A stretch of DNA of 39,075 bases from Gemmatimonadota bacterium (lineage in GTDB: Bacteria; Gemmatimonadota; Gemmatimonadetes; Longimicrobiales; Gaopeijiaceae): NCBI GenBank assembly GCA_028873825.1, contig JAPPNM010000101.1:1-39075 (forward strand), read 5' to 3'. Numbering within the stretch: position 1 is the first letter of the stretch; every line of letters begins with the position of its first letter. Of the stretch, positions 1 to 39,075 are shown piece after piece. The position numbers and the translations under genes were made by a program. The notes below the pieces were generated by a model. The model did no database searches. It worked only from the letters and a program-made list of their open reading frames with translations, and had not been told where the DNA came from.

Positions 1-87
1 CACGCGGGGTGGCCACCCCAACCGGCGTGGCCATGACCGTTATCCACGGACTGCTAGGCCCCGGAGAGTTGGATCTATTCGGCAGTG

Positions 88-309
88 CTGTGCTTCGCGC
101 GGGACGTCGCCGACCAGGAGCGGACGGGGTTCCGCTACCACTACTCTCTCTTCTAGGCCGAGTACAGCAGCAACCTGCTCTTCACGAGCGGCCGGCGGAT
201 GGACCGGGTCTTCAGCGCCCTGATCGACCGGGGGTCCGGGGCCCGGCGGACCTGCGCACAGTCAAGACCCACTTCGGACGCCGACAGCGCCCGAGGCGAC
301 ACAAGGGGC
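88..309 (+). pseudogene. Decayed remnant of a mobile-element-associated gene of unknown function
   Basis: Frame 1 reads LCFARDVADQ, then RTGFRYHYSLF, an in-frame TAG (154-156), then AEYSSNLLF. It drifts into nonsense at about 235, where another frame continues with DLRTVKTHFGRR. The FRYHYSLF-(stop)-AEYSSNLLF core followed by a VKT..FGR segment resembles, from memory, a widespread uncharacterised family found near mobile elements (FRYHWS.[FY]QAEY pattern followed by a V...FLGRKL motif). The stop codon plus frame change mark it as broken, and no start or RBS is visible. The family link rests on remembered motifs only and could be wrong; that this is decayed coding sequence is somewhat safer. 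Confidence 0.4.
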
Positions 310-881
310 ATGCACGAGCTACGGTCGTCAGGTCTCGCTCGAGACACCTGAGTACGATCTGACGATCGGCTCGGAGCGGGGCATCGCGTGGCGGTGCAGG
401 GACTCGATGGTGCGGCGGGACGACGGGGCGGAGTACGACGCGTGGCTGGAGCAGCTGGCGAAAGCGTCGGGGATCGAGACGCCGAGATGGCCTGCCCGCA
501 TGACCTGCTACCCACCGGAAGAGGGGAAGAATCTTGGGGGAAAACCGGTGCGAAAACCCTCCGTGGTCGGAAATCGGACTTCCCGGGCACACGTCCCCCC
601 TGCCTTACACCTGATGAAAGCGTTGTCAGGACACGATTTACGGCAATTTCTCAACAACGGCCCGATTCTTGCCAAGCCGAATCGTGGCGTCGGCCAGCGG
701 GAGGGCTGATTGAGTCGCAATTGGATCTGTCCGGTGGCCGCTTCCCCGGCACGGAGTGCGCATCGAGCCCCGGCGCGCGTCCGGAGCCGAATCGACACAC
801 GGCGAAAGGAGCGACACGAGGAATCCCATGAAAGTCAACTCAAGGTGGGAGCCTGTAAGTAAACCCCAAGAGGAGCGCAAG
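310..881. other. Stretch without a convincing gene upstream of the Big2-LRR protease
   Basis: No frame here gives a recognisable protein. A short segment at about 407-475 reads MVRRDDGAEYDAWLEQLA, which is protein-like (amphipathic helix) but leads into low-quality sequence, so it may be another gene scrap. The part from about 600 to 700 is less GC-rich than its surroundings and could hold the promoter of the gene at 882, but I see no clear -35/-10 pair. Two Shine-Dalgarno-like stretches occur, before ATG 828 and before ATG 882. Confidence 0.4.
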
Positions 882-3800
882 ATGCGATTGCCGAGAGCCA
901 TGGCGGTCGTGGCGGCTGTCGTTTTGGCGGCGGCCTGCGACGACCCCGTCCCGCCCCCGGTGCCGACGACAGTGACCGTCTCCCCTACCTCGGCCGATCT
1001 GGCTGCGGTTGGCGAGACCGTCCAGTTGACCGCGACGGTAAAGGACCAGAACGGCAACACGATGACGGATGTGGCCGTCACATGGTCGTCCAGCGCGAGG
1101 GCAATCGCCACTGTTGACGGCGCGGGTCTGGTGACGGCAGCCGGAAACGGGCGTGCCACGATCTCCGCGAGAGCGCAAGCGGCGTCGGGCGACGCGGCGG
1201 TCACCGTCGAGCAGGTTCCTGCGGCCGTCGCGCTTGCTCCAGGCTCGCTTTCGTTCTCGGCGCTCGGGGACACGGCTGCATTCACGGCCACCGTCACCGA
1301 CGCCAACGGGCATGTCATCGAGGGAGCGTCCGTCACATGGTCCAGCGCAGATCCGGCCGTCGCAAGCGTAGGCCAGGACGGCTCGGTCAGCTCAACCGGA
1401 AACGGCCGCACCGCAATCACGGCGAGGGCTGGAGCGGCGACGGTCAGTGCGCCGGTCACCGTCGAGCAGGTCCCGGCGGACGTCATACTCGATCCGGATT
1501 CGCTAGCCTTCGCGGCGCTGGGAGACACGGCCACGCTTGCGGCCACCGTGCTGGACGCCAACGGCCACGTCATCGAGGGGGCGGCCGTCACCTGGTCCAA
1601 CGGCGATCCCGCCGTCGCCACCGTGAACGCCTCGGGTCTGGTCACCGCCGCCGGAAACGGCCGGGCAACGATCACCGCGACATCGGGGCAAGTGGTCGGC
1701 ACCGTCGCGGTCACCGTCGAACAGGTTGCGGCGGCCGTCACGCTCGCCCCGGGCTCGCTCGCCTTCGCGGCGCTTGGAGACACGGCCACGCTTGCGGCCA
1801 CCGTGCTGGACGCCAACGGCCACGCCATCGAGGGCGCCTCAGTCACCTGGTCCAGCAACGACGCCACCATTGCCACCGTCAACAGTTCGGGTCTGGTGAC
1901 CGCCGCCGGCAACGGTCGCGCGTCGATCACTGCGGCGTCCGGAAGTGCGGCGGTTACCGCAGCGGTCGCCGTCGACCAGGTGCTGGTGGCGATCGCCGTC
2001 GCTCCGGACGCGCTCACCTTCACGGTGATCGGAGACACGGCCCGGCTCGCCGCTACCGCCACCGACGCCAACGGCCACGTCATCGAGGGGGCGGCCGTCA
2101 CTTGGTCCAGCAACGATCACAAGATCGCCACCGTAGATACGATGGGCTTGGTGACCACCGCCGGCAACGGTCGCGCGACGATCACCGCGATGTCCGGGGA
2201 CGTGTCGGGGACTGCTGCGGTCACGGTCCAGCAGGCTCCGGACACCGTTACTCTCGCCCCGGATTCGCTCGGCTTCTCGGCGCTCGAAGACACGGCCACC
2301 CTGGTGGCCACCGTGCTGGATGCCAACGGCCACGCCATCAAGGGGGCCGTCGTCACATGGTCGAGCGACAATGACGCTATCGCCACCGTCAACGCTTCCG
2401 GCTTGGTAACCGCCGCGGGCAATGGCGAGGCGATGGTGACCGCAGTGTCCGGGGGAGTCCGCGGCACTGCGGCAGTGACGGTGAAACAGAAGGCCGATTC
2501 GGTCAGCGTATCGCCGGACGCCGCCACGATGGTGATCGGAGAGACCGTGCGCTTGACGGCCCTGGCATTCGATGCGAACGGCCATAAGATGGCGGGCGCG
2601 CAGTTCAAGTGGGGATCGAGTGATGCGTTGATCGCAAGCGTAGACGGCAACGGGCTCGTGCGGGGGACTGGCGAGGGAACGGCCGCGATCACGGCGCAAA
2701 ACGGCAGTGCACTGGGAAGCGCCGAAGTTACCGTGGGCAACCCGGACCGGGCCGTGCTCGTGGCGTTGTACCGTTCCGCGGGCGGCGACCGGTGGGCCAA
2801 CAATCAAAACTGGCTTCAGGACACGCCTCTGGGGCACTGGCACGGGGTCGGAACCGATCAACAGGGGTACGTTACGAGATTGGACCTTCGGAGCAACGGC
2901 TTGGACGGTTCGATTCCGCCCGAACTGGGCAATCTCACGCGCTTGGTGCTACTGTACCTCCATGCCAACCGGTTGTCCGGCCCCATCCCATCGGAGCTAG
3001 GGAACCTATCGAAACTGAGTGGACTCGTCCTCAGGGACAACGACCTGACGGGGCCGATCCCATCGGAGCTGGGAAACCTATCGAAACTGAGGGAGCTCAT
3101 CCTCTCCGACAACGACCTGACGGACCCAATCCCATCCGAACTCGGCAAACTCTCGAACTTGCAGCGGCTCTACCTCAACGACAACGACCTGACCGGCCTG
3201 ATACCGCCCGAACTCGGCAACCTCTCGAGCCTGTGGAATCTGCACCTCAACGACAACGACCTGACCGGCCCGATACCGCCCGAACTCGGCAACCTCTCGA
3301 GCCTGGTGGGCCTGGACCTCAGCGACAACGACCTAACCGGCCTGATACCGCCCGAACTGGGCAAACTCTCGAACTTGGTGAGCCTGACACTAGTTAGATC
3401 CAGCCTGAACGGCCCGATCCCAGCCGACCTCGGGAACCTTGATAAACTGGTGCGTCTCAACCTCTACGCCAACGACCTAACGGGCCCCATCCCATCCGAA
3501 CTCGGCAACCTCTCGAGCCTGGAGTTTCTCTACCTCAACGCCAACGACCTGACGGACTCCATCCCATCCGAACTCGGCAACCTCTCGAGCCTGAAGGGAC
3601 TCAACCTTAACGCCAACGACCTTACGGGCCCCATCCCATCCGAACTCGGCAAACTCTCGAACTTGGTTAGCCTGCGCCTCAACGACAGCGACTTGGATGG
3701 CCCGATACCATCCGACCTCGGCCAGCTCCAGAATCTGCAGACACTGTGGTTCCATAGAAGCGGGCTCTGTCTGCCGGGGATTCCGGCGTTCCGCCATTTG

Positions 3801-6647
3801 TTCAACGCCAACGGCACCTCTTCCGTCGCGTTAGGGGCCCTCTGCAACGCAACCGACGTAAACGCGCTGCGAGCCCTATACACTCATACTGACGGCGGCA
3901 ACTGGACGACCAACACTAATTGGAACGGCCCTCCCGTCCTGGTCGACTGGGATGGCGTGACCGCCGACAGTCTGGGCCGCGTTACCGAACTTGACCTGGG
4001 GAGCAACGGACTTGACGGAGCGATACCGGCGGACCTTGCGGATCTGGCCGAGGCAACGGTGTTGCTGCTCGACGACAACGCCAATCTGACGGGCCCGCTG
4101 TCGCTGGCGCTGACCCGGCTCTCGCTGCAGGTGTTCCACTACAACGACACCGGCGTGTGTACGCCGACGAATGCGGCATTCAGGACGTGGCTGAACACCA
4201 TCCAGGACCTCCGAGAGTCGGGCATCGCCTGCGCGCGCCAGTCGGATCGAGATGTCCTCGAGAGGCTATACCACGCGACCGACGGACCCAACTGGCGCAA
4301 TAACACCGATTGGCTGTCGGGCAAACCGCTGAACGCCTGGTACGGGGTCACCACCAACCCCGCCGGCGACGTGACCGAGCTGCGCCTCCGTTACAACAGG
4401 CTGGACGGCTTCCTTCCGCCCGAACTCGGCGACCTCCGCAACCTGCGGCACCTGGAACTCTCTTCCAACAACCTGGTCGGCCTGCTCCCGCCCGAACTCG
4501 GGGCCCTCGACACGCTACAGACCCTGGACCTCTATTGGAACAACCTGACCGGCCCGGTCCCGCCCGAGCTCGGGGATCTGGACAGCCTGCAGTACGTCAA
4601 CTTCGGGTACAACAACCTGACCGGCTCGGTCCCGCCCGAGCTTGGGGACCTGGACAACCTGCAATACGCCAACTTCGGCTACAACGACCTGACCGGCCCC
4701 GTCCCATCCGAGTTCGGGGACCTGAACCGCCTGAGGTACCTGTGGCTCAATGACAATGGGCTGACCGGCCGGGTTCCGCCCGAACTCGGGCAGTTGGACA
4801 CCCTTCGGTACCTGTACCTCAATGGCAACCGTCTGGACGGTCCGATCCCGTCCCAGATCGGGAATCTGGACAGCCTGCGGCGCCTGTATCTCAATGGCAA
4901 CCGTCTGGACGGTCCGATCCCGCCCCAGATCGGGAATCTGGACAGCCTGCGGTACCTGTACCTCAATGGCAACGACCTTGAGGGGAGCATTCCACCCGCC
5001 TTCAGCAGTCTCGACACCCTGCGGCACCTGCAGCTGAGTTACAACTCCAAGTTGGCGGGCGCCCTCTCAACGACCCTGACAGCCATGGAAGGGCTCAATC
5101 TCCTCGCGGCGGGAGACACGGAGCTGTGCGCGCAGACCGGCAATTCGAGCGTGCGCGCGTGGCTCGACCAAATCCCCGCGAAGCGGATCGACTCGTGCAC
5201 GCCGTCGTCCGCCTATCTGGTGCAGTCGGTGCAGTCACGGCACGAGCACGAGAGGGTGCACATGGTCGCGGCGGAGGCGGCGCTCCTCCGGATCTTCCTG
5301 GTTGCCGCGAAGAAGTCGAATGTGCACATCCCGGATGTCGTGGCAAAGTTCTACCTGGCCGGCCACGAGGTCCACAAGATCAGCATACCGGGAAAGGCAA
5401 CGCCCATCCCCACTGCGGTGGACGAGGGCGACCTCTCGAAGTCCGTAAACGCGGAGGTGCCCGCGAAGATCGTGAAGACGGGACTCGAGGTGGTCGTCGA
5501 GGTCGATTCGGTCGACGCCTCGTTGGGAGTCCCCAAGCGAATCCCGGCCACGGGCCGACTGCAGATCCCGGTGTCCGCCGTGCCGTCGCTCAAGTTGACG
5601 CTGATCCCGTTCCTGTACGATGCGAATCCCGATTCCTCGATCATCGATACGGTCGACGACATGGCCGCGGACCCCGAAGGCCACGAGCTTTTGCGAGAGA
5701 CGCGCGACCTTCTGCCCGTCGAGACGATCGACGCAACCGCCCACCTGCCGGTGACGATCGACAGCCGGAGGGGATTCGCGGTCCTCTGGGCGACCCGGGC
5801 GATTTGGGTGAGCGAGGGGGCGGGCGACCACCACTACATGGGCATGATGCCTTGGTTCAGCGATGTGGGTGGCGTGGCCTACCTGCCCGGCTGGGCCGGC
5901 GCTTCAGTTACGAACTCCGCCGTCATAGCCCACGAGCTCGGGCACAACATGAACCTGCGCCACGCGCCGTGCGGGCGTAACGTCTTCCCCGCGGGCAGCG
6001 ACCCCAATTTCCCCAACGAGCGCGGCCGCATCGGCTCTTGGGGCTATGACTTCAGAACGGGGCAGGTCGTGCCTCCGACCCGTCCGGACCTGATGAGCTA
6101 TTGCGGCCCCCCGGATGGGATCAGCGGGTACCACTTCGACCGGTCGCGCCGCCACAGGCTGAAGTTGACACAGCCGTGGCCGCGCGAGCCCGTCGCCCGA
6201 TCGCTCCTCCTGTGGGGCGGCACCGGCGAGGACGGGCGGCCGCATCTGGAGCCCACGTTCGTCCTTGACGCGCCTCCGGTGCTCCCGGCCGGTGGCGGAG
6301 ACCACCAACTGCGCGGCCTCGACGCGGCCGGCGGGGAGCTGTTTTCCGTTCGATTCGACATGCCGGAGGTCGCCGACGCCGAAGGACGATCCGGGTTCGC
6401 GTTCGCCCTCCCCGCCGACCCCCGGTGGGCCGACGCTCTCGCGAGTGTCACGCTCTCCGGTCCTGGCGGCTCGGCCACCCTGGATCGCGACACCGACAAG
6501 CCCATGGCCATCCTTCGGGATCCGCGCACCGGCCAGATTCGGGCGTTTCTGAGGGACCGGGCCCGTGCGCGGACTCTCGCCGCAACCCTGAACGCGGACA
6601 TTCTCTTCAGCCGCGGCATTCCGGGCCCGGATGCCTGGCAACGATAG
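882..6647 (+). CDS. Giant lipoprotein: seven Big2-like Ig repeats, three plant-type LRR blocks, metzincin-like zinc protease
   Basis: 1921 residues. ATG 882 has GAGGAG about 6 nt upstream and gives a lipoprotein signal ending in VVLAAAC (Cys about 19). An in-frame ATG at 828 also has an SD but would give an awkwardly long n-region. Residues about 28-617 are seven 84-86 residue Big2-like repeats (VTWSS..P.IATV...G.VTAAGNG). Residues about 624-1443 are plant-type LRRs (N.L.GPIP.ELGNL, 24-residue period) in three blocks, each opened by an L..LY..T.G..W..N..W cap. The C-terminal domain has HELGHNMNLRH (His1684) and a downstream DLMSYC Met-turn (Met1738), so a zinc metalloprotease is likely active. 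I infer a surface-anchored protein with adhesive repeats presenting a protease. The substrate is unknown. It stands alone, with no obvious operon partner. Confidence 0.85.
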   Translation: MRLPRAMAVVAAVVLAAACDDPVPPPVPTTVTVSPTSADLAAVGETVQLTATVKDQNGNTMTDVAVTWSSSARAIATVDGAGLVTAAGNGRATISARAQAASGDAAVTVEQVPAAVALAPGSLSFSALGDTAAFTATVTDANGHVIEGASVTWSSADPAVASVGQDGSVSSTGNGRTAITARAGAATVSAPVTVEQVPADVILDPDSLAFAALGDTATLAATVLDANGHVIEGAAVTWSNGDPAVATVNASGLVTAAGNGRATITATSGQVVGTVAVTVEQVAAAVTLAPGSLAFAALGDTATLAATVLDANGHAIEGASVTWSSNDATIATVNSSGLVTAAGNGRASITAASGSAAVTAAVAVDQVLVAIAVAPDALTFTVIGDTARLAATATDANGHVIEGAAVTWSSNDHKIATVDTMGLVTTAGNGRATITAMSGDVSGTAAVTVQQAPDTVTLAPDSLGFSALEDTATLVATVLDANGHAIKGAVVTWSSDNDAIATVNASGLVTAAGNGEAMVTAVSGGVRGTAAVTVKQKADSVSVSPDAATMVIGETVRLTALAFDANGHKMAGAQFKWGSSDALIASVDGNGLVRGTGEGTAAITAQNGSALGSAEVTVGNPDRAVLVALYRSAGGDRWANNQNWLQDTPLGHWHGVGTDQQGYVTRLDLRSNGLDGSIPPELGNLTRLVLLYLHANRLSGPIPSELGNLSKLSGLVLRDNDLTGPIPSELGNLSKLRELILSDNDLTDPIPSELGKLSNLQRLYLNDNDLTGLIPPELGNLSSLWNLHLNDNDLTGPIPPELGNLSSLVGLDLSDNDLTGLIPPELGKLSNLVSLTLVRSSLNGPIPADLGNLDKLVRLNLYANDLTGPIPSELGNLSSLEFLYLNANDLTDSIPSELGNLSSLKGLNLNANDLTGPIPSELGKLSNLVSLRLNDSDLDGPIPSDLGQLQNLQTLWFHRSGLCLPGIPAFRHLFNANGTSSVALGALCNATDVNALRALYTHTDGGNWTTNTNWNGPPVLVDWDGVTADSLGRVTELDLGSNGLDGAIPADLADLAEATVLLLDDNANLTGPLSLALTRLSLQVFHYNDTGVCTPTNAAFRTWLNTIQDLRESGIACARQSDRDVLERLYHATDGPNWRNNTDWLSGKPLNAWYGVTTNPAGDVTELRLRYNRLDGFLPPELGDLRNLRHLELSSNNLVGLLPPELGALDTLQTLDLYWNNLTGPVPPELGDLDSLQYVNFGYNNLTGSVPPELGDLDNLQYANFGYNDLTGPVPSEFGDLNRLRYLWLNDNGLTGRVPPELGQLDTLRYLYLNGNRLDGPIPSQIGNLDSLRRLYLNGNRLDGPIPPQIGNLDSLRYLYLNGNDLEGSIPPAFSSLDTLRHLQLSYNSKLAGALSTTLTAMEGLNLLAAGDTELCAQTGNSSVRAWLDQIPAKRIDSCTPSSAYLVQSVQSRHEHERVHMVAAEAALLRIFLVAAKKSNVHIPDVVAKFYLAGHEVHKISIPGKATPIPTAVDEGDLSKSVNAEVPAKIVKTGLEVVVEVDSVDASLGVPKRIPATGRLQIPVSAVPSLKLTLIPFLYDANPDSSIIDTVDDMAADPEGHELLRETRDLLPVETIDATAHLPVTIDSRRGFAVLWATRAIWVSEGAGDHHYMGMMPWFSDVGGVAYLPGWAGASVTNSAVIAHELGHNMNLRHAPCGRNVFPAGSDPNFPNERGRIGSWGYDFRTGQVVPPTRPDLMSYCGPPDGISGYHFDRSRRHRLKLTQPWPREPVARSLLLWGGTGEDGRPHLEPTFVLDAPPVLPAGGGDHQLRGLDAAGGELFSVRFDMPEVADAEGRSGFAFALPADPRWADALASVTLSGPGGSATLDRDTDKPMAILRDPRTGQIRAFLRDRARARTLAATLNADILFSRGIPGPDAWQR
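4803..4946 (+). repeat. Recent 72-bp tandem duplication inside the third LRR block
   Basis: Two adjacent 72-bp units (4803-4874 and 4875-4946), each encoding one 24-residue LRR (LYLNGNRLDGPIP then QIGNLDS), differ at only a few bases; a third partial copy follows from 4947. The near identity at DNA level shows this LRR array grows and shrinks by unit duplication. Confidence 0.8.
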
Positions 6648-6811
6648 GAAGGGGGGGCTCGATCCCTTGGCGCGCCCTACCCTCCCGCCGGCTCCGTTCG
6701 CGCCCGGGCAGCGGGAGCGGGCGGAATGGACGGCTGAGCCCTTGCAAGGCGGCGTCTTGGGGCACACGATGTCCTCGGCAAAGCTCACGTCCTTTCGGCA
6801 GGCACCCTACA

Positions 6812-8092
6812 ATGATTCGCCGCATCCAGGTCCTCGGCTTCCGCTGTCTGCGGTACGTCGATGTCTCCCTCGGTCGCTTTCACCTGCTCGCCGGTCCCGC
6901 CGGAACCGGGAAGAGCACGCTGCTCGACGCGCTCGCCTTTTTGGGCGACCTGGTCCGCGAGGGGCCGGAGGCCGCCGTCTCCCGCCGCGCCGACGATTTC
7001 CGCGACCTCGTTTGGGGAAGGCCGCGAGAGGACCGGGGGTTCGAGCTGGCCGTCGAATTCGAGATTCCGGGCGCGTGCAGGGCGGCGCTGCCCGAAGAAA
7101 GGGACTACGGGATCTACCGCTACGAAGTGGTGGTGCGCGGCGACGAGCGAGGCCGGCCGGGCATCCACATGGAGCGGGGCGTCCTGGCGCCGTCGCCGAG
7201 GCCCGTTCCGGCGCAGGCGAGCCTCTTCCCGGAGATGCCCGCACCTCCCGCGACGGTCGTGGCGGCCGGGAGACCGGGGGCGAACACGGTCCTCTCCAAG
7301 ACGCCGGCCGGCAACGACCGATTCTGCCGCGAGACCGACGTGGGAAAGGGATGGGACATCCGCACCAGCCTGGGGCGCCGCCGTTCGACGCTCGGCAACC
7401 TTCCCGAGTCGCCGGAGACGATGCCGGCGGCGAGCGCGCTCAAGCGCGTCCTGGAGAGTGGAACCGGGCTCATCCGTCTGGAGGGGGACGCCCCGGGCCG
7501 GCCCTGTCCGCCGCAGCTGGCCCGGAGTCCGCTCACGCCGGACGGGGGGAACCTGCCGTGGGTCGTCAAGCGACTGCGGGACGGGCGCCGCGGCGACTTC
7601 GACCGCTGGCTGAAGCGGGCGCGGGCGACGGTGCCGGGGCTGCAGGACATCGAGGTGGCCGAGCGCGCGGAGGACCGGCACGCGCACCTGGTGCTGCGCT
7701 ACGAAAACGGTCTCGCGGTGCCGTCCCGGTTGGAGTCGGGGGCGGTGCTGCGGATGCTGGCGCTGGGCCTGCTTCCGCACATGCCGGAAGAAGGCCGGGT
7801 CCACATGGTCGAAGAACCCGAGAACGGGGTGCATCCGTCGGGTCTTGACGCCGTGGGGGACTCGCTGGCCGCGGTTCGCGGCTCGCAGGTGCTGGCGACG
7901 ACCTGTTCCGCTGCGCTGGTGGGCCGTGCGGAGCCGGAGCGGGTGATCTGCCTTGCGCGCGGCGCGGAGGGTGTCGTGGGAGTGGTGAAGGGAAGTGAGC
8001 ATCCTCTGCTGGCGGAAAGGGACGGGCCGCTGGATCCGGGGGTGCTGATCGGGGGAGGGGCGGGGCGGGGTTCCGTGTATGGGCCGGGCTGA
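6812..8092 (+). CDS. RecF/OLD-like AAA family ATPase (SMC/ABC-type head), stand-alone
   Basis: 426 residues from ATG 6812 (MIRRIQVLGFRCLRYVDVSL), the typical N-terminal strand of the AAA_21/RecF-like family that precedes Walker A. Walker A is GPAGTGKST (28-36). Walker B is VHMVEEPENGVHP with Glu334/Glu335, followed by the usual D-loop-like segment. The switch that is normally TTHSP reads ATTCSAAL, with Cys365 where the family has histidine. The middle (about 85-250) contains family-variable sequence. No TOPRIM, nuclease or HNH partner is encoded next to it, so a defence role such as OLD or Gabija is not supported. It may act in DNA repair or as an orphan ATPase. The RBS is weak. The long open frame upstream of 6812 lacks family features. 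Confidence 0.8.
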   Translation: MIRRIQVLGFRCLRYVDVSLGRFHLLAGPAGTGKSTLLDALAFLGDLVREGPEAAVSRRADDFRDLVWGRPREDRGFELAVEFEIPGACRAALPEERDYGIYRYEVVVRGDERGRPGIHMERGVLAPSPRPVPAQASLFPEMPAPPATVVAAGRPGANTVLSKTPAGNDRFCRETDVGKGWDIRTSLGRRRSTLGNLPESPETMPAASALKRVLESGTGLIRLEGDAPGRPCPPQLARSPLTPDGGNLPWVVKRLRDGRRGDFDRWLKRARATVPGLQDIEVAERAEDRHAHLVLRYENGLAVPSRLESGAVLRMLALGLLPHMPEEGRVHMVEEPENGVHPSGLDAVGDSLAAVRGSQVLATTCSAALVGRAEPERVICLARGAEGVVGVVKGSEHPLLAERDGPLDPGVLIGGGAGRGSVYGPG

Positions 8093-8201
8093 CCGGGTCG
8101 GCTGAACCGGCGGAGCAAGGGTTGGCGGCGACCGGGGGGCCGGATGGGGGTGTTGGGATGGGTCCGTGGAAGGGTGCATGGGGTTGGCACACCTCTGGCA
8201 T

Positions 8202-8242
8202 GTCAAGTCTAGTTTACTCGATGTAAGGTTGAGTTTACATGG
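8202..8242. promoter_or_regulatory. 41-bp operator-like element, copy A
   Basis: Alternating GTAA / TTAC half-sites form two 16-bp imperfect palindromes (8202-8217 ending in GTTTAC; 8223-8238, GTAA-N7-GTTTAC) separated by 5 bp, giving a 21-bp period, about two helical turns. The same length and spacing recur at 14769-14809 at the start of the paralogous ankyrin gene. It lies in the 309-bp gap between the ATPase and the first ankyrin gene. I infer a dimer-binding site for a winged-helix-type repressor (PadR- or BlaI-like is a guess). No regulator gene is in the window. Confidence 0.55.
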
Positions 8243-8366
8243 CCCGAGACTCCCGGAGGGGTTTCACTCAGGTGAAGCGGGCTGATGGCGAAGAGGGAAG
8301 GCGAACCGCCGGGGTGCGACGGCGCTGAACGAGTCGGATTTGATTTCGTCAAGGCAGGGCACACGA

Positions 8367-8372
8367 TATACT
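8367..8372 (+). promoter_or_regulatory. Possible -10 box of the first ankyrin gene
   Basis: TATACT at 8367-8372 is close to the sigma70 consensus and lies 30 nt before ATG 8402 in otherwise GC-rich sequence. At a 17-nt spacing the -35 would be TTTCGT, which is poor. A promoter overlapping the upstream operator-like element is an alternative. Confidence 0.3.
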
Positions 8373-8401
8373 CCGGGGCAGTGGAACCACGAAGGCGGAC
8401 A

Positions 8402-11326
8402 ATGATGAGACAGTTCCCTCTCGCCGCAGCCCTCGTCCTTCTCCAATCGGCTCCCGCCGACGGTCAGGAGGACTGTGCCGCGTGGGGCACTCGGTCGTTT
8501 TTTTCGGCAAGCACCGCCGAGCAGGTGAGGAGCTGTCTCGAATCCGGAGCGGACGTGAACGCCGTCGGCGAGGGCGGCGCTACACCCCTGCACGTCGCCG
8601 CCCGCTGGACACGGGACCCGGCGGTGATCGTCGTTCTGGTCGACGCGGGAGCTGACGTGAACGCGCGGGACTCGTCCGGCGAAACCCCGCTGCACAGGGC
8701 GGTGGTGGAGGATCGGATTTCTTCGGTCGAAGCCCTCCTGGCCGCGGGCGCGGACGCCAACGCGCGCGACACAAACGGCGCGACTCCGCTATTCGGGGCC
8801 CGGTCGGCCACCATCGCAGCCCTGCTGGAAGCCGGAGCGGACGCGAATGCCCGGGACGAGAGTGGGAGGACTCCGCTGCACCGGGACCTCGATTCGGCGG
8901 CCGTCGTCGCGGTGGTGGCTGCCGGGGCTGACGTGAACGCCCGGGACGAAGGCGGTCGCACCCCTCTCCACTGGATCCACACTTCGGCGGCGGCAGGCGC
9001 TCTCGTGGCCGCCGGGGCGAATGTGGACGCCGTGGACAACCGCGGCGATACCCGCTTGCGCAAGGCGATTGCCACGGAACGCGGGCCCGCCCTGATAGCA
9101 GCCCTGCTGGCCGGAGGCGCCGATGTGAACCAGAGAGACCCCGGCGGTCGGACGCCGCTGCACACGGCGGCGGCAAGAAACCGGGACACTGCCGCGGTTG
9201 TCGCCTTGGTGGCCGCCGGCTCGGATCTGCATGCCCGGGACTCGGACGGCAACACGCCCCTGCACGCATCGTGGTCCACCTCGAACCCGGGGGTCGTGGG
9301 CACCCTGTTGCGGCTGGGCGCGGACCCCATGGCCCGCAACAACGAGGGCCGGCCGGCCGATCCCACGAACTGCGAGAACCTTAGCACCGAGGCGTTCTCC
9401 CGTTTGGCGGATGCCGACGACGTGGCCAGGTGTGTCGATTCCGGCGCGGACGTCAACGCGCGAGACTCCGATGGCAACACATTGTTGCGCCACGCGGTCG
9501 ACAATGCGGATCGGGATATGGTAATGCAGCTGCTGGAAGCGGGCGCCGACGTCGATGCGGCGGGGGACCGGGGCCGGACCCCCCTGCATGCGGCGGTCCG
9601 GGAGGGGGATACGGCCATCGTTCGGGTGCTGGTGGAGGCGGGCGCCAACGTCAACAGGGGAGACCGGGAGGGCGGGACGCCGCTGCACATGGCGACGCGC
9701 AGGGACACGACCATCGTGCGGTTGCTGCTGACCGCGGCCGCTGACATCGGCGCGCGCAACGACCGAGGCGAAACTCCCTTGCATCGTGCGTCCGGCTGGA
9801 GCGGCGACAGCTCCATCGTGGCGCTGCTGTTGGCGGCCGGTGCCGACATTGGCGCACGGGACGAAGTGGGCCGGACCCCGCTGCATTCGGCGTCCGGTCC
9901 ACCTCCGAGGCCGGCCGTGATTGCCGCGCTGCTGGCCGCCGGAGCGGACCCGGGTGCACGGGACCAACGGGGAGCCGCGCCTCTCCACGCTGCCTCCCGG
10001 GCGCAGGGCGACTCCGGAGTGTTCGCGCTGCTGGCGGCCGGCGCGGATGTCAATGCCCGTGACAACGCGGGGAGGACGCCGTTGCACATGGGGTCCTCCC
10101 GGGGATCCGTCGCGGCGTTGCTGGCGGCGGGAGCGGACGTAGACGCCCGAAGTCGAGGTGGCGCAACTCCGTTGCTTGTGCACGCCGGCTCCGCCGTCGT
10201 CAGTGATTTGTTGGCGGCCGGTGCCGATGTTCATGCTAGGGACGGCCGCGACCGCACTCCCCTGCACCGGGCGGCGGAACGGATCCATAACACCGCCGCG
10301 ATCACGGAGCTGCTGGCGGCCGGCGCGGACGTGAACGCCCGCGACCATCAAGGCGCGGTCCCCCTGCATCTGGTGTTCTGGGGCAACTCCGACCGTCAGG
10401 CGATTTCCGAAGTGGTTGCCGCCTTGCTGGCCGCTGGCGCGGACCCGAACGCGCGCACGGAAGGGTACGAGACCCCCCTGCACAGGGCGTCGGAGCGGAG
10501 CGGCAATCTCCTTTCCGTCGAGGCGCTGATCGAGGCCGGCGCCGACGTGAATGCCCGCACCATGGACGGGAGAACCGCCTTGCACATCGCTGCCCGAACC
10601 GGCGATACCACGGTCATCGGTGCTCTGGCTGGCGCGGGCGCGGACGTGAACGCGCGCGACAAGAGGGGCGACACGCCGCTGCATGGCCACTGGACCGGCG
10701 GTCATTCGCGGTGGAACCGGGCGGTGGTGCAGCAATTGCTGGAACTCGGCGCCGACCCCATGGCCCGGAACGACCGCGGCGAATTGGCCGATCCTTCCAA
10801 CTGCCAACAGTGGAACACGTCGGTGTTCATGCGCGGGGCCACCCGCGCCGGGCTGGCCGCGTGCCTGGCGGCGGGCCTGGATGTCAACGCCAGGAACGAA
10901 AGGGGCTTGACGCCTCTGCATCATGTGGCAGCAGAGGGAGACTCGCTCACCCTGGCTCTGCTTCTGGACGCGGGTGCGGATCCCAACGCAGCCGCGCACA
11001 CGGGTGAAACCCCACTCCAACAGGCAATACTCCGGGCGCGAGACTCCGCCGTCGTTGCTCTGCTGGTGAAGAGGGGAGCGGATGTCAACGCGCGCACCCA
11101 CGGCGGCTCGACCGCGCTTCATGGGGCGGCCTCCGGGGGTTCAGAACCCCGGCATAGTGGCCATGCTGCTGGCGGCCGGGGCGGATGTGAACGCACGGGA
11201 CTGGAAAGGGGCAACCCCGCTGTGGAACGCAGGCCGGGAGGAGATAGTCAACTTGCTGCTGGCGGCCGGAGCCGACGCGAACGCGGTGGATCTTTGGGGG
11301 AGAACTCCCTTGCATGCGATCGCTAA
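8402..11326 (+). CDS. Giant exported ankyrin-repeat protein 1, 5' part (before frameshift)
   Basis: Start at ATG 8402 or the adjacent ATG 8405, giving the Sec-type signal RQFPLAAALVLLQSAPADGQ; an in-frame ATG at 8285 would add a non-signal extension. After the signal come ankyrin repeats (AGADVNARD..G.TPLH, about 33 residues each). The arrays are broken by cysteine-pair modules with first Cys codons at 8474, 9371 and 10802. The frame is true ankyrin until the G5 run at 11135-11139; from there to the stop at 11324-11326 it is Arg/Gly-rich nonsense, while the ankyrin pattern continues in the next frame. Removing one G fuses this to the following entry into one protein of 2114 residues (8402-14747). 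Ankyrin repeats bind proteins; the ligand is unknown. The signal places it in the periplasm or outside. Confidence 0.85.
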   Translation: MMRQFPLAAALVLLQSAPADGQEDCAAWGTRSFFSASTAEQVRSCLESGADVNAVGEGGATPLHVAARWTRDPAVIVVLVDAGADVNARDSSGETPLHRAVVEDRISSVEALLAAGADANARDTNGATPLFGARSATIAALLEAGADANARDESGRTPLHRDLDSAAVVAVVAAGADVNARDEGGRTPLHWIHTSAAAGALVAAGANVDAVDNRGDTRLRKAIATERGPALIAALLAGGADVNQRDPGGRTPLHTAAARNRDTAAVVALVAAGSDLHARDSDGNTPLHASWSTSNPGVVGTLLRLGADPMARNNEGRPADPTNCENLSTEAFSRLADADDVARCVDSGADVNARDSDGNTLLRHAVDNADRDMVMQLLEAGADVDAAGDRGRTPLHAAVREGDTAIVRVLVEAGANVNRGDREGGTPLHMATRRDTTIVRLLLTAAADIGARNDRGETPLHRASGWSGDSSIVALLLAAGADIGARDEVGRTPLHSASGPPPRPAVIAALLAAGADPGARDQRGAAPLHAASRAQGDSGVFALLAAGADVNARDNAGRTPLHMGSSRGSVAALLAAGADVDARSRGGATPLLVHAGSAVVSDLLAAGADVHARDGRDRTPLHRAAERIHNTAAITELLAAGADVNARDHQGAVPLHLVFWGNSDRQAISEVVAALLAAGADPNARTEGYETPLHRASERSGNLLSVEALIEAGADVNARTMDGRTALHIAARTGDTTVIGALAGAGADVNARDKRGDTPLHGHWTGGHSRWNRAVVQQLLELGADPMARNDRGELADPSNCQQWNTSVFMRGATRAGLAACLAAGLDVNARNERGLTPLHHVAAEGDSLTLALLLDAGADPNAAAHTGETPLQQAILRARDSAVVALLVKRGADVNARTHGGSTALHGAASGGSEPRHSGHAAGGRGGCERTGLERGNPAVERRPGGDSQLAAGGRSRRERGGSLGENSLACDR

Positions 11327-14300
11327 CGACCCCCGTGGAGTCCGGACGCTACTGGGAATAGGTGCTGATGTGAACGCGCGGGATCTGAGAGGGCGCGCTC
11401 CCCTGCACGAAGCGGCGGAGCGGGGGGACGCCCCGGGGATCGCAACGCTCGTTGCGGCCGGAGCCGACGTGAACGCGCGCGACGCCATGGGGAACACGCC
11501 CCTCCATGCCGCCCGGCTCAACCGGAATCGGCGAATCTCGGTGGTTCGGCAGTTGCTGGAGCTGGGAGCCGATTCGACGGCGCGGAACCAGCGGGGCGCC
11601 GGCGCGGGCCGCGATGCCGGTTTCGGTGAGGTCCCCGGTGTTCCGGGCGCAGTCCGCGGTGTCGATCGCGGCGGGGTTCCCGGCGCCGGTTCCGGCAACT
11701 GCAACGACTGGCAGAACTGGCTCCAGGAGACCCTCGCCGCGGAAACCCTGCGGGCGTGCCTGGAGTCCGGCTGGGACATCAATACTCGGAACTACATCAA
11801 CGAGACTCCTTTGAACTACGTGGTTCGGATGAGGAATGCGGGTCTGGCAACTTTGCTTCTGGAGGCGGGAGCGGACCCGAACGTGCCGAGTAGCGCCAGG
11901 GAAACCCCGCTGCACGGAGCAGCCGAGTGGGGCGATCTCGCCGTCGTGGACCGCTTGCTGGAGGCGGGAGCGGACGTTGGTGCATTGGATCAGTACGGCG
12001 CAACCCCGTTGCATCGGGCGGTAGACCCCGAAGTGATCAGACGACTTTTCGAGGCCGGCGCGGATGCGAAAGCACGGGACAGCGGCAGCAACACCCGGTT
12101 GCATTGGTCGCTTGGCGAGAACCGTCTCACGCTCGACGTACTTCTGGAGGCCGGGGCCGGCGCGGATGTGAACGCTCGCAATGCCGACCGGGAGACCCCG
12201 CTCCACAAGGCATCGGGGCGATCCGAGAACGAACTGATGACATGGCTGCTGGAACTGGGCGCCGACCCGAACGCCCGTGACCGAAGGGGGTGGAGTCCGC
12301 TTCACGCCGCGGCCATGTCCCGGGCGGCCGCCGGGTCGCCGATCGCCACTCTGCTGGAGGCGGGCGCGGACCCCAACGCGCGTGCGACGGCGGACTACGA
12401 CGGGCGCGCGCAGCACGCGGATGCCGGCGACACCCCTCTGCACATGACCGCCGGAGCCAGCGACGATTCGTCGCGAGTTGCCCTCCTGCTGGCGGCCGGC
12501 GCCGATCCGAACACGTCGAACGCCAAAGGGGAAACTCCCCTGCACCGGGCGGCCGGGTCGAAGCACCTTGCCAATGTGCGTGCGCTCCTGGCGGCCAGCG
12601 GGGATGCCGACAGGCGAACCGAAACCGGCGACACGCCCCTGCACCTCGGGGTCACACACGGCCGCAGATCGGCTGTCGGACCTGCCAGTTGGTGGTACTG
12701 GGACTCATGGCGTCCGATCTGGAAGGTCACCCCGCATCCGGCGGACACCGATTGGGCAGCCTACCAGGAGAAACATCCTCGCGACACGGCGCTGGTCGGT
12801 GCTCTGGTGAGGGCTGGGGCGGACCTCAGCGCGCGCAATGACAGGGGCGAAACCCCGCTGGGGAGAGCCGCCAGGTACGGAAGCGCGCGGCTGGTTGAAA
12901 AGCTCTTGGAACTGGGGGCGAACCCCGAACCGGGGGCCGAACCGGCGACCGAACCGTTGCCGCCGGTTTGTGAGTGGGGTAAGTACGATCTGTTCGCGGT
13001 GGCTCCGGTCGCGACCCTCAGGGGTTGCCTCCAAGCCGGCGCGGATATCGATGTCGGTCGCGTAACGGGCGAGACGCTGCTGCAAACGCTGATTCGGCAA
13101 TTGAAATGGAATCGCAACTTCGCTCCGGCCGCCATCGCCGCCCTGCTGGATGCGGGCGAGGATGTGGACGCACGGGACCGGGGGGGCGCGACCCCTTTGC
13201 ACCTCGCCGCTGGGGAGCCCGCCGCCGTGGCGGCGTTGTTGAAGGGTGGCGCGGACGCCAACGCAGCCGACGATCGGGGCAGCACGTCTCTGCACTACGC
13301 CGCACGGGCGAACAGCACCGAGAGCGTCAGAATGCTCCTGGAGGCCGGGGCGGATGCCGAAGCGCGCGACGAGACCGGTGCCACGGCGCTGCACGAGGCC
13401 GCCGGGGGTCCGCTTGCCTCGGTCCAGCTTCTGACACGCGCCGGTGCCGACATGGACGCCCGCGACGACAACGGGGAGACTCCGCTTCACAGGGCCGTGA
13501 GGAGGGGTAATCCCGCCGCTACCACCCGCCTGCTCGAACTGGGGGCCGACCCGACGCTGACCGACAGCTCGGGAAGGGTTGCCGATCCGGGCGACTGCCG
13601 GATGTGGCCGACACGTGCGTTCTTTGCCGGAGCCACGGCCGCACACGTCGCCGAGTGCCTGGAGGCAGGTGCGGATCTGGTGTCCATGGAGGGTCACGGG
13701 TACCACAGAACCGGCACGGGCCGGATGATCTCGTATCCGACTGGATCCACCCCCCTCCATGTGGCCGCCGCCTGGACCTCGGATCCGGACGTGATCACCG
13801 TGCTGGTGGGCGCCGGGGCGGACGTACTCGCGCGGAACCAGGGCAACGATTCCCCCTTGGACTACGCCGCCCGCGCAAACCCCAATCCCGCTGTGATTGC
13901 CGCGCTGATTGCGGCGGGGGCCGAGGTCAACGCATGGTCGACGGACGCCACTCCCCTGCACGAGGCTGCGGGCAACGCGAATCCCGAGGTTTCGGTCGCT
14001 TTGTTGGAGGCGGGAGCCCGGATGGAGGCGCTGGCGGCGGGAGGCAGAACGCTGCTGCACCGGGCGGCCGGCGAGAACGCAAACCCTGAGATCGTCACCG
14101 AGCTGGTGAGCCGGGGTGCCGACGTGAACGCAAGGATGGCGGCGGGAAGAACCCCTTTGCACGAAGCGGCTGCGAAGAACAGTAATCCGGCCGTGGTCCG
14201 AGCACTCCTGCAGGCCGGTGCGGAGGTCAACGCCCGGGGCACGGACGAGGAAGTCTGGGAGGCGAACACCATGGCGGACAGGTTGGGTTTCATCAACGCA

Positions 14301-14747
14301 TGGGGCCAGGAATGGGAGGTACCGCGCCGGGCGGGAAACAGGACCCCCCTGCACGAAGCCGCCGTGAGGACGAAGAATCCTGCGGTCGTCGCGGCGCTGA
14401 TCGAAGCCGGGGCCGATGTGCACGCACGCGGCGACTTGGACTGGATGCACGAGCCCGATGCGACCCCGCTCTACTGGGCCGCTACGGTCAACCCCGACCC
14501 GGCCGTGGTGGAGCTCCTCGCACAGGCCGGGGCGGATGTGAACGCGCGTAGCGGATCCGGCCGGACGCCGCTTCACATCGCGGCCCTGCGCAACCCGGTG
14601 GTGTTCCCGAAGCTGCTGGAACTGGGTGCCGATCCCACGGTCCTCGACCGGGAGGGCAAGACCCCCATGGACTACGCGGTCAAGAATCTGTGGCTGCAAG
14701 GTATGGAGGAGGTGAGGCGGTTGATGGGGGAAAAGGAGAACGAATGA
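11082..14747 (+). CDS. Giant exported ankyrin-repeat protein 1, 3' part (after frameshift)
   Basis: Ankyrin sequence resumes in this frame at about 11140 (VQNPGIVAMLLAAGADVNARD); the first 20 or so residues from ATG 11082 are out-of-phase filler, so separate initiation is unlikely. Further cysteine-pair modules have first Cys codons at 11700, 12969 and 13596. A Gly-rich, low-complexity linker of about 35 residues (around 11595-11695) replaces the usual run-in to the module at 11700. The C-terminus reads NLWLQGMEEVRRLM..KENE, matching the end of ankyrin protein 2. The TGA stop overlaps an ATG, and the next gene starts 18 nt downstream with its own strong SD, so the two giant genes are probably co-transcribed. 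Confidence 0.8.
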   Translation: MSTRAPTAARPRFMGRPPGVQNPGIVAMLLAAGADVNARDWKGATPLWNAGREEIVNLLLAAGADANAVDLWGRTPLHAIANDPRGVRTLLGIGADVNARDLRGRAPLHEAAERGDAPGIATLVAAGADVNARDAMGNTPLHAARLNRNRRISVVRQLLELGADSTARNQRGAGAGRDAGFGEVPGVPGAVRGVDRGGVPGAGSGNCNDWQNWLQETLAAETLRACLESGWDINTRNYINETPLNYVVRMRNAGLATLLLEAGADPNVPSSARETPLHGAAEWGDLAVVDRLLEAGADVGALDQYGATPLHRAVDPEVIRRLFEAGADAKARDSGSNTRLHWSLGENRLTLDVLLEAGAGADVNARNADRETPLHKASGRSENELMTWLLELGADPNARDRRGWSPLHAAAMSRAAAGSPIATLLEAGADPNARATADYDGRAQHADAGDTPLHMTAGASDDSSRVALLLAAGADPNTSNAKGETPLHRAAGSKHLANVRALLAASGDADRRTETGDTPLHLGVTHGRRSAVGPASWWYWDSWRPIWKVTPHPADTDWAAYQEKHPRDTALVGALVRAGADLSARNDRGETPLGRAARYGSARLVEKLLELGANPEPGAEPATEPLPPVCEWGKYDLFAVAPVATLRGCLQAGADIDVGRVTGETLLQTLIRQLKWNRNFAPAAIAALLDAGEDVDARDRGGATPLHLAAGEPAAVAALLKGGADANAADDRGSTSLHYAARANSTESVRMLLEAGADAEARDETGATALHEAAGGPLASVQLLTRAGADMDARDDNGETPLHRAVRRGNPAATTRLLELGADPTLTDSSGRVADPGDCRMWPTRAFFAGATAAHVAECLEAGADLVSMEGHGYHRTGTGRMISYPTGSTPLHVAAAWTSDPDVITVLVGAGADVLARNQGNDSPLDYAARANPNPAVIAALIAAGAEVNAWSTDATPLHEAAGNANPEVSVALLEAGARMEALAAGGRTLLHRAAGENANPEIVTELVSRGADVNARMAAGRTPLHEAAAKNSNPAVVRALLQAGAEVNARGTDEEVWEANTMADRLGFINAWGQEWEVPRRAGNRTPLHEAAVRTKNPAVVAALIEAGADVHARGDLDWMHEPDATPLYWAATVNPDPAVVELLAQAGADVNARSGSGRTPLHIAALRNPVVFPKLLELGADPTVLDREGKTPMDYAVKNLWLQGMEEVRRLMGEKENE

Positions 14748-14764
14748 GGGCAGGAGGGCTTGAA

Positions 14765-16591
14765 ATGAGTAAACTCCAGGTTACTTCGTGTAAAGCAGAG
14801 ATTACATGTGCCAGGTCACCTCCCTCTCCGATCAGGCTGTTCATTCCCGCCACAGCCCTCGTCCTCCTCTGCCCGGCGCCCGCCAGCGGCCAGCCGAAGT
14901 GCGAGGACTGGGGCGCCCGGCACTTCTTCATCCGAGCCTCTGCCGAGCGGGTCGCGCAGTGCCTCGGAGGCGGCGCGCGGGACGATGACGGCGCGACCGT
15001 CCTCCATGTGGCGGCAGGTTGGACCAACGAAGCCGCGGTGATCGACCTTCTGGTCGAAGCCGGCGAGGACATCAACGCACGGGACGCGAACGGCCGGACG
15101 CCGTTGCATTCGGCGGCGGCCACGAGTCGCCGGCCGGAGGTGGTCGCAGCTCTGATCGCCGCCGGTGCCGATCCGAATGCCCGCGATGCCGCCGGCAACA
15201 CGCCCTTGCACGCGTCCTCGTCGAGCGAGATCCCCGGCGTGGTCCTGAAGCTGCTGGAGCTGGGGGCGGATCCCACGGCCCGCAACGACAAGGGCCGGAT
15301 AGCCGATCCGGCGGACTGCGAAAACTGGAGCACCCGGGCTTTCGCCGGAGTGGCGGATGCGGAGACGGCGGCCGAGTGCGCCGAGTCCGGCTGGGACGTC
15401 AACGTGCGAAACGCCGACGGGGACAGTCCTCTGCACCAGGCGGTGCGGGCCATGGATACGGTGATGATTGCGTCGCTGCTGGAGATCGGCGCGGATCCCG
15501 ATGCGGCGAACGACGAGGGCGCCACCCCGTTGGAAATCGCGCTCACGGAGAACCCTGCCGGGGGGAAATTCGTGCAGGGTGCGGTCTCGGATTCAGGTGC
15601 GGTGGAAAATCCGGACACGGCCCCTCGGCGCTATGTCGTCACTGACCCCGCTGCCACGATCGTGGCGCTCCTGCTGGATGCGGGGGCGGATCCGAGTGTG
15701 AGGGATCGGTTTTCCGGCCGTACTCCCTTCCACTGGGCGTCATCACGCATGGACTCCGAGGCTATTGCCCTGCTGGCGCGAGCGGGGGCGGACCCGAACG
15801 CATTGGACGCCCGTGGCCGCACCCCCCTTCACGAGGCGGCGGCGACCTTCGGTCACAATCCCTCGGTCATCGGGGTTCTGGTGGACGCTGGAGCCGACAT
15901 CGACGCGCGCGACCGGAGCGGCAGGACTCCGCTGCACGCGGCGGCTGCCCGAGGCTGGAAACCCGAAACCGTTGTCGCACTGGTGGCCGCCGGTGCCGAC
16001 CTGACCGCTGTGGATTTCGAGGGCAACACACCCCTGCACGCATCGTGGTCCAACGACCCCGCGGTCATCACCACCCTGTTGCAGTTGGGCGCGGATCCCA
16101 TGGCCCGCAACAACGCGGGCCAACCGGCCGATCCCACCAACTGCGAGAACGCGAGCACGGAGGGGTTCGCCCGGGCGGCGGACGACGACGATGTGGCCAG
16201 GTGCTTCGAATCCGGCGCGGGCGTCAACGCGCGAGACTCCGATGGCAGCACCCCGCTCCACCACGCGGTCGGCAACGGGGACCTGGCCATGGTGGTTCGG
16301 TTGCTGGATGCGGGTGCGGACGTCAATGCGGGAGACTGGGGCCGGACACCGCTGCACAGGGCGGCCGAGCGGGGGGACACCGCCATTGTCCGGGTGCTGG
16401 CTGAGGCCGGGGCGAATCCGGATGCGCGAAACGACCGGGGTGAGACCCCTTGCACAATGCATCACGCCACGGCAGCGACGGCACGGCGATTGTCCGCGCG
16501 CTCGCGGAAGCGGGCGCGAATCCGAATGCGCGGGACGACGATTGGGGGACACCGCTGCACGCCGCCGGACGGAATCGTAACGCCGCTGTGA
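14765..16591 (+). CDS. Giant exported ankyrin-repeat protein 2, 5' part (before frameshift)
   Basis: ATG 14765 follows AGGAGG by 7-8 nt, a strong RBS just after the stop of the preceding paralogue. The N-terminus carries about 20 polar residues before the hydrophobic stretch RLFIPATALVLLCPAPASGQ, which aligns with the signal of protein 1. The polar extension is encoded by the operator-like element, so this start may be a product of rearrangement. Cysteine-pair modules begin at 14900, 15317 and 16142. At about 16446-16452 (GACCCCTTGCAC, where other repeats have one more base before TGCAC) the ankyrin pattern moves to another frame; the remainder to 16591 is Arg-rich nonsense. Restoring one base gives a protein of about 2158 residues up to the position where the paralogue stops. 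Confidence 0.8.
   Translation: MSKLQVTSCKAEITCARSPPSPIRLFIPATALVLLCPAPASGQPKCEDWGARHFFIRASAERVAQCLGGGARDDDGATVLHVAAGWTNEAAVIDLLVEAGEDINARDANGRTPLHSAAATSRRPEVVAALIAAGADPNARDAAGNTPLHASSSSEIPGVVLKLLELGADPTARNDKGRIADPADCENWSTRAFAGVADAETAAECAESGWDVNVRNADGDSPLHQAVRAMDTVMIASLLEIGADPDAANDEGATPLEIALTENPAGGKFVQGAVSDSGAVENPDTAPRRYVVTDPAATIVALLLDAGADPSVRDRFSGRTPFHWASSRMDSEAIALLARAGADPNALDARGRTPLHEAAATFGHNPSVIGVLVDAGADIDARDRSGRTPLHAAAARGWKPETVVALVAAGADLTAVDFEGNTPLHASWSNDPAVITTLLQLGADPMARNNAGQPADPTNCENASTEGFARAADDDDVARCFESGAGVNARDSDGSTPLHHAVGNGDLAMVVRLLDAGADVNAGDWGRTPLHRAAERGDTAIVRVLAEAGANPDARNDRGETPCTMHHATAATARRLSARSRKRARIRMRGTTIGGHRCTPPDGIVTPL
14769..14809. promoter_or_regulatory. 41-bp operator-like element, copy B, overlapping a gene start
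   Basis: Same architecture as the element at 8202-8242: palindromes GTAAAC-N4-GGTTAC (14769-14784) and GTAAAG-N4-GATTAC (14790-14805), 21-bp period, and identical 41-bp total length. Here the half-sites are better preserved on the left. It begins 2 nt after the start codon of ankyrin gene 2, so a bound regulator would block transcription elongation, or the element marks an old upstream region captured into the coding frame. Confidence 0.5.
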
Positions 16592-19500
16592 TCAAGGCGC
16601 TGCTCGCCGCCGGTGCCGACCCGGAGGCTCGGGATCGGGGGCGGTACGGCACGCCGCTCCATGCGGCGGCGGGTGCGCAGGACGGGGCAGCCGCCGTGGC
16701 CGCATTCTTGGCGGCTGGCGTCGATGTGGACATCCGGGACGACTCGGACAGGACACTGTTGCACGTCGCACTCTTCCGCGCTGATCCTGCCGTCGCGGCC
16801 GCGTTGCTTGCGGCTGGCGCGGACGTTGACGCGCGCGACCGCAGCGGCCGGACCCCCCTGCACTCGAACCGGGATCCTGCTGCCGTGGCGGCACTCGTAG
16901 CCGCGGGAGCGGACGTCAACGCACGCTCACGAGGCGCGGATACCCCCCTGCACGACGCGGCGCGTTCGAGCCCCTCCTCCGCGCTGGTCGCCGCCCTCCT
17001 GGCGGCCGGTGCGGACGTGAGTGCCCGGAACGGTGACGAGAGGACCGCGCTGCACGAAGCGGCGGATTGGGGAGACGATCCTGCCGCCATTGCCATCCTG
17101 GTCGAGGCCGGCGCGGATGTGAACGCCACCGACGACGAGGGACGGACCCCGCTGCACGAGGTTGCCACCGGTCGCGAACCGGAGATCGTCACCGCGCTGG
17201 TGGCCGCGGGTGCGGATGTGAACGCGCGTGACAACGCGGGCAACACGCCGCTGCATGCGGGGTGGTCGGGCGGCAGGAGGGAGCTGGCCCCAGCCATGGT
17301 CGAGAGGCTGCTCGAGCTTGGTGCGGACCCTCTGGCGCGAAACGACCTGGGCGAGGTGGCCGATCCCACCCACTGCGAGAACTGGGGCAGTCCATCGTTT
17401 CTGGCGGCAGCCGGGCCCGAACAGGTCAATGCCTGCCTGGCCGCGGGCCACGACATCAACGCCCGGGACGACCGTGGTGCCACGCTCCTGCACCATGCGG
17501 CTGGGAGGGCGGACTCGGCCGCCGTGGTCCTCCTGCTCAAGTCGGGCGCGGACCCCAACGCGCGCGACCACCGGGGCGAGATGCCGCTGCACTATGGGCG
17601 GGCGATCAGGGATACTGCGATCGTGTCGCGACTGCTCGAAGCCGGGGCGAACGCGGACGCCCGCAGCCACGACGGTACAAGCCTGCTGCACATCGCCTCC
17701 GGTTCCGGTCCGGTCACCCGGCTCCTGGAAGCCGGTGCGGAGGTCAACGCCCGCAACTGGACGGGAGCCACGCCGCTCTTCGGGGATCGTGGTGAAGATG
17801 TCGTCAAGACGCTCCTGGCGGCCGGAGCGGATGCGAAACTGGTGGACGCCTGGGGTCGAACGCCCCTGCACTTCCACTGGGGCTACGGCCTGCTGTTGGC
17901 GGCTGGTGCCGATGTGGACGCGAGGGACTTCAGGGGACGGACCCCCTTGCACGAGGCGGCCGAATACGAGCGTGGATCCGTCATCGCCGCGCTCGTGGCG
18001 GCCGGCGCCGATGTGAACGCAAGGGACGCCATGGGCAACACGCCCCTGCACATCGCCTGGCACAACCACAACTCCGTCGTCGAGAGGCTGCTGGAGCTGG
18101 GGTCAGACCCAACGGCGCGCAACGACCGCGGCAGGACCGCCGAGCCGCGCAAATGCGAGAACTGGGACACCCGATTGTTCAGGGAATACGTCGACATCGA
18201 GGGGTTGCGCGAATGCGTGGCCTCCGGCTGGGACATCGACGCGCCCAACTCCGCCGGCGAGACGCCCCTGCACAAGGTGATCGGGAGGTGGCACCCGAAG
18301 ACGGACGAGCGTGCCGCGGCCCTGCTGTTGGAGCTGGGAGCCGACCCGAACGTGCCCGATGCTCACAGGATGACCGCGTTGCATAGGGTGGCCCAGAGGG
18401 GCTGGGGCGCTACCCGCCTCGCGGCGCTGCTGCTGGAGGCTGGCGCCGACGTGAATGCGCGGGACGAACTCGGTGCGACTCCGCTGCATCGTACGACGGG
18501 TAATGACGCCCAGGGTGTTGCTGCCCGTGCGCTCCTCGATGCCGGAGCGGGTGTGAACGCACGGGACGAGAGCGGCGACACCCCGCTGCACTGGGCTCTC
18601 CGTGGCCGACCCGCCGACCTCGTGGCCGCAGTACTGCTGGAAGCTGGCGGGGACGTGCACGCGCTCAACAATTCGAACGAGACGCCCCTTCACGCCGCGA
18701 TGCAATCGTCCTCCGAGGAAGCGGTCGCAAAGCTGCTGGAACGGGGCGCGGACCCCAACGCGCGAGCCGCCGACGGGCGCACTCCGCTGCACGTCGCGGC
18801 CCGGTATTCGTTCTCGGGCACGACGCCGATGATCGCCGCGCTGCTCGAAGCCGGAGCGGACGGGAACGCCCGTGCCGCGAGCGGTGAGACTGCGCTTCAC
18901 CTGGCGGCCGCCGACAATGACGACATCGCACAACTTCAGGCCCTGCTGGCCGGTGGGGCGGACGTCAACTCGACGGATACCCTGGGCGCCACGCCGCTGC
19001 ACCGCGCGGCAGCCCGGCAGAACCTCGCCACCGCAAACGCGCTCCTGGAGGCCGGGGCCGACGCCAACGCACGCGCCGACAACGGGGACACCCCCCTGCA
19101 CCGCGCGGTTGCGACCGCGAAGGACCGCCATTCCCCCTTCACGTACCTTCCCTACCACGCACTGCCATGGTTTCATCGGGGGAACCATCCCGCCGAGCCG
19201 CTGGCCTCCCACCATGACACGGCGCTCGTCGCCGCGCTCGTTCGCGCCGGGGCGGACATGGAGGCGCGCAACGACAGCGGGGAAACCCCGCTGGGAAGCG
19301 CCGCAAGGCATCACAACGGCCTGCTCGTCGGCAAGCTCCTGGATTTGGGAGCACCCCCGGAACAGGGAGTGACGGCACCTACCCCTTCCGCGATACCGGT
19401 GTGCGACTGGGCCAGCCATCATCTCTTCGCCGTGGCTCCGGTTGTCACTCTGGAGGGGTGTCTGCGGTCCGGAGCGCAGGTGAGGATCGCCACCACCTCC

Positions 19501-22500
19501 CGGGGCGAGACCCCGCTGCACCTGCTGATGCGCAACCTCGCATGGACCGGGTCCTTCGCCCCCGCCGCCATCTCGGCGCTGATCGGAGCGGGGGCGGACG
19601 TCGACGCGCGGGATGACGGGGATGATACCCCGCTGCACCAGGCCGCGGGGGACCCCTACGCAGTGGCCGCCCTCCTGGCCGGTGGCGCCGAGGTGAACGC
19701 CCGCGGCCGGGGAGGTCGCACGCCCCTGCACGTCGCCGCGGCGGCTCTCTTCGACAACACCGTCACCGCCACGACGCTCATGGACGCCGGAGCCGACGTC
19801 GCTGCGCGAGACGACTCCGGTGCCACGCCCCTGTACTGGGCGTCGGGACGCTCTGGGCACCCCTCCATGGTCCGGCTCCTGATCGCAGCCGGTGCCGACG
19901 CCAACGCACCCGCCGACAACGGCGAGACCCCTCTTCACCGAGCCGTGCGCGAGCAAAACCCCGCCGTGGCGGCGCTCCTGCTGGAACTCGGCGCCGATCC
20001 CGCGCTGGCGGACGACTCGGGCACCGTCGCCGACCCCGCGAGCTGCCACCGATGGCCGGATCCGGTGTTCTTCCATCATGCCACGGCGGACATCGTGGCC
20101 AGCTGCATCGAGGCTGGCGCGGAACTGAACGCGGAATCGCACTACGATCATGTGCGAAACCCATCGGGCCGGCTGGAATCGTACGCACCCGGCTCCACAA
20201 CGCTGCATGTGGCGGCCGGATGGACCGGCGACCCCGCCGTGATCACAGTGCTGCTGGAGGCCGGAGCGGATGTGAACGCACGCAACCGGCGCCACTACAC
20301 GCCCTTGCACTACGCCGCCCGCGACCAGAGCGATCCCGCCGTCGTCGCCGCCCTGGTCCGGGCCGGGGCCGATGTGAACGCCTGGGCAACCGGGCCGCGC
20401 CCCGGCTACTACGACCAGTGGGATGTCACCCCATTGCACGAAGCCGCGCGGAACGGGAGCGCGGCCATTGCCGCCGCGTTGCTCGATGCGGGAGCCGACG
20501 TGAATGCGGTGGCGGCCGGTGGAAGGGTGCCGCTCCACCGTGCGGCCGCCGAAAACGCGAATCCGGCGGTGATCGCCGAACTGGTGAGCCGGGGAGCCGA
20601 CGTGAACGCGAAGCTGCCGGGGGGCAGGACCCCGCTTCATGAAGCGGCGGCAGGGAACCGCAACCCGGAGATCCTGACCGCACTCCTGGACGTCGGTGCC
20701 GAGGTGAATGCGCCCGGCGCCAGTGACGAGGTATGGTCCGACCGCGAGAGCATGCCGGCCTTTGCTGTGTCGATGTCCTTCGCCACCACCCCGTGGGGCG
20801 GACTCGTCACCCCGCCGGATCACGCGGGAATCCGAACCCCCCTGCACGAGGCCGTCATGGGTCACGGCGACTCCGCGGTGGTCGCCACGCTGATCGCAGC
20901 CGGCGCCGACGTGAACGCCCCGGGCGACCTGGACCGCGTGTTCGAGCCCGCCGCGACCCCGCTCCACTGGGCCGTGTCCGCCAACCCCCACCCGGCCGTG
21001 CCGCGGATGCTGGTACAGGCCGGAGCGGACCTGAACGCCCGTGGTGGGGCAGGGTGGACGCCGCTTCACCTGGCCGCGCTCCGCAACCCCATCCTCTTCC
21101 CGGTCCTGCTGGAGCTGGGTGCCGATCCCGAGGCCGTCGACCGGGAGGGCAGGACTCCGGTGGACTACGCGATCGAAAACCTGTGGCTGCAGGGCTGGGA
21201 GGTGGTGCGGCGGTTGAGGGAGAAGGGGGAGAACGAGCCGGGACCGGCGGGGATCCGGGCGGGGGAGCGGGGTTTCGGCCATATTCGTCGTACTCGCCAC
21301 GAGAACAACGAATGCCGCCATGATCCGCCGCTCGCCAGCTCTGCCCCTCCTCCTCGCCGCCGCGTGCGGGGACGCCCCGAACGCGGACCCCTCCGCGCAC
21401 GCCGGCCGGCTCCGCGACAGCGCAGGCGTTCGCATCGCCGAGAACCGGCGCCCCCCCGCCGGATCCAGGCTCGGTTGGGAGATCGGTCCCGAACCCGCCG
21501 TGACGATCGGGGCCGCCGAGGGCGAGGCCCCGTACCTTCTCGGCCGCGTTGGAATGGCCGCCACCCTCCCCGGCGGCGGCATCGTCGTAGCCGACGGCGC
21601 GTCGAACGAGGTGCGGATCTTCGACGCGGACGGGGTCCACCTGAGGAGCTGGGGAGGATACGGGAAGGGTCCGGGCGAGTTCGACGAGCTGCGCGGGGTC
21701 GCGCGGTGGCGGGGCGATTCGATTGCCGCGTGGGACCGCTTCCCCTACCGCGGCGTGGCGATCTTCGACGCCGAGGGCAACCTGGGCCGGGTGGTCGCGC
21801 TGGGAATGGGCGATCCGGACAGGAGCATCTCGATCCTTCGCGGGGGATCGTTTCTCGCCGATCATTGGCTTCACGGCGAGCACGGTCACGGCGGGCACGG
21901 GTCCGGACCGACGGTGCGGGAGCAGGTCTTCGAGATCCGGGACGCCGACGGCGTGCGAACCGCGGCGCTGGCCGCGCTTCCCGGTCGCGAGCTCTTCGTG
22001 TCCCCAAACCGGGAATTGCCCGTGGAGACGATCGTCCCCTTTTCGCGCTCGGTCTACGCCGCCGCGTGGCGCGATCTGGCCCTGGTCAGCCCCAATCGCA
22101 GGTACGAACTCCGCGCCTACGCGACGGACGGCACGCTGCGCCGCATCGTCCGGGTGGACCACGCCCCGGTTCCGGTGACCGATTCGCTCGTCGACCTCGC
22201 CCGCGCGGAGTGGGGAGGCGGCGACCGGTTCGACGGGATGCCCCTGCCCGAGACCCTCCCCGCCTTCGCGACGGTCTTGGCGGACGCGCTGGACCATCTG
22301 TGGGTGAGGGAATACCCCGTGCCGGGGCGGGAATCCGCCTCTCCCGTGTGGACGGTCTTCGATCCCGAGGGCCGCGCGCTCGGGTTCGTGGAGACGCCGC
22401 CGCGGCTGCTGGTGTACGAGATCGGGGCCGACCACGTGTTGGGGAGGTGGTTCGGCGATCCGGGGGTGGTGCAGGTGCGCGTGCGGCCCCTTCGGCGATA

Positions 22501-22668
22501 GTCCGTGAACCTCTTGGCGGCGGCGCCCACGCGCGGCGCCCCGACCGGCGGCCCCACCCTGGTCTTCGCCGCTCAAGACCGCTACGATGGACCGTCGGAG
22601 CCAATCGCCGCCGTCCGTCCGAAGGAAATCCATGCCTTGCAGGACCCCGCCCCCGCTGCGCTTCCTAG
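16450..22668 (+). CDS. Giant exported ankyrin-repeat protein 2, 3' part, with native stop lost
   Basis: Continues ankyrin protein 2 after the 1-nt frameshift (HNASRHGSDGTAIVRALAEAGA at the junction; ATG 16450 is probably not a real start). Cysteine-pair modules begin at 17374, 18154, 19402 and 20043. The conserved C-terminus NLWLQGWEVVRRLREKGENE ends at 21237. There the paralogue has a TGA, but here the frame reads CCG and stays open to TGA at 22666-22668. The added 476 residues are Arg/Pro-rich, overlap the beta-propeller gene in another frame, and look like chance open frame. So the meaningful protein ends near 21237, although the encoded stop is at 22668. Order and spacing of modules match protein 1, with one extra module near the N-terminus. 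Confidence 0.8.
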   Translation: MHNASRHGSDGTAIVRALAEAGANPNARDDDWGTPLHAAGRNRNAAVIKALLAAGADPEARDRGRYGTPLHAAAGAQDGAAAVAAFLAAGVDVDIRDDSDRTLLHVALFRADPAVAAALLAAGADVDARDRSGRTPLHSNRDPAAVAALVAAGADVNARSRGADTPLHDAARSSPSSALVAALLAAGADVSARNGDERTALHEAADWGDDPAAIAILVEAGADVNATDDEGRTPLHEVATGREPEIVTALVAAGADVNARDNAGNTPLHAGWSGGRRELAPAMVERLLELGADPLARNDLGEVADPTHCENWGSPSFLAAAGPEQVNACLAAGHDINARDDRGATLLHHAAGRADSAAVVLLLKSGADPNARDHRGEMPLHYGRAIRDTAIVSRLLEAGANADARSHDGTSLLHIASGSGPVTRLLEAGAEVNARNWTGATPLFGDRGEDVVKTLLAAGADAKLVDAWGRTPLHFHWGYGLLLAAGADVDARDFRGRTPLHEAAEYERGSVIAALVAAGADVNARDAMGNTPLHIAWHNHNSVVERLLELGSDPTARNDRGRTAEPRKCENWDTRLFREYVDIEGLRECVASGWDIDAPNSAGETPLHKVIGRWHPKTDERAAALLLELGADPNVPDAHRMTALHRVAQRGWGATRLAALLLEAGADVNARDELGATPLHRTTGNDAQGVAARALLDAGAGVNARDESGDTPLHWALRGRPADLVAAVLLEAGGDVHALNNSNETPLHAAMQSSSEEAVAKLLERGADPNARAADGRTPLHVAARYSFSGTTPMIAALLEAGADGNARAASGETALHLAAADNDDIAQLQALLAGGADVNSTDTLGATPLHRAAARQNLATANALLEAGADANARADNGDTPLHRAVATAKDRHSPFTYLPYHALPWFHRGNHPAEPLASHHDTALVAALVRAGADMEARNDSGETPLGSAARHHNGLLVGKLLDLGAPPEQGVTAPTPSAIPVCDWASHHLFAVAPVVTLEGCLRSGAQVRIATTSRGETPLHLLMRNLAWTGSFAPAAISALIGAGADVDARDDGDDTPLHQAAGDPYAVAALLAGGAEVNARGRGGRTPLHVAAAALFDNTVTATTLMDAGADVAARDDSGATPLYWASGRSGHPSMVRLLIAAGADANAPADNGETPLHRAVREQNPAVAALLLELGADPALADDSGTVADPASCHRWPDPVFFHHATADIVASCIEAGAELNAESHYDHVRNPSGRLESYAPGSTTLHVAAGWTGDPAVITVLLEAGADVNARNRRHYTPLHYAARDQSDPAVVAALVRAGADVNAWATGPRPGYYDQWDVTPLHEAARNGSAAIAAALLDAGADVNAVAAGGRVPLHRAAAENANPAVIAELVSRGADVNAKLPGGRTPLHEAAAGNRNPEILTALLDVGAEVNAPGASDEVWSDRESMPAFAVSMSFATTPWGGLVTPPDHAGIRTPLHEAVMGHGDSAVVATLIAAGADVNAPGDLDRVFEPAATPLHWAVSANPHPAVPRMLVQAGADLNARGGAGWTPLHLAALRNPILFPVLLELGADPEAVDREGRTPVDYAIENLWLQGWEVVRRLREKGENEPGPAGIRAGERGFGHIRRTRHENNECRHDPPLASSAPPPRRRVRGRPERGPLRARRPAPRQRRRSHRREPAPPRRIQARLGDRSRTRRDDRGRRGRGPVPSRPRWNGRHPPRRRHRRSRRRVERGADLRRGRGPPEELGRIREGSGRVRRAARGRAVAGRFDCRVGPLPLPRRGDLRRRGQPGPGGRAGNGRSGQEHLDPSRGIVSRRSLASRRARSRRARVRTDGAGAGLRDPGRRRRANRGAGRASRSRALRVPKPGIARGDDRPLFALGLRRRVARSGPGQPQSQVRTPRLRDGRHAAPHRPGGPRPGSGDRFARRPRPRGVGRRRPVRRDAPARDPPRLRDGLGGRAGPSVGEGIPRAGAGIRLSRVDGLRSRGPRARVRGDAAAAAGVRDRGRPRVGEVVRRSGGGAGARAAPSAIVREPLGGGAHARRPDRRPHPGLRRSRPLRWTVGANRRRPSEGNPCLAGPRPRCAS
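21320..22501 (+). CDS. Six-bladed beta-propeller lipoprotein
   Basis: 393 residues. MIRRSPALPLLLAAACGD is a short lipoprotein signal (lipidated Cys16). The body has blade motifs of the six-bladed beta-propeller family (BF4221/NHL-like): V.IFDADG..LRSWG, then GKGPGEF (115-121), then a second FDAEG blade. Such proteins are common outer-envelope lipoproteins of Gemmatimonadota and Bacteroidota, and their ligands are mostly unknown. The start has no strong SD; ATG at 21312 would stop after three codons. It lies entirely inside the read-through frame of the preceding ankyrin gene, but the codon pattern and lipobox identify this frame as the real one. Confidence 0.85.
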   Translation: MIRRSPALPLLLAAACGDAPNADPSAHAGRLRDSAGVRIAENRRPPAGSRLGWEIGPEPAVTIGAAEGEAPYLLGRVGMAATLPGGGIVVADGASNEVRIFDADGVHLRSWGGYGKGPGEFDELRGVARWRGDSIAAWDRFPYRGVAIFDAEGNLGRVVALGMGDPDRSISILRGGSFLADHWLHGEHGHGGHGSGPTVREQVFEIRDADGVRTAALAALPGRELFVSPNRELPVETIVPFSRSVYAAAWRDLALVSPNRRYELRAYATDGTLRRIVRVDHAPVPVTDSLVDLARAEWGGGDRFDGMPLPETLPAFATVLADALDHLWVREYPVPGRESASPVWTVFDPEGRALGFVETPPRLLVYEIGADHVLGRWFGDPGVVQVRVRPLRR

Positions 22669-23786
22669 GTTCTGTCGAGTGGGTTCCGATGGCCGCAGTA
22701 GCGGCACTCCTGGCCTTCGCCGGCGCCTGTGAGCGTGAAGACGCCGTCGGCGACGCCGTCTTCACGCCAGACGTAATCGGCACCGCCGCCCTGCCGCCGA
22801 GCGAGAGCGACGAGGTCTCTCTTCTTGCGGACGGGCGCGTCGCGTGCGTAGTCGATTCCTACGAGACCCGGGTCCGCTGCCTGGACGCGGAGGGCGCCGT
22901 CGCGGGAGTCTTCGGCCGAAAGGGGGAGGGTCCCGGCGAGTTCGACACCCCGGCCTACCTCGCTCGCGGCGAGGAGGGTACGGTTGGCGTCCATGACCTC
23001 GGGCTGGGCCGCTTCACGGTCTTCGAGCCGAAGGGCGCCTACTTGTCGGATGTCTTGGCGCCGGTCGGCCGGTTCGAGCCCCTCCGGTCGTTCGGCGCGG
23101 TCCTCTCGGGTGTGGAGGCGGACATCATGGTGATGCTCGGCGTCGAGACCTCCGGTTCGCTGATGACCAGGTACGACGTGAACGTCGCCACCGGGGAGGT
23201 CGTGCGGGAGGAAGCGTCGCCGGCCGGGCCGTGGGACGTCCCGTGCGGGGAAGTCACCTTCGGCATCCCGGACCGGGCGGAGGGGTGGGTATTCGTGGCT
23301 TGCGAGGGCCACATGGTCTTCGTCGGGGACACCGGCGAGGTCGCGGTGCTGCGTGCGCCGACCTACGTCGCGGAACTCCCGGACGAACGGGACGTGGCCC
23401 GCCGGGAGGAAATGCTCATGGCCCTGAACCGGGCGAACGGCTTCCCCGCCTCCACGGACGTCGACGAGCGGCTGGAGGAATACCGAGCCGCCCCGAAGAG
23501 GTACTTTCTGGGCACGAGACACCAGTTGGTCGACGCTGCCGGCCGCTACTGGATCGCCACCCAGCGCGACACGCACGAATGGTCGTACCTGGACGTGTAC
23601 GAGGATGCCGAATACGTGGGGTCGGCGAAGGTCAGGGACCGGCTGAGGGGCTTCGACCTCCTGGGCTCGACCTTGGTGGTTCTGGTCGAGAGGCAGGTCG
23701 GCGCAGGCGATTCCGGCGGGATTCCGGACCGCGGGCTGGACTGGTACGACATCGGAGACCTTGCGGGTGTGAGGAACCCGGGATAG
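22632..23786 (+). CDS. Six-bladed beta-propeller lipoprotein, second copy of the family
   Basis: 384 residues from ATG 22632, which has AAGGA 5 nt upstream; an in-frame ATG at 22587 lacks this and adds a charged leader. The hydrophobic stretch MAAVAALLAFAGAC gives a lipobox Cys at 33. Blade motifs include RCLDAEGAV, GEGPGEF (98-104) and FTVFEPKG, as in the preceding gene, but overall similarity is low, so this is an old paralogue rather than a recent duplicate. It sits 130 nt after that gene on the same strand and may be co-expressed. Role unknown; likely an envelope-exposed binding protein. Confidence 0.85.
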   Translation: MPCRTPPPLRFLGSVEWVPMAAVAALLAFAGACEREDAVGDAVFTPDVIGTAALPPSESDEVSLLADGRVACVVDSYETRVRCLDAEGAVAGVFGRKGEGPGEFDTPAYLARGEEGTVGVHDLGLGRFTVFEPKGAYLSDVLAPVGRFEPLRSFGAVLSGVEADIMVMLGVETSGSLMTRYDVNVATGEVVREEASPAGPWDVPCGEVTFGIPDRAEGWVFVACEGHMVFVGDTGEVAVLRAPTYVAELPDERDVARREEMLMALNRANGFPASTDVDERLEEYRAAPKRYFLGTRHQLVDAAGRYWIATQRDTHEWSYLDVYEDAEYVGSAKVRDRLRGFDLLGSTLVVLVERQVGAGDSGGIPDRGLDWYDIGDLAGVRNPG

Positions 23787-23803
23787 CCCGCGGGCGGACT
23801 ACA

Positions 23804-23821
23804 GCACCCGGCCCAGGGTGC
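23804..23821. terminator. Hairpin between convergent genes, possible bidirectional terminator
   Basis: A perfect 6-bp GC stem, GCACCC / GGGTGC, with a 6-nt loop lies in the 68-nt gap between the stop of the beta-propeller gene and the stop of the minus-strand peptidase gene. There is no U-tract on either side, so its activity is uncertain. Confidence 0.35.
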
Positions 23822-23854
23822 CGCGTGTCCCTCGCACGCCCCTCGCAGCCCCCT

Positions 23855-26842
23855 TCAGCTGACCGGCGGCTTCTTCCTCCTCTTCAATCCGTCCTGCTGC
23901 TCGATGTAGGACAGCCCCTTCGCGATCCAGTCCGGCGCGGGCTCGCCCTTCAGATAGTGGGCGAACCACTGCATGATCCGGTTGCGGTAGTCCTTCTGGT
24001 TGGACTCCTTCCGGAGGCCGTGGTTCTCGCCGTCGTAGACCAGCAGCACCATCTCCTTGCCGGTGCGCCGGGCCGCGTTGTAGAACTCGACGCCCTGGTT
24101 GAACTCGACCGCCCCGTCCTCCCTTCCGAACATCATGAGAAGCGGGGTGTTCAGGTTCCGGATGTGGTGTACGGGCGAATTGTCGTAGTACGAGTCCCAG
24201 TCCTCCCACCAAGGAACCTGCATGCGTCCCTGGCTGATCTCGAAGATGCGCGCGTCGGTGCCGCCCGAGTTCCAGTAGAACGACAGGTACATGCTCATCA
24301 GGTTGGTGAGGGGCGCGCCCGCCACCGCTGCCGCGAAGAGGTCGTCCTGGGTGACGAAGAACGTGGTCTGGTAGCCGCCCCACGAGTGCCCGACGAGGCC
24401 GACCCGCTCGGGGTCGATCATGCCTGTGGCGACCGCCGCGGCCACCGCCGGACGCAGCGTCTCGACGTTCGACTGGCCGGGGCGCCTGTCGCGGTACACG
24501 ATGTCCGGCTGCAGCACGAAGTACCCTTCCTGGCTCCAGGCCTGGACGTTGTAGTAGCCGGTCTCGTCCGGGACCACGTAGCGGTGGAGTCCCTGCGAGA
24601 GCAGTTCGTAGTGGTAGACGATCATGGGGTACTTCCGGCCCGCTTCGTGGCGCGCGGGGTAGGTGAGCGAGCCCTGGAGCTTGCGTCCCCACTCGTTCTC
24701 GTAGTCGATCAGCTCGGTGCGACCCCAGGCGTAGTCGTCCTGGAACGGGTTGGTGGCGGTGACCTGCCGCGCGTCGGTGAAGGACCCGTCGGTGACGAAG
24801 TAGTCGGGGGAGTCGTCGAATCGCTCCTTGCGAAAGACGTACACGGCGGTGTCTTCGGCCTTCAGCAGCCCTCCGGACAAGCCGAAGGCGGCGTCTTCCC
24901 AGGCGAGCGGCCTGGGAGTGTCTCCGCGGCGCGCGCGGGAGAAGCCGGCCTTCTTCGTCCACTGTCCGTAGGTGGAGTAGTAGAAGGGCTCGTCCGGGTC
25001 GAAGGCGTCGGCCTCGGGGTCGAGCCGGACCACCCGGTGGCGCACGTAGTCCTCGGCGCCCCGCGTCAGGCGCCTGCCGCCCGAGCCGTCGGGCCGCACC
25101 TCCCAGACGTCCCAGCGGTCGTTGACGAGCAGCGCCTCGTCGTCCTCGAGCCACCCCGGCGTGCCGAAGCCGGGCATCTGTTCGCGTGTGGGCGTCCGGT
25201 CGAGATCGACGAATTCGCCGCCCAGTCCGTCGGTGATGTTCCGAGTCTCGCCCGTCCGGAGGTCGCGGGTCCAGTAGTCCTCGCCCTCGAACCACAGCAG
25301 GTAGCGGCCGCCGGGGCTTGCGCCGTGGTCCCGGAAGAGCCGCTCGCGCACGAGTTCCCGCCGGCCGGAGGCGGCGTCCACGACGTAGAGGTCGTAGGCC
25401 TGTTGCCGGAACATGGCGTCGACGTCGTAGGGCGTTTCGTCGCGGGCGATCATGTGCCGCCCGCCCTCCGCGACCGATGCGCGGTCCGCGTGGTCGCCGC
25501 CGAGCAGCAGGAAACTTCCCTCCTCCAGCCGCCACCGCCCGATGTGGTTCCGCTGCCGCAGGAAGCGGTCCCGCACCCGCTGCTGGGGTACGGGATCCAC
25601 GTCCCTGGAATGCCAGATCTCGACGCCGGGAGGGTCCTCGTCCTCCTCCCCTTCACCCTCCTCCCCTTCACCTTCCTCGCCTTCCCCCTCCTCGGCCTCG
25701 CCGCTCTCCTCCGCGCCTTCCCCCTCCTCCTCCCCTTCGCCTTCGTCGCCTTCGCCCTCCTCCCCTCCCTCGTCGCCCTCCTCTTCGCCCTCCTCCCCCT
25801 CCTTCTTTTCGACCGGAGTGCGGTCCTGCAACCCCAGGAAGATCGTGCGCCCGTCGTCTGACCAGGACGGCCCCCGGTGCTCGACCACCCGCATACCCGC
25901 GGGCAACCGCGCTCCCCGGTCCTCGCGCGGGTCCAGCACGAAGGCGCGGGGGTCGTCGTCGTCCAGACCGCGCCACGCCAGGGCCACGTGCGCGGTGTCC
26001 TCGTGCTCGTCGTCGGCGTAGGTCTTGAGGACGACCAGGTCGGCCGCGTCCTCGCGCCAGCCCAGGTGGCGGTACGTTGCCTCGTCGGCGTCGAGCGACC
26101 GGATCCGGCCCGCCGCGGGGTCGTACAGCCTGACGCCGTTGCCGACCCGGTCGTCGGCGTCGATCGTCATCGCGAGCAGGTGCCCTTCGTCCCGCCAGGC
26201 GGTCTCCCCCACGTTGCCGAAGCTCATCAGCGTCTTCCCGCTCGCCAGTTCGCGCACCACGACGTCCGCCCCGTCGCTCTTCTTTCCGTCGGGCTTGTAG
26301 CGCCTGAGCGCCAGGTAGAGCGCATCCTCCGAGAACGAAAACGACCGGATGCCCTCGACGGTCTCCCGATCGCCCGTGCGGAGGTCCAGAAGACCGAGGT
26401 CGTTGCGGACGGGCCGCTCCCGCTTTCGCATCCGCTCCCGCTCGTCGGGCGACACGCCGATCGAGTAGGCCAGCCACCGGCCGTCGGAACTGAACGCCGG
26501 ATGCGCGGCGAAGGGGACCGCCACGACCGAATCGGAGTCGGTGGAGTGGATGCGCAGCTCGTCTTCGTCGTTTACGCGGCCGATTTCGACCGCTACCCAG
26601 CGGCCGTCCGGCGAAAGGACGGCGGCGCCCAGGCGCTCCCACCGGCCGTAGTCGTCGACGGTGAGCGAGGGCCTTTCCTGGGCCTGGACGGCGGGGGGCG
26701 CCGGGGCGGAGGCCGCGAGGGCGAAGACGGCCGGGAGCCCGCGGACGAGGCCGCGAGGGCGAAGACGGCCGGGAGCCCGCGGACGAGCCCGCGAGCGCCG
26801 TATTTGCGGTCGGCCGACGGTTCGGGACTTCACGTTTGTCAT
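23855..26842 (-). CDS. Exported S9 family (prolyl oligopeptidase / DPP-like) serine peptidase
   Basis: 995 residues from ATG 26842, whose AGGAG lies only 1-2 nt upstream; GTG 26833 would have better SD spacing. The Arg-rich n-region (to about 32) is followed by GLPAVFALAAS and a PAVQAQ cleavage site, so it is secreted. The N-terminal half is a WD40-like beta-propeller (DGRWLAYS, D.LYDPAAGRIR). The C-terminal alpha/beta hydrolase has GHSWGGYQ with Ser820, Asp909 in GREDGAV and His941 in GENHGL, the complete triad. The family removes dipeptides or cleaves short peptides. Odd features are a Glu/Gly-rich insert at about 344-402 inside the propeller, and a 38-bp tandem duplication in the signal-coding region. 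Convergent with the upstream lipoprotein gene and divergent from ispG. Confidence 0.92.
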   Translation of the reverse strand: MTNVKSRTVGRPQIRRSRARPRAPGRLRPRGLVRGLPAVFALAASAPAPPAVQAQERPSLTVDDYGRWERLGAAVLSPDGRWVAVEIGRVNDEDELRIHSTDSDSVVAVPFAAHPAFSSDGRWLAYSIGVSPDERERMRKRERPVRNDLGLLDLRTGDRETVEGIRSFSFSEDALYLALRRYKPDGKKSDGADVVVRELASGKTLMSFGNVGETAWRDEGHLLAMTIDADDRVGNGVRLYDPAAGRIRSLDADEATYRHLGWREDAADLVVLKTYADDEHEDTAHVALAWRGLDDDDPRAFVLDPREDRGARLPAGMRVVEHRGPSWSDDGRTIFLGLQDRTPVEKKEGEEGEEEGDEGGEEGEGDEGEGEEEGEGAEESGEAEEGEGEEGEGEEGEGEEDEDPPGVEIWHSRDVDPVPQQRVRDRFLRQRNHIGRWRLEEGSFLLLGGDHADRASVAEGGRHMIARDETPYDVDAMFRQQAYDLYVVDAASGRRELVRERLFRDHGASPGGRYLLWFEGEDYWTRDLRTGETRNITDGLGGEFVDLDRTPTREQMPGFGTPGWLEDDEALLVNDRWDVWEVRPDGSGGRRLTRGAEDYVRHRVVRLDPEADAFDPDEPFYYSTYGQWTKKAGFSRARRGDTPRPLAWEDAAFGLSGGLLKAEDTAVYVFRKERFDDSPDYFVTDGSFTDARQVTATNPFQDDYAWGRTELIDYENEWGRKLQGSLTYPARHEAGRKYPMIVYHYELLSQGLHRYVVPDETGYYNVQAWSQEGYFVLQPDIVYRDRRPGQSNVETLRPAVAAAVATGMIDPERVGLVGHSWGGYQTTFFVTQDDLFAAAVAGAPLTNLMSMYLSFYWNSGGTDARIFEISQGRMQVPWWEDWDSYYDNSPVHHIRNLNTPLLMMFGREDGAVEFNQGVEFYNAARRTGKEMVLLVYDGENHGLRKESNQKDYRNRIMQWFAHYLKGEPAPDWIAKGLSYIEQQDGLKRRKKPPVS
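26709..26784. repeat. Perfect 38-bp tandem duplication in the signal-peptide coding region
   Basis: Units 26709-26746 and 26747-26784 are identical. Because 38 is not a multiple of 3, the minus-strand peptidase gene reads the two copies in different frames: the first-translated copy as basic RPRAPGRLRPRGL, the second as hydrophobic VRGLPAVFALAAS, the signal core. A partial third unit follows at 26785. Confidence 0.9.
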
Positions 26843-26915
26843 GCTCCTCGCGCCTTCGTGGCTTCGCTCCGCGTTGCTCCCCGGACGAACAGCGCTGCAT
26901 ACTCGCCCTTCGTCG

Positions 26916-26969
26916 CGCCTTGCCGCCCCGGCGCCTCGCAGGTCTCGGCGCTCGGGCGGCTTTGTCCAC
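26916..26969. repeat. Dispersed 54-bp repeat, copy 1
   Basis: Aligns without gaps to 39022-39075 with 6 mismatches in 54. It contains a 7-bp inverted repeat, GCCGCCC (26922-26928) / GGGCGGC (26954-26960), followed by TTT, then GTCCACGGACCGCTA beyond the aligned part. It lies between the divergent peptidase and ispG genes. A related TTATCCACGGACTGCTAG occurs at 40-57, so the full element probably extends about 20 bp past the right edge of this alignment. Confidence 0.7.
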
Positions 26970-27046
26970 GGACCGCTACAGCGTAGCTTCACTGCCATGC
27001 ACGCGGGCCGGGGTCCTCTCGGGCGCCCAACGTAAGCGAGGAATCC

Positions 27047-28258
27047 GTGTTGAGAAAGACCGTGGAGGTCGACGTCGGCGGGGTGCGGGTGGGGGGCGGG
27101 AATCCGGTCGTGGTCCAGTCCATGACCAACACCGACACCGCCGACGCGGCCGCCACCGCCGCGCAGGTCGTGGCGCTGGCCGGGGCGGGCAGCGAGATCG
27201 TGCGCGTCACGGTGAACAACAAGTACGCCGCGGCCGCCGTCCCCGACCTCTTCGAGCGCCTCGCCGACCTGGGCTGCACGGTCCCCATCGTCGGCGACTT
27301 CCACTACAACGGCCACATCCTGCTGCGCGACTTTCCCCGCGCGGCCGCGCTGCTCTCGAAGTACCGGATCAACCCGGGCAACGTGGGGACCAGCCGGCGC
27401 GACGAGAACTTCCAGGCGATCGTCCGCATCGCCGTCGAGAACGGCAAGGCGGTGCGCATCGGGGTGAACTGGGGCTCGCTCGACCAGCGGCTGCTCACGC
27501 GGATGATGGACGAGAACGGACGCCGCGAGAACCCGAAGGACGCGGGCGAGGTGCTGCGCGACTGCATCGTCGAGAGCGCCGTCCGGTCGGCCGAGCTGGC
27601 CGAGGAGACGGGGCTCGGGGCGGACCGGATCGTGTTGAGCGCCAAGGTGTCGGGGGTGCGCGACCTGATTCTGGTGTACCGGCAGCTCGCCCCGCTCACC
27701 GAGTACCCGCTGCACCTGGGTCTTACCGAGGCCGGGATGGGGACGAAGGGAATCGTGGCGACCGCGGCCGCGCTCTCGCCGCTCCTGATCGACGGGATCG
27801 GGGACACGATCCGGGTTTCGCTGACGCCGCGGCCCAGCGGCGACCGCACCGAGGAGGTGCGGGTCGCCCAGCAGATCCTGCAGTCGCTCGAGATCCGCAG
27901 CTTCGAGCCCCAGGTGACGGCGTGTCCGGGGTGCGGCCGCACGACGAGCACCTTCTTCCAGGAGATGACCGAGGACATCCAGGGCCACATCCGCGAGCGC
28001 ATGCCGGAGTGGCGCCGCGCCCACCCGGGGGTGGAGGACCTCAAGGTGGCGGTGATGGGATGCGTCGTGAACGGCCCGGGCGAGTCCAAGCACGCGGACC
28101 TCGGGATCTCCCTGCCGGGCACCTTCGAGGAGCCGAAGGCGCCCGTGTACGTGGACGGGAGGCACCTGCGGACGCTGAAGGGCGACCGCATCGTGGACGA
28201 ATTCAAGGAGATACTGGGGGACTACGTGGCCCGCAGGTACGGGTCGCGAGCGCCTTAG
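27047..28258 (+). CDS. ispG: (E)-4-hydroxy-3-methylbut-2-enyl-diphosphate synthase (IspG/GcpE)
   Basis: 403 residues from GTG 27047, with AGGA 4-5 nt upstream. IspG reduces 2-C-methylerythritol 2,4-cyclodiphosphate to HMBPP in the MEP isoprenoid pathway, in the cytoplasm. The N-terminal TIM barrel opens with [20 protein letters not shown] and NTDTADA. The C-terminal [4Fe-4S] domain has CPGCGRT (Cys293, Cys296) and [10 protein letters not shown] (Cys339, Glu346), the full cluster-ligand set. Length is normal for the bacterial single-chain form. It is a lone gene: a hairpin and 153 nt separate it from the efflux operon downstream, and it is divergent from the peptidase gene upstream. Confidence 0.97.
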
Positions 28259-28308
28259 TTTCCGCGCTGCCGGACGGGCGAACGCGGGCGGCCCGTGGAC
28301 GACGCCGT

Positions 28309-28335
28309 CGCCGGGTTGCGCGGCAACCATCGGCG
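28309..28335 (+). terminator. Hairpin downstream of ispG
   Basis: CGCCG-GGTTGC / GCAACC-AT-CGGCG folds into an 11-bp stem with a 2-nt bulge and a 3-nt loop, 50 nt after the ispG stop. No T-run follows, so it may be a Rho-type or structural element rather than a classic intrinsic terminator. Confidence 0.4.
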
Positions 28336-28411
28336 AAGGGCGAGTGTCCAAAGGCCGGGAACGGGAAATCCCCTTCTCACTTTCCGACTCAGTCGAGGGA
28401 GCTGAAGAGCG

Positions 28412-29605
28412 ATGGCGCGATCGCGAGCCACACTGAAGGTGTTGACCGTTCTTATCGTCCTGGGGGCCGTCGGCTGGGGGACCTGGATGCGCCTGCGGCC
28501 CCCGCCCGAGGAAGACGAGACCGAAGAGGAAACGACCGAGCCCGGCACCGCCGCCGACGCGGTCGCAGCGTCGGTCAGGCAGCAGTTCAACACCGAGCTT
28601 CCGGTCCCCGTCACCGGCGCCGTGGCCGTCCAGGACACGCTCAGGATCTCGGTCACCGCCGAGGGGCGCGCCGAGGCGATCCGCCAGGCCAAGCTCAAGG
28701 CGAGGAAGTCCGGGATCGTGTCGCGGGTCAGGGTGAAGGAATACCAGTTCGTGCGCGCCGGCGAGCTCCTGGTGCAGATCGACACCACCGAGTACGCGTT
28801 TGCGCTGGCGGCCCAGGCGGCCGCGTTGCGCAGGGCACAGGCGGAATACCAGGTGCGGGTGCTGGGCGACGAGGAAATTGCCGATCCGCGGGTGCGGGCG
28901 GCGCGCGACAGCCTGGCGCGGGCGTTCACCGGACTCGATCAGGCCGAAGTGGACTATCGGGGTGCCGTCAGGGATCTGGAAGAGACCGCGGTGCGCGCTC
29001 CGTTCTCGGGCCGTATCGCGGACGTCAAGCTGGTTGCCGGACAGTACGTGGGCGAGGGCGAGGAAGCCGTCACGGTCATCGACATGAACCCGATGAAGGT
29101 TTCCGTCCAGGTGCTCGGCACCGAAGTGGTCTACCTCGACGAGGGACACGCGGCCCAGGTGGAGTTCACGGCCTTCCCCGGCCGGCCCTTTGCCGGCAAG
29201 ATTGAGACGATCAACCCGCTGGTCGACCCGGAGACCAACACGGCCCGCGTCACCGTCCACGTGAACAACGCGGACGGCCGCATCTTTCCCGGCATGTACG
29301 CCGAGACCGACCTGGAGGCGCAGAAGTTCCCCGACCGGCTCCTGGTGCCGAGGACGGCCATTCTGGAGGCCACAGACGGGCGCCCCTACCTCTTCGTGGT
29401 CGACGAAGGCCGCGCAAGCTGGCACTACGTGCATCCGGGCATGGAGAACGACCGCCAGGTCGAGCTCCTCAAGATCGGACCCAGCACGGACTGGGTTAAC
29501 CCGGGAGAGACGGTGCTCGTGGACGGGCACCACTATCTGACACACGACGCCGCGGTGAGGGTGGTCGAGGACCTGGCCGCCGCGGGAGGGAGGCCGACGC
29601 GATGA
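28412..29605 (+). CDS. HlyD/AcrA-type periplasmic adaptor of an RND efflux system
   Basis: 397 residues. The N-terminal hydrophobic segment (about 9-25) anchors it in the inner membrane and is followed by an acidic linker (EEDETEEETTE). The split lipoyl domain is at about 85-125 (KARKSGIVSRVRVKEY) and 193-217 (RAPFSGRIADV), with a short helical hairpin between them (about 130-190). The beta-barrel and membrane-proximal domains (FPGRPFAGKIE, PRTAILE) follow. This family links an RND permease to a TolC channel. It is first gene of a four-gene operon; its TGA overlaps the ATG of the TolC-type gene (ATGA). A GAAGAG stretch lies just before the start. The substrate cannot be read from sequence. 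Confidence 0.95.
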   Translation: MARSRATLKVLTVLIVLGAVGWGTWMRLRPPPEEDETEEETTEPGTAADAVAASVRQQFNTELPVPVTGAVAVQDTLRISVTAEGRAEAIRQAKLKARKSGIVSRVRVKEYQFVRAGELLVQIDTTEYAFALAAQAAALRRAQAEYQVRVLGDEEIADPRVRAARDSLARAFTGLDQAEVDYRGAVRDLEETAVRAPFSGRIADVKLVAGQYVGEGEEAVTVIDMNPMKVSVQVLGTEVVYLDEGHAAQVEFTAFPGRPFAGKIETINPLVDPETNTARVTVHVNNADGRIFPGMYAETDLEAQKFPDRLLVPRTAILEATDGRPYLFVVDEGRASWHYVHPGMENDRQVELLKIGPSTDWVNPGETVLVDGHHYLTHDAAVRVVEDLAAAGGRPTR

Positions 29606-31047
29606 ACGGGAGAACGCGATTGCTCCGGCGGGGCTCTGTGGCGCTGGTCGCGTTGTCGGCGCTGGGCGGCGGAACGGAGGCGGCCGGCCAGGAGGGGGGT
29701 GGTGCGCAGGCGGCCACGGTCCTGACTCTGCGGGAGGCGCTGAACCGCGCGACCAAGTTCAATGCGAGCTATCGCCAGGCACTGGAACAACTCGAACTGC
29801 AGTCGCACCCGCGGCGGCAGTGGTGGGCATCGTTCCTCCCCACCGTCGATCTGTACTATTCGACCGGCTACAACGTCGACCGAAGACCGTCCTACGTGGG
29901 CCTGGACGGGACTCCCGTCCAGAATCCGGAACCCCAGACAATCCGGCGCTCGTCGTCGGTCCACCAGGCCCAGCTGCGCTTCACCGTGCTCGACGGCGGG
30001 CAGCGCTTTCACAATCTCCGCACGACGCGGGCCCAAGTTCGCCAGAGCCGGGTCGCGGCCCAGAGGCAACTGAACACCACCCTGGCCGACATCCAGCGCC
30101 GATACCAGGCCGCCCAGCAGGCGCAGGCTCAGCTGGCCGTCGAGGAGGCGCTTCTCGCCGACCGCCAAGTCGAGTTCGGAGAGCAACGGAAGCGGTTCGA
30201 ACTCCTTGCGATCGAGCGGTCGGCCCTCCTGGGCGCCCAGCTCGACCTGGAGGGGCAGAGTCTCGCCGTGAGGACCGCGCGCGGGGAGCTCGACAAGGCC
30301 CTGCTCGCCTTGCGGACGGCGATCGGCGACCCGGGGCTGGGGGCGTTGGAGATCGAACCGCAGCCGCCCGCACCCTTCGATCCCTCCACGCTGGACTTGG
30401 CGGAGCTGGTTTCCTGGGCCCGGCGGCAGAGTCCCGGTGTCGTGACCGCCGAAGCGGAGGTCGAGGTACAGCGGGCGAACCTGAACTCGCAGAAGGCCTG
30501 GCGCTGGCCTTCGGTTTCACTCAATTCGACGATCGGCGGCAGCACCAACGGCGAGGACCGGACCGAGCTGTTCGGTTTCGACACCGACGTCGACAGATTC
30601 CGGATCGACGCCAATGTCGGGCTCAGCTTCTCCGTTCCCATCGCCGACGTTCTGCCGATCTTCGACGGCTTCCAGAAGTCCTACGACGTCGCCAGCGCCT
30701 CCGTGACGCTGCGCAACGCCGAGGCGGACCTGCGGCAGACGATGCTCCAGCTCGAAGAGATCGTCCGGTCCAGGTTCGTGGACCTCGAGACCGCGTGGGC
30801 GAACGTCCAGCAGCAGAGAAAGGCGCACGAGGTGGCCGCCGAGCGTCTCGCCCTCGTGCGGGAGCAGTATCTGCTCGCGACCGTGAGCATCGACGCCTTG
30901 AGAACGGCAATTCGCGAGGAGGCGACGGCGAGGCGAAATGCGGTGGACAGGCGCTTCGGGTTCGCCACCGCCCTGCTCGCCCTCAACGAGGAAATCGGCA
31001 TCGTCGCCCAGGAAGCCGGCGTCGCGCCGCCGGCCGGGGGGAAGTAA
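29602..31047 (+). CDS. TolC-type outer-membrane efflux channel protein
   Basis: 481 residues. It has a signal peptide (about 1-29, ending EAAGQE), then the duplicated outer-membrane-efflux fold: LTLREALNRATKFN at the start of repeat one, long amphipathic coiled-coil helices rich in Gln/Ala/Arg (RRYQAAQQAQAQLAVEEALL), and repeat two from about 260 (LAELVSWARRQSPGVV). Two strand segments (PTVDLYYSTGYNVD; PSVSLNSTIGGSTN) would form the barrel. It trimerises to give the exit duct for the adaptor/permease complex encoded by its neighbours. Starts inside the adaptor stop codon (translational coupling) and ends 3 nt before the first permease start. Confidence 0.95.
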   Translation: MNGRTRLLRRGSVALVALSALGGGTEAAGQEGGGAQAATVLTLREALNRATKFNASYRQALEQLELQSHPRRQWWASFLPTVDLYYSTGYNVDRRPSYVGLDGTPVQNPEPQTIRRSSSVHQAQLRFTVLDGGQRFHNLRTTRAQVRQSRVAAQRQLNTTLADIQRRYQAAQQAQAQLAVEEALLADRQVEFGEQRKRFELLAIERSALLGAQLDLEGQSLAVRTARGELDKALLALRTAIGDPGLGALEIEPQPPAPFDPSTLDLAELVSWARRQSPGVVTAEAEVEVQRANLNSQKAWRWPSVSLNSTIGGSTNGEDRTELFGFDTDVDRFRIDANVGLSFSVPIADVLPIFDGFQKSYDVASASVTLRNAEADLRQTMLQLEEIVRSRFVDLETAWANVQQQRKAHEVAAERLALVREQYLLATVSIDALRTAIREEATARRNAVDRRFGFATALLALNEEIGIVAQEAGVAPPAGGK

Positions 31048-31050
31048 CCC

Positions 31051-34000
31051 GTGTCCATTCCCGGAACGTCCACGCGGCGCCCGGTCGCGGTGTCCATGCT
31101 GGTCCTGGCGGTGGTTCTGCTGGGCGTCATCTCGTTCACCCGGCTGCCGATCGACCTGCTGCCGGACGTGAGCTTCCCGCGGCTGGTCGTCTACACCTCC
31201 TACCCGAACGTCGCCCCCGCCGAGGTCGAGCGGCTCATCACCGAGCCGGTCGAGCGAGCGGTGGCCCAGGTGGCGGGGGTCGAGAAGGTCACCTCGGTCT
31301 CCCAGGAAGGGGTGAGCCTGGTGACCGTGCGCTTCGGGTGGGGTACGGACATGGACTTCGCGGCGCTCAACACCCGGGAGCGGCTCGACGACATCCGCGA
31401 CGCCTTCCCGGAGACGGCCGACCGGCCCACGATCCTGCGGGTCGACCCCCAGGCGGAGCCGGTCCTCACCGTGTCGATCACCGGCGGCGGCACGCCCGTC
31501 AAGAACAAGGAGATCGCCGAGGACGTCTTCCGGCGCCGTCTGGAGCAGCTCGAAGGGGTCGCGCAGGCGTCGGTCACCGGGGGCCTGGACCGCGAGATCC
31601 AGGTGAATGTGAACAAGAACCTGCTCGAGGCGAACGGGCTCACGCTTTCGCAGGTCTCCGGGGCGATCGAACAGGCCAACTACTCCGCCCGCGGCGGGAC
31701 GATTCTGCGCGGGCGCTACCGCTACCCCCTGCGCACCCTGGGCGAGTTCCAGACGGTCCAGGAGATCGAGAAGGTGGTGGTCGACCGCCGCCGGGCGGCC
31801 GGCGGCAGCGGGGGAGCGGGGCAACAGGGCGACCAGGACATCGCGTTCCGCGAGATCTCCGTCGCGGATGTCGCCACGGTGGTCGACGGCTTCAGGGAGC
31901 GCGAGGAGATCGCCCGCTACAACGGCAACGAGGCGGTCGGGCTCCTCGTCTTCAAGGAGTCCGGGGCCAACACGGTGGCGGTGTCGGAGGACGTGCAGGA
32001 GACCCTCGCCATCCTCAAGGAGCAGTGGCCCGACTTCACGGCCGAGATCGCGTACAACCAGGCCGCCTTCATCGACGACTCGATCAGCAACGTGGTGCAG
32101 GCGCTGATCTTCGGGGGCGTGCTGGCCTTCATCGTGCTCTTCTTCTTCCTGCGCGACCCGCGCTACCCGGTCGCCATCGCGCTGGCGATCCCCATCTCGG
32201 TGATAGGCACCTTCGCCCTCATGGAGGCGTTCGGGGTGTCGCTCAACATCATGAGCCTGGGGGGACTGGCGCTGGGGGTGGGGATGCTGGTCGACAACTC
32301 GATCATCGTGCTCGAGAACATCTTCCGGCACCGGCAGGCGGGCCTGGGCATGCTCCAGGCCGCCGCGAAAGGGGCCGAGGAAGTGCAAGCCGCGATCACC
32401 GCCGCGACGCTGACGACGATCTCGGTCTTCGGACCGATCATCTACGTGGAGGGCGTCGCGGGAGAACTCTTCGGCGCGCTCTCGCTGGCGGTCGCCTTCT
32501 CGCTGCTCGCGAGCCTCGTGGTCGCCATCACCCTGCTTCCCTCGATGGCGGCCCACTTCGGCGGGAAAGGGGACCGGGTGCCCGAAACGCCGCCTTCCGC
32601 GTTGCCGCCTCCCCCCCCGCCGGGCAACATCTTGGCCCGCGCGGGCAGGGGGTTGCTCTGGATCCTGCGCCTGCCCTTCCGGCTCCTCAAGGGTCTGTTG
32701 GCTCTGCTGCGCGATCTCGTCCGCTTCTGGCTGGAACTCGGCGGCCGCCTCCTGTCGACGGTCTTCAGGCCCTTCTTCAACGTCTTCGACCGCGTCTTCA
32801 ACGCCTTCGCCGTGTGGTACCACGGCGTCCTCGCCCGGTCCCTGGACAGGCGGTGGACGGTCCTCGCAGTCGCCGGCGGGGCCCTGGGGGGGTGCGTGCT
32901 TCTGGCCACCGCGCTGGACCGGGACCTGCTCCCGGATGTGGACCAGGGCGCCTTCGACGTGCGGGTGGAACTCTCCGAGGGCACCCGGTTGCAGGTCACC
33001 GCCGACGAGGTCGAGGTGCTCGAGCGCGGCCTTCTGGACGATCCCGGCGTGGCGGCCATCTTCACCCACATCGGCCGGGACGTTCAGGCCAAGGGCGACG
33101 AGGGCCACGCGGCGGGACTGAACACCGCCGCCATCCAGGTCCGACTGGACGACGGCGCTTCCACCGAGGACGTGGTGCGCCGGGTCCGCAACCTGGAGGG
33201 CTCGTTCCCCGCGGGCGCCCTTTCCTTCGAGACCGGGCAGGCCACGGCGCTGGGCCAGATTCTGGGGGGCGGCGAGGCGGACATCGCGGTGCGCGTGCGC
33301 GGCGAGGACCTGGACCGGACCTTCCCCTTCGCCGAGGCGGTCCGGGACCGGCTTTCCGGCCTGGCACAGGTCCGCAACGTGCGCGTCGGCACCGAGAGGG
33401 GGCAGCCGCAGTTCCAGGTCTCGGTCGACCGGGACGCCTGCGCCAGGTACGACATCGATCCGCAGGTGGTGGCAAGGACGATCGAGACCGCCATGCGGGG
33501 CGAGCTGGCCACCGAGTTCGTGGACTTCGACCGCAAGATCGCGGTCATGGTCCAGCTCCCGGACGACAGGCGCTACGACGCCGCGACGCTGGACCGGCTC
33601 GGCGTGAGCGGCATCCCGCTGCGGGAGCTGGTCACCGTTCGGGAGACGGTGGGCCCGGCCGAGATCCGGCGCGAGGACCAGGGCCGCGTGGTGGCGGTCT
33701 ACGCCGATGTGGCCTCGGGGGGGCTGGGGGACGCCATCGCGGCCATCCGGGGCACGATGCGCGAGATGCCGGTCCCGCCCGATGTCCGCTGGGACGTGGG
33801 CGGCGAGAACGAAGAGATGCAGCGGTCGTTCCGGGACCTGGCCTTCGCCTTCGGGCTGGCCCTGCTCCTGGTCTACATGATCCTGGCGGCCCAGTTCGAG
33901 TCCTTCGTCCACCCCTTCACCATCCTCATGGCGGTGCCGCTGGCGCTGGTGGGCGCGGTTCTGGCGCTGGCGCTGACGGGGCAGGGCCTCAACACGATGA

Positions 34001-34389
34001 GCCTCATCGGAGTCGTGATCCTGGTTGGAATTGTCGTCAACGACTCGATCGTCAAGGTGGACTTCATCAACCGGGCGCGGGCGCGCGGCAAGGGGCTGCG
34101 GGCGGCGATCATGGAGGCGGGCGAAGTGCGTCTTAGGCCGATCGTCATGACGACCGTCACCACCGTGCTGGGTCTCCTGCCCATGGCGCTGGGGATCGGA
34201 CGGGGGGCGGACCTGAGGGCGCCGATGGCGATTTCGGTGATCGGCGGCCTCGTGGTGGCCACCGCGCTTACGCTGATCGTGGTGCCGGTCGTCTATTCTC
34301 TGGTGGAAGACGTGCGGCGCGCGTGGCGCGGGCGCGCGGGCCGGGCGGCCGCCGGCTTCGTCGCGGCCGCCGAGGGCGCGTCCTCGTGA
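31051..34389 (+). CDS. RND efflux permease, first of two
   Basis: 1112 residues from GTG 31051, preceded by a GGGGGAAG SD. Hallmarks: TM1 then FTRLPIDLLPDVSFP, porter domain motifs (SYPNVAPAEVERLIT, VEGV-type loops), a second porter half from about 620, and TM4 GVGMLVDNSIIVLEN with Asp415 as the retained proton-relay acid (AcrB has two adjacent Asp). The second half repeats this (ILVGIVVNDSIVKVDFINRARARG). The cytoplasmic TM6-TM7 linker (about 510-600) is unusually long, with a PPPPPPG run and several amphipathic aromatic/Leu helices. Overlaps the next permease gene by 4 nt (GTGA). The family drives drug or metabolite export with proton-motive force; hydrophobic versus heavy-metal specificity cannot be decided, though no metal-site signature was evident. 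Confidence 0.95.
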   Translation: MSIPGTSTRRPVAVSMLVLAVVLLGVISFTRLPIDLLPDVSFPRLVVYTSYPNVAPAEVERLITEPVERAVAQVAGVEKVTSVSQEGVSLVTVRFGWGTDMDFAALNTRERLDDIRDAFPETADRPTILRVDPQAEPVLTVSITGGGTPVKNKEIAEDVFRRRLEQLEGVAQASVTGGLDREIQVNVNKNLLEANGLTLSQVSGAIEQANYSARGGTILRGRYRYPLRTLGEFQTVQEIEKVVVDRRRAAGGSGGAGQQGDQDIAFREISVADVATVVDGFREREEIARYNGNEAVGLLVFKESGANTVAVSEDVQETLAILKEQWPDFTAEIAYNQAAFIDDSISNVVQALIFGGVLAFIVLFFFLRDPRYPVAIALAIPISVIGTFALMEAFGVSLNIMSLGGLALGVGMLVDNSIIVLENIFRHRQAGLGMLQAAAKGAEEVQAAITAATLTTISVFGPIIYVEGVAGELFGALSLAVAFSLLASLVVAITLLPSMAAHFGGKGDRVPETPPSALPPPPPPGNILARAGRGLLWILRLPFRLLKGLLALLRDLVRFWLELGGRLLSTVFRPFFNVFDRVFNAFAVWYHGVLARSLDRRWTVLAVAGGALGGCVLLATALDRDLLPDVDQGAFDVRVELSEGTRLQVTADEVEVLERGLLDDPGVAAIFTHIGRDVQAKGDEGHAAGLNTAAIQVRLDDGASTEDVVRRVRNLEGSFPAGALSFETGQATALGQILGGGEADIAVRVRGEDLDRTFPFAEAVRDRLSGLAQVRNVRVGTERGQPQFQVSVDRDACARYDIDPQVVARTIETAMRGELATEFVDFDRKIAVMVQLPDDRRYDAATLDRLGVSGIPLRELVTVRETVGPAEIRREDQGRVVAVYADVASGGLGDAIAAIRGTMREMPVPPDVRWDVGGENEEMQRSFRDLAFAFGLALLLVYMILAAQFESFVHPFTILMAVPLALVGAVLALALTGQGLNTMSLIGVVILVGIVVNDSIVKVDFINRARARGKGLRAAIMEAGEVRLRPIVMTTVTTVLGLLPMALGIGRGADLRAPMAISVIGGLVVATALTLIVVPVVYSLVEDVRRAWRGRAGRAAAGFVAAAEGASS

Positions 34390-37300
34390 TCAGGCTGAGC
34401 GTCGGCCGTCCGGTGGCCGTCGCAATGGCGTACTTCGCCCTCGCCTTCCTGGGGATCAGGGCTTGGCAGAACATCCCGATAGAGCTCATGCCGGACGCCC
34501 AGCTGCCCCGGCTCACCGTGAGCGGCTCCTGGGCCGGCGCATCCCCCGAAACGGTGGAGGCCTTTCTCACCTCGCCGCTGGAGGCGCAGATCCAGCTCGT
34601 CGAAGGGGTCGAGAAGGTCACTTCGAGGTCCAGAGAGAACAGCGCGGAGATCGAGGTTCATTTCGCTCGCGACACCGACATGGAATTCGCCCGCCTGGAC
34701 CTGTCGGAGCGGCTCTACAACCTCGAAGAGAGGGTGCTTCCTCCCGGCGTCGGCCGGGTCACGGTGAGTCCGTACGTCCCGGAGGAATTCTCGGACGCGC
34801 AGCGCCGGGCGGTTCTGGAATACACCTTCACCGGACGCAGGACCCACGAATCGCTCCGTCAACACCTGACCGACAACGTGGAGCCCTACCTGGAGCAGGT
34901 CGAAGGGGTGGGGCGCGTGTTCGTGTACGGAGGGCGGGACCGGCTCCTCGAGGTGGAGCTGGACAAGTCGCTGATGGCGGCGATGGGCGTATCGTCGGGG
35001 GACGTGACCTCCAAGCTGGGTTCGCTGGACCTGGTGCGCGAGGCCGGCGCGATACGCGAGGGAGAGCGCCAGTGGACGGTGACCATCCGCAACCGTCCCG
35101 CCACGGCCGAGGACATCCGCGACGCCGTCGTCAAGTCCGACGGCGGGCGCGTCGTGCGCATCTCCGACATCGCCACCGTGCGCCACACCTTCGAGGAGAT
35201 CCGGAGGCACTACCGGATCAACGGCCAGCCGGCCGTGAGCATGTACGTCTACAAGGAGATCGGCACCAACTCGGTGGAGGTCGCCGACCGGGTCAAGGAG
35301 CGCCTCGCGGAGGTCGCGCGCAGCAATCCGCCGAACACGCGCTTCATCCTCGACCGGGACGAGAGCAGGCAGATCCGCCGCCAGATGTCCGACCAGCGGA
35401 GCCGCGCGGCCATCTCGGTGATCGTGATCTTCGGCGTGCTCGTCCTCTTCCTCGGATCGGTCCGGACGTCGCTCGTGATCTTCGCCACGATCGCCTTCTC
35501 GGTACTCATCGCCGTCAACGTCATCTACTTCGCCGGCTACACGATGAACCAGCTCACGCTGATGGGGCTCGCAGCCGGGTTCGGTCTCTACGTGGACAAC
35601 TCCATCGTGGTCCTGGAGAACATCTACCGGCGATGGCAACAGGGACATTCGCGCCGCGAGGCGATCACCGACGGGGCGACCCACGTGGTGCTCCCGATCA
35701 TGGCGGCCACCGCCACGACCCTGATCGTGTACGCGCCCTTCCTCTACCTGACCGGCGAACAGCGGGTCTACTACCTGCCGCTGGCGGTCGTCATCGTGCT
35801 CAGCGTGCTGGGGTCCGTCGTCGTGGCCTTCACCTTCATCCCCGCGCTGGTGGGCAAGCTCCTGCCGGAGCGGGATCCGCGCGCCGGGGCCGCCGACCGC
35901 CGCCCGCCCTTCTACCGGCGCTTCTACCGCGGGCTGGTCGGCCGCACCCTCAGATGGCCGTGGGTGACCGTGGCCGTTCCGATCCTGCTGCTGGCCGGCT
36001 CCTACTACCTCTTCGACAACTATGTGACCAAGGGCAGGATCTGGGGCGGGTGGGGAAGGGGCGAGTCCACCCACATCGACGTCTACATCCGGCTGCCCCG
36101 GGGCTCCGACATCGACCGCACCGACATGCTCACCCGCTACTTCGAGGAGCGCCTGGGAGAGATGCCCGAGGTCAAGCAGTTCGTGACCAACGTGTCCCCG
36201 ACATCGAGCCACACCCGGGTCACCTTCCCCGAGGAGCTGGAACGCACGAACGTGCCGGTTCGCATCAAGGAACAGCTCTTCGCCTACTCGCTCGGCTTCG
36301 CCCGCGCCGAGGTGCGGGTGTACGGCTACGGCCACTCGTTTTACGGCGGCGGCGGCGGTGGCGGAGGCAACTACTCGATCCAGGTCCTGGGCTACAACTA
36401 CGACGAGGTGCGTAGGATCGCGGAGGATCTCGGGGCCCGTCTGGAGCGTTTCCCGCGGGTGCGGGACGTGGACACGAACGCGTCGTCCGGCTACTGGGGA
36501 AGCAGGGACCGGGCGACGGAGTTCGCCGTGGTCATCCGCCGCGACGTGGCGGCCCGCAACGGAATGCCGGTGAGCCGGCTGGTCTCGCAGATCTCGTCCG
36601 CGGTCTACGGGCAGGTCGGCGGGGCGACCATCAAGATGGGAGGCGACGAGATCCGCTACGACGTCAAGCTGGAGGGGAACCGGGCGATCGACCTGCACGA
36701 GCTCAAGAAGACCCTGGTCCTGACCGAGGCCGGCGATGCGATACGCCTGGGCGAGCTGGTGGACATCGAGGAGAAGAACGTCCTGTCCACCATCCGCAGG
36801 GAGGACCAGCAGTACGAACGCACCGTGCGCTACGAGTTCCGCGGGCCGTACAAGCTGGGCGACGTGACCCACAAGGCGGTGATCGAGGCGACCTCCGTTC
36901 CGCCGGGCTACCAGGTGAGGAAGGCGGAGGGCTGGGGGTGGTGGTCGGACGAGGACAAGACCCAGATCTACATGATCCTCGCGGTGGCGATCTTCCTGGT
37001 CTACATGGTGACGTCGGCTCTCTTCGAGTCGCTGCGCCTCCCGCTCTGCGTCCTGCTCACGGTGCCGATGGCGCTGATCGGCGTATTCCTCCTCTTCTTC
37101 TACGCCGACGCGCACTTCACCCGCGAGGCGTACATCGGCGTCATCATGATGGGAGGGATCGTGGTGAACAACGCCATCCTGCTTGTGGACCACATCAACC
37201 GGGTGCGCAGGGAGCACGACCTCGCCCTCGAAGCGGCGATCCTGCGAGGCACCATGGAACGGGTGCGCCCCATCCTGATGACCTCGGCCACGACGATCAC

Positions 37301-37517
37301 GGCCCTGCTCCCGCTCGTGCTCTTCAGCCCGTCGGCGAACGCCAACATATGGAACGCGATCGCCTACACCCTGATCGGGGGGCTGCTGGCGTCGACCTTC
37401 CTGGTGCTTACCGTCACGCCCGCGCTGTACCTGCTCTTCGAGCGCGGCAGGGACGGCGTGTTCGATTCGGTGGACTTCGGGGGGATGGCGGGGCGGGGCG
37501 GAGACGCGCCCGCCTGA
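34386..37517 (+). CDS. RND efflux permease, second of two
   Basis: 1043 residues. I choose GTG 34386 (VIRLSVGRPVAVAM), overlapping the stop of the first permease as GTGA; an upstream in-frame ATG at 34323 would add an Arg/Gly-rich leader read over the neighbour's end. It has the standard RND layout: IPIELMPDAQLPRL after TM1, TM4 GFGLYVDNSIVVLEN (Asp404), and TM10-11 GGIVVNNAILLVDHIN. A run of about eight Gly lies near 655-662 in the second porter half (FYGGGGGGGGNYS). The tandem of two different permeases with one adaptor recalls MdtB-MdtC heterotrimers, but the pairing here is inferred only from gene order. Last gene of the operon; gltX follows after 57 nt. Confidence 0.95.
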   Translation: MIRLSVGRPVAVAMAYFALAFLGIRAWQNIPIELMPDAQLPRLTVSGSWAGASPETVEAFLTSPLEAQIQLVEGVEKVTSRSRENSAEIEVHFARDTDMEFARLDLSERLYNLEERVLPPGVGRVTVSPYVPEEFSDAQRRAVLEYTFTGRRTHESLRQHLTDNVEPYLEQVEGVGRVFVYGGRDRLLEVELDKSLMAAMGVSSGDVTSKLGSLDLVREAGAIREGERQWTVTIRNRPATAEDIRDAVVKSDGGRVVRISDIATVRHTFEEIRRHYRINGQPAVSMYVYKEIGTNSVEVADRVKERLAEVARSNPPNTRFILDRDESRQIRRQMSDQRSRAAISVIVIFGVLVLFLGSVRTSLVIFATIAFSVLIAVNVIYFAGYTMNQLTLMGLAAGFGLYVDNSIVVLENIYRRWQQGHSRREAITDGATHVVLPIMAATATTLIVYAPFLYLTGEQRVYYLPLAVVIVLSVLGSVVVAFTFIPALVGKLLPERDPRAGAADRRPPFYRRFYRGLVGRTLRWPWVTVAVPILLLAGSYYLFDNYVTKGRIWGGWGRGESTHIDVYIRLPRGSDIDRTDMLTRYFEERLGEMPEVKQFVTNVSPTSSHTRVTFPEELERTNVPVRIKEQLFAYSLGFARAEVRVYGYGHSFYGGGGGGGGNYSIQVLGYNYDEVRRIAEDLGARLERFPRVRDVDTNASSGYWGSRDRATEFAVVIRRDVAARNGMPVSRLVSQISSAVYGQVGGATIKMGGDEIRYDVKLEGNRAIDLHELKKTLVLTEAGDAIRLGELVDIEEKNVLSTIRREDQQYERTVRYEFRGPYKLGDVTHKAVIEATSVPPGYQVRKAEGWGWWSDEDKTQIYMILAVAIFLVYMVTSALFESLRLPLCVLLTVPMALIGVFLLFFYADAHFTREAYIGVIMMGGIVVNNAILLVDHINRVRREHDLALEAAILRGTMERVRPILMTSATTITALLPLVLFSPSANANIWNAIAYTLIGGLLASTFLVLTVTPALYLLFERGRDGVFDSVDFGGMAGRGGDAPA

Positions 37518-37524
37518 TCCCGCG

Positions 37525-37578
37525 ATGAGGCTTCCACTCGCCCCGTCGCCGGCCGAGACCGGCCGCCCCGCGCGATGA
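37525..37578 (+). CDS. 17-codon upstream ORF derived from a duplicated gltX start
   Basis: ATG 37525 opens MRLPLAPSPAETGRPAR, and its TGA (37576-37578) overlaps the gltX ATG as ATGA. The first nine codons mirror the gltX start (MRLRFAPSP), because about 30 bp (37521-37551) is repeated with 3-4 mismatches 50 bp downstream. It could be a translated leader coupling gltX to the permease genes or a relic of a local duplication. No SD stronger than that of gltX is seen. Confidence 0.35.
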   Translation: MRLPLAPSPAETGRPAR

Positions 37579-39017
37579 GGCTTCGCTTCGCCCCGTCGCC
37601 GACGGGGCACCTGCACGTGGGCGGCGCCCGGACGGCGCTCTTCAACTGGCTGCTGGCGCGCCGGAGCGGGGGCGCGTTCGTGCTGCGCGTCGAGGACACC
37701 GACCGGAACCGCAGCCGCCCCGAGCACGTCGACGCCATCCTGAACGGGTTGAGGTGGCTCGGGATCGACTGGGACGAGGGGCCGTGCTTCCAGGCGGCCG
37801 GTGCGGAGCGCCACCGGGCCGACGCGCTCCGGCTTCTGGCCGCGGGGAGGGCCTACCGGGACTTCACGCCGCGCGAGGAGTTCGAGCGTGCTCGAGACGC
37901 GGCCGTCTCGGCGGGGAGCGGGGCCGTGACGCGGCTGGCGCGCCGGTTGGCGGCCCGGGTGCCGCCCGCGGACGGAGAGCGGCGGGCCGCTGCCGGGGAG
38001 CCCTTCGCGGTGCGCTTCCTCGTGCCGGACGGCGAGACCGCCTGGCGGGACCTGGTACACGGCGCCATGCGCTTCGCCAACGCCGAGATCGACGATTTCG
38101 TGATCCTCCGGGGCGACGGCACGCCCACCTACAACCTCGCCGTCGCGTCCGACGACGCGGACGCCGCGATCACCCATGTGCTGCGCGGCGACGACCACCT
38201 CTCCAACACGCCGAAGCAGATCCTGCTGTACGAGGCGCTCGGCCGTCCGGTCCCGGAGTTCGGCCACCTGCCCATGATACTGGGCCCCGACGGGAGGCGG
38301 CTGTCGAAGCGCCACGGGGCCCGGGCGGTGGACGCGTTCCGGGCGGAGGGGGTGCTGCCCGCGGCGATGGTCAACTTCCTGGCCCTGCTGGGCTGGTCGC
38401 CCGGAACGGACGAGGAACTGCTGTCGCGGGACGAGCTGGTCGAGAGGTTCTCGCTCGAAAGGGTGCTGAAGAAGGGGGCGGTCTTCGATCCGGCCAAGCT
38501 GTTCTGGATGAACGGGCGGTACATCGCCCGCATGGAGGCCGGGGAGCTGGACGCCGCGTTGCGGAGGGCGCTGTCGCGCGCAGGTGTCGCCGGCGACGGA
38601 ATCGCGCTGGGCGAGGAGGCCTTCGCGCGGATGGCCGCGGCGCTGGCGCCGCGAAGCCGCACCTTCGCCGAGATGGTCCGGCTGGCGCGGCCCTACCTCG
38701 GGCCGGTGCGCGAGTACGACGCCAAGGCCGCGCGCAGGAGCTGGTACCGGGACCCGGCGGGGGCGGCGGCGATTCTCGAGGCGGTGGGGGACCGGCTGGA
38801 GGCCGTGCCCTGGGAGGCGGAGGCCCTGGAGGAGGGGCTCCGCGCGCTGGCGGGGGAGCTGGGGGTTGGGGCGGGCAAGGTCTTCCAGCCGTTGCGGCTG
38901 GCGCTCACCGGGTCGCCGGCGTCGCCCGGGATCTTCGACGTGCTGCTGATTCTGGGCCGCGGCAGATCGCTGGGGCGGGTGGAGCGGGCGGTGCGGCGGA
39001 TCGCGGGGGAGTCGTAG
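37575..39017 (+). CDS. gltX: Glutamyl-tRNA synthetase
   Basis: 480 residues from ATG 37575. Class I synthetase signatures: RFAPSPTGHLHVGGARTAL with the HIGH-type HLHVG (12-16), LRVEDTDRNR, the GDGTPTYNLAVASDD acceptor-binding segment, HVLRGDDHLSNTPKQ, and the KMSKS-type RLSKR (242-246). The C-terminal helical anticodon-binding domain runs from about 330 to the end (EEGLRALAGELGVGAGKVFQPLRLALTG). Length is normal for bacterial GluRS. Whether it is discriminating (tRNA-Glu only) or also charges tRNA-Gln cannot be told here. A dispersed repeat with an internal inverted repeat follows the stop by 4 nt and may serve as its terminator. Confidence 0.97.
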   Translation: MRLRFAPSPTGHLHVGGARTALFNWLLARRSGGAFVLRVEDTDRNRSRPEHVDAILNGLRWLGIDWDEGPCFQAAGAERHRADALRLLAAGRAYRDFTPREEFERARDAAVSAGSGAVTRLARRLAARVPPADGERRAAAGEPFAVRFLVPDGETAWRDLVHGAMRFANAEIDDFVILRGDGTPTYNLAVASDDADAAITHVLRGDDHLSNTPKQILLYEALGRPVPEFGHLPMILGPDGRRLSKRHGARAVDAFRAEGVLPAAMVNFLALLGWSPGTDEELLSRDELVERFSLERVLKKGAVFDPAKLFWMNGRYIARMEAGELDAALRRALSRAGVAGDGIALGEEAFARMAAALAPRSRTFAEMVRLARPYLGPVREYDAKAARRSWYRDPAGAAAILEAVGDRLEAVPWEAEALEEGLRALAGELGVGAGKVFQPLRLALTGSPASPGIFDVLLILGRGRSLGRVERAVRRIAGES

Positions 39018-39021
39018 CGAA

Positions 39022-39075
39022 CGCCTTGCCAGCCCGGCGCCTCGCCGCTCTCGGTGCTCGGGCGGCTTTATCCAC
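39022..39075. repeat. Dispersed 54-bp repeat, copy 2 (cut by window end)
   Basis: 48 of 54 positions match 26916-26969; it starts 4 nt after the gltX stop. The inverted repeat is weaker here (GCCAGCCC / GGGCGGC). It ends in TTTATCCAC at the window edge; the left edge of the window carries the sequence that would follow (TTATCCACGGACTGCTAG, 40-57). Confidence 0.7.

Follow-up and report, generated by a model that had tools for sequence, protein, structure and literature searches.

Two neighboring ankyrin genes of a Gemmatimonadota bacterium raise the question of what a short module with a pair of cysteines is doing at recurrent points of probably exported ankyrin chains that are otherwise free of cysteine. 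The two genes lie in the window, by which we mean the whole 39,075-nucleotide stretch of DNA that was analyzed. The first-pass annotation had described them as two giant proteins: both indeed carry ankyrin arrays, but they are spread over four open frames rather than two, with a frame break in each gene. The array exits the first frame at around 11100 in gene 1 and at around 16450 in gene 2.

8402..11326, plus strand: gene 1, first open frame, with signal peptide, ankyrin arrays and modules 1-3; matched by Pfam Ank families
8402..8467, plus strand: probable Sec signal peptide of gene 1, a hydrophobic stretch followed by SAPADGQ
11082..14747, plus strand: gene 1, second open frame (in a different reading frame), with arrays and modules 4-6, up to the C-terminus
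14690..16591, plus strand: gene 2, first open frame, with signal peptide, arrays and modules 1-3; the first start codon in this frame lies at 14690
14810..14890, plus strand: probable Sec signal peptide region of gene 2, predicted from sequence, a hydrophobic stretch followed by APASGQ
16450..22668, plus strand: gene 2, second open frame, with arrays and modules 4-7, up to around 21280

The Pfam Ank models match all four frames, with PF00023 scoring 237-564 bits against a cut-off of 21.1. Beyond about 21280 the remainder of the second frame of gene 2 (to 22668) is not ankyrin-like and overlaps the next gene. The breaks raise the possibility that the window genes are decaying pseudogenes in this genome and their architecture a relic. 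Frame changes or stops interrupt five of the seven module-bearing ankyrin genes of this genome, including both window genes; however, an assembly error within the repeats would give an identical picture, relatives have frames that are open over 1426–1998 residues, and all 13 cysteine pairs described below are intact in mature parts that lack any other in-frame cysteine. Hence, we regard decay as unlikely, though as deserving more weight than any other alternative considered here.

The modules are distributed as follows, with the positions of the paired cysteine codons:

8453..8566, plus strand: module 1.1, Cys 8474/8534; immediately follows the signal peptide
9347..9466, plus strand: module 1.2, Cys 9371/9431; L in place of W
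10778..10897, plus strand: module 1.3, Cys 10802/10862
11685..11792, plus strand: module 1.4, Cys 11700/11757; spacing 19, F absent
12960..13055, plus strand: module 1.5, Cys 12969/13026; spacing 19, C-x-W form
13572..13685, plus strand: module 1.6, Cys 13596/13656
14891..14977, plus strand: module 2.1, Cys 14900/14960; immediately follows the signal peptide
15293..15412, plus strand: module 2.2, Cys 15317/15377
16118..16237, plus strand: module 2.3, Cys 16142/16202; A in place of W
17350..17469, plus strand: module 2.4, Cys 17374/17434; predicted helices 1 and 2 (AlphaFold, pLDDT 84-94)
18130..18249, plus strand: module 2.5, Cys 18154/18214; two helices predicted by AlphaFold at low confidence (pLDDT 63-76)
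19402..19482, plus strand: module 2.6, Cys 19402/19459; spacing 19, C-x-W form, lowest profile score (8.4 bits)
20020..20136, plus strand: module 2.7, Cys 20044/20104; same predicted two-helix topology as module 2.4 (AlphaFold, pLDDT 90-95)

These pairs are real and not a product of chance. All 26 cysteines among the 4,211 mature residues of the four frames fall in the 13 pairs, and a profile with the cysteines masked recovers every one of the 13 module places; its intervals span 478 residues (11%) and contain 25 of the 26 cysteines, the last one (19402) lying a single residue outside the 8.4-bit interval. Thus, the first-pass annotation was right about the six plus seven intact pairs (save that the last begins at 20044 and not 20043), about the scarcity of cysteine elsewhere and about the spacing within a pair, which is 20 residues in ten modules and 19 in three (11700, 12969 and 19402). 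It had further claimed that the distances between modules near the C-terminus match between the paralogs and that the architecture is conserved: the spacings are 1269 and 627 bases in gene 1 and 1248 and 642 bases in gene 2, and the claim is supported. Its motif, C-x2-3-W-x4-F-x10-C, was correct in the cysteine pair but not in the gaps, and the two aromatic positions are not universal: the pattern is better given as C-x1-2-W-x4-5-F-x10-11-C, with W absent in two of the 13 modules (9371 and 16142) and F in one (11700). The ADP run-in that was thought to precede every module is found in seven of the 13, with AEP in one more, while it is absent from both modules adjacent to the signal peptide and from those at 11700, 12969 and 19402.

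Searches with the module alone bear out the earlier impression that it is no named domain: there was no significant match in Pfam, NCBIfam or PHROGs (best E-values 0.24, 0.21 and 0.073, respectively), the weak matches in these collections each involving one member only at E of 0.07 or worse. When 20 modules were searched singly, the Ank models of Pfam and NCBIfam matched none of them at E<=1. Among the best 60 of 208 matches to solved relatives by sequence, the best stretch begins at position 23 or later of the 40 positions; a solved structure matching the whole module was accordingly rejected. Literature searches, largely confined to papers outside subscription, recovered no published description of it. 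At the level of the whole protein, ANK_LRRK2, GATase_7 (25.6 against a cut-off of 25) and NF038106 (the PA4642 family, in three of the four frames) score above a curated cut-off but were taken as cross-matches: their scores are sums over many weak repeats with no single stretch passing, and NF038106 does not match the module alone.

Profile-profile comparison separates the module into two halves. The second corresponds to an ordinary ankyrin helix 2 followed by the GADVNA turn (HHalign 94.8% against ordinary repeats), with the second cysteine, C2, aligned to the place of the helix-2 core leucine. The first half (ADPxxCxxWxxxxFxxA) gave an HHalign value of 0.1% and no alignment to a profile of 120 ordinary repeats; judged by sequence, it is new. 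Given this second half, the module does not stand outside the ankyrin array and is not a separate inter-array domain. Of the two predictions for the cysteine pairs that the first-pass annotation had named as speaking against its interpretation, cysteines far apart or buried in ordinary ankyrin helices, the second applies, since by alignment C2 stands at the core-leucine position.

The AlphaFold models likewise do not support the earlier notion of a distinct inter-array unit: in them the module sits inside the ankyrin fold, as the repeat with which a block begins. It is predicted to be a two-helix ankyrin repeat, with antiparallel helices followed by the GADVNA turn; two of the three modeled modules reach a pLDDT of at least 84 and the third only 63-76. 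In model 1 the helices of module 2.4 (C120/C140) span residues 126-131 and 134-142 at pLDDT 84-94, while the second module of that model (C380/C400) is the low-confidence one; in model 2 those of module 2.7 (C41/C61) span 47-52 and 55-63 at pLDDT 90-95. Both models predict a single helical hairpin with its two cysteines at one and the same end. Fold comparison of model 1 with designed ankyrins suggests that the module occupies the position of their N-terminal cap: among the matches listed are 15 designed ankyrins 150-170 residues long, of which 14 align from model residue 119-122 and from their own first residues (1-4 or 12-13), with an rmsd of 1.7-2.3 Å over 145-151 residues, and the remaining one aligns from model residue 113. 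The larger designed ankyrins 6moi_A and 4o60_B align from 146-147, past the module. Model 2 weakly supports the same register, with ten listed designed-ankyrin rows beginning at the module (39-41, rmsd 4.0-21.7 Å) and five later (91, 116, 117, 227 and 228). This mixed comparison, together with the low confidence of one modeled module, weakens the case for the cap register. In the window, modules 1.1 and 2.1 are the first repeat of their chain, directly behind the signal peptide, and in general a module follows either a signal peptide or a closing repeat.

The module extends well beyond the window: it is found in five further ankyrin genes of the same genome, in 20 of 22 additional genomes from its genus and in five of 16 genomes around a Rhodothermaceae MAG, so that some carriers appear to belong to a phylum other than Gemmatimonadota. 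For the contig scan a single C-terminal stretch was used, no stretch of the profile alignment being conserved enough. A scan of 151 Lysobacterales genomes found the module in none, a weak result as this search had no positive control; one Lysobacterales locus (L040) was rejected as a carrier, being an ordinary ankyrin without the module. Phages were likewise rejected as carriers: viral contigs gave one pattern-matching stretch and none was confirmed, and the ten phage records that matched were all below 60% identity and mostly bore the names of ankyrins or immunity proteins from Wolbachia and mycobacterial phages.

To assess conservation, 151 open frames were drawn from the window and 55 loci, 56 sources in all, and matches to the cysteine-masked profile were counted if they scored 20 bits or more and spanned at least 31 of its 40 positions. 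All 329 such matches have exactly two cysteines, spaced by 20 residues in 295, 19 in 24, 23 in nine and 25 in one. Individual frames hold one to six recognized modules. The invariant or near-invariant columns of a 20-row module alignment are C, C, G, W and F; over 133 module sequences W is present in 92%, F in 99% and an Ala in 93%, in addition to a Leu/Ile position. A degenerate module in locus L037 has lost the usual W and F and retains both cysteines, while a near-module in L046 (17.8 bits) has a Tyr at the first cysteine position, C1, and retains C2. These patterns leave little room for the module being merely a degenerate ankyrin repeat that was spread by duplication with its cysteines as functionless baggage. 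Its ordinary second half and the occurrence of the genes as a duplicated tandem family would fit such an origin; yet the other module positions vary, with a mean column identity of 51%, while both cysteines are kept in 329 of 329 matches, and cysteine elsewhere amounts to just 0.20% (143 of 70,886 residues outside modules in the 68 frames with at least 900 residues and at least three modules each). We therefore find this reading scarcely credible.

The claim that the proteins are exported is supported by probable export signals, and oxidase-type genes are present in the genome. A hydrophobic stretch (12-residue mean of at least 2.0) lies ahead of the first module in 51 of 67 frames versus 34 of 335 control windows; the 67 frames are those whose first module has no preceding repeat-like motif by rule, and include a few miscalled contig ends or internal modules. 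A lipobox-like motif is found upstream of the first module in 13 of the 67. The genome carries DsbA-family matches, one of them beside a VKOR.

The most probable interpretation, in our view, is that each exported ankyrin block opens with the module, which would serve as an N-terminal capping repeat and be locked by a disulfide of its own. The protein would be exported by its signal peptide, or by a lipoprotein signal in some paralogs, as a string of blocks. In each opening repeat, C1 would lie in a short turn ahead of helix 1, C2 in helix 2, and the W and F in the region of helix 1. Ordinary repeats would make up the rest of the block, whose end would often be marked by a closing repeat (LLELGADPxARNxxGxxADP) directly ahead of another cap. 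A disulfide that fastens the beginning of helix 1 to the last part of helix 2 might thus provide a stable block edge outside the cytoplasm, and the blocks, which may be separate domains or stretches of one kinked solenoid, may bind proteins of a host or neighbor. The bond itself, its pairing within one module, its stabilizing effect and the binding role are inferred. Besides the low-confidence modeled module and the fold comparisons that start past the module, three observations count against this interpretation: C2 replaces a normally buried leucine, and a buried free cysteine could be conserved in the same way; the near-module in L046 has Tyr at C1; and the signal of window gene 1 has a hydrophobicity of 1.81, below the 2.0 mark.

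The cysteines could instead pair with those of other modules or other chains and thereby cross-link blocks or make fibers, as the regular distances between modules and their nearly uniform content of two cysteines might suggest; the same parity would be expected. However, every module has a pair of its own, regardless of how many are recognized in the frame (one to six), and the placement of both positions at one end of a single hairpin in the models favors pairing within the module, which makes bonding across modules rather improbable. Even less probable is a role of the pair in binding a metal or cofactor or as a redox switch. Invariant cysteines with conserved aromatic residues nearby are compatible with it, but there is no conserved His or further Cys, and beyond C, C, G, W and F only the Ala and Leu/Ile positions are conserved.

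The proposed stapled cap can be set against several known systems. The arrays match Ank, Ank_2 and Ank_4 (PF00023, PF12796 and PF13637) strongly and helix 2 and the GADVNA turn of the module align with ordinary repeats, whereas its first half replaces the TPLH helix start and carries the almost invariant cysteine pair. With the N-terminal capping repeat of the DARPins (2XEH, 1SVX, 4JB8) it would share, going by the models, the position as first repeat of a block and the two-helix fold; unlike that repeat, it is natural, exported, present in several copies per chain and equipped with a cysteine pair. The word "disulfide" is absent from the main text of a DARPin N-cap study (PMC8683736). Ankyrin and other eukaryote-like repeat proteins are reported to be enriched in sponge-associated MAGs (PMC4850255, PMC8163846), and ankyrin proteins of sponge symbionts are reported to modulate amoebal phagocytosis (Nguyen et al., 2014, as cited in the same two papers). 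These too are bacterial and ankyrin-rich, whereas no cysteine-pair cap is mentioned in the available parts of those two papers; the isolate names suggest a sponge origin for the carrier genomes, and a search of the literature linked these names to no sponge paper. The Dot/Icm effectors (NCBIfam AnkY, AnkH, AnkG and AnkX) have generic ankyrin repeats in common with the window proteins, which differ in their export signals and cysteine caps; membership was rejected, all scores being under the curated cut-offs (AnkY 412 of 600 bits). Cap-bearing proteins match general ankyrin models alone because Pfam, NCBIfam and PHROGs miss the cap.

For the most part, ankyrin arrays are known from the cytoplasm and without disulfides. 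A more speculative reading, which we hold to be less likely than not, is that the cap-bearing proteins are horizontally shared extracellular ankyrins composed of independently folding, disulfide-capped blocks, a natural counterpart of multi-domain DARPins. On this reading they would have expanded within one Gemmatimonadota genus, to as many as 55 caps in a genome, would have passed to Rhodothermaceae of another phylum, and might furnish a variable set of binders at or near the surface of animal-host-associated cells. If the capping interpretation holds, the module would be a natural stapled N-cap that is directly testable and a simple sequence mark of extracellular ankyrin proteins, and such a conserved, transferable solution would explain how these bacteria can export very long ankyrin arrays.

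Two adjacent ankyrin genes occupy positions 8402 to about 21280 of the window, and Pfam ankyrin models strongly match all four of their open frames. These genes had been annotated as two proteins; translation instead gives four frames, with a single reading-frame change in each gene (near 11100 in gene 1 and near 16450 in gene 2), and the second frame of gene 2, which meets no stop codon where the array ends, remains open as far as 22668. All 13 cysteine pairs claimed in the first-pass annotation were found in place (the last at 20044), with a spacing of 20 residues in ten pairs and 19 in three, the two values that had been proposed. The claimed rarity of cysteine elsewhere likewise holds: in the mature parts of the four frames (4,211 residues) all 26 cysteines belong to pairs. 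The sequence pattern proposed for the two-cysteine repeat, hereafter the module, needs small corrections: W is absent from two of the 13 copies and F from one, and the ADP run-in is present in seven, with AEP in one more.

We masked the cysteines in the search profile, since it must not find merely what it demands. In the window this profile recovers all 13 places; 25 of the 26 cysteines fall inside its intervals, which span 11% of the residues, and the remaining one (19402) lies one residue beyond a weak interval. The test set comprised 151 open frames, drawn from the window and from 55 loci, 56 sources in all, and matches of at least 20 bits covering at least 31 of the 40 profile positions were counted, shorter ones having been dropped beforehand. 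Exactly two cysteines are present in each of the 329 counted matches (324 distinct sequences; the 20 rows from which the profile was built belong to the same set). Among the 12 matches at 15-20 bits, two cysteines are found in eight, one in two and none in two; of the one-cysteine cases, L065 has its first cysteine just beyond the alignment, and in L046 the first position is Tyr. At 5-15 bits, four of 21 matches have both cysteines and 17 have neither, and below 5 bits none of nine has any. The cysteine-free low-scoring matches look like ordinary repeats. In the 68 frames with at least 900 residues and three or more modules, 472 of 615 cysteines fall within modules, the other 143 being spread over 70,886 residues (0.20%).

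The consensus, from the 133 sequences with a spacing of 20 out of 150 randomly drawn modules, reads C (100%), W+3 (92%), F+8 (99%), A+12 (93%), V+17 (71%), C+20 (100%), L or I+21 (91%) and G+24 (98%). Against a profile built on 120 ordinary repeats from these proteins, the second half of the module aligns (HHalign 94.8%) and the first half does not (0.1%). Among the best 60 of 208 PDB sequences compared with the module, the best stretch begins no earlier than position 23 of 40. In keeping with the earlier statement that no named domain is recognizable, the module alone gave no match to the ankyrin models of Pfam and NCBIfam, and the literature listings searched yielded no published description of it. 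The module is real and strongly conserved, a variant ankyrin repeat and not the new, separate inter-array unit originally proposed.

AlphaFold models of a two-module stretch of 511 residues (model 1, pLDDT 86.1) and of a C-terminal stretch (model 2, pLDDT 80.4) both predict a short turn at or near the first cysteine, a helix, and then a second helix holding the second cysteine. Confidence is high for the modules C120/C140 (model 1) and C41/C61 (model 2), and low for C380/C400 (model 1; 63-76). The first residues of DARPins form the N-terminal cap, as is known for the family and as passages of PMC8683736 indicate. Fifteen designed ankyrins of 150-170 residues are listed for model 1; 14 of them begin to align at residues 119-122, i.e. 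at C120, from their own residues 1-4 or 12-13, with an rmsd of 1.7 to 2.3 Å over 145-151 residues; the fifteenth begins at residue 113, and two larger designs align only downstream of the module. Model 2 agrees with this cap register only in part: ten designed ankyrins begin at 39-41 (C41 being the first cysteine) with an rmsd of 4.0 to 21.7 Å, and five begin later. Natural ankyrins spanning the first module of model 1 from residues 1-9 give an rmsd of 9 to 22 Å versus 3.9 Å for 5et1_A from residue 74, which suggests that the chain is kinked, or its angle uncertain, where the module lies. Separately, at 20137-20196, after module 2.7, model 2 predicts a long β-hairpin finger (strands 72-78 and 84-91) in place of the usual short turn.

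Ahead of the first module, 51 of 67 frames show a strongly hydrophobic stretch, compared with 34 of 335 control windows; five frames had been excluded because the first module in them is internal. The misses include contig ends, wrongly included internal modules and frames narrowly below the mark, gene 1 of the window being among them (hydrophobicity 1.81 against a mark of 2.0). A lipobox-like motif is found in 13 of the 67 frames, at least two instances of which look accidental. The genome also encodes DsbA-family matches at four places, one adjoining VKOR. Taken together, we consider that the module most likely serves exported ankyrin blocks as an N-cap stapled by a disulfide. Each block of repeats would open with such a cap and often ends in a closing repeat, which the next cap follows; the cap would shield the block's open edge in the extracytoplasmic space.

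The module also occurs in five further ankyrin genes of the genome (3.31 Mb in 183 contigs, the window being C52), two each on contigs C139 and C37 and one on C73, which brings the cysteine pairs to 29, with spacings of 18 to 23. Locus L010 on C37 comprises two near-duplicate lipoprotein ankyrin genes, of which the one whose open frame is long is missing a module and part of an array present in the other. Frame breaks or stops affect five of the seven module-bearing genes (both in the window and others on C139, C37 and C73); the IspG, efflux and GltX genes neighboring the ankyrin genes of the window are uninterrupted, and open frames of relatives run from stop to stop for 1426 (L029), 1884 (L035), 1799 (L036), and 1998 and 1922 residues (L025). 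These interruptions may reflect either decay or misassembly of the repeats.

A search of this genome and its relatives with an alignment of 20 modules found matches in 23 of 59 genomes, with 1 to 55 copies each: the genome itself, 20 of the 22 others of its genus (G001 and G019 had none) and two from other genera of the family, one per genus. None of 24 genomes from other families of the order had the module. Of 395 sampled genomes of the phylum, 33 have it, this one included, from four of 138 genera. Named matching loci include L035-L038, from Gemmatimonadota MAGs, and L039, from a MAG whose record title is Rhodothermaceae; around the latter, the same five genomes (L039, L077-L080) have the module among 16 of the family, as delimited by the search tool, and 244 of the class. 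A Lysobacterales MAG (L040) was rejected as a carrier, its genome being devoid of the module; none of 151 genomes of its order matched, a weak negative. In a tree of 58 C-terminal regions of short repeats, with some inner forks open, three Rhodothermaceae-family rows form a single clade (100/100); the other two matching genomes of that family are omitted, their C-terminal ends falling outside the extraction rule. This clade is nested within a nine-row clade (100/98) with three rows from the window's genus and three from a genus of another order. Given this nesting among Gemmatimonadota sequences, the pattern is best read as transfer of cap-bearing ankyrin genes between these bacteria, probably across phyla, provided that the MAG taxonomy is right.

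The neighborhood of the ankyrin genes includes genes with lipoprotein-like starts:

Neighboring genes in the window
756-6647, + strand: giant open frame of 1963 residues, lipoprotein-like start, Big_2 (bacterial Ig-like) domains and then leucine-rich repeats
21320-22501, + strand: gene with a lipoprotein-like start
22587-23786, + strand: adjacent gene with a lipoprotein-like start

The first encodes another eukaryote-like surface protein of the ankyrin cluster. The other two have no Pfam match at 1e-5; their products look like β-propeller lipoproteins. To judge by their names, the genomes RHO1 and SB06xx presumably come from sponges. Sponge-associated MAGs are reported in PMC8163846 to be enriched in ankyrin and other eukaryote-like repeat proteins, with Gemmatimonadota named among the lineages discussed there, and modulation of phagocytosis by amoebae has been described for ankyrin proteins from sponge symbionts (Nguyen et al., 2014, as cited in PMC4850255). 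On account of this enrichment and of these phagocytosis-modulating proteins, the likely setting of the capped ankyrin proteins is contact with an animal host.
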